Shown: positions 1-40,490 of the stretch, piece after piece | Position numbering within the stretch: the stretch's first letter is position 1 | Layout: the number at the start of each line of letters is the position of its first letter | Origin: Candidatus Bathyarchaeota archaeon | Lineage (GTDB): Archaea; Thermoproteota; Bathyarchaeia; Bathyarchaeales; Bathyarchaeaceae | Assembly: GCA_030615265.1 (NCBI GenBank) | Contig: JAUWZP010000006.1 | Coordinates: 1 to 40,490 of the forward strand | Length of the DNA: 40,490 nt | Reading direction: 5' to 3' | Notes under the pieces: model-generated | What the model saw: the letters and a program-made list of their open reading frames with translations, nothing else | Told to the model about the DNA's origin: nothing | Database searches by the model: none | Translations under genes and position numbers: made by a program

Positions 1-736
1 GTGGTTCAATCAGCCCAGACTTGAATATATTAAGCAAAACAAGTTTAGGGGTGTAGTCAGCAATCTGGCGAACTTTCATAGAGTATGCATAGATTCGGGC
101 TAAAGCCCCAAAATCTATTTTCAACTTGCATGTGTCAAGAACCAGACAAGTCTCACAATAGTTGCAACTTTTCTCTGAGAATCTTTTGAGTTGTTTCCAA
201 GTAGCGTTGTGTTGTATTACTTCAACACGAGCCACTCTTAGAGCAAACTTGACACACCCCAAAGAACACAAGATCTTACAATAGAATTCTAGAGCAAAGA
301 ACATTTGCGAGGCAATCATCAACAGATTGGAAAAATCTACATAGACGAACTTGAATGATTCGATAAGGAATTGCTCGACTCTTGCACCTTTCTTAGGCGT
401 GTATTTTTGTATTGAATTAATCTGCTTCAAGTCATCCCACAATTTCTTAATGGACGATTCAAAATTGTGAAATGTTGAGATAGTCTTCGAATCTAAAACT
501 CTGACATATTTTGTCATCTGACTTTCAAAAGAGCGAAGAAGACCTTTTTTCTTGAGCAATGTTAACACTGATTCTCTAAAGTGTTTTGCAAAGTCATCTT
601 TCCCTTTCTCCAGAGAGGCAATGTATAAATCAATATCCACCTTCAAACAGTCTAATAGTCCTCTAATTTCCCTGTTTGATTTCGGCATTGTCAAGGGTGA
701 TATTGAATCCGAAAACTTCTTGCATTGAGACTTCAT
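1..736 (-). CDS. Hypothetical Cys-rich protein, C-terminus cut off by window edge
   Basis: An open frame of 245 codons runs on the minus strand from an ATG at 736 to the window edge with no stop. I do not recognise the family. The N-terminal 150 residues are Lys/Glu-rich and look helical. The far part contains two cysteine groups: one in CKILCSLGC, then a tight group CNYCETCLVLDTC (C-x2-C-x2-C-x5-C) that could bind zinc or an Fe-S cluster. A TATA-like GATAAAAG/TGTATAG stretch lies at about 766-776 on the minus strand, some 30-40 bases before the ATG, which would give a nearly leaderless mRNA. An alternative in-frame ATG lies at 688. The codon pattern and length make it a real gene, but no function is assigned. 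Confidence 0.65.
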   Translation of the reverse strand, partial: MKSQCKKFSDSISPLTMPKSNREIRGLLDCLKVDIDLYIASLEKGKDDFAKHFRESVLTLLKKKGLLRSFESQMTKYVRVLDSKTISTFHNFESSIKKLWDDLKQINSIQKYTPKKGARVEQFLIESFKFVYVDFSNLLMIASQMFFALEFYCKILCSLGCVKFALRVARVEVIQHNATWKQLKRFSEKSCNYCETCLVLDTCKLKIDFGALARIYAYSMKVRQIADYTPKLVLLNIFKSGLIEP

Positions 737-936
737 TTCAATTCTTTTATCCAAAGTGCTGATCTGCTTTTATCTATACAAGCCTTTAGCTATTTGTTTT
801 ATGTAATAGCTCTATTCATGGTTAAGAAAGAAGTCTTTGAATGGATAAGAATGGACAGAAAACCATCGAGCTTAAAGAGGATTTAAACGCAAAGGATTAA
901 TAGGGTTGAGTTGTCTGTCTCATAGGAGGTTTTAGC

Positions 937-1302
937 ATGCAAGACTCGTTCGCTATTCGGTATGAACCATTCAAAGAAATCATCGTTATGGAATACACCA
1001 AGTTTCAGACTCCAGACCATCTCGCACGATTCCTAAGCGTAGCTGCCGGAGGAAAACCAACCGGCGCCTACTGGTCAGAAGGCGTAGCCTTCTTCTACTA
1101 TCCAATAGCTGCAAACACAGAAGTAGCTACAAAGATGCTTATTGAACAGAAAACCGTGTACTGGGCTTTCGTCAGCTACGCGATAATGCCTGAGTACCGA
1201 CTAATAATTGAAACCAAAGAGAAGATAATGGTTCCAGTCATCGACATGAGCCAAAGCCCACTGTTCCAAAAGATGGCTAAATGGCTAAAACAGCGCCCAT
1301 AA
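937..1302 (+). CDS. Conserved-looking small hypothetical protein (121 aa)
   Basis: This is a compact, probably globular alpha/beta protein of 121 residues with no membrane segment or cysteine motif. It has many aromatic residues around positions 43-60 (AYWSEGVAFFYYP) and 75-85. I do not recognise the family. Its ATG follows a textbook ribosome binding site AGGAGG at 926-931, and a TATA-like GGATTTAAAC lies near 878-887, so it probably has its own promoter. It is convergent with the acyl-CoA synthetase gene, whose stop lies 15 bases beyond this stop. Confidence 0.7.
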   Translation: MQDSFAIRYEPFKEIIVMEYTKFQTPDHLARFLSVAAGGKPTGAYWSEGVAFFYYPIAANTEVATKMLIEQKTVYWAFVSYAIMPEYRLIIETKEKIMVPVIDMSQSPLFQKMAKWLKQRP

Positions 1303-1317
1303 ACATCGAAACGCCAA

Positions 1318-2808
1318 TCACGTTTTGTTCTTCTTAAACTTCTCCACATACCGCTCGAAACTACCCGTCTTCTTAAGATACTGCCCATAATTAACCAGCG
1401 CAACTACAGCTCTCGCAGCATCCTCAGGCGAAAAATAAGCTGGAATCCCATGCTTGTCAAACCTAAAACGAATATACAATGCCATCTCAGTTTCACCTAT
1501 GTCACAGGCAACAATAGGCTTAGTATAATTCTTCGCCAAACCAGCAATGCGATCGACAAAATCCTCCTGCAAAGCCGGCGCATGATGCAAACCAATAACG
1601 ATTATACTGTGAACCTCACGGTCTTCAAGAAGAATCTTCATTCCCTCAACAAACATATCCGACGTCACAGAACCAGTGAGATCAAGAGGATTAAGATTAG
1701 TAGCAAACGAAGGAATCTTACCAGCCTCCTTTAAAGCCTCAAACTTCCCAATGGTCTCATCAGAAAACCTTTTCACACGAACTCCCCTCGATTCACACTC
1801 ATCCGCCGCCATGATAGCAGGACCCCCCGCACTAGTGATAATAGCCACGTTTCTACCAGCGGCTGGAGGCTGAAACGCTAAAGCCTTGCCCGCATCAAAG
1901 AATTCCTCCATGTCCTTCACCCTTAGAACGCCCACCTGCTTGAAGACGGCGTCATAGATTCTATCTGTGCCCGCAATGGCTCCAGTGTGCGACAAAGCCG
2001 CTCGAATTCCAGCCTCAGTTTTACCCGACTTTAAGGCAACAATTGGCTTCTCCACCGTAACTCTTCTGGCAACATCCATGAATTCTCTTCCAGCCTCAAT
2101 GCTCTCCGCGTACAGAAGAATAACACGTGTTTGCTCGTCGTGAAGAAGGTACTCCAGCATCTCCGACTCGTTCACGTCAATCTTGTTTCCAAAACTCACA
2201 AACTTGGTTACACCCAATTGGCGACCAGCAAGATAGTCAAGCGCTGCGACACCGAAGGCCCCACTCTGCGTAACTATAGCTATCGGACCCGGCATCGGAC
2301 GAGGGGTAGCAACCACTTCGTCGCCAGTTGTGAGAACCTTGGTTTCAGGAAGAAAAAGCATGTCAACCCCAGTGCTCGAATCGTAAACTCCCAAGCAGTT
2401 GGGCCCCAAAACCCTGATTCCAGCCCTTTCAGCTATTGTCCTCACCCGTTCCTCAAGCTCATGTTTTCCAATCTCACCGAAACCACCGCTGATAATGGCT
2501 ACTACTTTAACCTTCTTCTCGGCTGCGTCCTCCATGACCTTCGGAACAAACCTCGCTGGAACCGAAATAACGACAAGTTCAACTTCACCAGTGATTTCAG
2601 TCAGCGACGGATAGCACTTGTACCCGAGTATCTGCTCTTCACCCGGATTAACAGGGTATAATTCTCCTTGGAAAACTCCTCTTCGCTTGCTGTCTGCAAA
2701 ATTTTTGAAAATGACGTGTCCAGCCTTCATGATTTTCTTGGAGGCGCCAACAACCGCCACTGAGCTTGGGTTAAAGAACTTATGCATCTGCTCAAAAACT
2801 GAACTCAT
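1318..2808 (-). CDS. ADP-forming acetyl/acyl-CoA synthetase, alpha subunit (CoA-binding)
   Basis: This is the alpha subunit of an ADP-forming acyl-CoA synthetase (ACD). It interconverts acyl-CoA, ADP and Pi with acid, CoA and ATP, the usual archaeal way to make ATP from acetyl-CoA or branched acyl-CoAs. The N-terminal Rossmann CoA-binding domain (SVAVVGASK near residues 16-24) is followed by two flavodoxin-like succinyl-CoA-ligase domains. The phospho-histidine lies in ALSHTGAIAG (His at about residue 274). The ATP-grasp beta subunit is not in this window, so it must be encoded elsewhere or beyond the edge. I take the ATG at 2808, which follows AGAGGG with good spacing. An upstream in-frame ATG at 2826 would place that site inside the gene. 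Confidence 0.9.
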   Translation of the reverse strand: MSSVFEQMHKFFNPSSVAVVGASKKIMKAGHVIFKNFADSKRRGVFQGELYPVNPGEEQILGYKCYPSLTEITGEVELVVISVPARFVPKVMEDAAEKKVKVVAIISGGFGEIGKHELEERVRTIAERAGIRVLGPNCLGVYDSSTGVDMLFLPETKVLTTGDEVVATPRPMPGPIAIVTQSGAFGVAALDYLAGRQLGVTKFVSFGNKIDVNESEMLEYLLHDEQTRVILLYAESIEAGREFMDVARRVTVEKPIVALKSGKTEAGIRAALSHTGAIAGTDRIYDAVFKQVGVLRVKDMEEFFDAGKALAFQPPAAGRNVAIITSAGGPAIMAADECESRGVRVKRFSDETIGKFEALKEAGKIPSFATNLNPLDLTGSVTSDMFVEGMKILLEDREVHSIIVIGLHHAPALQEDFVDRIAGLAKNYTKPIVACDIGETEMALYIRFRFDKHGIPAYFSPEDAARAVVALVNYGQYLKKTGSFERYVEKFKKNKT

Positions 2809-2849
2809 CGCGTTCCCTCTTTTCAAAGGTTAGATTAACGCGACTCACA

Positions 2850-2917
2850 ACTTATTAATTGTTTAGGTAGCCTTTTCAAGTGTTTAAGTATGGTTTTTTG
2901 AAGATATATTTTCTTGG
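2850..2917 (-). repeat. Dispersed repeat, unit B copy 1
   Basis: About 65 bp (ATTGTTTAGGTAG ... TCAAGTGTTTAAGTATGG on the plus strand) recur at 4368-4435, 22078-22135 and, more diverged, 24871-24905. Read on the minus strand, all copies can encode a similar tail, KHLKKLPKQLI followed shortly by a stop, with synonymous differences between copies. This suggests descent from the 3' end of a gene. This copy lacks the unit-A stretch (GGGGAGTTTGCGGGG...) that adjoins the other copies. It abuts the relic integrase at 2921. Confidence 0.7.
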
Positions 2918-2920
2918 AAT

Positions 2921-3057
2921 CTATTTGCGTTTACGAAAGATTTCCACTTCGTTCATTTTGCAGACGTGTTCAAAGCCAGCATCCACAAGCTCACATGCTT
3001 CTTTAACCGTCTTGGCAACTCTTTCGGCAGCTCTATAGAAGTAGTAGCAGATTGCCT
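2921..3057 (-). pseudogene. Relic of tyrosine integrase C-terminus
   Basis: On the minus strand, 45 codons between an upstream in-frame stop (3058-3060) and a TAG (2921-2923) read ...RVAKTVKEACELVDAGFE, then HVCKMNEVEIFRKRK. This matches, from memory, the conserved tail that follows the catalytic tyrosine in many archaeal tyrosine recombinases (pattern VAKT-x2-EA-x2-L-x2-AGFEYV...LFRKRK). No start codon or catalytic core remains upstream, so this is a decayed fragment. It is not related in this region to the intact integrase at 12683. It lies directly against a copy of the dispersed repeat, as expected if an older element once sat here. Confidence 0.6.
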
Positions 3058-3192
3058 ACGAGTTTTTTACTACCTCTAAGCTTGTTCCCAAGGATTATTT
3101 TAACACATGAAAAAGTTGAGTTCTGGCGGCGTTACCATCAAACTTTGTGCGCAGCTTTCTAATTTTGAACGCCAAAAAAATACGTCTTTTTC

Positions 3193-3440
3193 CCATAGTT
3201 TTTATATTTGGAGCCAAATATCTGGGCTATGGAAAAAAAGGGGTGTATCCCCGTTTTCAAGCTTAGAAGTAGTAGTCGTCTTTTTTTCCTACGCTTTGAG
3301 ACGACTACTACTACTTTCAAGCCCAGACCTGCTAAGGCACAGTTGTTGTTTTCCGCCTACGGTTTTCACCAACAACAACTACCAACATTATTGAGAGGCA
3401 CACTTGTCACGTCTTATAGCGCTTAGCGCCGACGACAACT
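3193..3440. other. Cluster of five perfect or near-perfect hairpins in a non-coding stretch
   Basis: This 250-base part of the 870-base gene-free interval holds consecutive inverted repeats. (1) CCATAG 3193-3198 / CTATGG 3227-3232 enclose ATATTTGG 3204-3211 / CCAAATAT 3214-3221. (2) GGGG 3240-3243 / CCCC 3249-3252. (3) GAAGTAGTAGTCGTCT 3266-3281 pairs with 3299-3318. (4) AGTTGTTGTT 3341-3350 / AACAACAACT 3371-3380. (5) GCGCTTAGCGC 3419-3429, flanked by CGTC/GACG. The loops of hairpins 3 and 4 resemble each other (TTTCC..CTACG.TTT). Short frames here have no coding character. A structured RNA or a folded-DNA site is possible, and the function is unknown. Elsewhere in 2809-3679 I see only the repeat, the integrase relic and a second repeat piece. 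Confidence 0.6.
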
Positions 3441-3584
3441 CCCACTCTCTGAAGCTTCCTTCTACCAAGAATTAAAAATTTTTAGACGGTAGCGGCGAGA
3501 ATTGAAACATATTTGGATACTAATAGCAATCGAATGTTGAAAACAAGCTTTTTTCCAAAGCTAAAAAAGAACTTAAGAAAACAG

Positions 3585-3650
3585 AAAAATGGGGGTTTTG
3601 CGATTGATATCCCCACTATGTCGGGGATTCAAATCCTACCCCGCCCGCCA
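3585..3650. repeat. Dispersed repeat, unit A variant with tRNA T-arm-like tail
   Basis: The stretch AAAAATGGGGGTTTTGCG, then ATATCCCCACTATG and a T-arm-like GGGGATTCAAATCC ending in CCCCGCCCGCCA, parallels the copy at 10985-11050. That copy has GCGGGGGACATCTCCACTG followed by GGGGGTTCAAGTCC. The TTCAAAT core resembles a tRNA T-loop and the end carries CCA, but the arms do not pair as a proper T-stem and no 5' tRNA half is present. It is therefore at most a tRNA-derived remnant. Confidence 0.4.
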
Positions 3651-3679
3651 TGATTACATCTTGCTTCTGTTTCTGAAAT

Positions 3680-4276
3680 ATGTCTGGAATCGTAATCATC
3701 ACTATATTCTTCCGTTCCCGGATACCATTTATGCGGTCCATAGACGTTCTATTGATTAATGGCGAACCTGAAAATAGGCGAGATATAATCAAGATTGTTG
3801 AAGATGCATCGAGCTATTTTCCGACAGAAACGTGGGATGACGTTAAATATCTTGCAAAACTCATTTTGGAGCATGACGTTACGATAGCGACTGGTGGAGA
3901 ATCTTTCGGAGCGTTTCTTTTTGAAAAGTTAACTAAAAGGATCGGAAGAATAAAACACTCCAATAGGTTGGTGAACCTTCTATTGGGAATAACATCGGAT
4001 CCTATAATAGCGGTGTACTATTTCTTTGATGGAAGACGTTTCAAAAGGACACTTCATCTTGTTCATGATTACTTCGATGAAAGGATTGGAGTTGTCTCAC
4101 TCTTCCAAGTCAACGAAGGGTCTTCAAGCAAGGTAGTAGCTCACGGATTAGGACATAATAGAGGTCTGCGTCACCACCTAAAACCGATTGACCTTATGTA
4201 CTCTGAGTTACTGACAGCCAAACTGAAAGTGGAAGGCTTTTGTGAAGTTTGTCTGCGCAAGTTGACAGAAAATTAG
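3680..4276 (+). CDS. Archaemetzincin-like protein with altered zinc-protease motif
   Basis: This is a protein of 198 residues whose C-terminal third looks like an archaemetzincin-type metallopeptidase. HGLGHNRGLRHH (residues 155-166) has the spacing of the metzincin motif HExxHxxGxxH, followed by a Met-turn-like DLMY (Met173) and FCxxC (Cys188, Cys191). The glutamate that normally follows the first zinc histidine is glycine here, so zinc could still bind while ordinary proteolysis may be lost. The preceding LLLGITSDPI and GVVSLFQV fit the core strands of that fold. The start is uncertain: the ATG at 3680 has no clear ribosome site, and an ATG at 3731 would remove a hydrophobic leader. No obvious operon partner is seen. 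Confidence 0.6.
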   Translation: MSGIVIITIFFRSRIPFMRSIDVLLINGEPENRRDIIKIVEDASSYFPTETWDDVKYLAKLILEHDVTIATGGESFGAFLFEKLTKRIGRIKHSNRLVNLLLGITSDPIIAVYYFFDGRRFKRTLHLVHDYFDERIGVVSLFQVNEGSSSKVVAHGLGHNRGLRHHLKPIDLMYSELLTAKLKVEGFCEVCLRKLTEN

Positions 4277-4334
4277 AGATACTGCGTAACAAGTATTTGA
4301 AAGGCTCAATATCGTGGAGGTATACCGCGCGCGC

Positions 4335-4435
4335 AACTGGGAGTTTGCGGAGGGCATCTCCACTTCACTGCTTAATTAATTGTTTAGGTAGCTTTTTCAA
4401 GTGTTTAGGTATGGTTTCTTGAAGATGTTTCTTCT
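4335..4435. repeat. Dispersed repeat, intact A+B copy
   Basis: Unit A (ACTGGGAGTTTGCGGAGGGC then ATCTCCACTTCA) is directly followed by unit B (CTGCTTAATTAATTGTTTAG ...). This intact copy, with that at 24834-24905, shows what the sequence split by the mobile element looked like before insertion. On the minus strand unit A can form TGGAGA..TCCCCA hairpins, which in other copies are followed by T6 or more, as in a terminator. The rest of the 4277-4617 interval holds only a second unit-A piece and the guaAB promoter. Confidence 0.75.
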
Positions 4436-4494
4436 TGCATGCATGCATATCGCCACTATACGAGAAAAAAGCCAAACGCTCGAGCTCTTAGAGC

Positions 4495-4535
4495 CAAAAA
4501 AATGGGAAATGCGGGAGACATCTTCACTAACATAT
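4495..4535. repeat. Dispersed repeat, unit A only
   Basis: CCAAAAAAATGGGAAATGCG, then GGAGACATCTTCACTAAC, is a diverged unit A without unit B. It is about 60 bases beyond the intact copy at 4335-4435. It lies upstream of guaAB, so it is unlikely to terminate that gene. Confidence 0.5.
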
Positions 4536-4617
4536 GAAACACAAAATTTACTGGAACTTTTCTTCCCAAATTTTTAATGCAACTTCAGAGAGTTAAAACA
4601 TGTAGAGGCGACAGAGA

Positions 4618-5550
4618 ATGTTGAATGTTAGAGAATTTATTGAAAAGTCGTTAAAGGAAATAGAAGAGATAGTCCATGGAAATAAAGTCATCTCCGCTTG
4701 TTCTGGTGGTGTGGATAGCACAACGACAACTTTTCTTGTGCATAAGGCTGTAGGAGATAACTTGATTGCTGTGTTTATAGACGATGGACTGCGGAGAGAA
4801 GGAGAGCCAGAGTTTGTTGTAAAGATACTCAAGGACCTAGGCATTAAAGCCAGATTTGTTGATGCCAAGGAAGAGTTCTTTGAGGCTCTGAAGGGAAAGA
4901 CTGATGCTGAGGAGAAGCGGAAAGCCTTTAGAGATAAATTCTACAAAACCCTTGGCAAAGTGGCGAGGGAGGAAAACGTCAAGTTCGTTGCACAAGGTAC
5001 GATAAAAGCTGATGTTCTGGAAACGGTTAAGGGAATAAAGACACAACATAATGTTCTGGAGCAGATTGGAATCAATCCAGAGATTTACGGTTACGCGATC
5101 CTTGAGCCATTGAAGGAGTTATATAAGCCTGAAGTGAGAATGGTTGCTCGAGAATTAGGATTACCCGCAGAGATATCTGAAAGAATGCCTTTTCCCGGTC
5201 CAGCATTATCAATAAGAGTTCTTGGCGAAGTAACCCCTAATAGGGTCAAGATCGTAAGGAAAGCTACTGAGATAGTGGAGGAGGAAACCGGGAACTTGGG
5301 AACATTTCAGAACTTTGCCGTCTTACATAGTGACAAGGCTACGGGTATTAAGAACGGGGAAAGGGTCTATGGGAATATCATCACTGTTAGAGTGGTAATC
5401 TCAGAAGATGCTGTGACGGCGAAAGCAAAACGAGTTCCATATGAAATATTGGAAAAGATCTCTTCGAGAATAACAGAAGAAATACCTAGTGTCGTTAGAT
5501 GCTTATACGATGTCACGCACAAGCCACCCGCAACAATAGAGTTTGAATGA
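4618..5550 (+). CDS. guaAB: GMP synthase, ATP-pyrophosphatase subunit (subunit B)
   Basis: This subunit activates XMP with ATP and uses ammonia from a separate glutaminase subunit to make GMP, the last step of guanine nucleotide synthesis. It is an archaeal split-type protein (310 aa) without an amidotransferase domain. The PP-loop SGGVDS is at residues 29-34. The body motifs QGTIKADVLE and ERMPFPGPALSIRVLGE are clear, and the dimerisation end HKPPATIEFE matches the family's usual KPPGTIEWE. AGAGGCGAC precedes the ATG, and a TATA-like AATTTTTAAT lies near 4568-4577. The glutaminase subunit is not in the window. Confidence 0.95.
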   Translation: MLNVREFIEKSLKEIEEIVHGNKVISACSGGVDSTTTTFLVHKAVGDNLIAVFIDDGLRREGEPEFVVKILKDLGIKARFVDAKEEFFEALKGKTDAEEKRKAFRDKFYKTLGKVAREENVKFVAQGTIKADVLETVKGIKTQHNVLEQIGINPEIYGYAILEPLKELYKPEVRMVARELGLPAEISERMPFPGPALSIRVLGEVTPNRVKIVRKATEIVEEETGNLGTFQNFAVLHSDKATGIKNGERVYGNIITVRVVISEDAVTAKAKRVPYEILEKISSRITEEIPSVVRCLYDVTHKPPATIEFE

Positions 5551-5579
5551 AAATCTCTTTCATATCGATTTCAAAGAGG

Positions 5580-5611
5580 TTCATTCAATACGAGTATCAA
5601 GCAAGATGAAG
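5580..5611. repeat. 32-bp sequence shared with the mobile element (copy 1)
   Basis: TTCAT, two variable bases, then 25 bases starting AATACGAGTATCAAGCAAG and ending ATGAAG are repeated at 16622-16653 inside the integrated element, in the same orientation. The core ATACGAGTAT is an interrupted palindrome (ATAC-GA-GTAT). The neighbouring bases (GAACACAAAACTGAG here, AAACACCAAATATTGAG there) are also related. It sits 30 bases after guaAB. In the two places the sequence would be read in different frames, so the conservation is not protein-coding. Confidence 0.75.
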
Positions 5612-5731
5612 CAGAACACAAAACTGAGGCTAAATGGTATATGAAGCACATATATCGAAAACTGCAATATATCACGATTTGAAGGACGATATTTATAGAA
5701 AGAAACAACACACCCTTTTGATGATATGATC

Positions 5732-6010
5732 ATGAGCACAACAATTGGCCTAGAAGAACTTCTGAGGAAAAAAGCACATTTGAAAAACAATTTGCAGTCC
5801 CTATGCGAGGAAGAAAAACATTTAGCACATAAGTTCAGGATACTTGAAGAACAAAAAGTAGTTCACGAATTAGAAGACAAGATCAAAGCGAAACAGGTAG
5901 TTATAGGACAACTAAGAACCAAGAAAATAGAACTGGAAAAAAGATGGAATTCGAGTGTTTTGGAAACGATTTCAGGATTCCCTCCCTGGACAGAACAATT
6001 GCATACCTAA
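5732..6010 (+). CDS. Small coiled-coil protein, duplicate 1
   Basis: This is a 92-residue, highly charged protein predicted to be mostly one coiled coil (LEELLRKKAHLKNNLQSL ... ELEDKIKAKQVVIGQL). It is a paralogue of the protein at 6414: LEELL/LEGLL, EEKHLAHKFRI/EEKYLGQELRI and DKIKAKQVVIGQLR/EKIKAKRAVVEQLR align without gaps. I choose the ATG at 5732 because it aligns with the paralogue's start. Another ATG lies two codons upstream at 5726. Its C-terminus is shorter and differs from that of the paralogue. The function is unknown. Confidence 0.65.
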   Translation: MSTTIGLEELLRKKAHLKNNLQSLCEEEKHLAHKFRILEEQKVVHELEDKIKAKQVVIGQLRTKKIELEKRWNSSVLETISGFPPWTEQLHT

Positions 6011-6201
6011 GGCAAGGGTAGATTAGCTGGCTTTCTTAACTTTTGAGTGTATTTCGCATATCTTAGGTAGAATTGCTGGCTTGCCTGACTGATTAAAAGG
6101 CTATGTGATTTGAGGCTAATTTGGATAAAGCAAACTACTCCAGAATAAGGATTCAGGTTTCACAAATCTTAAACCCCTCGGGTATACATTGCGTAACACG
6201 T

Positions 6202-6290
6202 TGGGAAGAACCCTATGAAAACATCTTGTGTAGGTTGCGGCATACATTTCACCTTCACAATGCAGTCAGTCCTCACGAGGGTTCTTCCCA
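6202..6290. other. 13-bp perfect inverted repeat, possible structured RNA or tiny element
   Basis: TGGGAAGAACCCT (6202-6214) is repeated inverted as AGGGTTCTTCCCA (6278-6290) around 63 bases. It lies in the 403-base gap between the two duplicated coiled-coil genes. The gap also contains a degenerate copy of 3' flanking sequence (ATTTCGCATATCTTAGG at about 6051; ATTTCGTACATCTTGG at about 6767), so the duplication included non-coding sequence. A 63-codon frame starting at 6215 inside the repeat has no coding support. The arms could be hairpin stems or terminal inverted repeats of a very small insertion. Confidence 0.5.
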
Positions 6291-6413
6291 GTGAATTAAA
6301 AAGAAATATTCCAAAATGTCATTCTTTTGGCTTTCCAGTAGGCAAATATGGATTCCAAATTCATAAGCTAATTATCTTTCTAGCGAAACAGAAGAAACTC
6401 TGGTGAAAAAAAC

Positions 6414-6728
6414 TTGAGTTCAACAACAGAACTTGAAGGACTTCTAAAGGAAAGAGAGCAATTAACTAGGACATTACAGGCTATAGTGAACGAGGAGAAA
6501 TACTTAGGACAAGAGCTTAGGATAGTTCAAGAAAAAATAGCAGTCGCAGAGTTAAGAGAAAAGATTAAAGCGAAACGTGCAGTTGTGGAACAGTTAAGAT
6601 ACAAGGTAACGGAACTGAAAAAAAGATTGAATGCACATTCTTTGAAAGTGCGTCAAAATGTGGCTTCCAGCGGAGGTCAACAACCTAAACCCAAATACCC
6701 ACAGGTGCAGGTCCAAGAGACGCGGTAA
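6414..6728 (+). CDS. Small coiled-coil protein, duplicate 2
   Basis: This is a 104-residue coiled-coil protein starting at a TTG, with a Gln/Pro-rich flexible tail (GGQQPKPKYPQVQVQ). It is paralogous over its first 70 residues to the protein at 5732, about 690 bases upstream, and the 3' flanks are also similar, so the pair arose by a local tandem duplication. The start is supported by alignment with the duplicate (SSTTELEGLL against STTIGLEELL), not by a ribosome site. The function is unknown. Heptad-like Leu spacing suggests dimerisation or a scaffold role. Confidence 0.6.
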   Translation: MSSTTELEGLLKEREQLTRTLQAIVNEEKYLGQELRIVQEKIAVAELREKIKAKRAVVEQLRYKVTELKKRLNAHSLKVRQNVASSGGQQPKPKYPQVQVQETR

Positions 6729-6953
6729 ACCCTTTCAAAAAGCCTTCTCTCTTAATCTTTGAAAATATTTCGTACATCTTGGATAGAATTTGGTTGTTGG
6801 CCTTGTGAATAACAAGTCATTGTGAAAGGCTCAACAGATAGGCAAACAACCACAAAACATGCACTCTGGTTTACATGCACTCCATGACGGCGGCACATAA
6901 TAGACAGTCATCTGGAATTGGTGTGTTTTTTGGACGTTTCCTCTTCCTAGTTG

Positions 6954-7370
6954 TCATTGTAACTTTCTTTTTCCAGTTTTCTTCTTGTTGTCTTTCGGAT
7001 TTCTTTTCCGAACTTTGCGAGCCGTTTTCTGTCTAGACCTGTCAGTTACTGTCTTGGATCGGTGAGTATTTCTGTGCAGTTCTATATGTCGTTTAGATAT
7101 TACGCGGTGGAGACGATTCCGCAGAGTTTGTCCCTGAAGTTTCAGATTCTTGATTCTTCGTATTTTTTTCGCCAACTTTTCATCTTTGAGAACATCCGAT
7201 ACCCATTTTTCGAAATCTCCTCTCTTAACATGGAAACTCAAGGATTTCGTCTTCACCTGCTTGATGCTCGTCAAGAAGTCTTCGTATGAAGCTGCGCTTA
7301 TACCCGTGTAGTCGTTGATATCCTCATAGAAGTGGAAAGGTGCGACCTGTTCAGGTTCCCCAAAGCCCAT
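6954..7370 (-). CDS. DUF5752 family protein with basic C-terminal tail
   Basis: The first 85 residues (FHFYEDINDYTGISAASYED ... FHVKRGDFEKWVSDVLKDE) match, from memory, DUF5752, a small domain found in archaea alone or attached to other enzymes; its function is not known. After about residue 90 the protein becomes an extremely basic, low-complexity tail (RSRQKTARKVRKRNPKDNKK...), which could bind nucleic acid or be a worn-out end. It stands alone between the coiled-coil pair and the divergent aminopeptidase gene. 6729-6953 downstream holds nothing I can identify. Confidence 0.75.
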   Translation of the reverse strand: MGFGEPEQVAPFHFYEDINDYTGISAASYEDFLTSIKQVKTKSLSFHVKRGDFEKWVSDVLKDEKLAKKIRRIKNLKLQGQTLRNRLHRVISKRHIELHRNTHRSKTVTDRSRQKTARKVRKRNPKDNKKKTGKRKLQ

Positions 7371-7581
7371 GGAACAAACCTCAATTCACTCCTTCTGCTG
7401 AGTTGGTCTACTAGTGAATATAAGTTATGAAGGCAAAATCAATACTTAGACTCAACAAGCGCCTAGAACTTTTCTCCTTAAATTATTGACCAAACCAAAA
7501 CCCAAACGCGCGTGCGATTCTCTCAGCGAGAAATAAGCCCTTATATGCTTAACCATTATTCCCTCTGTTAAAGGTGAAATC

Positions 7582-8598
7582 ATGGGAACATTGTATGAAG
7601 GAGCTAAGAACGCGGTTGAAGTTTGCATGGGTGTCAAACCTGGAGAGCATGTTTTGATCGTTACTGATAAAGGAACAATTGCAGTTGGCAATGCTTTAAG
7701 ACGCGTAGCTGAGAAAATAACCCTCCATGTAGAAATGTATGTTCTTGAAGATTATGGAAACAGACCCATGCGAAGTCTCCCTAAGGAGATTCAGAGTGCC
7801 ATTCCCAAAGCCAACGTCACATTTTGGGCAACGGAAAGTAGAAAGGGAGAGCTCAACACTTTGAGAGGACCATTTATGAAGATTGCCTTCAAATACGCAA
7901 GACACGGGCACATGCCAAGCGTTAAAAGGCGTTTAATGGAAGAAGGAATGTGCTCTGATTATAGACAAATCGCAAAATTAACAGAAAAACTATACGAAAT
8001 AGTTAAAGACGCCGAAAAGATAGATGTGAAAAACCCTGCTGGCACAAAATTAAGAGTTGAATTGAATCCAGAATGGAAATGGGTCAAGAGCGATGGGATA
8101 TTTCATGAGAAAGGAAAATGGGGCAATTTGCCTGACGGTGAATTATTTACAGCAGTAGCTGAATCAAATGGGCACATGGTTATTGACGAACTGGGTGACT
8201 GGTTCAGTGACAAATATGGATGTCTGACCAGACCAGAAAGTGATTCTAACACGCCTGTATACGTCGATATAGAAAATTCTAGAGTGAATTTAAACACTCT
8301 CGAGTGTGCCAATTCCCGATTGAAAAGAGAGTTAATTGAATACTTGCAAACAGATGAAAACAGTAACAGAACCGGAGAATTTGCCTTACCCACAAATGCT
8401 GAACTTATGGCGAAACCATTAATCGGAAATCTATTACAGGATGAAAAGGCTAGAGTTCATCATGCGTTTGGCAATCCTTATCCTGACGAAACTGGAGCAG
8501 ACTGGAAATCAAAGACGCATATAGACGGACTCATGAAAAAATGTAGTATCTGGGTTGATGGCAGAAAAATAATGGAACAAGACAGGTACCTGATCTAA
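7582..8598 (+). CDS. M29-family metalloaminopeptidase (aminopeptidase T-like)
   Basis: This is a cytoplasmic dinuclear-metal aminopeptidase that removes N-terminal residues from peptides. M29 landmarks occur in order in the second half: NLPDGELFTAVAE (metal Glu), GEFALPTN, HHAFGNPYP (His) and KTHIDGLMKKCSIWVDG (His, Asp). The length of 338 is slightly short for the family (about 360-410). The N-terminus (GVKPGEHVLIVTDKGT) fits the usual first domain. The ATG follows AAAGGTG, and a TATA-like CTTATATG lies near 7539-7546. GEFALPTN differs from the commoner ELGIGTNP form, so substrate preference may differ. Confidence 0.85.
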   Translation: MGTLYEGAKNAVEVCMGVKPGEHVLIVTDKGTIAVGNALRRVAEKITLHVEMYVLEDYGNRPMRSLPKEIQSAIPKANVTFWATESRKGELNTLRGPFMKIAFKYARHGHMPSVKRRLMEEGMCSDYRQIAKLTEKLYEIVKDAEKIDVKNPAGTKLRVELNPEWKWVKSDGIFHEKGKWGNLPDGELFTAVAESNGHMVIDELGDWFSDKYGCLTRPESDSNTPVYVDIENSRVNLNTLECANSRLKRELIEYLQTDENSNRTGEFALPTNAELMAKPLIGNLLQDEKARVHHAFGNPYPDETGADWKSKTHIDGLMKKCSIWVDGRKIMEQDRYLI

Positions 8599-8635
8599 AA
8601 CGCGCGAAAAGGAAAAACTGGTCAATTTCTCAACC

Positions 8636-8770
8636 ATGCATGCATCATCAATAGTAATCATTGACTTCTTCAAACCTGAAGACGAAGAAATTCTTGACAA
8701 CATGCTGCATGCATGCTATAGTTCAGTGCCTAAGACGGTAAGACTTAATGCACATCAAAACATTAGGTAG
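8636..8770 (+). CDS. Possible 44-aa protein or gene fragment
   Basis: An ATG frame of 44 codons reads MHASSIVIIDFFKPEDEEIL... and ends with TAG at 8768-8770. The amino-acid composition and the amphipathic second half look natural, but no ribosome site is visible and I do not recognise a family. The ATG and an internal stretch both coincide with ATGCATGCAT-type palindromes (8636-8645, 8706-8716), so the frame may be chance or the remains of a longer gene. It fills most of the gap before the DUF401 gene. Confidence 0.25.
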   Translation: MHASSIVIIDFFKPEDEEILDNMLHACYSSVPKTVRLNAHQNIR

Positions 8771-8802
8771 CCTTCTGTTAAACGTGTACAGGAATTGACA
8801 GA

Positions 8803-10008
8803 TTGGGCTTGCTTGATCCGTTGGTGGCGCTTCTATTTTCATTTATGCTTCTAGCACTAATGCTCTATAAACGTGTAAGTATAGGTGTAGCGTTGGTCTC
8901 AAGCGCATTTGTATTAAGTCTTCTTTCGATGGACTTAATGGAGGTTACTGATGTCCTCGTTGAAACCACCAGAGACTCAATCACAATCTCGCTGGTGTTG
9001 GTGACCCTTGGAATAATGTTACTAAGCCTACTCTACAAGGAAACAGCAGCATTAGAGTCTCTCAGCAAAAGCTTCAGTGGCCTCTTAAGACATCCCAAAC
9101 TTGTGGTCAGTGCTCTCCCAGCTATAGTTGGTTTGCTGCCCGTACCTGGAGGAGCTCTGATGTCGGCACCGCTTGTGGAAACTGAAGCTGAAAAGCTCGG
9201 TCTAAGAAAAGAAAAGAAAACCTATGTAAACGTATGGTTTAGGCACATAATATTCCCCATATACCCTATGAGTCAAGTTCTGATACTAGCAGCATCACTC
9301 ACAGGCACTCCGATAAACTCTATCATTGTAAGTCAAATCCCAGTTGTAGCCGCCATGATCATAATAGGATACGTCGTTGGTCTCAAAAGAACCATGGTTA
9401 CTGAAAATTTGGTTCAAGAGACCAGCCTTGGAGAAAACCTCAAGGTTTTCTTGGTTTATTTTTCGCCGATCTTAGTCATGATTCTAACTGTTATCATCTT
9501 TAAAATCGACGTTTCAATCGCAGCATTTGTGGGAATAGCATTACTTCTCTTAATCACAAAACCGAGCCGACAAGTTCTCACTACAACAATCTCGAATGCT
9601 GCAATCTACAAGATAGCCTTGGCCGCATATGGAGCTATGCTGTTGCGAAGCGTTACCATGGCTTCTGGAGTTTCAGAAGTACTTGGTCAAATCATAGCTG
9701 CATGGAACTTCAATGAGATTGTGTTGTTGGCGGCGCTTCCAGCGATTCTAGCGTTCCTTGTAGGCTCACCATCAGGAGGTATAGCTATTAGCGTTCCAAT
9801 TTTGGTTGGAACATTAAGTTTCACTCCTAGCAGCGCTAGCCTGCTTTATATCTCAGCCTTTTTTGGCTATTTAGTGGCCCCAACTCACCTCTGCCTAGCG
9901 TTGACTGCCGACTACTTTAAATGTCCACTAAGCAAGGTTTACAAGCTCTTAGCACCATCATTGGCCACATCGCTTGTTGTAGCCTTGCTGGTCTATCACT
10001 TATTCTAA
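8803..10008 (+). CDS. DUF401 family membrane permease
   Basis: This is an integral membrane protein of 401 residues with about 10-12 hydrophobic segments, matching the DUF401 family of archaeal and bacterial transporters related to gluconate/citrate-type permeases. Family marks are LPAIVGLLPVPGGALMSAP (about residues 102-120), RHIIFPIYPMSQ and, near the end, GSPSGGIAISVPI and YLVAPTHLCLALT. The substrate is unknown. The start is a TTG preceded by AGGA at 8790-8793; no ATG occurs near the family's usual N-terminus. Confidence 0.85.
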   Translation: MGLLDPLVALLFSFMLLALMLYKRVSIGVALVSSAFVLSLLSMDLMEVTDVLVETTRDSITISLVLVTLGIMLLSLLYKETAALESLSKSFSGLLRHPKLVVSALPAIVGLLPVPGGALMSAPLVETEAEKLGLRKEKKTYVNVWFRHIIFPIYPMSQVLILAASLTGTPINSIIVSQIPVVAAMIIIGYVVGLKRTMVTENLVQETSLGENLKVFLVYFSPILVMILTVIIFKIDVSIAAFVGIALLLLITKPSRQVLTTTISNAAIYKIALAAYGAMLLRSVTMASGVSEVLGQIIAAWNFNEIVLLAALPAILAFLVGSPSGGIAISVPILVGTLSFTPSSASLLYISAFFGYLVAPTHLCLALTADYFKCPLSKVYKLLAPSLATSLVVALLVYHLF

Positions 10009-10065
10009 CTTTCAAACGTGCTTGTTGGCTGTATTTTGCGATACTTCTTTCGTAGAATCACCCAG

Positions 10066-10096
10066 AAAGGGGGAGTTTGCGGGGAACATCTCCGTG
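10066..10096 (-). terminator. Repeat unit A copy placed as terminator of the creatininase-family gene
   Basis: On the minus strand the gene ending at 10124 is followed by CGGAGATGTTCCCCGCAAAC, then TCCCCCTTTCTGGG. This can form a weak GGAGA/TCCCC hairpin before a T-rich run. The same unit recurs in other intergenic places. It lies between convergent genes, so a bidirectional end signal is plausible. Confidence 0.4.
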
Positions 10097-10123
10097 TTTT
10101 GTGGCTTGCCGTGCATGGGAAAG

Positions 10124-10912
10124 CTACACAAGTCGCTTTGGCAACAAGTCTTCGATGTTGAACTTCTTAAGTAATTGTATGTGTCTTACAAGTGCATTAA
10201 CCGAAGCCTCAAAAACTTTCTTGCCAGGCTCTGATGAGGCAGTACTGGATTTTCCAGAAACTCCACTCTTGGTATAATCCACAAAATCATATGGTAAAGT
10301 AATCGCGTTACTCCGTACTTCTTCAATCATAGCCTCAAGGAAAGGACTCATCTCTCCAGGTTCTGCGTCTGGAGCCTTGTCCATCTCAACTAAATGGGAA
10401 TGCAAAGCTAAGTTCATCGAGGTCTCCTCAGCGGACGCGTGTCTCCTCTCTTCTGCAGTAAAAAGATGTGGCAGGAGTCCTTCTATTATTTTCCACCAGA
10501 GAAAAACTGATACAAAAATTTCTTGTTGTCTCAACTCTTTCGCCATATCCGAAAGAGCATTCGTGTTTCCACCATGCCCGTTCACAATTACCACCTTCCT
10601 AATTCCATAGTACTTCAAAGCGAGACAGACGTGTTTCACATATTCTGAAAAGACTCTGGACGGAACAAAAATAGTTCCCCAAAATTGTCGATGATGAGAA
10701 CTTACGCCAAAGGGGACAACAGGAAGACAGAGAACATTAGTTTTCTTTGAAGCTTCTTCAGCTAATACTTTGGCAATAAGATGGTCAGTCCCCAGTGGAT
10801 TCTGCGGTCCATGCTGTTCTGTTGACCCAACAGGCAAAAGGACCATATCATTTTTGGCGAAATAATTTTTTGCTTCAACCCAACTGATTTCATAAAGAAG
10901 TGCTTTATTCAT
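10124..10912 (-). CDS. Creatininase-family amidohydrolase
   Basis: This is a metal-dependent amidohydrolase of the creatininase superfamily, which includes creatininase, the formamidopyrimidine hydrolase of archaeal flavin/F420 synthesis (ArfB) and MftE. Metal and active-site motifs are present: GSTEQHGPQNPLGTDH (residues 29-44), SSHHRQFWGT, VNGHGGNT and HASAEETSM. The length of 262 is typical. The exact substrate cannot be decided from sequence. A role in making the F420/flavin precursor is possible in an organism that also encodes a CofE-like ligase. A small flavin reductase gene is divergent from it. Confidence 0.85.
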   Translation of the reverse strand: MNKALLYEISWVEAKNYFAKNDMVLLPVGSTEQHGPQNPLGTDHLIAKVLAEEASKKTNVLCLPVVPFGVSSHHRQFWGTIFVPSRVFSEYVKHVCLALKYYGIRKVVIVNGHGGNTNALSDMAKELRQQEIFVSVFLWWKIIEGLLPHLFTAEERRHASAEETSMNLALHSHLVEMDKAPDAEPGEMSPFLEAMIEEVRSNAITLPYDFVDYTKSGVSGKSSTASSEPGKKVFEASVNALVRHIQLLKKFNIEDLLPKRLV

Positions 10913-10984
10913 CTCTATCCCCTCATCTTTTAATTAAAGGAACTGGGCATTAAAATTTTGCCAGCATAGTTTTCGGCGATAAAA

Positions 10985-11050
10985 CGGAAAAAAAAGAGTT
11001 GCGGGGGACATCTCCACTGTGGAGGGGGTTCAAGTCCAGTCCAGGACGCA
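10985..11050. repeat. Dispersed repeat, unit A with T-arm-like tail
   Basis: GTTGCGGGGGACATCTCCAC, then TGTGGAGGGGGTTCAAGTCC and CAGTCCAGGACGCA, resembles the A copy at 3585-3650 and carries the same TTCAA-containing tail. It lies between two divergent genes (10912 and 11135). It looks like the 3' half of a tRNA but its stems do not close, so I do not call a tRNA. Confidence 0.45.
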
Positions 11051-11134
11051 GTGCATTGTATGCGCGTGGAATAACTTTTAAAGATAAAACTCTAAAGCTT
11101 CACGGAAACATTTGAAAGACAAATGGTGGTATAG

Positions 11135-11683
11135 ATGAAGCTTGAATTACAGGACTTCTACAAGCTGCTAGTTCGACCGACAGTTGTTATATCTACAATC
11201 TCACCTGGTGGAATCTCCAATGCTGCACCTTTCAGCTGGAACTCACCGATGGCTACAAAACCTAAGCCGATCTTCGGTTTCTCCTCAAACGTGAACCATG
11301 ACACATGGCGAAACATAAAGGAGAACAAAGAATTTGTGGTCAACATGGTCGGGGAGGACTTCGGCCCCCTAATGGAGATAATGGAGAAAGACTTTCCCTA
11401 TGAGGTTAGTGAGATTGAAGAATGCGGATTGACAGAGGTCAAGGCCATTCATATTAAGCCGCCACGAATCCAAGAAGCCTACGGTTGGCTGGAATGCAAA
11501 ATGACCAATTACGTATCACTCTCCGAGAGGAATGTCTGGATAATAGGCGAAGTACTGGATGCTGAGGTAAAGGATGAAGCTTTCGACGAGGTCGTAGACG
11601 TAGCTAAAGTGAAGCCTCTTAACCATATCTGGGGAGAAGCCTTCGTAACAGACATGAAGATAACAAGGTTCAAGAGAGCCTAA
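11135..11683 (+). CDS. Flavin reductase-like FMN-binding protein
   Basis: This is a 182-residue split-barrel flavoprotein of the flavin reductase/ferric-reductase-like family. Typical features are RPTVVISTISPGGISNAAPF near the N-terminus, the FMN-phosphate region FGFSSNVNHDTWRNIKENKE and FVVNMVGEDF. It probably binds FMN and passes electrons from a reduced cofactor to an unknown acceptor. Its neighbour on the other side encodes rubrerythrin, and in other anaerobes such flavoproteins often occur near rubrerythrin-type oxygen-defence genes. The start ATG follows GGTGGT. No second domain is fused. Confidence 0.85.
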   Translation: MKLELQDFYKLLVRPTVVISTISPGGISNAAPFSWNSPMATKPKPIFGFSSNVNHDTWRNIKENKEFVVNMVGEDFGPLMEIMEKDFPYEVSEIEECGLTEVKAIHIKPPRIQEAYGWLECKMTNYVSLSERNVWIIGEVLDAEVKDEAFDEVVDVAKVKPLNHIWGEAFVTDMKITRFKRA

Positions 11684-11738
11684 AAATCAGAACTCGTGGG
11701 CACCCATGTGTAGTATAGAATATTCCTAGCGAGCACAA

Positions 11739-11768
11739 AAAAATGGGGGGGTTTGCAGGAGATACATA
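11739..11768 (-). terminator. Repeat unit A copy downstream of the rubrerythrin operon
   Basis: On the minus strand this reads CTCCTGCAAACCCCCCCATT, then TTTTTGTGC, ending in a run of seven T. It lies about 75 bases after the stop of the last minus-strand frame (11843) and about 55 bases after the convergent flavin reductase gene. Its position and T-run fit transcription termination. It is a diverged copy of the unit A found elsewhere. Confidence 0.4.
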
Positions 11769-11842
11769 GAGAAGGCTTCGGAAATGAATATCCGTATGTA
11801 CAATGGGTCATTGCACTAAGGTCATATCTCGTCCGCATCAAA

Positions 11843-11926
11843 CTAGGGTTCCAACACTTGCACTTTTTCTCCACATATCTCACAGACGTACACTTCGCCC
11901 TTCTTAGACACGTTTTCCGCCCCCAT
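11843..11926 (-). pseudogene. Truncated desulforedoxin-type iron protein
   Basis: A 27-codon frame (MGAENVSKKGEVYVCEICGE...) begins 24 bases after the rubrerythrin stop, behind AAAGGA. It matches the start of desulforedoxin or the N-terminal domain of desulfoferrodoxin (GEVYVCEICGNKVEVLE). It stops at a TAG just where the second cysteine pair should follow. Beyond the stop the remnant ACCTTAGTG..CAATGACCCATTG can be read in another frame as TLV..CNDPL, like the missing TLVCCNDP. I infer a broken gene of an oxygen- or superoxide-defence protein once co-transcribed with rubrerythrin. Confidence 0.55.
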
Positions 11927-11950
11927 TCCTTTTACATGCAGTATAGGGTT

Positions 11951-12523
11951 TCAGTAGTTCTCGCACCAAACTTCGAAGTAGCTTCTTGCATGGTCACAGA
12001 CCGGGCATCTTTCAGGTGCTTCATCGCCCTCATACACGTAACCACAGTTTCTGCATTTCCATTTGATAGGTGAATCCTTTTTGAAGACCTTACCTTGCTC
12101 TACGTTTGTTAGCAGTTTCCGATACCGCCTCTCATGGTACCTCTCTACTTCAGCAATCATACTGAAAGTTCTGGCTGCATCTGTGAAACCTTCTTCCTCT
12201 GCCACCTCAGCAAAGCCTGGGTAGAGTGTTCCCCACTCTAGTTTCTCCCCTTCTGCTGCTGCGGTGAGGTTTTTCGGTGTTGTTCCAATAATGCCTGCAG
12301 GGTAGGAGGCTGTGATCTCTACTGTCCCACCTTTGAGTAGCTTAAAGAACAGTTCAGCGTGTTCTTTTTCGTTGTTGGCCGTTTCTTGGAAAATGGCAGA
12401 TATTTGCTCATATCCTTCCTTTTTGGCTACGCTGGCGAAGAAGGTGTATCTATTCCTAGCTTGAGATTCACCTGCAAACGCTGCCAGCAGATTCTTTTCG
12501 GTTCGGCTTCCTTTCAATTCCAT
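11951..12523 (-). CDS. rbr: Rubrerythrin
   Basis: Rubrerythrin reduces hydrogen peroxide in anaerobes using electrons from rubredoxin-like donors. The ferritin-like di-iron domain shows AFAGESQARNRY (about residues 15-26), NNEKEHAE and AEVERYHERRY with the metal Glu/His residues. The C-terminal rubredoxin-like domain has CRNCGYVYEGDEAPERCPVC (two CxxC pairs). The length of 190 is standard. A relic desulforedoxin follows on the same strand. The mobile element begins less than 90 bases upstream of its start, so its promoter lies in the short flank 12524-12604. Confidence 0.95.
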   Translation of the reverse strand: MELKGSRTEKNLLAAFAGESQARNRYTFFASVAKKEGYEQISAIFQETANNEKEHAELFFKLLKGGTVEITASYPAGIIGTTPKNLTAAAEGEKLEWGTLYPGFAEVAEEEGFTDAARTFSMIAEVERYHERRYRKLLTNVEQGKVFKKDSPIKWKCRNCGYVYEGDEAPERCPVCDHARSYFEVWCENY

Positions 12524-12584
12524 TGTATAAACTTCCTTTCAACTCTTTGGTGTAATAGGAGACATAAAAAGCGAGCGTGCAAAG

Positions 12585-12609
12585 ACAAAAAATGGGGAGT
12601 TTGCGGGGG
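12585..12609. other. attL: left half of the split dispersed repeat
   Basis: CAAAAAATGGGGAGTTTGCG, then GGGG, is the left half of repeat unit A and matches 24833-24856 and 4335-4352. The match stops at 12609, after CGGGGG (12604-12609). The rest of the unit (CATCTCCACTTCAATGCTTA...) is found at 22067 onward. I read this as the left attachment site of the element. Just inside it is CCGACAGATCG, which is similar to the inward-reading CCGACAAGTCGAT at the right end. Confidence 0.65.
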
Positions 12610-12682
12610 AAAAGCCGACAGATCGTAGGGTTATCTTCACCTTAAAATACGTGAATCCACTTTTAGAAGAGGTGAAACAAGC

Positions 12683-13846
12683 ATGAAAATAGATGACTTC
12701 TTAGACTACATTCGAGAAGCCAAGTCGAAGGCTACCTTCAAAAACTACACACAAGGCTTAAAGAAGTTTACAGCATGGTACGGAAAAGATGAAAATACGA
12801 TTTTGAAGGAAAGGTTTGAAGACTTACAAACTACAGATCAGAACAAGCGTAAACGGTTCAATAGAGAAATAGAGAAGTTTCATCGACACCTTAAGAATCT
12901 AGGACATCCACAAAACACGGCAGTAGCATACACGGAAGGCATAAGACAATTATTCAGATACTTCGACATGGACATTAAAAACTTGCCTAGTGAAGTCACA
13001 CGGAAAATTGTAACCGTAAAAGACTACACACCTAAAGTAAACGAATATCGAGATATGTTCAACTGTGGCAATGTCTTAGACAGAACAATAATTTCAATGG
13101 CTTTAGACTTAGCATGGCGTATAGGAGATTTCGTTAAGATCAGAAAAGACATGTTACCGAATCTAGAACAAGAGACACCGATACCCTTCGATTTGATAAC
13201 TGAGAAAGAAGAGGTAATTAGCAAATCCTTCTTAAGTGCTCAAACTGTGCAATTGCTTAAAACGTATCTGAAGACACTACCGAAAGAAAACCCTTACTTA
13301 TTCCATAACAGAAACGGTAGCCACTACGACCCTGAAGCCATAGGCAAAAGGCTTAAGGTGCTAGCGAAAAAAGCGAAGATTCACATACCGAAAGGGAAAA
13401 GGTTACGGTTTCATTGCTTCCGAAAGCGTTTCTTAAGTGAGTGTGCAAATCTGAAAATCGACATCAACACGGCTAAGATTATGGTAGGCAAAAGCGTTTC
13501 AAAAGACATGTTGACTTACCTAAGCGAGGTAGAACACAAAAAGGCTTTTGAAGAAGTACATGAAAGACTCCAGTTAACAGAGGTTAAGGCTGTGATAAAC
13601 GCTAAAGATTCTGAAATTGAAGCTTTAAACAAGCGAATCGGAGAACTAGAAATAATGAACAAAGGCTTAATCGAAATGCTAGCGAGAAATGCAAAAGCGT
13701 TAGGCATAGGTGGAGATTTAAGCGAAGGCACAGCTAAAGCAACCATAATAGAGCGCATTAAGGAACTAGGGAAACAAGCGGTAGAAAAGGAACAAGCAGA
13801 ATACAAGAAGCTAATCGAAAGCAACAACAATAACAACAACCACTAA
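12683..13846 (+). CDS. int: Tyrosine recombinase (integrase) of the element
   Basis: This is a site-specific recombinase of 387 residues that would insert and excise the element. The N-terminal part (to about residue 110) is a SAM-like core-binding domain (KATFKNYTQGLKKFTAWYG). The catalytic set is readable: Arg146 in DLAWRIGDF, a Lys in the beta-turn near 175-181, HCFR (His244, Arg247) and Tyr279 in DMLTYLSEVEH. After the tyrosine come about 100 residues of coiled coil and a run of asparagines, longer than in many integrases. The ATG follows AGAGGTG. It is the first gene inside the left end, reading inward. The gene appears intact. Confidence 0.92.
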   Translation: MKIDDFLDYIREAKSKATFKNYTQGLKKFTAWYGKDENTILKERFEDLQTTDQNKRKRFNREIEKFHRHLKNLGHPQNTAVAYTEGIRQLFRYFDMDIKNLPSEVTRKIVTVKDYTPKVNEYRDMFNCGNVLDRTIISMALDLAWRIGDFVKIRKDMLPNLEQETPIPFDLITEKEEVISKSFLSAQTVQLLKTYLKTLPKENPYLFHNRNGSHYDPEAIGKRLKVLAKKAKIHIPKGKRLRFHCFRKRFLSECANLKIDINTAKIMVGKSVSKDMLTYLSEVEHKKAFEEVHERLQLTEVKAVINAKDSEIEALNKRIGELEIMNKGLIEMLARNAKALGIGGDLSEGTAKATIIERIKELGKQAVEKEQAEYKKLIESNNNNNNH

Positions 13847-13945
13847 AACCCTTTTCCCTCTTTTCTTTTTGTTTGTTGTGTGCCAAAAATGGCTAGAGAA
13901 GCAAAGGTTAAATATGTGTCAAAATTGAATCTTTGAGGGATAAAG

Positions 13946-14125
13946 ATGGTTAAAGAAGGAAGAGGAAGATTGTTCAGAAGAGCAGATGGCAAGTACCTAA
14001 TCTATGTTCCATTAGCTTTAGCAGAAGACAGCATGTTTCCATTCAAAACTGATTCCTCTATAAAGCTGAAGATATCTTTCAAGATTGGAGACAACAAAGT
14101 AATCATAGAAAGCTGGAAAGAATAG
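13946..14125 (+). CDS. Small 59-aa protein, possibly AbrB-like
   Basis: The frame MVKEGRGRLFRRADGKYLIY..., ending ..KISFKIGDNKVIIESWKE, has alternating short strands and a Pro-Leu turn. This resembles small archaeal proteins with a GRLF+RxDGKYxIYxP..LAEDSMFPF core that I remember as common in Bathyarchaeia and Thermococci, perhaps with a swapped-hairpin DNA-binding fold. GAGGG lies seven bases before the ATG. It follows the integrase by 99 bases. I am confident it is a gene but not of its role; a small regulator is a guess. Confidence 0.6.
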   Translation: MVKEGRGRLFRRADGKYLIYVPLALAEDSMFPFKTDSSIKLKISFKIGDNKVIIESWKE

Positions 14126-14445
14126 AAAGAAGCGTAGTTTCTGTCGCCTACCCCAAAACCTACAGTCAAAATATGTCCGTTTTCGTACATATCCATTCCA
14201 CACATGCACAACTAGATAACTACACGGTTTTGTCGGGTTATCCATTACAAACCATACAAGTTACCATGCGAAAGCAGCTATTAAGCCACCACACCCACCA
14301 AACAACCCCACCCCCATTTCAAAATCGGAAAAACTACCCCTAGAAGTCCCTATTTCAAACCTTATTTCGTGTTTTGGAACCTATAGAAGCATGTGGGACT
14401 ACAGAAAGGAAAAAGATTTTATCTTATTGTGATCACTTAGGTATT
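14126..14445. other. Gene-free 320-base stretch inside the element
   Basis: I find no gene with a plausible start. The stretch contains C-rich plus-strand sequence (CCACCACACCCACCAAACAA, then CCCCACCCCC at about 14286-14315). It ends with AAAAAGATTTTATCTTATTG (14409-14428), a TATA-like stretch reading toward the inverted repeat at 14455. It could hold an origin or control region, but nothing proves it. Confidence 0.4.
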
Positions 14446-14562
14446 TGTTAATGTAGTCGGCGCGGTGGAGCACGATAATCACGCAACTGTGAAGCTGGAT
14501 TCCACCGACATTGGCCTCACTGGTGCGCTTTACGGTTCGGCACTCCACCGCTCTACCGACTT
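14446..14562 (+). ncRNA. Candidate structured RNA or regulatory hairpin
   Basis: AGTCGG-C-GCGGTGGAG (14455-14470) pairs with CTCCACCGC-TCTA-CCGACT (14543-14561), giving a stem of 15 base pairs broken by one small internal loop and enclosing 72 bases. A TATA-like box at about 14414-14424 would start plus-strand transcription near 14446. Nothing in it folds as a tRNA: there is no valid T-arm or acceptor stem. On the minus strand it directly follows the stop of the winged-helix gene (14563), so it could alternatively be that operon's end signal. I see no protein-coding frame that explains it. Confidence 0.35.
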
Positions 14563-15447
14563 CTATTCGGCATTGTTTGTCTCAGCTCTTTTCTCAGGAT
14601 ATTTTTCAACAACTCTGTTGATCAAAATCTCGCCAGCTAGAGTTAATTCCCATTCTCCTGAAGGGTTTTTCTCGATAGGGGCAGGACTCCAGTTGCTTCT
14701 AGTTAGATTGTAACAAGTGTCATAGATCCTTCTCTTATTCATATTAAGAGTGCTCGCAATTTCATCTGTAGACAATGTCTTTTGTCCAGCAAGTGTCTTT
14801 AGGATTCCGAAGAACAATTGTGATTTAATTAACCGCTCTACCATCTCATCAATTTTTTCGTAGGATTTCGACAGGTTATCCACGCGCATTCGGAAGCTTT
14901 GTACACCTTGTACAAGTTTTTGAATAGCTTCTTGCTTTCTCAAAGTGCCTTTCACTATGATTTTATCTGATAAAATCGTTACATCGTTAAAGCGCAGAGG
15001 GTGTTCTTGCCTTAACAAATCGCATATCGTGTCTAGTACATCATCTCCTAGATCCATACCCTCAAGGAAGGGGAAAGCAGTTTCTGAGTTTTCTAGTGTC
15101 GGATTTTCTAATTCGGCTGGAAATGGCAAGTTGCGCATTTTTTCCAAAAGTTCTGTCTTAAGTCGGTTCAATTGATTGAGCAACATCTCAGATTTTTGTC
15201 GGTAATCCTCAATCTTTTCCTCGATTTTCCTAGTTTTTGACTGCTTTTTAGTCTGACCATAGAGAACCTCCATAGCAGTCTCCATCTGCCGTTCTTCTTC
15301 AGCTACTTTTGATAACTCCTCCATTTTGACTTGCGTATTCTTCTCACAGTTATTCAAATCTGATTTAATGCGGATGTACTCCACTGCCTTCACTTGGAAC
15401 GTTTGAATGTGAGATCTTATTTGTTCTTTCTGGTCTTCTGTAAGCAT
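14563..15447 (-). CDS. Coiled-coil plus winged-helix protein, paralogue 1
   Basis: This 294-residue protein has residues 1-115 as a long charged coiled coil, about 120-200 as a small alpha/beta domain (LRFNDVTILSDKIIVKGTLR), and about 212-280 as a winged helix (ILKTLAGQKTLSTDEIAST, LNMNKRRIYDTCYNLTR, ending with the wing GEWELTLAGEIL). The upstream gene has the same three-part design and alignable sequence, so the pair arose by duplication. The ATG follows AGGTGAA, which overlaps the end of the upstream gene, with 2 bases between genes, so they are co-translated. I know no family with this layout. DNA-bound scaffolding, segregation or replication initiation are guesses. Confidence 0.75.
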   Translation of the reverse strand: MLTEDQKEQIRSHIQTFQVKAVEYIRIKSDLNNCEKNTQVKMEELSKVAEEERQMETAMEVLYGQTKKQSKTRKIEEKIEDYRQKSEMLLNQLNRLKTELLEKMRNLPFPAELENPTLENSETAFPFLEGMDLGDDVLDTICDLLRQEHPLRFNDVTILSDKIIVKGTLRKQEAIQKLVQGVQSFRMRVDNLSKSYEKIDEMVERLIKSQLFFGILKTLAGQKTLSTDEIASTLNMNKRRIYDTCYNLTRSNWSPAPIEKNPSGEWELTLAGEILINRVVEKYPEKRAETNNAE

Positions 15448-15449
15448 TG

Positions 15450-16424
15450 TCAGTTCACCTCTTTTCCATAAATGACCTTTTTTATTTCATTATTGTTTAG
15501 ATATTGGTTGAGAGTAGACTTTCGAGGTTTTTCCTCTTTCTTCTCAACGGGAATTTCAACAGAAACCTCTTGTTTAGACTTTTTTGCAGTTTGCTTGCCT
15601 TTAAGGTACTTATCCTGATATCGCACCCATACAAGAGAGCCGAGAAAACTAAGTTCATATGTTCCAGTTGACACTCGAATAAAGGGAAATTTCTCTTTCA
15701 GAACGTTTTCTGCATTTGTGAAGAAGTTTCGAACCCTCTTCTGCCCCTTAGTTGTTTCAAGACCTAAATGGGAGTATAAATCTTGGTTTGTGATTCTTTT
15801 ACTTCCTTTGATTGCCTCCCAAATATCTCGGTAAGGACTATCATAGAAATAGTCAGCTACATCTTCAACGATAGGATCTTTTTCTTCAAGGGCAATCCGT
15901 GCTAAGCGGCCAATGTTGCTTTGTAAAGCCTCCAAAACTTTAGCAATCTCAGTTAGATCTTTGGCGTTTGTCACAACAACTTTATCTCCGTGAAGCTCTA
16001 CGTTGTCTAGTTTCAAAGGTATGTCCAAACTCAAAATAGAAGCAATAAGTCTTACAGCATTATCGCAAGGATTTCCTTTGAAAGTTATGGATGTTTTCTT
16101 ATCTACTTTTGGAAGTTCACTCGAAAGACTAAAAGATACATTTTTCAACCCCTCCAAAACCTCTTTTTCTAGCTTTTCAATCTTCTTCTGAAAAACTTCT
16201 GCCTCTTTCTTAACCTTCTCTAGTTCATCTACTCCCTTTTCACCTTCATATGCTTCATCACTCAATTTTGCAATTGTCTTTAGATATTGAACTTCTTCAC
16301 TTCTCTTTTTGGCCTTGATCTCAAACTCATATATTTCATTCTGTTTAACTTTCAACTGTTGTTTGAGTGAGTTTATCTCTTCACATTTTTCTTCAATGTC
16401 CGATAGCTTCATACAAACACTCAC
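15450..16424 (-). CDS. Coiled-coil plus winged-helix protein, paralogue 2
   Basis: This 324-residue protein starts with coiled coil (residues 5-100). Next comes a small domain aligned with its neighbour's (PLKLDNVELHGDKVVVTNAK against PLRFNDVTILSDKIIVKGTL), then a winged helix (YRDIWEAIKGSKRITNQDL ... VSTGTYELSFLGSLVW), then a Lys/Glu-rich linker and a short helical end. A TATA-like CTTTTTAAAG on the minus strand at about 16447-16459 lies some 25-30 bases before the ATG, predicting a leaderless mRNA. It is the first gene of a two-gene unit with the protein at 14563. The extra C-terminal linker, absent from the partner, suggests that the two have diverged in role, possibly as a heterodimer. 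Confidence 0.75.
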   Translation of the reverse strand: MSVCMKLSDIEEKCEEINSLKQQLKVKQNEIYEFEIKAKKRSEEVQYLKTIAKLSDEAYEGEKGVDELEKVKKEAEVFQKKIEKLEKEVLEGLKNVSFSLSSELPKVDKKTSITFKGNPCDNAVRLIASILSLDIPLKLDNVELHGDKVVVTNAKDLTEIAKVLEALQSNIGRLARIALEEKDPIVEDVADYFYDSPYRDIWEAIKGSKRITNQDLYSHLGLETTKGQKRVRNFFTNAENVLKEKFPFIRVSTGTYELSFLGSLVWVRYQDKYLKGKQTAKKSKQEVSVEIPVEKKEEKPRKSTLNQYLNNNEIKKVIYGKEVN

Positions 16425-16446
16425 ACTAACATACTAACATACAACG

Positions 16447-16460
16447 CTTTAAAAAGCTTT
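16447..16460. promoter_or_regulatory. TATA-like promoter box, possibly bidirectional
   Basis: The A/T-rich near-palindrome GCTTTAAAAAGCTTTT lies 23-36 bases before the ATG of the leftward paralogue gene (16424). That is the distance expected for an archaeal TATA box with a leaderless transcript. On the other strand it is 45-55 bases before the small frame at 16503. Confidence 0.45.
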
Positions 16461-16502
16461 TGGCGAAACATCTTTGTATGCATGCATGCCTATTACTTGG
16501 TA

Positions 16503-16604
16503 ATGCCGCTTGTCCTATTGCTCGGTTTCATCTATGAGCCATTAATAGGGTTCATACTTCTGGTTGCTTTACTTGTTGTTCTCATCATATGGCTGGATAA
16601 CTAG
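16503..16604 (+). CDS. 33-aa single-pass membrane microprotein (putative)
   Basis: An ATG frame of 33 codons, MPLVLLLGFIYEPLIGFILL.., ending LVVLIIWLDN and TAG, is almost entirely hydrophobic with one acidic residue in the middle and an Asp-Asn end. It would form one membrane helix or a hairpin. There is no strong ribosome site, but a TATA-like box lies 45-55 bases upstream. Archaeal viruses commonly carry such short membrane proteins. It is too short to be certain. The 848-base interval 16425-17272 otherwise holds a shared 32-bp repeat and a degenerate duplication. Confidence 0.4.
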   Translation: MPLVLLLGFIYEPLIGFILLVALLVVLIIWLDN

Positions 16605-16621
16605 AGAACTCGTAGATTGTC

Positions 16622-16653
16622 TTCATAGAATACGAGTATCAAGCAAGATGAAG
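16622..16653. repeat. 32-bp sequence shared with chromosome near guaAB (copy 2)
   Basis: This is the partner of 5580-5611: 30 of 32 bases are identical, with 25 consecutive matches from 16629. Here CTTCAT (16621-16626) and ATGAAG (16648-16653) also form an inverted repeat around the ATAC-GA-GTAT palindrome, so it could be a protein-binding site or hairpin. It lies 17 bases past the 33-aa frame. Confidence 0.75.
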
Positions 16654-16869
16654 TAAACACCAAATATTGAGACTCGGAATCAGAATGCCCATTTTTTTCT
16701 TCGGGGTCGTGCCGTTTGGTGTCGGGTGTTTGCTGCTTGGGTTGTGTCTGGGTAGCTTGCTTGATCTCGGTTCCTAGTTGTGTCGGTGCTACCGTACACA
16801 CTATGAATGAGACTTGTATGGTGCTTGATTTCGGTGTGGTCGGTAAATCCTTTGTGAGTCTTATGGAAG

Positions 16870-17245
16870 CGTTACGCTGGGGTAGAGGGGGTGTTTATAC
16901 TTCTTCCTAATCATACTTTTACCTTTATACCCTACTACAGAGTAACTCGCCCATAGATTACCATCGATTCTAGCCCATTGTAGTAACCAATCCACATATC
17001 TCGTTGCAATTTTGTATTTGATGGCACGGTTCGTTCGGCTGGGAGTGATAGCGGTGTTTTACGACTATTATTTCTATTGTCGATGGCAAAATTAGCGAAG
17101 GTAGGGGTGGGGGTGTATTACTGTTTCTAATCATACTTTTACCTTTATACCCTACTACAGTTATATTTTCCCATTGTTCCCCATCGATTCTAGCCCATTG
17201 TAGTAACCCATCTACATATCTCATTGTAATTTTAGTAATGGGTGT
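16870..17245 (-). repeat. Two degenerate direct repeats, 220-bp period, once coding
   Basis: Sequence at 16872-17030 recurs at 17092-17245 with a period of 220. The best part is the 16 bases TAATCATACTTTTACC (16908 and 17128), followed by the shared CATCGATTCTAGCCCATTGT. On the minus strand both copies read RYVD.LLQWARIDG..W....VVGYKGKSMIR, with synonymous changes between copies. The right copy is in frame with the nuclease gene just past its stop (17273). The left copy is in a different frame and lacks an ATG. I read them as a duplicated, decaying C-terminal module. An 84-codon frame (16970-17224) spans both but changes meaning in the left copy. Confidence 0.6.
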
Positions 17246-17272
17246 AGAGGCTACGGCTTTGTTTAGTAGTGC

Positions 17273-17893
17273 TCACTCTTTAAGGATTTTGAAGAGTTCG
17301 TATGCTGGATGCCTTTCGGTTACTTCTGTGAGTGGGGAGTAGTAGCATGGGGCGTAGAAGCATGGGTATTCGTTGTTTGCGATGGGTAGTTTTTCGACTT
17401 CTTCCTTTGTTAGGAATCCTATTATGTAGGCTTTGGTTAATTCTTTGTCAATTAGTTTGATTGAAACGGTTATGTCTGAAGCTGTCCATTCAGCAACTTT
17501 TATCGTTAAGTTTTTGTAGCGTTCGGTGGGTTGTGTGGTTTTCACCTGTATTGTTTTTCCTTTACATTCAAAATCGTGTGGTCTTCTCAATTCGTGTGGG
17601 TACATTGGTTCTGCATACTGATAGTCTATTTTTAGTTCGTAGAGTGTTGCTTTGAAGATTTGTTCGCCGAGCAAACCGAAAAACATGGTTTCTTTTTGGT
17701 TAGGCTTCCAGTCGCGTGAGATGGCTTCATCTTTGTAGCGTTGCATTAAGAGGTCTGTGTCTTTTTTGGCCATTAAGAGGATTTCTTTATCGATCTTGTA
17801 AACGGCATAGCCTAAGGTTTCTCTTATCTCAACTAGTCCTAATGGTAATACTTTAAAGAAGTCCTTAGTATCGAATTCCTTTATTTGGCTCAT
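17273..17893 (-). CDS. Predicted PD-(D/E)XK-type nuclease
   Basis: This 206-residue protein bears a restriction-endonuclease-like core: a helix Glu in GLLGEQIFKATL (Glu77), then HDFECKGKTIQVKTT with Asp107 and the Q-V-K variant (Gln116, Lys118) of the (D/E)-x-K catalytic motif. This fold serves Holliday-junction resolvases, repair nucleases and restriction enzymes, and the cellular partner here is unknown. I place the start at 17893, which follows GAGGAGG, not at the in-frame ATG at 17941. It sits in the leftward operon of the element. Directly after its stop, in frame, is the RYVD..LLQWARIDG module described at 16870-17245, as if the protein once had a longer C-terminus. Confidence 0.65.
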   Translation of the reverse strand: MSQIKEFDTKDFFKVLPLGLVEIRETLGYAVYKIDKEILLMAKKDTDLLMQRYKDEAISRDWKPNQKETMFFGLLGEQIFKATLYELKIDYQYAEPMYPHELRRPHDFECKGKTIQVKTTQPTERYKNLTIKVAEWTASDITVSIKLIDKELTKAYIIGFLTKEEVEKLPIANNEYPCFYAPCYYSPLTEVTERHPAYELFKILKE

Positions 17894-17944
17894 TCGTTGT
17901 TTGCCTCCTCTTCTGTGTGCCACATGCATGCATGCAAGCAATGG

Positions 17945-18610
17945 CTAAAGCCCTATCGTGATTGGTCTGGAAAGGTATGTTGCTATTAGTCGGTTCTGTT
18001 CCTGTAGTTCTGAATCGTTAAGTAAGAAGCCGTTTCTAACCGCTTGAACCCATTGCATGCGCTCACTTTTGGGTATAGGTAAGGGTTCAAAAACGCTGAG
18101 CTGGTAGCCACTTTGAGAGAGTTCGACAACTAGGTTGTTCCAGCTATTTATCATACTTCCTAAGGCTGTGAGGTCTGTAGGATAAAGCAACATTTCTTCT
18201 AGATTGGTGTGTTTCTTTATGATGTTTTTTCCATGCTGGATTTGAGGTAACAGTTCTGCCAATTCTCTGAGCCACCTACGGTTCTGGTCTTGGTCTGACA
18301 TCTCTTCCATTGGATTCTGTTTGAAGTGCACTTTTCCTTCTGCTTGGATGCGTTTGGCGTATGGCTCTATGACACTGAGTATTCTCGCTTCTGTTTCTGC
18401 TTCGATTAAACGTGCATCATGGCTTTCGCTGGGAATTGTCTGTCTAACTTCCTCTCTCACTTTTTCGACTACTTTCGGACATAGTCTCCGTCTGATGTTT
18501 TCTACGATTTCACTGAGTTCTAGGCTTTGTTGAAATTCCGTGGTTGCTAGTCTTCGTTTTTCCCCTTGGTAGGCTTCTTCGACTTTATTCCAATAACTCA
18601 TGTTTATCAC
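17945..18610 (-). CDS. Helical protein of unknown function
   Basis: This 221-residue protein is rich in Glu, Arg and Leu and predicted to be all-alpha, with a possible coiled-coil zone (residues 30-75). It has no cysteines beyond one, no membrane segment and no motif I recognise. A GTG at 18610 overlaps the upstream stop (GTGA), and an ATG three codons later (18601) is equally possible. Either way it is translationally coupled to the gene before it. It is one of three unrecognised genes, followed by the nuclease. Confidence 0.65.
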   Translation of the reverse strand: MINMSYWNKVEEAYQGEKRRLATTEFQQSLELSEIVENIRRRLCPKVVEKVREEVRQTIPSESHDARLIEAETEARILSVIEPYAKRIQAEGKVHFKQNPMEEMSDQDQNRRWLRELAELLPQIQHGKNIIKKHTNLEEMLLYPTDLTALGSMINSWNNLVVELSQSGYQLSVFEPLPIPKSERMQWVQAVRNGFLLNDSELQEQNRLIATYLSRPITIGL

Positions 18611-19128
18611 TTATCCTTTGTTTTTCGGAAAATTTTGTTTTGTCGGATTCTAGAAATGAAATTTAAGGTTGCATTCAAATTGTTTAATGGTAAATCGCTG
18701 CTTTTGTAGGAGTATGTCATGTTTGAATTTGAGTTTAGTCTTCGGAATTCTTCATCGTTTTTCTCCATTTCAGCTAATAAAGCGTGCAATACCTTTGCTT
18801 GTCTGATGCCTTCGCTTGTTAAGGTTTCTGCTGGGAGTTTTCGGATTTTTGCGATTGTTTCCTCGATTGTATTGTGAATCTTGGCTCTTTTTTCAAGTGG
18901 CTTCTTTAATTTGGCTTTTTGTTTAGCCTTTTGTCTTTCTACATATACCTCTTTTTCCTCTATTCTATCCGCAACTTTCCTTAGTCTTTTTGAGCCTACA
19001 TCGAAAAGAATGTCGCTGAGTTTTTCGTTTGGTAGTCTGGTCATTTCACCTAGTAGAGTAGGCATGTTTTGGATTCTTGGGTCTGATGGGATTGCTTTCT
19101 TTTTGAAGATCCTGGATACGTTTGGCAT
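18607..19128 (-). CDS. Basic helical protein of unknown function
   Basis: This 173-residue protein has a strongly basic, Lys/Ala-rich helix in the middle (RQKAKQKAKLKKPLEKRAK, about residues 64-82) and an Asn/Ser-rich flexible part near the end. It resembles small nucleic-acid-binding or structural proteins by composition only. Its ATG directly abuts the stop of the 57-aa gene (TAA-ATG), and AAGGAG lies in the end of that gene. It overlaps the next gene by 4 bases, so all are one operon. I do not recognise a family. Confidence 0.65.
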   Translation of the reverse strand: MPNVSRIFKKKAIPSDPRIQNMPTLLGEMTRLPNEKLSDILFDVGSKRLRKVADRIEEKEVYVERQKAKQKAKLKKPLEKRAKIHNTIEETIAKIRKLPAETLTSEGIRQAKVLHALLAEMEKNDEEFRRLNSNSNMTYSYKSSDLPLNNLNATLNFISRIRQNKIFRKTKDK

Positions 19129-19302
19129 TTACTTGATCTCCTTCAGAATTTTCTCCAAGTCTTCCACTAAGATTGCTTTGTCGCTGTGGGCTTTGTCTCG
19201 TGCTAGGTCTCCGAGAAGGTTAGCTTTTGCTCGGATTTTTCTAAGGAGTTTCTTTTTGCTGATTTTTTGGTCTTTCTTTTTTCGCCGAAACATTTTTTTC
19301 AT
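19129..19302 (-). CDS. 57-aa highly basic protein, first gene of leftward operon
   Basis: The frame MKKMFRRKKKDQKISKKKLL ... ends EDLEKILKEIK. The first 25 residues are mostly Lys/Arg, and the rest forms an amphipathic helix. The ATG has a strong ribosome site (AAGGAGAC), and the stop TAA is immediately followed by the next gene's ATG, so it is very likely translated. Proteins like this may coat DNA or bind RNA. This is an inference from charge alone. Confidence 0.65.
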   Translation of the reverse strand: MKKMFRRKKKDQKISKKKLLRKIRAKANLLGDLARDKAHSDKAILVEDLEKILKEIK

Positions 19303-19322
19303 GTCTCCTTGTAACTAAAAAT

Positions 19323-19403
19323 GAAGCCCCCTCGCCCAAACAGGAGAAGGGATGAAGGGGCTTCGAAGGGACAGCAGTCTCTTCACTGCCACTAAAGAGT
19401 TGC
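19323..19403. promoter_or_regulatory. Two consecutive hairpins upstream of the leftward operon
   Basis: GAAGCCCC (19323-19330) pairs perfectly with GGGGCTTC (19357-19364) around 26 bases. AGCA-GT-CTCTT (19372-19382) then pairs with AAGAG-T-TGCT (19394-19403) around 11 bases. They lie in the 138-base gap between the ribbon-helix-helix gene (stop 19441) and the operon start (19302), and would be in any leftward transcript reading through from it. They may act as an attenuator, terminator or processing site. No T-run follows the first stem on either strand. Confidence 0.5.
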
Positions 19404-19440
19404 TTGTGGGTTTCTGGTGTGCGGTCAAAATCAGCGTGAA

Positions 19441-19698
19441 TCATGGATTTTCTCTCCTATTAAATTCGGTTGCTCTCTTTTCGAAAAGTTTAATCAAACT
19501 TTCAAGCTTGGTCTCGTATTCTCTAAATGGGTTTTCTGAGGATTCATTCGAAAGTAAACATTCGATTTCAGAGGGCAATGTCCGAATCAAAAGATTGTTT
19601 AAGATGTTATCTCGACTTTTACCTGACACAAAACTGAAAAGCTTTAAAGCTTCGTAAACATCGCAATCAAGTTTAATGTGAGCGTCCTTGCGTTCCAT
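19441..19698 (-). CDS. Ribbon-helix-helix type DNA-binding protein
   Basis: This 85-residue protein has an N-terminus (AHIKLDCDVYEALKLFSFVS, then GKSRDNILNNLLIRTL) with the pattern of a ribbon-helix-helix repressor: a short basic strand, helix, Gly/Ser turn, helix. The C-terminal 35 residues are a charged coiled coil. It is divergently transcribed from the zinc-ribbon gene at 19762 through a shared promoter that has an operator-like inverted repeat (19744-19759). Self-regulation and control of the neighbouring genes are therefore likely, though inferred. Confidence 0.65.
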   Translation of the reverse strand: MERKDAHIKLDCDVYEALKLFSFVSGKSRDNILNNLLIRTLPSEIECLLSNESSENPFREYETKLESLIKLFEKRATEFNRRENP

Positions 19699-19728
19699 TG
19701 TACATCGAATGTATTTGGGTTCACAGAA

Positions 19729-19760
19729 CTTATAAAGGACAAATTACTCTAGAGAGTAAC
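19729..19760. promoter_or_regulatory. Divergent promoter: palindromic TATA box and operator-like repeat
   Basis: CTTATAAAG (19729-19737) reads as CTTTATAAG on the other strand, so one box can serve both directions. It lies 25 bases from the GTG at 19762 and 31 bases from the ATG at 19698, which predicts leaderless transcripts both ways. Between the box and the rightward start is TTACTC-TAGA-GAGTAA (19744-19759), a perfect 6+6 inverted repeat placed where a bound repressor would block RNA polymerase. Confidence 0.6.
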
Positions 19761-19761
19761 G

Positions 19762-20253
19762 GTGAATGTGTTGAGAAGCTACGGGTTTCTTTCTAAAGGT
19801 GAACGGGATTATCTGAGTCGTAGGAAAAAGGTTTCAAAAACGCATGGTAGGGTTTTAGAACATCGTATTCGTGAATCTGCTCATCAGGCTGTTCAGGATT
19901 TTGAGCGTTTTTTGGGGTGGCTTGAAAAGTCGGGTAAGAAGCCTACTTGGTACACAGAATCGAGCAAGAAGCCTTATGAACATGCAAAGAAGTTCTTTGC
20001 TCTTAGAGGTGGGCAGTTAGAAGTTACCACTAAGACTGTAGTTGAAGGAAAAGAGAAAAAAAGGTTAAGAAAAAAACGGATTAAAGTTTACACATTTGAC
20101 ATTCACAATGCTCCGTGTCCCCATTGTGGATTGAAGTCGCTTATCATTTTCTGTAGAAATTGTAAGGCTTCGTTCACTCATGGGAAAATGGGTTCTAAGA
20201 ATGAATTTGTTTCTACGGGAGCAACTACATCGATACAGATTAAGAAGGATTGA
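19762..20253 (+). CDS. Zinc-ribbon protein of unknown function
   Basis: This 163-residue, very basic protein has a helical N-terminal region (RIRESAHQAVQDFERFLGWL) and then CPHCGLKSLIIFCRNC (two CxxC pairs 10 residues apart) near residues 119-134, a probable zinc ribbon. The first residues are RSYGFLSKGERDYLSRRKK. The start is the GTG at 19762, suited to a leaderless mRNA from the TATA box at 19729-19737. It is the first gene to the right of the divergent promoter. It is likely a DNA- or RNA-binding protein; the family is not recognised. Confidence 0.65.
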   Translation: MNVLRSYGFLSKGERDYLSRRKKVSKTHGRVLEHRIRESAHQAVQDFERFLGWLEKSGKKPTWYTESSKKPYEHAKKFFALRGGQLEVTTKTVVEGKEKKRLRKKRIKVYTFDIHNAPCPHCGLKSLIIFCRNCKASFTHGKMGSKNEFVSTGATTSIQIKKD

Positions 20254-20353
20254 ACTATATCCCTAATCTAAGAATTATATACTGAAAGTTTTCTTGCTGG
20301 TTAGAGTAAAAGCAATAAAAGAGAAACGCACAATTCAATCTGGTTGTAAAATA

Positions 20354-20566
20354 ATGGTTGAGTCTAGGCAATATAAGGTAGTTCAAGCGGAATGTCCTAT
20401 ATGTGGAAAAAGGTTAGAAGGTTTATCAGAAAAACATTGGATGCACAACTTCAGAATACACTTACGACTAGCTCAAAGGCACATGTTACCGTTTAGAGAA
20501 ATTGACCGAATAACAAAAACTGTAAGCCCTTCGTTCCGTACTGTCACCAAAACGAAATATTACTGA
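20354..20566 (+). CDS. Small C2H2-type zinc-finger protein
   Basis: A 70-residue protein from the ATG at 20354 contains CPICGKRLEGLSEKHWMHNF, then RIHLRLAQRH. Its CxxC pair and two histidines spaced by six residues could form a C2H2-like finger with a long connecting loop. Short single-finger proteins are common in archaeal viruses and plasmids. A TTG 20 codons upstream (20294) is an alternative start, but the intervening residues look non-conserved. An ATTATATA box at about 20272-20279 suggests its own promoter. Confidence 0.55.
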   Translation: MVESRQYKVVQAECPICGKRLEGLSEKHWMHNFRIHLRLAQRHMLPFREIDRITKTVSPSFRTVTKTKYY

Positions 20567-20714
20567 AGTAGTTTCATCCTACCTTTCGTTCTCACATACT
20601 CCTCATACTACTCCTTATTCTGCTAATACTACTATTCAGAAGCTTTAAATCTGAAAAGAGACTTACTTTAAGCGTTATAACCCTAAGGGGGTGTGAAAAA
20701 CGGAAAAAACTGCA

Positions 20715-20861
20715 ATGGTTCTGAATGATGTTACAAGCCGATTAGCTCATGTGCTTAGAATGTCTCCTACGAAACTGATTGAGAAGGAAGTGTGTGAAGT
20801 TCAGCAAATCTTGTTAGAGCATCTATTAGACCTAGAACCGAATCTTGACTTGGATGTCTGA
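20715..20861 (+). CDS. 48-aa putative element protein
   Basis: The frame MVLNDVTSRLAHVLRMSPTK ... LLEHLLDLEPNLDLDV, stop TGA, looks like one or two amphipathic helices with an acidic end. It lies between the zinc-finger gene and the ATPase gene in the same direction. The ribosome site is weak (GGAAAA, 10 bases before). A TTATAA box at about 20675 could drive it. Natural composition and position support a gene, but shortness limits confidence. Confidence 0.4.
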   Translation: MVLNDVTSRLAHVLRMSPTKLIEKEVCEVQQILLEHLLDLEPNLDLDV

Positions 20862-20973
20862 GAAAAAGCCTTTGGGATAAAGGTTTCTCCGAAAAAGGGG
20901 CGTAAAATGGGCTTAAAAACGTTTATAAGCCTTGGTTTCCCATTATTTACTGTTAAAATGTGGGAGATTAAGA

Positions 20974-22020
20974 ATGACAACACCGACAAGATCGGAAATT
21001 AGAGAACTTGCACAGCAAAAAGAGAGTGAATGTAATGGAAGTCTACCTTCTATAACTTGCGAAGATAGCGAACTTAGAGAAAACGGATCGTGGTTTGAAG
21101 CTAGAGATCAGCTTATGCGAAATGAAGAGAGAAGCCAAGTCTTAAACTATCTTGAAGAAATGGCATGTGAGAACGGGTTCAGGCTTGTTCCGAAAGCACG
21201 ATTTGAAGGGCAACAAAACTTCATAGACTTGAAAACGTTGAATGAAGAAATATTGAAGTTTGGTGGCTTGTTTGTTGTTGCGAATAAGGGCTGTGGCAAA
21301 ACGAATAGTCTTATGCAGATCGCTAGAGAGTTAAGAAAAGACGCTAGAAATCGAGTAATCGTTTTCGAAACTTTTCCCTTGTGGATGCACACATTCGACA
21401 GTATGCCGTATTGTTACATTGAAGATTCTGACGTGATTAAAACTGATAACGGATTCGAAAGCGTAAGGCATGAAGACGTGAAAAGACTTCTAAGCCAAAA
21501 TAAAGACTTACTGATCTGTCTAGGCATTGAAGACATTGACCGACTTAGTTATTTTGTCTCTAAGATTATCTATGACCTCTACAGAAAACGATATTTGAAG
21601 GCTTACAAGTACGGATTAGAAAGCATAAAAGAAAACGTAATCTTCGTATGCGAAGAGTCTCAAAACTTATTCGATTCTAGCGTCTTAAACAAAACCGTGT
21701 TTCGTAGACTTAGAAAAATTTACAGCGAATCGAGAAACTTCAAAATACACTATCTTATGGCTTCTCAGCGAATTCAAGATTTGAATACTAAGATCAGAGC
21801 TAGAGCTAGGCTTCTAGTAGGACGTGTGAGCCTAGATGATTATGAGCTAAAGATTTCTAGGCTACTCAGAAATAGCCAATATAGAAGAGAAGTGCTAGAG
21901 TTTGAAGTCGGAAAATTCCTTTATGCCGACACAGATTCAATGATTCGCTTCGACAAATTTGAGCAATGCGGCAAGCCTTATGAATGTGTCTACGACATTG
22001 AAAAGGTGTTAGCGCAATGA
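20974..22020 (+). CDS. HerA/FtsK-like P-loop ATPase of the element
   Basis: This 348-residue ATPase has an unusual Walker A, ANKGCGKTN (residues 103-111), preceded by GGLFVV. Walker B is NVIFVCEES (221-229) with the Glu-Glu of the HerA/FtsK group, and the sensor glutamine is in MASQR (262-266). Such enzymes pump DNA, for packaging into virions, for transfer or in end resection. The size fits viral packaging ATPases, but I see no capsid gene to settle it. I choose the ATG at 20974, which follows GGGAG, over the TTG at 20932. TTTATAAG at 20919-20926 is its likely TATA box. It ends 40 bases from the right attachment site. Confidence 0.7.
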   Translation: MTTPTRSEIRELAQQKESECNGSLPSITCEDSELRENGSWFEARDQLMRNEERSQVLNYLEEMACENGFRLVPKARFEGQQNFIDLKTLNEEILKFGGLFVVANKGCGKTNSLMQIARELRKDARNRVIVFETFPLWMHTFDSMPYCYIEDSDVIKTDNGFESVRHEDVKRLLSQNKDLLICLGIEDIDRLSYFVSKIIYDLYRKRYLKAYKYGLESIKENVIFVCEESQNLFDSSVLNKTVFRRLRKIYSESRNFKIHYLMASQRIQDLNTKIRARARLLVGRVSLDDYELKISRLLRNSQYRREVLEFEVGKFLYADTDSMIRFDKFEQCGKPYECVYDIEKVLAQ

Positions 22021-22059
22021 GAACCCCTAAACCGATAACTCTACTTTTTATCGACTTGT

Positions 22060-22135
22060 CGGGGGGCATCTCCACTTCAATGCTTAATTAATTGCTTAGG
22101 CAGCTTTTTCAAGTGTTTAAGTATGGTTTTTTGAG
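22060..22135. other. attR and right half of the split dispersed repeat
   Basis: CGGGGGG (22060-22066), then CATCTCCACTTCAATGCTTA and ATTAATTGCTTAGG.., is the right part of unit A followed by a full unit B. It matches 4353-4435 and 24855-24905. Sequence left of 22060 (TTATCGACTTGT) has no similarity to the repeat, marking the end of the element. TCGACTTGTCGG is close to the reverse complement of CCGACAGATCG just inside the left end, as expected for recombinase arm sites. Confidence 0.65.
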
Positions 22136-22213
22136 GATGACAGTATGTAAGAGTAGGCTTTCTCGCACGCGCAAAAAATGGGGAAAGGGTGTTTGGCCTA
22201 TGGAGCATTGGAG

Positions 22214-22320
22214 TTATGGTCCCACAACTTTGTATGGGCGCATCATTTCATGCATGCTTCGTGTTCTAGGATGTGGCAGTGCCAGACGTATCCGGGTCCT
22301 TCAGTAGCGTCAAACACGTT
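22214..22320 (-). pseudogene. Relic of multicopper oxidase C-terminus
   Basis: On the minus strand, VFDATEGPGYVWHCHILEHE is the copper-binding end of a multicopper oxidase (HCHxxxH). The frame then breaks: past a palindromic GCATGCAT, another frame continues MMRPYKVVGP and stop, as in intact family members (..LEHEDNEMMRPYKVV). No further domains are found upstream, so only the tail of the gene remains. It lies between the right end of the element and the beta-propeller gene. Its presence suggests gene loss near the insertion site. Confidence 0.65.
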
Positions 22321-22361
22321 TTGGGAGACAAGCATTGCCCGCGAAATTGGGGGAGCGAAAG

Positions 22362-24182
22362 CTAGGCAAGTGGAATCTCTTTCAACAATGCCAAGTTTTC
22401 TAGGTTGTTCAACTTTATTTTTTTATCTGAAACAGTGTAGAGCACGTTCTCTATGTAAAGCCCGCGTCGGACATAATAGTGGTTATCCCAATCGTTGATT
22501 TCTGGTTCTTGATGTGTTATGTTGCCTTTTAAGACAAAGCCGTTGGCTAGGGTTATATTGAACACGAAGAAGCCTTGTTTTGTTGTATACTGATCATAGC
22601 TGTACTGGTTTATTGACACTGGAATTGCGAGCAGGTCTTTAGTGTAGGCAAACAAGAACGCATGGTGATCCCACAATGCTGGCGTGTCGGACCAGGTGCC
22701 TTCAAATCTGTATTCGCTTATGAGTTTCGGAGCACTTACGTTGGTGACATCAAAGAGCGAGATTTTAACGTTATTAAACTCGTCACGGCCTAAGCCTATC
22801 ACGTGATTCTCGTCATACGGATGGAGATAGCGATTCAATCCTGGAATCTTCAAGTATCCCAATATCTTAGGTGCCGTTGTGTTTCCTACATCTATGACGA
22901 AGAAAGGATCTCTTCGAACGACCGACGTAGATAAGTAGCATCGGTTGGCTATGAATCTGGCTGAGTCGAGGGTCTCTCCAACTTCAATGTCCAAAAGTTT
23001 TCCAACTTTTTTCAGGTCCATGTCCATTATGAACAAGTTGCTTCGAGGAACACCGTTCACCCATGTTGAAGTAGCTATTCTGAAGTAGCCATCGTATTCA
23101 TCCATTGAGAACTGGCTTAGCACATTCCCTATCACTTGGCCTTTGGCTTCAGCGGTTATGTTGCTGTCTTGAATGCGTATACGATAGATTGTCGTGTTGC
23201 CGTTGAACTCTGGAAATGTTACGTACATATTGCTTTGCGAAACGTACATGCTACTTGTTCCGCCTAACATGATTGTCATGTAGGTTGGCGCTTCGGTTGC
23301 GTTTTGCATGTTCACGGCTACGAAGGTGGTGTATTGATAGTAGTTGTCTGACCCGTTATAGTAATGTATTTCTGAAGGAGAAATTTCTTTGACCAATCTG
23401 TCGTTTTCGTAAAATTTGGGGAGAACAACTGTATCGTAAATGATGTAGGCGGGTTGACTGACAACGAAATATACGTAGTCATCTATCATTCTGGAATTGA
23501 AGTAGCTGCCTGTTAGCATGAGATCGCGCAGCAGCACGGGATTCGTCTTGTCTTGAATGTCATAGATACGTGCGAAAGTTTTGATGTCTACTATGTAGAA
23601 GTCATATCTATATGGGAATGTGGGGATAAAGTACTTGCTTCCTAACACTGTCAAGCGGTCACCCTCCACAAAAATCCCTATCGGATACAAGTCGCCAAAA
23701 GTCATGTTGGCCACAACCTCAGTAGCTTCGGGTGGATAAGCCTTTATTATCAACAAAGAGTCACCGGAAAGGACGTAGAGATATTCGCCGTCCGTCTTCA
23801 CAATATCTGCTTCGTCAACGCCAGATACCTGAATGTTTGTGGTCGAGAAATCAACCGAGTCTGCAGAAAAGATCACCGCTTCAAAACCCTCAACCATGGT
23901 GGGTAACGCCCTAACATCTTCAGGTCCATAGAATGGAAAAGGTCCTTGAGTTCCCGAATTTGAAGCTAGGAAGTTCCTCAGCGCTTCGTACGAGTTGAAT
24001 GTTGTCAGCAGGGTCGATTGTGGGGTTGAATTGGGTGACAGAGGTTCAGTTCCTAAATCGTAGACGCCAAATTCAAATGCGAATGCGGTCACAAAAGTAG
24101 CTAGCATAATGGCTAAGACTCCGTAAAGCATCGCTTTTTTCTTGATTCTACTCTCCACGAGATTTTCACCAACGAAGAACAT
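22362..24182 (-). CDS. Secreted or membrane-anchored beta-propeller protein
   Basis: This 606-residue protein has a signal or anchor segment near the N-terminus (MLYGVLAIMLATFVTAFAFE, residues 18-37) and then the Beta_propel domain typical of archaeal surface proteins. The start mark of that domain, FSTTNIQVSGVDEADIVKTD, is at about residues 112-131, followed by repeated blades such as DGEYLYVLSG, DDYVYFVVS and YDGYFRIATS. It presumably works outside the cell, and its ligand is unknown. A GTG at 24158 preceded by GGTGA may be the true start, giving a more usual signal peptide. The winged-helix gene 50 bases upstream on the same strand may regulate it. Confidence 0.85.
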   Translation of the reverse strand: MFFVGENLVESRIKKKAMLYGVLAIMLATFVTAFAFEFGVYDLGTEPLSPNSTPQSTLLTTFNSYEALRNFLASNSGTQGPFPFYGPEDVRALPTMVEGFEAVIFSADSVDFSTTNIQVSGVDEADIVKTDGEYLYVLSGDSLLIIKAYPPEATEVVANMTFGDLYPIGIFVEGDRLTVLGSKYFIPTFPYRYDFYIVDIKTFARIYDIQDKTNPVLLRDLMLTGSYFNSRMIDDYVYFVVSQPAYIIYDTVVLPKFYENDRLVKEISPSEIHYYNGSDNYYQYTTFVAVNMQNATEAPTYMTIMLGGTSSMYVSQSNMYVTFPEFNGNTTIYRIRIQDSNITAEAKGQVIGNVLSQFSMDEYDGYFRIATSTWVNGVPRSNLFIMDMDLKKVGKLLDIEVGETLDSARFIANRCYLSTSVVRRDPFFVIDVGNTTAPKILGYLKIPGLNRYLHPYDENHVIGLGRDEFNNVKISLFDVTNVSAPKLISEYRFEGTWSDTPALWDHHAFLFAYTKDLLAIPVSINQYSYDQYTTKQGFFVFNITLANGFVLKGNITHQEPEINDWDNHYYVRRGLYIENVLYTVSDKKIKLNNLENLALLKEIPLA

Positions 24183-24231
24183 AGGGATTCATGTATATTA
24201 TGCTAAGCATTAGAACAGTTTGTACTAAAAA

Positions 24232-24699
24232 TTAGAACGGTTTCAAAGACCAGACTCGTAAGGCTTCATACCAAAAAATAATCGAGACTATGGCTCCAAA
24301 AAAGATGAAAAATAGGCTTTCACGTGTTAGCTCCTGCATTAATAGTAGAATATAAGTGAAATATGCGGTGGTTGAAAAGACGGCGTAGAAAAAGTACCTG
24401 GGGAAAAGTAGTCTTCCCAACTTGACGAAGTGGCGGAGAACTCCAATCTTCACTTCAGTGGCCAACAGATAGGTGCCTCCTACATCCTGTTTCTGAACCA
24501 AACCCAAGTCACGAAGCCGTTCAAGATGGTGCTGAGCGACGCTTGGGCTACTAAAGCGCAAAGCCTTCTGAACTTGACGAACACTCATGGGATGACCGTT
24601 CTTCAAAAGGAGCCAATAAACATCCCAGTCTTTTCCACGAAGCGCATATTCAAACTCAGTCCCACTCTCTGAATTCAAGGAAACAACACTCTTCCACAA
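24232..24699 (-). CDS. Winged-helix regulator with two membrane helices
   Basis: This 155-residue protein has residues 15-85 as an ArsR-like winged helix (DVYWLLLKNGHPMSVRQVQ, ALRFSSPSVAQHHLERLRDLG, then a wing GGTYLLATEV). The last 60 residues form two hydrophobic segments (FFYAVFSTTAYFTYILLL and FFIFFGAIVSIIFWYEAL), placing the DNA-binding part at the inner membrane face. Such membrane-bound regulators often respond to the envelope. Its direct neighbour is a surface beta-propeller gene in the same orientation. The start is a TTG at 24699. Divergent sequence to 25079 contains no gene. Confidence 0.8.
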   Translation of the reverse strand: MWKSVVSLNSESGTEFEYALRGKDWDVYWLLLKNGHPMSVRQVQKALRFSSPSVAQHHLERLRDLGLVQKQDVGGTYLLATEVKIGVLRHFVKLGRLLFPRYFFYAVFSTTAYFTYILLLMQELTRESLFFIFFGAIVSIIFWYEALRVWSLKPF

Positions 24700-24833
24700 C
24701 AGAAGTTGACAAGAGGTTCCTTATATTTCCAATTTTTAGAACAACGCGCACGCACTAATGGTAATGTTGATAACCGTACTTTTAGGCTAAATGGCTTAGG
24801 CAAACTGCTTCAAAACACCTATTTGTTGTTTAC

Positions 24834-24905
24834 CAAAAAATGGGAAGTTTGCGGGGAGCATCTCCACTTCATTGCTTATTTAATTGTTTAGGTAACTTTT
24901 TCCAA
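24834..24905. repeat. Dispersed repeat, intact A+B copy
   Basis: CAAAAAATGGGAAGTTTGCG, then GGGAGCATCTCCACTTCATT and GCTTATTTAATTGTTTAGG, is an uninterrupted copy that aligns across the junction split by the element. It lies in the 380-base gene-free interval 24700-25079. Apart from it, that interval holds the topoisomerase promoter (AAGTTTAAG near 25024-25032) and nothing else I can identify. Unit B degrades after about 24900. Confidence 0.75.
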
Positions 24906-25079
24906 TGTCCAAGCCACCTGAGACCTATTCCACCCTGTCAAAGTTAAATAGCTCCATACAATTCATGATGCTTGAGACATTTCAGTACCCTAGAAGGCTC
25001 AAAACATGAATCCTAAGAAAGCAAAGTTTAAGTCTTCTATCTTCCCCGAATAAGAGACTAAACAGGCGGAAAAACTCAG

Positions 25080-26906
25080 ATGAAGCAGTTACACCACAAC
25101 GGCGTCCTAGTACCAATCCAACACGAAGGAAAAGATCTCACCATCAAGGTGAAAGACACAAAGATAAAGCTAACGGCGGAGCAGGAGGAAATGGCTCTCG
25201 CCTGGGCAAAAAAAGTAGGAACCCCATACGTCGAAGACCCCGTCTTCGCCAAGAACTTCCACCGTGACTTCTCAAAGAAGCTCGGCATCCACGTCAAACC
25301 CGGCGACATCGACTACTCCGAAATCCTCACTCTCGTCGAAAAGGAGCGAGAATGGAAGACAAACCTTTCAAAAGAAGAGAAGAAAAAGCTGGCAGCGCAG
25401 AGGAAAACCCAGAGAGAAGCCAACAAGGAGCGCTACGGATACGCCTGGGTTGACGGCGTCCAGATGGAGGTAGCCAACTATGCTGTCGAGCCCAGCTCTA
25501 TCTTCATGGGCCGAGGGAAACACCCTTTAAGGGGTAGCTGGAAGGAGGGATCTCGAAGGGAAGAAATCGAGCTTAACCTATCACCGGATGCTCCTAGGCC
25601 GCAGGGCAAATGGAAGGTCATAGTTTGGCAGCCCGACGTTATGTGGATCGCACGATGGCGAGATAAACTCACCGGTAAGACGAAATACGTGTGGTTTTCC
25701 GACTCCAGCATCTTAAAGCAGAGAAAGGACATGGAGAAGTTTGAAAAAGCGATGGAGTTCCGCCGGAACCTTCCACGGGTTCAAAGACACATCTGGGAGA
25801 ACATTGACGCCGATGATCTAAAACGGAGAAAGACAGCGACCGTCTGTTTCCTCATTGACAAATTGAAAATCAGGGTCGGCGACGAGAAGGACCCAGACGA
25901 GGCGGACACCGTCGGCGCTTCAACTCTTCGATCGGAGCATATTCGCTCCAACGGCGATGGCACTGTAACCTTCAACTTCCTCGGAAAGGACTCTGTGCCT
26001 CATGTCTTCACCGTCGAACTCCCAGCTAATGTCATCAGAAACCTCAAGGAGTTCGCAGCGAACGCGAAATCCACCCTTTTCGACGGCGTCGGCTCAAGAC
26101 ATGTGAGCGAATTCCTCGATGAGGTGATGACCGGGCTCTCAGCAAAGGTCTTCCGCACCTACTATGCGTCTGAAGCCGTTGAGATGAAGCTGGAAAAGAC
26201 TCCTGTCAAACGTGAAGACTCTGAATACGTGAAGAAACATGTCGCCGCTATGGCGAACCTCGAAGCCGCCAAGGTCTGCAATCACAAGCGCACAATACCC
26301 AAGACTTGGCAGTCATCTTTAGAAAAGAAGAAGGATCGCCTCAAGACTCTACACGACCGAGCGAAGACGGCTCAAGTTAAGCTGAAGCAGAAAGCCAAGG
26401 ACCGGGAAGAGAGATACGGGGAGAGGCTGAGAAAACAGGAGGAAAGGCTGAAGTTGATGAAGGGGAAATTGAAGGCTTATCAGCGACAACTCGCAGAGAA
26501 GAAGCAACAAGGTAAAGACGCCCCCGCTCTGAAGAAGCGCATTAGCCGTCAGCGACAGGCCGTGGCGCGTCAAAAGCAACGTCTCAAGGAGCTGAAGATT
26601 AAGCATGTAGAGCAGATGAAGAAGCTAGGACTGAGGCTGGAGAGTCGGAGGCAACGTGACAAAGCGGCGATAGAGAAACAGAGGCTCAGAATAGAGATCC
26701 AGAAGGAGACCCGTGACTACAACCTCGTGACATCCTTGAAGAGCTACATTGACCCCCGAATCTACTACAAATGGGGAAAACAAGTCGACTACGACTGGAA
26801 AAGATACTACCCGAAGACCCTTCAGAAGAAGTTCAGCTGGGTTGAAACTGATGAGACGTCTCCAGAACGGCCAGAAGAGTTGCCTCCTCACATTCGAAAC
26901 ACATAG
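25080..26906 (+). CDS. top1: DNA topoisomerase IB, eukaryote type
   Basis: This enzyme relaxes DNA supercoils by transient single-strand cutting with a 3'-phosphotyrosine link. At 608 residues it has all catalytic landmarks of eukaryotic Top1: the Arg in KLKIRVGDEKD (with ADTVGASTLRSEHI after it), the Lys in FLGKDSVPH, the Arg in VFRTYYAS, the His in NHKRTIPKTW, and Tyr556 in LKSYIDPRIYYKW. A long coiled-coil linker (about residues 410-540) separates core and C-terminal domain, as in eukaryotes. Known archaeal carriers are Thaumarchaeota, Caldiarchaeum and some Bathyarchaeia. Codons here end in C or G more often than in neighbouring genes. The start follows AGGCGG. Confidence 0.95.
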   Translation: MKQLHHNGVLVPIQHEGKDLTIKVKDTKIKLTAEQEEMALAWAKKVGTPYVEDPVFAKNFHRDFSKKLGIHVKPGDIDYSEILTLVEKEREWKTNLSKEEKKKLAAQRKTQREANKERYGYAWVDGVQMEVANYAVEPSSIFMGRGKHPLRGSWKEGSRREEIELNLSPDAPRPQGKWKVIVWQPDVMWIARWRDKLTGKTKYVWFSDSSILKQRKDMEKFEKAMEFRRNLPRVQRHIWENIDADDLKRRKTATVCFLIDKLKIRVGDEKDPDEADTVGASTLRSEHIRSNGDGTVTFNFLGKDSVPHVFTVELPANVIRNLKEFAANAKSTLFDGVGSRHVSEFLDEVMTGLSAKVFRTYYASEAVEMKLEKTPVKREDSEYVKKHVAAMANLEAAKVCNHKRTIPKTWQSSLEKKKDRLKTLHDRAKTAQVKLKQKAKDREERYGERLRKQEERLKLMKGKLKAYQRQLAEKKQQGKDAPALKKRISRQRQAVARQKQRLKELKIKHVEQMKKLGLRLESRRQRDKAAIEKQRLRIEIQKETRDYNLVTSLKSYIDPRIYYKWGKQVDYDWKRYYPKTLQKKFSWVETDETSPERPEELPPHIRNT

Positions 26907-26968
26907 TAGCGTGCCCAGAAAAGATGGTAGGGTCCGGAATATTTCTATTTTCTAGCTCGTTAGAGTGT

Positions 26969-27886
26969 TTAGGTGCACCTACGCCTCAAAATGACTATAG
27001 GCTTGTGCTCAATTTTGCTCAGCATTTCCCAGGTTACGCCGGTTAAGGCAACATTGAAAGTTTCCGTCATGTCCCAAACCGTCCTTCCAGCACCGAATCC
27101 TCGTGCTCTGTTGGCTATCTCCGCAATTATAAGAGCTTTCTTTGTGCTTAGTTTAGACCCTGCTATTGCGATGGGTGTAGCATGGCGTTTCAGTTTGAAA
27201 AATCTGCCAATCATGTAAGCTGTTGCTCCTCCGCAAGAGTGAATCCCTCGAATTGGTCTGGGACGCGGAGTGAAATGAAAATTTCTTAGCGAATATGTCG
27301 TATCTGTGTCAATTATCATTACTGATACTTTTTTGCCTAGTTCAGCTTTGATGCGTTTTTGTATCTGTTCAGCTACTGCCTGAGCGTCTTTCAGCGGGAA
27401 ACTGACGTAAGAAAATGGCAGGTTGCTTCCATCTATCGCTCCTTCAGAGCCATGCATTAACGCTTGCAGAAATCCAGCGTACTGAAGCGCAACCTGCTTG
27501 TGAGCGCTGCCTTCACGAACTGGGTAGGCTCGAAAGTGTCTAATTGTCTCCTTTCTAAGGTGGCAGAGCAGACCCAGAACATAACCCCAGACCATACGCA
27601 TCCAGTATCTAGCTAAAAAGCGGGCAAGCAAGCTTGGGCGGATAATGCTTTCATCTAGAATATTGCCCAGTGCGGTTGAAATTGCCTTCTCAGAAATCGT
27701 TACGAAGTCTCCATCCTCTATTTTTCCTCTGACAGAGTCAATGATCATTTGAAGGAAGTCTTCACCAGGCTTCCAGTATGGCGTGGCAATCGCCACTTTT
27801 TTGTTTTTGTAAGTCACGTTAATCACATGCGTTTTAATATCAGAATTCCTATGCATTATCTCTAAATATATACATGCAATATCCAT
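26969..27886 (-). CDS. F420-0:gamma-glutamyl ligase-like protein (CofE family)
   Basis: CofE adds glutamates to coenzyme F420-0 with GTP. Family features here are TPYWKPGEDF near residue 37, DGDFVTISEKAISTALGNIL (about 58-77), MIIDTDTTYSL, FTPRPRPIRGI and an Ala/Gly-rich end (ANRARGFGAGRTVWDMTET). It is longer and more diverged than classical CofE (about 250 aa), so a related glutamyl ligase activity is possible. The start is uncertain: TATATATTTA lies inside the first codons after 27886, so translation may begin further in (27853 or a GTG beyond). Confidence 0.7.
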   Translation of the reverse strand: MDIACIYLEIMHRNSDIKTHVINVTYKNKKVAIATPYWKPGEDFLQMIIDSVRGKIEDGDFVTISEKAISTALGNILDESIIRPSLLARFLARYWMRMVWGYVLGLLCHLRKETIRHFRAYPVREGSAHKQVALQYAGFLQALMHGSEGAIDGSNLPFSYVSFPLKDAQAVAEQIQKRIKAELGKKVSVMIIDTDTTYSLRNFHFTPRPRPIRGIHSCGGATAYMIGRFFKLKRHATPIAIAGSKLSTKKALIIAEIANRARGFGAGRTVWDMTETFNVALTGVTWEMLSKIEHKPIVILRRRCT

Positions 27887-27945
27887 CCCTTATAGGCTGG
27901 AAAAGCCAGACGTAAAGTAGAAGCTTCAAGGAGACCGCGCCTGAA

Positions 27946-28434
27946 ATGCCCAAAAAGACAAGCGAAAAGGAACCCATGGACATTTTTAAGCTTCTTCATG
28001 AGGCTTCTGAGCAGAAGAGGAAAGAGAAAAGGGTTGAGCTTCTTCGATCTGTTGGTGTGAAGGAGTTTTTTGAAGACGGCAGCATAAAGATTGACATGAA
28101 AACCTGTAAAGGTGTCGAGTGCAAGTATTGCATAGAAGTGTGTCCCACCAACGCTCTTTACTGGCAGGTCGGCGAGGTTCGTGTCACCGAAGAGCTGTGC
28201 ATCTACTGCACCTCATGCGTGCTGAACTGCATGGTTGACGACTGCATAGAAGTCACAAGAGAGCGACCAAATGGGGAAACAGAGGCTTTCAGCAAGCCAC
28301 AAGATGTCTTTCGGCTCCTTGACAACGTCAACACTCGAAACAGAATTGAAACAATAAAACTGCTGTTCCCAGACGAAGAATCTTACTTAAAACATTATGG
28401 TAAACACTTTTTCCAATTTGGAAAAGAAGAATAG
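27946..28434 (+). CDS. Two-cluster 4Fe-4S ferredoxin-type protein
   Basis: This 162-residue cytoplasmic iron-sulphur protein has one cluster group in CKGVECKYCIEVCPTNAL (about residues 59-76) and a second in CIYCTSCVLNCMVDDC (about 91-106). The second lacks the usual proline after the last cysteine. The N- and C-terminal extensions (about 50 residues each) are charged and unrecognised. It likely carries electrons for an oxidoreductase, and the CODH/ACS operon nearby is a candidate user, though this is not shown. AAGGAG precedes the ATG. It is divergent from the CofE-like gene. Confidence 0.8.
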   Translation: MPKKTSEKEPMDIFKLLHEASEQKRKEKRVELLRSVGVKEFFEDGSIKIDMKTCKGVECKYCIEVCPTNALYWQVGEVRVTEELCIYCTSCVLNCMVDDCIEVTRERPNGETEAFSKPQDVFRLLDNVNTRNRIETIKLLFPDEESYLKHYGKHFFQFGKEE

Positions 28435-28468
28435 ATATAAAGTCTCTGTTAGTTAAGTCAGGAGAACC

Positions 28469-28924
28469 CTATACTTCTTCGCTTTTTCGTTTTGTAACAT
28501 ACAGAATCTCTTTATGAGCTACGTATCCCATCTTTTGAAAAAGCCTAACTGATTCTTCGTTTGGAGTTTCAATCAATGCACAGAAAATTGCTGCTCCACG
28601 TTTTTCTAAGGCTTGCTCAACATGACTGATCAGTTGCTGAGCTACTCCGAGCCCTCTATAAGCGGGGTCAACTGCCAAACGATTTATCCACCCTTTCAGT
28701 CTGCCATCGTAACTGCCGACCACGGCACCTACAAGTTCGTCTTCATGAAAGGCACCGATGAAAAACTCTGGGGAAGCTTTCATCTGCTTCTTGATCATGG
28801 GCTTGCTGTCGCGTCCTCTCGGTTTGAAAGGCAACCCTACGCGGTTCCAAAGCTCAACCATAGCGGTATAATCTTTAATCGTTAGAGTTCGAATTTCTAT
28901 CTGCTTAGAGTCTTCGGTTTTCAT
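28469..28924 (-). CDS. GNAT-family N-acetyltransferase
   Basis: This acyltransferase of about 151 residues has the acetyl-CoA loop VDPAYRGLGVAQQLISHVE (pattern R-G-x-G-x-A), preceded by INRLAV and followed by ENP-like TPNEESVRLFQKMGYV. The substrate is unknown; such proteins acetylate small molecules or protein N-termini. I prefer the ATG at 28924, which follows GGGTG. A frame extension to 28951 adds nine residues of no recognisable value. It lies between the ferredoxin and cdhE genes as a single gene. Confidence 0.8.
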   Translation of the reverse strand: MKTEDSKQIEIRTLTIKDYTAMVELWNRVGLPFKPRGRDSKPMIKKQMKASPEFFIGAFHEDELVGAVVGSYDGRLKGWINRLAVDPAYRGLGVAQQLISHVEQALEKRGAAIFCALIETPNEESVRLFQKMGYVAHKEILYVTKRKSEEV

Positions 28925-29019
28925 TTTATGCACCCAACATCTATCGAGCATTGGCTTAGTGCTGTACTTAGCTGTTAGTGATAACTAAAACTTAGCTGCC
29001 TTCACAGTAGGTATTCATT

Positions 29020-30450
29020 TTACTTTCGCCATTTTTCTGACAGGAATTTTGGAATTCCAGAAGAATCTCTAGGTCCAACCAAGACTTCCCAGCCGCTGAG
29101 TTCCTGAATCTCCCCGCTTAACCGTGCAGCTTTGCCGGGTATAATCAGTTTCTTATGGTTCACTTTTCCCTCCACCTCACTTGTTTTAATGGCTTCGGCT
29201 ATGTTTTCAGCCGTGAGCTTTCTACCAGCCACAGCTGTGTCAACGGCGTGCCCCTCAGTGTCTACAACGATGAGATAGCAGGTTAATCCGTTGGATTCTA
29301 TGTCCGAAGCTACTGTGTAGAAGGTGAGGGCAAAGTTTGTGGTCATCATTACCGGCGAGATTTCGCTTGGCTTCCCGAATTCCCGTAGTCCTGGTTCAAC
29401 TGCAACTGGTTTTCTGGGGTCAGTGTAGATGTTTTCCCTCAAGAAGACGTTAGGGAGGAGTACCCAGCCTTCGGTGCTGTGCATAATTAGAATGTCAGCG
29501 AAACGGGTAATCAGCGTGGAAGCAAGGTAAGCCTCGTTCCAAAGGTTAATCTCCGGAGCTTCCGCCTTCTGTGTCCAAGCCACGATTGGAGTGCCAATTA
29601 TTGGAAAGCCGAAGAGTTCGTCTCCTCGTTTGCATGCCACGCGTCGAATCATTGTGAAATTGACGAGCGTATCTGCTAGTCCTTCAGGTGGAAATGTTCC
29701 CGGGTCGAGAACGAGGTCTTTTACGCCGTAGTCAATCAACGTTTTAACAAGTGAACGAAGAAGTTTAAGGTTGTTTGGAGCGAAAACTGCGAGAGGGCAA
29801 TCGTACATTAAAGATAATTCTGCCATGTCTTTCCAGTTTTGCTCGGTTGCAGCGTAAATAAGAGGTCTCTCTTTGGGTGCAACCATTAAGCCGGCTTCAA
29901 TCACCTCTGGATTAAAGGAACATAGCGCCAGAGGAAGCTTTGTATTGGCTGTTACCGTCTTCACGGCGGCTTTAAACTTGTCTGGGTCGTTTGAAACAGA
30001 CCTCACCGCTATCATGTTGAGCTTTAATTCTTGGCCAATGTAGATGTAAGAGAAGGCTTCAGTTTTCTTTAATCTATCTATGACCTCATTGTCGGGCATC
30101 TCATCTGTTACGTCTATGGCGATGACCGTTGGATTAGTATAGGCAAGCTCATGACGATACATCACAAGTTTGCCGCCAATCTTCACCGCGCTGTCGCCAG
30201 CGCCAATGGTTACCTCTTTAACCGGCGGCTTAAGCATGTCCCAAAGCTTCTGGTAAGCCTTAGCATATTGTTTCTCTTCCAAAAGCGGCGTGCAAAGCTC
30301 AAGCGCGAGTTCTCTGTTTACGAGTTTGGTGGCAAAAGCCATGCAGTTCTCTTGTCCACATTTCTTGCAGTTGGTTCTTGGAAGCAGCGTGTAAACGTCG
30401 ATTGGGCTGAGTTCCTTTGAACCCATTTTGCCGACTTCTCTTTCAGTCAT
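29020..30450 (-). CDS. cdhE: CODH/ACS gamma subunit, corrinoid iron-sulphur protein large chain
   Basis: This is the large subunit of the corrinoid protein that carries the methyl group between tetrahydropterin and acetyl-CoA synthase. The N-terminal 4Fe-4S motif is CKKCGQENCMAF, with a fourth Cys in ALELC (about residues 24-49 of the 476-aa form). The middle is a TIM-barrel methyl-pterin-interacting domain (DLVLDPGTFPPEGLADT), and the C-terminus binds the corrinoid (TDTEGHAVDTAVAGRKL). I choose the ATG at 30450, behind AAGAGGCG, which does not overlap cdhD, over the longer frame beginning at 30489. It is the last gene of the operon. Confidence 0.95.
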   Translation of the reverse strand: MTEREVGKMGSKELSPIDVYTLLPRTNCKKCGQENCMAFATKLVNRELALELCTPLLEEKQYAKAYQKLWDMLKPPVKEVTIGAGDSAVKIGGKLVMYRHELAYTNPTVIAIDVTDEMPDNEVIDRLKKTEAFSYIYIGQELKLNMIAVRSVSNDPDKFKAAVKTVTANTKLPLALCSFNPEVIEAGLMVAPKERPLIYAATEQNWKDMAELSLMYDCPLAVFAPNNLKLLRSLVKTLIDYGVKDLVLDPGTFPPEGLADTLVNFTMIRRVACKRGDELFGFPIIGTPIVAWTQKAEAPEINLWNEAYLASTLITRFADILIMHSTEGWVLLPNVFLRENIYTDPRKPVAVEPGLREFGKPSEISPVMMTTNFALTFYTVASDIESNGLTCYLIVVDTEGHAVDTAVAGRKLTAENIAEAIKTSEVEGKVNHKKLIIPGKAARLSGEIQELSGWEVLVGPRDSSGIPKFLSEKWRK

Positions 30451-30463
30451 TCTTCTACGCCTC

Positions 30464-31687
30464 TTAAATCTTGAGAGTAACCCAATCACTGATTAGCTCA
30501 GGTTTGCCTCTGCCCATGCCCGCTGTTAGCCTGTTGACAACGTCTTTAAGGGTTTTAACAGCCGCAGGATGCATCATCATGAAGAGGTCAACCCCAGCCA
30601 AAAGAAGAGTTAACGCCGTAACGGTTTCCCACATTGGTCCTCTCAGTTCGCGTGGCCCCCACTCTGGCGCCATCTTCATCCAAGCCTCTCTAGCGCCCCA
30701 TGCGTTTGTAGTGCCTGATGAAATTGGTTGCTGAAGCTCTGGGTCGCCCATAAGTCCGGAGAGGCGAGCGCGTTCCATTACGGTAAACGCGTAGTCAAGT
30801 CCGTATCCAAGCGCTGCGGTGGTTGTATCCATGACTATTCGCTCTTTTGGAAGGAACTCGAAGAGTCTGCGGTTTAGCTCCCTTGCTTGATTGAGGTCCA
30901 TAGACGTAAACGCAAGTGCCACATGCCCATGTTTCTGGATGATGCGCGCTGTTTTTTCGATGTCCATGTCTAATGTTACCGTGCTTATCAGAAGCCGTTC
31001 ACCCTCAGCCACCGCGGCTACTTCTTCGAAGACCTTCAAGTCTTTCTGTGGGTCTCCGCAGCCGCCTATGACCATGGGCACATCTACGGCTTGAAGCACG
31101 CTTTCAACAGTCTTCGCAGCCTCTTTCGGGGAAGTATCCTTGATAAGCGGATCTGTGCTAATCAGATGAAGCGTAATCATGTCTGCCTTAAACTTGTCCA
31201 CGGCGAGTTTAGCCCATGCCGCTGGGTCTTCTAGAACTTCTCGAAAATGCATCTTCACAGCTTTTGCCAAAGGAATACGTGTGTCGAAAACGTCAAGAGT
31301 GATAACTGGAGGATGAGGCGTTGGATTCTCAAAAAGATAGTAGGCGGGAGACCTTTCTCCACCGATAATTACTGATTTTCCACGGGTTCCTCCTTCGCTT
31401 TTTGTGGCGCCAAGCTTAACCTCTACAATTCTGCCTGGATACGTTTCAACTGGAGGAACAAATTCTACTTGTATAATTTCTGTTGGTTTAGCCTTTGGCG
31501 GAACAACCGCGGCTGATACTTTTGGTGCGGCTACTGCGCCGGGTTGTATCCATATCTCTAAGTCTCCAAGCTCCATATCTACGTCTTCAAGCTCTACCTC
31601 TTCAAACTTGCTGAGCAAATCGAAGAGTTTTGGACTAAACTTGAGAGCAATATCGCGTTCTTTTTCGCTTTTCTCTTGTTCTCCCAT
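30464..31687 (-). CDS. cdhD: CODH/ACS delta subunit, corrinoid protein small chain
   Basis: This is the partner of CdhE in the methyl-carrying corrinoid complex. Of 407 residues, an N-terminal extension of about 75 (acidic, then Pro/Ala-rich KVSAAVVPPKAKPTE) is followed by a TIM barrel with family stretches SPAYYLFENPTPHPPVITLD, MVIGGCGDPQKDLKVFEEVA and MDTTTAALGYGLDYAF. The ATG follows AGGTGAAAAC only 4 bases after cdhC ends, so it is translated in the same operon. Confidence 0.95.
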   Translation of the reverse strand: MGEQEKSEKERDIALKFSPKLFDLLSKFEEVELEDVDMELGDLEIWIQPGAVAAPKVSAAVVPPKAKPTEIIQVEFVPPVETYPGRIVEVKLGATKSEGGTRGKSVIIGGERSPAYYLFENPTPHPPVITLDVFDTRIPLAKAVKMHFREVLEDPAAWAKLAVDKFKADMITLHLISTDPLIKDTSPKEAAKTVESVLQAVDVPMVIGGCGDPQKDLKVFEEVAAVAEGERLLISTVTLDMDIEKTARIIQKHGHVALAFTSMDLNQARELNRRLFEFLPKERIVMDTTTAALGYGLDYAFTVMERARLSGLMGDPELQQPISSGTTNAWGAREAWMKMAPEWGPRELRGPMWETVTALTLLLAGVDLFMMMHPAAVKTLKDVVNRLTAGMGRGKPELISDWVTLKI

Positions 31688-31691
31688 GTTT

Positions 31692-33089
31692 TCACCTCTT
31701 CTTCTTTTCCTCAGTTTTTATCGCTCGGATGATAACTTTTCTTGCGTGGATTTTGGCGTCTTTGAGGATTATTTTGAAGCCGCCAGCTGTTATGGGTACT
31801 CCAGCGAGTCCTGTAACTGGCACGGCTGGAACCTCTTCCTTCTCCTCAGCAACAACTTCAACTGGCTTGGCTTTCCAACGTTCCACAATAGGATGCCCTC
31901 TGGCTTCGAGAAACTTTTGTAACTCTTCGACGCTTTTGGCTTCATTTTCCGTCGCAATCTTATCCACTACTTCCTTTGGCATAAATTCATGAACGCGCTC
32001 TTTGACCGACGCCGGCAACCAAACTATGCGGTTCCAACCGCCATCGACTTGAAGGAATTTAGGTGACCTCATGTATTCGATGGATATGCCGTGGAAGCCA
32101 TCAACCTGTCTGCCTCCGGCAGTGGAGTCGGCTAAGGTTGAGAAGGGAAGTCCGTTTACAGTTACCTCTTTGAATCCTCTATGAACTATTCCGAAGCCGT
32201 CTACCTCGGGAATATAGAAGGCAACTCCCTCGAAGCAACCGCATGAAGTATGGGGATAGCCGAAGCTAGTGTACAACCACACTCGATTGACTGCTCCTAA
32301 AGACTTCTTTTTAACAACTTCGTTGACACCGGCATACTCGCCTTTTTCAGGATCAATCAGCTCTCCCTTTGGAATTGCAAACACTGGACCTTTCGGGTCG
32401 ACTCGCGCCGAGGCTCTGCCGTCGAACCAGCTGATGGATCCGCAGTTGGAGTATCTCTGGGGTGTGATCACGCATACGTGGCTTGGTGCGAAGGATTGAC
32501 ACAGCGTGCAGCCGTAGAAGGTGTCAACTTCTTCGTCTTTCATTCCTCTGGCCTTGGCGTCGCGGGCTTCATAGATTTTCATAGCTTGCTCCCATATTTG
32601 CCGAACCTTCTCAGGAGCGGTCAAAAAGGTGACCTGTATCTTCTCAATGAATGGCAACTCGCTTTTGTAGAGCTTCATCAAGACCTTTCCGATGTAATTG
32701 AAGGAGTTTAAGCCCTTCTGGAAGGATTTCTTGCTTACTCGTAGCCAAATGTCGTAGCGCTGGTTTAGGTGCATGAAGCCTTCGATGAAGTTACAATATT
32801 CGTGGATGCGTCGCTCGATGACGCCTTCGAGTTCCTCTTCAACGTCTTTGCCGGCAACCTCAATGTAAATGCCGAAGGGAATGTTGCCTCCTTCCTGCAC
32901 ATCCTTGAGATCCGGTCCAACCACCGTTATTTTCCCATCTTCCACTTCATCCAAGCCCTTAACTCTCACGAGTTCAAACTTGGCTTCTTGTTTTGGGCCT
33001 CCGAGTTCCACGTACATGTCTTTTCTTCGAATTCTTTCTCCTTCGTAGATCACTCCGACATCTACTGGGATGTCTTCAAACATGGACAT
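31692..33089 (-). CDS. cdhC: CODH/ACS beta subunit, acetyl-CoA synthase
   Basis: This subunit joins the methyl group, CO and CoA into acetyl-CoA at the Ni-Ni-4Fe-4S A-cluster. At 465 residues it is the short archaeal form without the CODH-binding N-terminal domain of bacterial AcsB. A-cluster cysteines are visible in CTLCQSFAPSHVCVITPQRY, then SNCGSISWFDG, and PHTSCGCFEG. The C-terminal 45 residues (Val/Glu-rich linker, then IITAGGFKIILKDA-like end) are more variable, as in relatives. GGAGG precedes the ATG. It lies 4 bases after cdhB. Confidence 0.96.
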   Translation of the reverse strand: MSMFEDIPVDVGVIYEGERIRRKDMYVELGGPKQEAKFELVRVKGLDEVEDGKITVVGPDLKDVQEGGNIPFGIYIEVAGKDVEEELEGVIERRIHEYCNFIEGFMHLNQRYDIWLRVSKKSFQKGLNSFNYIGKVLMKLYKSELPFIEKIQVTFLTAPEKVRQIWEQAMKIYEARDAKARGMKDEEVDTFYGCTLCQSFAPSHVCVITPQRYSNCGSISWFDGRASARVDPKGPVFAIPKGELIDPEKGEYAGVNEVVKKKSLGAVNRVWLYTSFGYPHTSCGCFEGVAFYIPEVDGFGIVHRGFKEVTVNGLPFSTLADSTAGGRQVDGFHGISIEYMRSPKFLQVDGGWNRIVWLPASVKERVHEFMPKEVVDKIATENEAKSVEELQKFLEARGHPIVERWKAKPVEVVAEEKEEVPAVPVTGLAGVPITAGGFKIILKDAKIHARKVIIRAIKTEEKKKR

Positions 33090-33093
33090 TTTT

Positions 33094-33639
33094 TCAATTT
33101 CCTCCTAACTTGCTTAATATTATTTCAAAACTTTCATTCCAATCCTCAACCGAAAGGTTTGGAAAAGACCAGGTTGCGTGAGGATTATAGAATCTGTCAA
33201 GGCTTATGGTTTTGAGATTTGTGGAAAAATGTTTCAACGCGGACAAGATTACAAACTCCATGTAGTAGGGGAGTCCCATGAACAACGCGAGATCATATGG
33301 ACCCTTGCCGTCTAGACCTTTCCATTCTGGATCTTGAAGTCTATTACCGATGTCCATCGCAGACATCGAAGCCGCGGGTTGAAAATCTCTCTTTATGAAT
33401 TGGGTTGCTATGTGCGCTGTGGCAACAACAGGGATTCCCGCGGTTTTACTCATGCGGATTGCGTAGTCAATCATTTTGACATCGTCTGAATAATCCTCAG
33501 CGGCTTGGTGTCCAACGACGAGGATGGGACGCTTCGCCCTTTTCACCATTGCGACCACAACTTCAGGCTTCAAGATGAGAAGCGCCTTTTTCGGACCCGC
33601 TATCTCTGCCGTCTGCCATGGTTCTGCCTTTAATGCCAT
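33094..33639 (-). CDS. cdhB: CODH/ACS epsilon subunit
   Basis: This small subunit is tightly bound to CdhA in the archaeal alpha2-epsilon2 CO dehydrogenase; its role is thought to involve FAD-dependent electron transfer or stability. The 181-residue form is typical, with VAMVKRAKRPILVVGHQAAE near residues 27-46, GIPVVATAHIATQFIKR and a C-terminal FDP-like region (SFPNLSVEDWNESFE). I use the ATG at 33639 behind GAGGTG, one base after the cdhA stop. The frame also opens at a GTG three codons earlier. Confidence 0.93.
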   Translation of the reverse strand: MALKAEPWQTAEIAGPKKALLILKPEVVVAMVKRAKRPILVVGHQAAEDYSDDVKMIDYAIRMSKTAGIPVVATAHIATQFIKRDFQPAASMSAMDIGNRLQDPEWKGLDGKGPYDLALFMGLPYYMEFVILSALKHFSTNLKTISLDRFYNPHATWSFPNLSVEDWNESFEIILSKLGGN

Positions 33640-33640
33640 G

Positions 33641-35989
33641 CTATTCACCTCTTTTTCTGATGAGTCTCGGTAAGAGTGTTGGGTCAGGGATTCTCCTCTC
33701 TTTCCATCCCTTCTCCTCTAGAATCTTGAGAATCTCATCCTTCATGGTGATCGGTACGTCTGCCTTGTTTCGAACGAAAAGATGTATATCGTCAGGCATG
33801 ACACCGTAGAGACGCTTGTGCAGGTCTATATAGTGGGTTAACTTTATGGCACGACCCTTAGTGGTGTCGTTGGGTCTCATACAGAACTTTGCTATCATCA
33901 CCATGGCTTCCTCCTTGGTCTCAGCTGTGGTAAAGAGATGTTCAGGAGCTGGACCTCCATAAACTTTGTCGCCTGTTCTGGCGTCGTATACATACCAATC
34001 TTCATCCTTATCTTTTCTTCCGAGGAGCATGCGCCGATACTTAGATCCATGGGGTCCAACGATCACGGGTACACCAAGCCTCCAGAAGCCTGAGGCTATT
34101 GAGGCGGCTTTCTGAGACATGGCGCCCCAAGCGACTCCAACAGCCCCCACTCTGTTGAGAATATAGTCAGCGATCTCCTCATAGTTTGCTCGCAGTTTTC
34201 TCTTTGCAAAGATGCTCGCAATCTTGATGGCTGCTCCAGCTATGTGGGGGTTTGAGACGCATGAACCCACGTTGAGGATGCCACCAGCCTCAAAGCCACC
34301 CGGATATTTCTCGTAGAGGGTCTTTCCCTCTTCATCCTTTACCATGGCTATGGACATAGCCGCGCATCCTGAGGTGACAACGATGAACCTACGCTTAGCG
34401 AACTCTTCAGCGATCTCTGCAACCTCCTTTCCACCATGGGGGTAATTGGCGCATCCTACTAGGGCCACCACTCCAGGAATCTCGCCGAGAACTAGGGGTC
34501 CACCAACTTCCCTTATCTCTATATCTTGGATTGCACCCCGTCCGACGCGCATCTTAAACTTCTCCTTCCACAACTGTTTTTCTCCAGCTTTCACCATGAA
34601 ACTGTGCAAGGGGAAGTCGTTGGGGCAAGCGCTATCACAACGGGCGCAACCGACACAACTCTCAAGGATTTCAGCCAGCGGATTAAGGTCTCCCTTCGCC
34701 GCGGCTTTCATGGCTTCAGGGATGGGCATGTTGTTTGGGCAGGCTCGCATACACTCGTTGCATTGCGTGCATTCTTCACCTGCTTTGATGATTTCTTCTA
34801 TTTCCGGGATAATCTTGAATTTGTTTCTTTTTGGAGCGACAGCCATCACGGTTTCAACGGCAACTTCTCCGACCTTGTCTGGATCTAGAATGAGTACTCC
34901 AGGAACCTTTTCTTCCAGCAGATCTGATATTATCTCTTTCGGTGGACTTTTGGTTCTATTTTTGAGTCCTAGACAGTTTTGCGGGCTTGAAGCGATTACT
35001 GGTGCTTTGATTTTTTGTGCTTCAACTAATGTGTCTGCCCGGATACACTGTTCGTCTACGACGATTAGATCGGCTAGTCCGCTTCTGATGTAGCGTAGTT
35101 GCCAGGATATGGGGCCAATTATCTTAGCCGCGGAGCTGTATCTGGTGAGGTCGTGGGCGGTGCAGCATATGCCTACAACCTCGACTTTGCCTAGCAATCC
35201 TTTGTCGGTTATGTAGTCGATTATCCCAATAGAAGAGGGGACATTATGACCGATGACCAGAATCGTAGGTTTGGAGATGTCTGCTACGCCGAAGCCTATC
35301 TCGGTTAGGGCTGCTTCGGGATCCGCCTTTGGAAAACCGTAGACTGAAATCTGCGCTAGATCCGCGATTTCCATGCCAACTTGATCTACCATCCCCGCGT
35401 GAAGAACTTTGGACTCAAAGTCTAGGTTGCTTCCCTCTTGCCCAGTGTGAGTGGCAGCGAGAAGAGTCGTCACCTGTTCCTCACAATAGTCGAGGACTTC
35501 CTCTAAATCTTGGAGCGTTTTAGGTCTGATGCCGCAAACCAAGCGGGTCACTGGAGCTTCTGCTTCTATGTTCAAGCCTCCCACGTCGAGGGGGCTGTTG
35601 CTGCCGTATTTCTCTATTAGGTGTTCCACTAGATGCCGGGCGTGTGAAATATGGGTGGAAGCTCCGATGCAGCAGGCGAGGAGGACTATACGCGACTGCT
35701 GGGCTGCCATATTCAGTCCACAGGCTCCTCGTTTGTCTCCTGTTAGGTCGCACTTTCCGAAGGTGCAGAGACAGCAGACGTCGCAGTATGGCAAGTAGAA
35801 CGGTTTATATTTCTGCAGAAGCTTGAAGTCCCACTCTCTCAGCTCGGTTACGGACGGGAATGGAGTTGGCCCAACTGGTTCATCCCATGTTTCTTCGAAT
35901 ACTTTTCCAAAAGAAAGCTCAAGGTCTTTTATAACGGCGACGTTTGTCTTTAACTCTTTAATCTTCATGAGCACGTTTTTCTTTGTCAA
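33641..35989 (-). CDS. cdhA: CODH/ACS alpha subunit, carbon monoxide dehydrogenase
   Basis: This is the catalytic CO dehydrogenase (782 aa) that reversibly turns CO2 into CO for acetyl-CoA synthesis. It is archaeal-type because it carries two extra ferredoxin clusters (CTQCNECMRACPNN and CVGCARCDSACPND, about residues 410-455). N-terminal B/D-cluster cysteines are in YCDVCCLCTFGKC (68-80). C-cluster ligands are in GASTHISHARH, VGICCTAHD, EQCIRAD, VGCANYP, VGSCVSN and VTSGCAAM. The frame opens at a TTG (35989), and an ATG at 35968 is also possible. A minus-strand TATA box at about 36042-36050 fits transcription starting near 36015. First gene of the operon. Confidence 0.96.
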   Translation of the reverse strand: MTKKNVLMKIKELKTNVAVIKDLELSFGKVFEETWDEPVGPTPFPSVTELREWDFKLLQKYKPFYLPYCDVCCLCTFGKCDLTGDKRGACGLNMAAQQSRIVLLACCIGASTHISHARHLVEHLIEKYGSNSPLDVGGLNIEAEAPVTRLVCGIRPKTLQDLEEVLDYCEEQVTTLLAATHTGQEGSNLDFESKVLHAGMVDQVGMEIADLAQISVYGFPKADPEAALTEIGFGVADISKPTILVIGHNVPSSIGIIDYITDKGLLGKVEVVGICCTAHDLTRYSSAAKIIGPISWQLRYIRSGLADLIVVDEQCIRADTLVEAQKIKAPVIASSPQNCLGLKNRTKSPPKEIISDLLEEKVPGVLILDPDKVGEVAVETVMAVAPKRNKFKIIPEIEEIIKAGEECTQCNECMRACPNNMPIPEAMKAAAKGDLNPLAEILESCVGCARCDSACPNDFPLHSFMVKAGEKQLWKEKFKMRVGRGAIQDIEIREVGGPLVLGEIPGVVALVGCANYPHGGKEVAEIAEEFAKRRFIVVTSGCAAMSIAMVKDEEGKTLYEKYPGGFEAGGILNVGSCVSNPHIAGAAIKIASIFAKRKLRANYEEIADYILNRVGAVGVAWGAMSQKAASIASGFWRLGVPVIVGPHGSKYRRMLLGRKDKDEDWYVYDARTGDKVYGGPAPEHLFTTAETKEEAMVMIAKFCMRPNDTTKGRAIKLTHYIDLHKRLYGVMPDDIHLFVRNKADVPITMKDEILKILEEKGWKERRIPDPTLLPRLIRKRGE

Positions 35990-36041
35990 ATTTTTCCACG
36001 ACTCATGAGCAATATTGAAGTTACTGAATAATCATAGAGCG

Positions 36042-36050
36042 ATATTTAAT
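36042..36050 (-). promoter_or_regulatory. TATA box of the CODH/ACS operon
   Basis: On the minus strand GATTAAATATCGC contains the TATA-like ATTAAATAT, about 55 bases before the cdhA frame start. It would start transcription near 36015, leaving a short leader. It is the only good TATA match in 35990-36110 reading leftward. Confidence 0.5.
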
Positions 36051-36203
36051 CTTTCTGGGCGATTTTTAGAACATCAAGTTATGATGTGATCTTGGCTTCG
36101 CTGAGAACTGATGAACCTGAAGAGTGCTAGGAAAAAGCGTTATGTTAATGGAAGAAACGGTTAAAAGAGGCTTAGGAAACTGTATTTGCGCCTTTAAACT
36201 GAG

Positions 36204-37160
36204 ATGGAGTACTACTCTATGTTAACCCTAAGAGGTTTCGTTCAAGGCGAAGATGAAGAGGTTTGGCTTAAGATGGGGAATGCTGCCAACAAGGAGTACG
36301 ATGACTTCAGACCCAGCACCATGGAAGATATGGAAAAGGCTGAAAAAAGCCCGAATTTCGACCCAACTGGAAGGTTTATTGCGGAATGGAACCGCAAGCC
36401 TGTGGGATGTGTAAACGCGTTTGTTGACAAGAAACGAGAGGAGAAGAGAGGATTCATACGCAGATTGGCGGTGATTCCTGAGTTTAGGAGAAGAGGCATA
36501 GGAAAAACTCTGGTGGTGAAAGCCATTGAGAGTCTAAAAGAGCGAGGCATGAAGAGTGTGCAAGCATGGATCGAAAAGGATTGGGTCGCATGCAGGAGTC
36601 TACTTGAATCTATGGGATTTCAGCTTAGACGAGTGTTTAGCGACATGCGGATGTCTTTGGAAACTGTTCCCTCTGACATTGGAGAACGCAAAGAAGTGAA
36701 AATGAGGGGCATGCAACTGAACATGGACGACATTAAACTGCTTAACTGGCTTCAAAACGAAACCTTCAAGGAACACTTCGACTTTCGACCTGAGACAATT
36801 GAAGAAACAAAATATTTCGTGGAAAAACGTCCGTGGTGCGACATCGCCGAATACTACTTCGCCTACTTGGACAACAAACCCGTAGGCCATGTTGGCATTG
36901 GTATAGACACGAAATTCGTTAGACATAGGGGCATAAAGCGTGGCTGGATATTGACCATAGGCGTGTTAAAGCCGCTTAGAGTAAAAGGAATAGGCACCTC
37001 ATTGATGTTGCATGCGTTAAAGCTATTGAAAGCGAAAGGAATGAAGGAAGCTGAACTAGGCGTTGATGACTCAAATCCAACGAAAGCCATCGAGCTGTAC
37101 AAGAAAGTTGGGTTCAAAGTTCTTAAAAAAGACCTAACCTACCTCAAAACCATCTCTTAG
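36204..37160 (+). CDS. Double GNAT acetyltransferase
   Basis: This 318-residue protein consists of two GNAT domains in tandem. Domain 1 has RLAVIPEFRRRGIGKTLVVK (about residues 89-108) and ends ACRSLLESMGFQ. Domain 2 has IGVLKPLRVKGIGTSLMLHA (about 252-271) and ends SNPTKAIELYKKVGFK. Both keep the acetyl-CoA pyrophosphate loop (R-x-x-G-I-G), so both may be active. Tandem GNATs include the MshD-like enzymes, but no specific substrate can be named. The ATG at 36204 has no strong ribosome site. It reads away from the cdh operon. Confidence 0.8.
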   Translation: MEYYSMLTLRGFVQGEDEEVWLKMGNAANKEYDDFRPSTMEDMEKAEKSPNFDPTGRFIAEWNRKPVGCVNAFVDKKREEKRGFIRRLAVIPEFRRRGIGKTLVVKAIESLKERGMKSVQAWIEKDWVACRSLLESMGFQLRRVFSDMRMSLETVPSDIGERKEVKMRGMQLNMDDIKLLNWLQNETFKEHFDFRPETIEETKYFVEKRPWCDIAEYYFAYLDNKPVGHVGIGIDTKFVRHRGIKRGWILTIGVLKPLRVKGIGTSLMLHALKLLKAKGMKEAELGVDDSNPTKAIELYKKVGFKVLKKDLTYLKTIS

Positions 37161-37199
37161 AGTAGACTTGACTGTAACCGCAAAGGTTGAGATGCAACA

Positions 37200-37679
37200 A
37201 TGAAAGCAACTTTGCTTAAAGGCGTAGGGTTCGGACTCACATCTGGAGTCATTACTACTTTAGGCATCATTGTAGGACTATACGCAGACACTCACTTTAA
37301 ACCTGTTGTATTAGCTGGCATGATAGTATTGGCAATAGCAGACGCGATGTCAGACGCCATAGGAATCCACATATCTGAAGAGGCTGAAGGAGAACACGCA
37401 GCCAAAGAAATATGGGAAGCCACAATTTTCACGTTTTCATCAAAATTCACTTTCACACTAACTTTCGTTCCTCTGATCATCTTTCTAGAAATGTCCACCG
37501 CAATTCTAACAAGCATAGTTTGGGGGCTATTCTTAATCGTCATCGTCAGCTTTTACACCGCAAAACTTCAGAATAAAAACATTCACCGAGCAATCGCTGA
37601 GCATCTGCTTGTCACAATGCTAGTCATAATCTTTGCCTATTACGTCGGCGATGCAATCTACGGATACTTCGGAGTATAA
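37200..37679 (+). CDS. VIT/CCC1-like membrane protein
   Basis: This 159-residue membrane protein has about five hydrophobic segments. It resembles the vacuolar iron/manganese transporter family in its first half: GFGLTSGVITTLGIIVGLYA, then LAIADAMSDAIGIHISEEAE, the helix whose acidic residues bind metal. It is shorter than usual (about 230) because the large cytoplasmic metal-binding loop is missing, as in several archaeal relatives. It may export Fe or Mn ions. It ends back-to-back with the SHMT-like gene; the two stop codons are adjacent (37679/37680). Confidence 0.75.
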   Translation: MKATLLKGVGFGLTSGVITTLGIIVGLYADTHFKPVVLAGMIVLAIADAMSDAIGIHISEEAEGEHAAKEIWEATIFTFSSKFTFTLTFVPLIIFLEMSTAILTSIVWGLFLIVIVSFYTAKLQNKNIHRAIAEHLLVTMLVIIFAYYVGDAIYGYFGV

Positions 37680-38861
37680 CTAAGTCTCAAAGCAATATTC
37701 AACTCGTTGAAAGTCACGGATAAACCGTGTAACCTCTTTCTTGAGCCTTTCAGTTTCTTCCTCATCGATTAACCGGCGCTTTATGAATTCAGCAATCTTC
37801 TCCATCTCGCCTTCTTTCATCCCGCGTCTTGTAACTTCACAAGTTCCAAGCCTTACACCGCAATCAGCAATAATGTTCACCTTCTCTAGTTTTCGAGCTG
37901 CAACCTCGCCCTGCTTATAACCTCCATAATCCAGCCAGACCTGATGCGACCGGGTAAAACCATATTCGGCGCATTTAACAGGAAAACCATAATCTGACAA
38001 AGCTTTCGCAAGAGTCTGCGCGTTGCAAACAACTTGCTCAGCATATTCGTTTCCAAAAGTTTTCATCTCTGCTAGAGCCAAGGTTAAAGCTGCGATGCGG
38101 TTCCAATGTGCGTTGTCAACAAACATCGGGAAAATTCGTTTCTTCATGGGTTCCCCGTGCTCCTTGTCAGCAACTATGATTCCACCTTGAGGCCCGAAAA
38201 ATGATTTATGAGTGGACCCATATAAGATGCAGGCCCCTTCCTTGAGAGGTCTCTGAAAAGTTTTTCCAGCAATCAAACCCAAAACGTGGGAGCCATCAAA
38301 GCCAACTATGGCGCTAACCTCGTTTGCAGCTTTGCCCATCTCTCGCACCGGATGAGGAAACAAAAACAGGCTGGCCCCGAAAACTACGATTCTCGGCTTC
38401 TCCCGCAAAACAAGCTCAACTGCCTCGTTAACCGTAATGTTCATCCTCTTTTTTGAAAAGGGAAAACCAACAACGCGAAGTCTAAGAAGAGATGTAAGGC
38501 CTTCTTTCCAAAGGCCTGGATAGCCTCCGTCGTCTGGTGAGACGCACAAAACTTTGTCGTTTGGATTGGCAAAGGTTGAAAGAAATATCCAGTTAGCTAT
38601 GTGACCTGAAAGTGAGCGTAAATCAGCGGTTTCAGCCTCAAAAACTTCTTTCGCAAGTTTTTCGCCGTAAAGTTCGATTTTGTCTATAAATTTTGTTCCC
38701 ATGTAGAAGCCGTCTGTAGAAGTGTAGCGATGCCCCAAGTCTGAGGAAAGCAATGAGCGAACGGCTGGACTCATCACGTTCTCAGATGGAATAAGGTTAA
38801 TGCACTTTCTTACACGCCAATCTTCATGTTTCCTGACTAAACTTAAGATGTCCTCAATCAT
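37680..38861 (-). CDS. Serine hydroxymethyltransferase-like PLP enzyme
   Basis: This is a fold-type I PLP enzyme of the SHMT/glycine hydroxymethyltransferase group (393 aa from the ATG at 38861; true SHMTs are about 420-430). Motifs present are INLIPSENVMSPAVRSLL, GHRYTSTDGFYMGTKFIDKI, VGFDGSHVLGLI, and GSTHKSFFGPQGG with the PLP-binding lysine. The usual GNRYAEGYPGKRYYGG-type segment is replaced by HRYTSTDGFYMGTK, so the folate or pterin site has changed. The reaction may still be glycine/serine interconversion or a related aldol cleavage. The gene is transcribed from an AT-rich gap at 38880-38948. Confidence 0.75.
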   Translation of the reverse strand: MIEDILSLVRKHEDWRVRKCINLIPSENVMSPAVRSLLSSDLGHRYTSTDGFYMGTKFIDKIELYGEKLAKEVFEAETADLRSLSGHIANWIFLSTFANPNDKVLCVSPDDGGYPGLWKEGLTSLLRLRVVGFPFSKKRMNITVNEAVELVLREKPRIVVFGASLFLFPHPVREMGKAANEVSAIVGFDGSHVLGLIAGKTFQRPLKEGACILYGSTHKSFFGPQGGIIVADKEHGEPMKKRIFPMFVDNAHWNRIAALTLALAEMKTFGNEYAEQVVCNAQTLAKALSDYGFPVKCAEYGFTRSHQVWLDYGGYKQGEVAARKLEKVNIIADCGVRLGTCEVTRRGMKEGEMEKIAEFIKRRLIDEEETERLKKEVTRFIRDFQRVEYCFET

Positions 38862-38948
38862 AGTGGTTCGCAACCTTGAACTTGACTAAACGGCTTGATG
38901 AAAATATAAGTTTAAAGTATTTGTCATTTAACAATTTGTAATTAGCGA

Positions 38949-39740
38949 CTATTTTCCTTTCCATTCTGGCTTCCGCTTTTCAGCAAACGCCTTTAACCCT
39001 TCCACAGCGTCTTCGGTGCGCATAAGCAAGTTGAGGTATATGCCAGTCACGTTGTCCAATGCTTTCATGAAGCCCATGTCGAGCCCCTGATAAACCGCCA
39101 TGCGGGTCAACTTAAGCACGACAGAACTCTTCCCCTTTAGTTTGTTCACAATTTCCATAGTTGCCTCTTCAAGCTTTTCAGATGGAACCACCTTGTTCAC
39201 CAAGCCGATCTGTGCAGCTTCACCCGCGCTGATCGTGTCTCCAGTGAAGATCAACTCAAAGGCTTTCTTTCTTCCAACAAGCTTAGGCAAAAGGGCAGCT
39301 GCAACTGTAGGAATAGCTCCCACATTAATCTCTGGCTGACCAAACTGCGCCGTTTCAGAAGCAATCACAATGTCACATGCCATAGCAAGCTCGCAACCTC
39401 CACCTAGAGCGTAACCGTTTACCATCGCTACAGCAGGCTTGCCCGCATTGACTAAAGTATAGAAAACCTTGTTGAAAACATTCAACGTGGTTTCAATCTT
39501 GTCAGGGAAATGGTCTCTCACGTCCACGCCAGCACAGAAAGCTTTGTTGCCAGCGCCAGTTATGATTATAGTCTTCACCTGAGCGTCGTCTCGTGCTTTT
39601 TCTAAGGCTGCAGTCAATTCCCTTAGGGTTCCAACGTTCAGGATGTTTAAAGGCGGTCGGTTTATGGTAATCTTTGCGACCTCGTCCGCGCTTTCGTAGA
39701 GTATGTTCTTAGAGGCGGCTTCCAAACGATTCTCCTCCAT
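38949..39740 (-). CDS. Enoyl-CoA hydratase/isomerase family protein
   Basis: This 263-residue crotonase-fold enzyme acts on acyl-CoA thioesters, typically adding water across a 2,3 double bond. The oxyanion-hole motifs are GAGNKAFCAGVDVRD (about residues 62-76) and NGYALGGGCELAMACD (about 109-124). One of the two glutamates of classical hydratases lies in GGGCELAM and the second region reads GQPEINVGAIPTVA, consistent with hydratase chemistry. It is divergent from a 2-hydroxyacyl-CoA dehydratase-type gene across 39741-39894, which suggests joint use in an acyl-CoA pathway. The start is an ATG at 39740. Confidence 0.88.
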   Translation of the reverse strand: MEENRLEAASKNILYESADEVAKITINRPPLNILNVGTLRELTAALEKARDDAQVKTIIITGAGNKAFCAGVDVRDHFPDKIETTLNVFNKVFYTLVNAGKPAVAMVNGYALGGGCELAMACDIVIASETAQFGQPEINVGAIPTVAAALLPKLVGRKKAFELIFTGDTISAGEAAQIGLVNKVVPSEKLEEATMEIVNKLKGKSSVVLKLTRMAVYQGLDMGFMKALDNVTGIYLNLLMRTEDAVEGLKAFAEKRKPEWKGK

Positions 39741-39894
39741 TAACTCGTCGTAAGTTTTCTGTGTAGGCTCTATAAGTCATTTACTGCTTATTATACCAAT
39801 CAAGGGCGGAGTAATGGTAACGAAATATATAAATGCAAAATTTTTTATATTTTAAAGACCGTAGTTATATATGAAATATACGTGAGGATTCCAT

Positions 39895-40490
39895 TTGATT
39901 GAAGAAACATTTGAAACTTTCCGAAACTGGATAGACCAACGCCATGAATACGCAAAGGCTTGGAAAGAACGAACAGGAAACCGTATTGTCGGTTACTTCT
40001 GCACCTACGTGCCGGAAGAAATCCTCTACGCAGCTAACATATTACCCGTTAGAATCTTAGGCAGCCACGAACCCCCAACAGTCACTGAACCTTACATCTT
40101 CGCCATGTATTGCCATTTTTGCCGAGACTGTTTGGCTCAGGGCTTAAAGGGAAGATTTGGTTATCTGGATGGAATCGTTGAGGGGCAAGCGTGCATTCAT
40201 CTGCGGCAGGCTTTCAATGCTTGGAGGCTTCACATACCCATTGACTATGTTCATTACATTCATGTACCTCATGGAGTTCAATCTCCGAGAGCTACACCTT
40301 TTCTAACGCGGGAATTAGCCAATTTCAGAAAGTCGCTGGAAGATTGGACCGGTAAAACCATAACCAACGGAGACCTCGACAGAGGCATAAGCATAATGAA
40401 TAGAAACCGAGAGTTAATGTGGAAAATCTATGAATACCGAAAGGCGAGTCCACCCAAGATCAGCGGGTTAGAAGCCATGGAGATGGTGAT
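39895..40490 (+). CDS. 2-hydroxyacyl-CoA dehydratase / benzoyl-CoA reductase-type subunit (partial)
   Basis: The gene starts at a TTG (39895) behind GAGG and runs open off the window edge (198 codons seen). The residues VGYFCTYVPEEILYAANILP (about 38-57), MYCHFCRDCLAQGLKG and DGIVEGQACIHLRQAFNAW are the family's N-terminal marks. These proteins carry a 4Fe-4S cluster for reductive removal of hydroxyl groups from acyl-CoAs or for ring reduction. The three cysteines in CHFCRDC plus the earlier FCTY are candidate ligands. The end is missing, so alpha and beta types cannot be told apart. TATA-like ATATATAAAT lies near 39823-39832. Confidence 0.85.
   Translation, partial: MIEETFETFRNWIDQRHEYAKAWKERTGNRIVGYFCTYVPEEILYAANILPVRILGSHEPPTVTEPYIFAMYCHFCRDCLAQGLKGRFGYLDGIVEGQACIHLRQAFNAWRLHIPIDYVHYIHVPHGVQSPRATPFLTRELANFRKSLEDWTGKTITNGDLDRGISIMNRNRELMWKIYEYRKASPPKISGLEAMEMV

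Follow-up and report, generated by a model that had tools for sequence, protein, structure and literature searches.

An integrase-bearing element in the core of a dif-like site, and a probable integron-like cassette system in Bathyarchaeia

A dispersed intergenic repeat that is cut in two by a mobile element raises the question of what the repeat itself is and why an element should have entered it. Such a locus is found in the window analysed here, a stretch of 40,490 nucleotides corresponding to contig C89 of a 1.86-Mb archaeal genome.

The split site and the inserted element

An earlier note on this DNA described the repeat as being split by the element, and re-examination bore this out. Intact copies are located at 4341-4427 and from 24845 onward, CGGGGG occupies 12604-12609 and 22060-22065, and the halves lie where they had been placed, the left one ending at 12609 and the right one starting at 22060. 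An integrase-bearing element of about 9.46 kb is thus situated in the dispersed repeat at a common core, and the two halves rebuild a single site. Its features are as follows.

12604..22059, + strand: integrated element, core to core, 9,456 bp; CGGGGG at both ends, rebuilt site on joining
12581..12609, + strand: left half of the target, with A-run, GGGGAGTTTG arm and core CGGGGG (12604-12609); site model, 22.4-28.2 bits
22060..22078, + strand: core CGGGGG (22060-22065) and right half of the target (GCATCTCCAC); site model, 14.3-15.9 bits; tail in common with 4341-4427
12610..12619, + strand: putative left attP arm AAAAGCCGAC, by direct reading; CCGAA/TCGC-like arms lie beside the core in several homologues
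22050..22059, + strand: putative right attP arm ATCGACTTGT, by direct reading; inverted 7/10 match to the left arm
12683..13846, + strand: tyrosine integrase, 387 aa, reading away from the left junction; PF00589 1.7e-9
14563..16424, - strand: two adjacent paralogous coiled-coil proteins (14563-15447 and 15450-16424); 22% identity to each other, E 2e-10
17273..19128, - strand: three orphan proteins (17273-17941, 17945-18610 and 18607-19128)
20932..22020, + strand: P-loop ATPase, weakly HerA-like; PADLOC HerA 5e-6, PHROG 1.8e-5

When the flanks are joined (12603 to 22060), the resulting site scores 44.7 bits, the best value in the window, compared to 22.4 and 14.3 bits for the halves and 39.5 bits for the best intact site (24848); the site model used here comprises 25 sequences, which include the intact sites of the window and exclude both halves. 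Matrix scores of the window sites range from 11.7 to 46.2, while no match above 7.1 was obtained when the window was shuffled ten times. The inner flanks had been read as inverted recombinase sites. Inverted arms are present, but the earlier register paired them wrongly; a better register, symmetric about the core, pairs AAAAGCCGAC of the left side with ACAAGTCGAT, the right side read inward, and the two are alike at 7/10 positions.

No tRNA gene is present at the element ends or elsewhere in the window, and an Rfam search of the window matched the repeat to no known RNA family. The view that a target other than a tRNA gene would be unusual for an archaeal tyrosine integrase is contradicted by intergenic attB sites reported in archaea (PMC8371274). 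An uninterrupted locus, in which the rubrerythrin gene would adjoin the beta-propeller gene in the absence of the element, was looked for as proposed and was not seen: among the propeller loci inspected in related genomes, none has rubrerythrin next to it.

The start codon of the integrase is located 73 bp past the left core and the gene is intact. Its catalytic set is complete, with R146, K175, H244, R247, K270 and Y279 invariant in eight subfamily sequences, and the nearest named relative is encoded on contig JAOUPS010000055.1, labelled Candidatus Bathyarchaeota. The best NCBIfam match is the archaeal XerA model with 64 bits against a cut-off of 220; no integron-integrase (IntI) model of its own occurs among the NCBIfam matches. 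The XerA model bears the title 'site-specific tyrosine recombinase/integron integrase'. The coiled-coil pair gave only weak Pfam matches, including a weak winged-helix match of the first protein, and searches of Pfam, PHROGs, NCBIfam and PADLOC assigned the three orphans to no family with confidence. Reading 20932-22020 as a family B DNA polymerase on the basis of the motif YADTDS was rejected, as the protein contains a P-loop, is weakly similar to HerA and gave no match to a polymerase. Among solved structures the ATPase has no relative, and nothing useful was obtained for the integrase. A viral identity of the element was likewise rejected: the integrase has no IMG/VR relative and matches to packaging proteins are weak only.

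A family of dif-like sites

What the earlier note had overlooked is that the repeat itself represents a family of recombination sites, which delimit gene cassettes. Aligned copies share the order A-run, GGGGAGTTTG, CGGGGG and AYATCTCCAC, with a conserved part of about 26 bp. Ten bases on each side form imperfect inverted repeats around a 6-bp core, the arms GGGGAGTTTG and GTGGAGATRT being alike at most positions, and this core is the insertion point of the element. The 10-6-10 layout is dif-like; in dif sites, two inverted repeats of 11 nt each flank a spacer of 6 nt (PMC8371274). The long right tail of about 70 bp, earlier regarded as part of the repeat, was found in some copies only, and the part conserved across genomes is the stretch of about 26 bp together with the A-run.

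A 23-base pattern yielded 36 matches in 27 genomes (the own genome and 26 family members), compared to one match for the reversed pattern. With a model based on sequence only, at least 49 copies were detected in the own genome, 44 in G017, 33 in G023 and one to two in G008-G010; the E-values of the models stem from a shortened calibration. In a census of the class the site was found in 150 of 257 genomes, many of them with 20 or more copies, and sampling of 398 genomes of the phylum revealed that it is nearly confined to this class, with two genomes of one genus outside it carrying 12 and 6 sites. The genomes compared are apparently mostly metagenome bins. No description of this site family was found in the literature searched, which is not proof of absence.

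The mean folding z-scores of 50 sites, 80 nt each, are -0.24 and -0.22 on the two strands, and an attC-like folding was rejected since none is indicated by the fold z-scores. Likewise, a role of the repeat as promoter or terminator was rejected, as the strands of the flanking genes are mixed.

Cassette arrays, homology breaks and tRNA 3' ends

The copies of the repeat that had been noted in the window are real, but their number was underestimated: nine copies, all on the + strand, begin at 3579, 4334, 4494, 10058, 10984, 11735 (partial), 12581 (left half), 22060 (right half) and 24832. Apart from the two halves already listed, the array comprises the following features.

3579..3617, + strand: cassette site with tRNA 3'-end-like tail at about 3623-3650 (GGGGATTCAAATCCTACCCCGCCCGCCA)
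4334..4366, + strand: cassette site, intact; 31.7 bits
4494..4528, + strand: cassette site, weaker; 19.2 bits
10058..10093, + strand: cassette site; 35.6 bits
10124..10912, - strand: creatininase gene, single between two sites; PF02633 1.6e-62
10984..11020, + strand: cassette site, with tRNA T-arm-like tail from about 11023; 31.9 bits
11028..11764, + strand: flavin-reductase cassette (gene 11135-11683), 91% identical to G001:C61 of another genus
11735..11764, + strand: cassette site, only left half and core; 16.2 bits
11951..12523, - strand: rubrerythrin gene, single between two sites; PF02915 3.8e-33
24832..24870, + strand: cassette site, right edge of the array; 39.5-40.0 bits; homology to G014 begins within it

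Creatininase, flavin reductase and rubrerythrin are each the sole gene between two sites. In G014, a genome of the same genus, homology to the window begins within site 24848 and extends to the right, the alignment with G014:C29 covering 24835 to at least 30088, and a further homologous stretch lies at 1907-3021; because G014 aligns only outside, the array between 3021 and site 24848 is variable.

Sites less than 3 kb apart share the same orientation in 74 of 78 cases (51/54 in the first 52 loci and 23/24 in 40 loci fetched later). Flanking genes occur on both strands, and therefore gene direction is no explanation of site orientation. Exactly one ORF was found in 28 of 70 same-orientation intervals; the loci had been selected for carrying sites and the genes are crude ORF calls. 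Some intervals are multigene and one holds a GMP synthase subunit, which should not be dispensable, so some intervals may be immobile. In G017 and G182 the sites extend over the chromosome yet are clustered, with 11 gaps below 5 kb in each genome compared to 4.0 and 2.9 expected, which points to many small arrays rather than a single platform.

Individual cassettes are shared between genomes. The flavin-reductase cassette matches G001:C61 at 670 of 737 bases, with homology extending from the T-loop after one site into the next core. A nitroreductase-like cassette, named from sequence alone, occurs in G000:C44, G000:C10 (94%) and G023:C23 (77%), and its homology begins in the left half of the site. 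G020 and G142, which belong to different families, share a 300-bp cassette that is 85% identical and is flanked by a site at either end in both genomes. When all pairs are taken together, homology ends at most 40 bp from a core at 23 of 128 endpoints, whereas shifted positions gave a mean of 3.6 and a maximum of 13 in 1000 trials.

The sole locus at which occupied and unoccupied forms can be compared is provided by G023:C28 and G000:C4, where a 317-bp flank is 99% identical (315/317) up to CGGGGGA. It is followed by the core and the right half in G000:C4 and by another element of the integrase subfamily in G023:C28. This comparison covers the left junction only; G023:C28 is possibly misbinned, in which case the two sequences can be compared just as well but would come from near-strains. 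A third sequence follows the terminal portion of the 317-bp flank in G003:C69, so that one left flank is connected to three right sides at the same core. At each end of this contig a core lies 54-55 nt from the terminus, which is what branching of the assembly graph at cores would produce. Overall, 12 of the 55 best sites are located within 600 bp of a contig end, compared to 4.4 expected.

The integrase subfamily, too, is linked with the core. CGGGRG is found near the integrase start in eight of nine close homologues and in none of 17 distant tyrosine integrases (Fisher p = 6e-6), situated 23-93 bp upstream of the start codon in seven and 25 bp inside the frame in one. In most close homologues a half-site lies beside this core, the host half adjoining the integrase being either the left or the right one, and in G020:C182 a second element of the subfamily has the core at both ends. 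In the window the far end likewise carries a junction, which fits an integrated circle. The subfamily thus targets these sites.

A further property of the sites, also missed in the earlier note, is that about 29% of the copies are joined to tRNA 3' ends. A T-loop motif was detected downstream of the site in 49 of 170 cases, in 41 of these exactly 11 or 12 nt after TCTCC, and upstream once in 77. Comparison with the tRNAs of the own genome gave 23 same-strand matches downstream, each to a 3' end; they represent eight isotypes, with 24-25 exact bases for Ile, Pro and Leu. The same tRNA-like tail also follows integrase-adjacent sites in L005 and L019. Because most of the matches begin near the T-loop, the data suggest that the junction between site and tRNA is made there. 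Reading the sites as split tRNAs was rejected: only 3' ends occur, no 5' halves were found upstream beside the A-run in the comparison with own-genome tRNAs, and a constant arm would be unable to pair with differing anticodon stems.

A proposed cassette system in Bathyarchaeia and its relation to known systems

The element probably took as its attB a site belonging to an integron-like cassette system, which would not be of the attC/IntI kind and whose cassettes would recombine at the cores. According to this reading, the element would be integrative and plasmid- or virus-like, and its integrase would have recombined attP, ATCGACTTGT-CGGGGG-AAAAGCCGAC, with GGGGAGTTTG-CGGGGG-GCATCTCCAC across the 6-bp core. 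The target would be one of a large family of short dif-like sites bounding small cassettes in Bathyarchaeia. Gain, loss and exchange of cassettes would proceed via recombination at the cores, as in integrons, and would give rise to same-orientation arrays such as that at 3.6-24.9 kb in the window. An enzyme of this kind may drive the movement of the cassettes, which may still be ongoing. The occurrence of the sites in small genome-wide clusters instead of one platform counts against the proposal, as do the multigene intervals and the absence of a close relative of this integrase from several site-rich genomes.

This dispersal is in turn what would be expected if the sites were attachment-site scars only, left without any shuffling by many elements with the same core over time, some of them in tRNA genes. 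The half-sites adjoining the subfamily integrases and the tRNA 3' ends at about 29% of the sites would fit as well. Scars, however, leave unexplained why single ordinary metabolic genes lie between two full sites, why the same cassette occurs in three arrays and why the left half is conserved in copies of differing context, and we regard this explanation as unlikely. Slightly better placed, and still rather unlikely, is the possibility that host XerA moves the cassettes as dif-type modules, with integrative elements exploiting the same sites. Their arm-6-arm layout is that of dif (PMC8371274), and a close relative of the window integrase is absent from several site-rich genomes; however, sites may be nearly absent from genomes that show 9-12 tyrosine recombinase matches, and dif modules alternate in orientation, which these sites do not. 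That the repeat is a regulatory or transcription-termination sequence hit by chance is highly improbable: it is mostly intergenic and has an A-run (a T-run on the other strand), but neighbouring copies are oriented coherently and independently of gene strand, homology breaks at the core, and the integrase subfamily is tied to that core.

Within the cassette reading, it is possible, albeit doubtful, that Bathyarchaeia possess an integron-like system of their own, with a site unrelated to attC, and that its new cassettes arise at tRNA genes. In this scheme, the end of an element would recombine at a tRNA T-loop, placing the site next to the tRNA 3' end with a host gene behind it, and a second site would then turn this host gene into a movable cassette. 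Such a capture model, if true, would account for the ordinary genes after tRNA ends, and the fixed tie to these ends makes the origin of cassettes testable by sequence.

Integrons are the textbook platform for gene capture and shuffling. If true, a cassette system that is separate from them, widespread in a largely uncultured class and based on simple sites would represent an independent solution to the same problem, and some of the patchiness in gene content among these genomes could be due to it. Moreover, the site motif offers a means to find cassettes in any metagenome.

The element itself resembles pNOB8-type archaeal elements with an intact tyrosine integrase (reviewed in PMC8371274), which likewise have the integrase near one end, a direct core repeat at both ends and the catalytic R-K-H-R-K-Y set. 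It differs in that the target is a multi-copy cassette site instead of a single tRNA gene, and in that attP and target have little in common beyond the 6-bp core. In contrast to SSV-type integrases, in which the att site lies inside the gene and integration splits it, the gene is intact here and the core is located upstream of its start.

The sites share with the dif/pdif modules of Acinetobacter plasmids (PMC13141974, PMC6449649) short inverted arms, a 6-bp spacer and the bounding of one or a few genes. However, those modules alternate in orientation and have been described mainly on plasmids, whereas the sites reported here have a different sequence, share their orientation with their neighbours and are chromosomal in archaea. 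There is also a likeness in layout to integrons, including archaeal ones (PMC9668308): both display arrays of short cassettes with the sites in one orientation, and a tyrosine recombinase gene whose start abuts a recombining site and which reads away from it. Archaeal integrons reported so far have attC sites of the bacterial kind (PMC9668308), whereas here the site is short and free of attC-like folding, the integrase matches no IntI model, cassette genes lie on either strand and the sites form small clusters over the genome. Since an attC-like fold is missing and the integrase is not an IntI by the models run, the proposed system would be integron-like in its working and is not a member of that group.

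Cassette sites and tRNA 3' ends

The dif-like cassette sites consist of two arms around a 6-bp core. At about 29% of these sites, across loci, the right arm is followed by tRNA 3' ends in fixed register, representing about eight isotypes. Some sites contain two cores separated by a few bases, as in TTTG-CGGGAG-AAGT-CGGGAG-ATATCTCC. These double-core sites are possibly remnants of elements, the ends of which start with AA and finish with GT.

tRNA 3' ends after the right arm (window) and double-core sites (fetched L loci; genome contig G017:C1)
Window 3623-3650: tRNA 3' end
Window 11023-11050: tRNA 3' end
L157:3750-3792: double core
L159:11416-11462: double core
L159:7591-7632: double core
L116:2564-2606: double core
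L170:8811-8764: double core
G017:C1 309122-309167: double core
G017:C1 1165417-1165459: double core
G017:C1 32177-32227: double core

Repeats and flanking genes

Within the element, two 125-bp direct repeats (16889-17013 and 17109-17233) are 82% alike. A second short dispersed repeat, TATCAAGCAAGATGAAGCAGAACAC, occurs in the window both outside (5580-5622) and inside the element (16622-16664), and a similar repeat precedes a site in G000:C98 (listed as L071 near 700). The conserved right flank carries a eukaryote-type topoisomerase IB gene (25080-26906). In genome G001, L122:6394-6493 gave an Rfam hit to a pyrrolysine insertion sequence of mttB (51.7 bits, cut-off 38).

Occupied and unoccupied locus

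Contigs G023:C28 (occupied) and G000:C4 (unoccupied) share a flank, running up to the core, that is identical at 315 of 317 bases. Their bins belong to different genera, which may reflect a misbinned contig or recent transfer.

Integrase C-terminus

At their C-termini the integrases carry a poly-asparagine tail, NNNNNNH (window 13820-13846) or NNNNNH (L005:10405-10430), which is retained between homologues that are 55% identical.

Follow-up and report, generated by a model that had tools for sequence, protein, structure and literature searches.

Passages in PMC11500499 describe NTPase-free bacterial segregation proteins that combine a winged helix with a coiled coil, namely RacA, RocS and pSK1 Par, and a TubR route of segregation is described in part of PMC9178275. 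On the archaeal side, passages in PMC9871819 place coiled-coil genes around tubulin-like genes, and a Snf7 gene adjoins artubulin in a section of Yutin and Koonin (PMC3349469). Here we analysed a stretch of 40,490 nucleotides (the window) from Candidatus Bathyarchaeota archaeon, contig JAUWZP010000006.1, in which 2 neighbouring genes of an integrated element, A and B, encode proteins with a new architecture that combines known parts with one uncharacterised domain whose genomic association is telling.

The preliminary description had reported 2 adjacent genes only 2 bases apart, which proved exact: the coordinates were confirmed (Table 1) and the spacer from A to B reads CA. The pair forms one operon-like unit behind a TATA-like box (TTTTTAAA) and the short tandem repeat that adjoins it. 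AlphaFold2 models, made from alignments of 37 rows, reached a mean pLDDT of 84.9 for B and 67.2 for A, the model of A being weak, and instead of unrelated folds they presented the same order of elements in both proteins (two-helix hairpin; strand or strands, helix and three strands; long helix; winged helix), in agreement with the three-part layout first described. The added C-terminal tail belongs to A; it is predicted to be disordered over residues 279-324 and, while rich in lysine, is net positive by only 4. In the middle domains, the peptide PLKLDNVELHGDKVVV lies at A 136 and PLRFNDVTILSDKIIV at B 150.

Table 1. Features of the gene pair and of the element around it (positions in the window)
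Feature	Position	Strand	Description
Gene A	15450..16424	-	324 aa, leading gene of the pair; starts with GTG at 16424, TGA ends at 15450; in-frame ATG at codon 5
Gene B	14563..15447	-	294 aa, follows A in the pair; starts with ATG at 15447, TAG at 14563
A residues 7-93	16146..16406	-	Coiled-coil hairpin, two long helices (AlphaFold2)
A residues 94-180	15885..16145	-	Small alpha/beta domain and the helix after it; homologous, by profile comparison, to the artubulin-linked family
A residues 184-283	15576..15875	-	Predicted winged helix (AlphaFold2, fold comparison)
A residues 284-324	15453..15575	-	Lysine-rich tail, predicted disordered (AlphaFold2)
B residues 4-105	15133..15438	-	Coiled-coil hairpin, helices 4-63 and 70-105 (AlphaFold2)
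B residues 106-204	14836..15132	-	Small alpha/beta domain with strands 117-127, helix 134-145 and strands 151-166, followed by a long linking helix
B residues 205-283	14599..14835	-	Predicted MarR/TubR-type winged helix; RRIYD = residues 239-243
Integrated element carrying the pair	12604..22065		About 9.46 kb; CGGGGG at both ends (12604-12609, 22060-22065)
Tyrosine integrase, Xer-like	12683..13846	+	Pfam PF00589 1.7e-9; NCBIfam XerA_Arch 1.2e-17, below its cut-off
HerA-like P-loop ATPase	20932..22020	+	PADLOC HerA 5.1e-6
8-bp unit ACTAACAT, 2.2 tandem copies	16425..16442		Directly before the A start; candidate operator
Near-perfect long hairpin, 107 nt	14455..14561		Starts 1 bp after the B stop; candidate cis site or RNA element

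BLASTP aligned A with B at 22% identity over A 66-273 (E = 3e-11). Because coiled coils can mislead, both proteins were split into their parts and each part was scored against 1000 shuffles of B. The coiled coils alone did not rise above chance (129 of the 1000 shuffles were as good), whereas the middle domain alone was equalled by 1 shuffle, the winged helix alone by 2, and the two together by none (score 90 versus a shuffle mean of 31, sd 5). On these sequence comparisons, A and B are true paralogues whose similarity goes beyond the coiled coil, and the alignment of middle domains and winged helices claimed for the pair is upheld.

No match at curated cut-off was found for A or B in Pfam or NCBIfam and no significant relative in PHROGs, PADLOC or PDB sequences, and a search of PDB with the domain profile returned no family claiming the middle domain. 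The earlier statement that no described family has this layout holds for these 5 collections but not for the middle domain taken by itself, which has relatives encoded behind artubulin. The winged helix of B gave a sub-threshold match to PF02319 E2F_TDP (E 3e-4, 20.9 bits, curated cut-off 25.7 bits), absent in A, and this match makes up the likeness of B to E2F/DP heterodimers together with RRIYD, which we take to be an E2F-like motif. The domain order of E2F/DP is the reverse of that in B, and the likeness is probably convergent.

Foldseek alone gave no match at E 0.001 for either model, nor for B against a viral library. In fold comparisons, the winged helix of B matched TubR 3m9a with Z 12.9 (86 aligned residues, rmsd 2.4 A), tied with RosR (12.7) and MarR (12.3), so that these scores do not separate TubR from ordinary MarR regulators; AspA followed with Z 10.8. 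The values for A were weak and tied, with a best Z of 8.6, the first ten rows from 8.6 to 8.1 and TubR at 8.4. In the models, the winged helix of the pair is thus of MarR/TubR type, a predicted DNA-binding-type fold as first proposed. These comparisons bear on the winged helix and barely on the middle domain.

The relatives of the middle domain came from the search for the pair elsewhere. Searching 256 genomes of the class with A or B as single query recovered the own genome only. No relative was confirmed by pattern scans (A and B in viral contigs, A+B in genome contigs) or by tblastn of both proteins against phages and plasmids, and the A-B pair is known from one genome only. A profile of A + B run over 398 genomes of the phylum found matches in 3 others. 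One match (L007, genome G430) was rejected as the coiled coil of a protein read from its sequence as a Rad50-like ATPase, and a saccharopine-dehydrogenase-like protein (L077, genome G043), read in the same way, was also discarded. The other two of the 3 matches to the A + B profile were 181-aa proteins of ammonia-oxidising archaea, which belong to the same phylum as the host, each encoded a few bases behind a tubulin-family gene.

With the coiled coil removed, hhalign aligned the middle domain of these relatives to A+B at E 1.8e-6 (score 37.5); 200 column shuffles reached 19.5 at most, and the alignment when reversed scored 13.0. An hmmsearch with 30 relatives recovered B at E 4.8e-6 over its full length and 5.5e-4 with the middle domain only (about 2000 sequences), whereas the middle domain of A alone reached E 0.16 against 0.15 for the best shuffle; the family membership of A therefore depends largely on its paralogy with B. 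According to these profiles, the middle domain of A and B is homologous to the coiled-coil protein of about 181 residues encoded behind artubulin in ammonia-oxidising archaea.

This protein was found in 37 of the 120 genomes of the ammonia-oxidiser class, and when 359 genomes sampled from the phylum were searched with a profile of 12 diverse members, 28 matched, namely the own one and 27 of families f29, f58 and f61. Open frames of 131-219 aa were present in 26 of these 27, the remaining one (G508) having a 40-aa remnant; such frames are too short for a winged helix, so that among the family members of this sample only A and B carry one. A pattern scan for the artubulin-linked family in viral contigs gave no confirmed relative.

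In a scan of labelled genomes, 37 loci were collected, nearly all labelled Nitrosopumilus, Nitrosarchaeum, Nitrosotenuis, Nitrosotalea or Thaumarchaeota. The upstream neighbour is artubulin, as indicated by Pfam Tubulin (3.6e-14), by best PDB matches to Asgard and gamma tubulins and, in many loci, by the G-box GGGTGSS. It lies directly upstream of the partner gene in 35 of the 37 loci, the other two starting at a contig end, with a gap of 2-16 bp in the 34 loci measured (an example locus is L081, 3611-5546), and this constant neighbour is an apparent operon partner of artubulin in Nitrosopumilales-type archaea. In a second set of loci, which shares species with the first, artubulin was present in 27 of 30, and the three without it within reach all belong to family f58; no artubulin was seen at three Nitrososphaeraceae-like loci. 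As some relatives stand without artubulin, the middle domain is not obligatorily bound to a tubulin. In the Nitrosarchaeum locus L081 a CdvB-like gene precedes artubulin and presumably corresponds to the Snf7 gene that Yutin and Koonin (PMC3349469) report, and the downstream partner gene may already be drawn in PMC3349469 or PMC9871819.

The partner gene of G570 is split in two beside the usual downstream MscS-like gene, with no artubulin found upstream, and in G508, where the partner survives as a remnant only, there is at most a doubtful artubulin trace (E 0.27). The decayed partner genes of these two genomes, at 2944-3163 of L137 and 3868-3987 of L168, have no intact artubulin seen beside them, which is consistent with joint loss. 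Separately, a contig labelled Gammaproteobacteria (BMAH01000059.1) carries an artubulin locus typical of ammonia-oxidising archaea and is probably a mislabelled or mixed assembly.

The host assembly (1.86 Mb, 119 contigs, 96% complete) gave no PF00091 tubulin/FtsZ match, in a search whose positive control matched 13 of 14 known genomes; the match was present in 26 of the 41 relatives searched, the own genome being one of those searched, and a tubulin/FtsZ gene was found in 0 of 3 genomes of the window's genus (G000, G055 and G056, two of them incomplete). Should the middle domain bind tubulin or FtsZ, its partner would then not be host-encoded as far as seen. The window also contains a topoisomerase IB (Pfam) and a CODH/ACS-like gene run that begins at about 29 kb and was recognised by eye, a gene content in keeping with a Bathyarchaeia-like archaeon. 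Outside the element, two small coiled-coil ORFs at 5726-6010 and 6414-6728 are apparently paralogous to one another.

That the pair sits in an archaeal element, as the preliminary description had it, is supported by the integrase, the HerA-like ATPase and the two ends (Table 1). Read by eye, the left flank ends GAGTTTG-CGGGGG and the right one resumes CGGGGG-GCATCTCC; rejoined with the core counted once, the flanks give a stretch matching a chromosomal repeat that has further copies at 4341 and 24845, and the element appears to be inserted into one copy of this dispersed repeat. Its intergenic copies were observed at 4341-4427, 22053-22139, 24845-24931 and 2820-2906. An empty site in sister genomes was considered and dropped, since the flanking propeller gene, although present in G054 and G055, does not adjoin the left-flank genes there. 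Relatives of the element ATPase occur in 25 of 256 genomes, own included, at 42-46% in G062, G053 and G087, and these three were rejected as further carriers, having no A-B pair. Among the element proteins scanned there was no replication initiator, ParA or tubulin match (10 proteins for ParA-type, Pfam). An additional element protein at 17273-17941 shows by eye a PD-(D/E)XK-like pattern (DFECKGKTIQVKTT), with no family match beyond a weak PcfJ.

Regarding possible sites on the DNA, no array of centromere-like or origin-type iterons was found, and the repeat at 16425-16442 amounts to only 2.2 copies of its 8-bp unit. The hairpin behind B is far more stable than shuffles (z -5.06 for the RNA fold and -3.82 for the DNA fold) and occurs only in the own genome among 26; ARAGORN gave no tRNA there and Rfam no match. 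Upstream of A, two 125-nt direct repeats (82%) lie at 16889-17013 and 17109-17233. They were dropped as a centromere since they encode a repeated peptide on the minus strand, RYVDxLLQWARIDG...VVGYKGKSMIR, for which reason they are probably coding remnants.

Taking these data together, we tentatively propose, giving it somewhat less than an even chance, that A and B are an autoregulated pair of DNA-binding adaptors that tethers or segregates the element. A and B would dimerise through their coiled coils, and the paired winged helices would bind a site on the element, for which the A-promoter repeat and the hairpin downstream of B are candidates. Binding at the repeat beside the TATA-like box would repress the A-B operon itself, whereas the coiled-coil and alpha/beta part would dock on a host protein or structure, by which the element DNA would be tethered and distributed as the cell divides. 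In this way the pair would work like the NTPase-free partition or anchoring proteins RacA, RocS and pSK1 Par, or play the part that the DNA-binding half has in a TubR system. This reading is supported by the paralogy beyond the coiled coil, the layout common to both models, the middle-domain homology, the tied TubR match of B and the arrangement of the pair as one unit, by the position of the relatives' gene behind artubulin, a tubulin-type cytoskeletal GTPase, and by the precedent for a winged helix plus coiled coil in the segregation proteins described in passages of PMC11500499. It is weakened by the missing tubulin and iterons, the lack of a ParA-like match among the element proteins scanned, the tie between TubR and MarR, the weak model of A, the shuffle-level score of the A middle domain alone, the relatives without artubulin and the occurrence in one genome only. 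Of the 3 roles first suggested for the pair (segregation, replication or chromatin-like packing), segregation would thus be favoured and replication is kept as a rival, while packing found no support.

Among the structural neighbours of the winged helix of B, MarR/ArsR-type regulators are in the majority, and the short tandem repeat separates the TATA-like box from the A start, as would be expected if A and B were transcription regulators, that is, a heterodimeric MarR-like repressor pair over the integrase, the ATPase and their own operon, with the middle domain as a dimerisation or ligand module. We consider this somewhat unlikely, given that neither protein has a MarR match in Pfam up to E 10 and that the pair carries two fused long coiled-coil hairpins together with a domain common to the artubulin-operon protein, features that to our knowledge are not usual for MarR repressors.

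Quite unlikely, in our judgement, is a replicative role in which A and B would bind an origin of the excised element via their winged helices and act as its replication initiators or helicase loaders. Winged helices are common in replication initiators, a weak viral structural neighbour (A0A481V7D3, E 0.034) is called a plasmid replication protein and, because no other scanned protein of the element matches an initiator, some element gene should serve as one if the element replicates. Against this role, A and B have no match to an archaeal replication-initiator sequence family in Pfam, PHROGs or NCBIfam (where divergent initiators could be missed) and none to an ATPase, primase or nuclease family, origin-type iterons are missing, and the element may not replicate by itself.

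A very unlikely alternative, to which the relatives without nearby artubulin lend some weight (two of them adjoin a gene read from sequence as Nep1-like), is that the middle domain is ancient and generic, for example a module for protein interactions in the archaeal chromosome or ribosome world, its artubulin link in one order being incidental and its use in A and B unrelated to segregation, as in defence or host take-over; artubulin, however, adjoins in all 35 loci of the 37-locus set where it would be visible, and PADLOC gave no match to A or B.

Returning to tethering or segregation, a bolder form of this proposal, which we regard as the least probable of all the readings weighed here, is that A and B are DNA-to-cytoskeleton linkers, in which a TubR-like DNA-binding head would be fused to the artubulin partner domain, that domain coming from ammonia-oxidising archaea by way of a mobile element and a duplication giving rise to a heterodimer. 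If true, this would make A and B the first archaeal proteins that we know of to tie DNA to tubulin-type or division machinery, a primitive kinetochore-like adaptor. Whichever reading applies, the analysis links artubulin, a described archaeal tubulin, to a constant and unnamed apparent operon partner, whose domain has been recruited into a DNA-binding-type pair on a mobile element. Whether the partner binds artubulin, and whether A and B bind DNA as a heterodimer, would bear on the role of artubulin and on the inheritance of small archaeal elements.

Compared with described systems, A and B would belong to neither the RacA, RocS and pSK1 Par families nor the TubR family. Like RacA, RocS and pSK1 Par, they join a winged helix to a long coiled coil and have no NTPase, but those proteins carry an N-terminal MerR-like DNA-binding domain and no alpha/beta domain, whereas the DNA-binding domain of A and B would be C-terminal and MarR/TubR-like. 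TubR of type III plasmid partition and AspA of pNOB8 have a winged-helix fold resembling that modelled for A and B, which could likewise provide a DNA-binding half for partition, this likeness being tied with generic MarR folds; we know of no TubR with a coiled-coil hairpin or alpha/beta domain of the A/B kind. TubR works with TubZ, whereas the scanned proteins of the element gave no tubZ and the own genome no tubulin family gene; in the pNOB8-type AspA-ParB-ParA system ParA is encoded alongside, whereas the 10 element proteins scanned gave no ParA-type Pfam match. A further likeness is to the downstream protein of the artubulin operon (L079-L115), which has the N-terminal coiled-coil pattern and the homologous middle domain but is a chromosomal, single-copy protein of about 181 aa without a winged helix, encoded behind artubulin, whereas A and B, with 324 and 294 aa, are paired, lie on an element without a tubulin gene and have a winged helix added.
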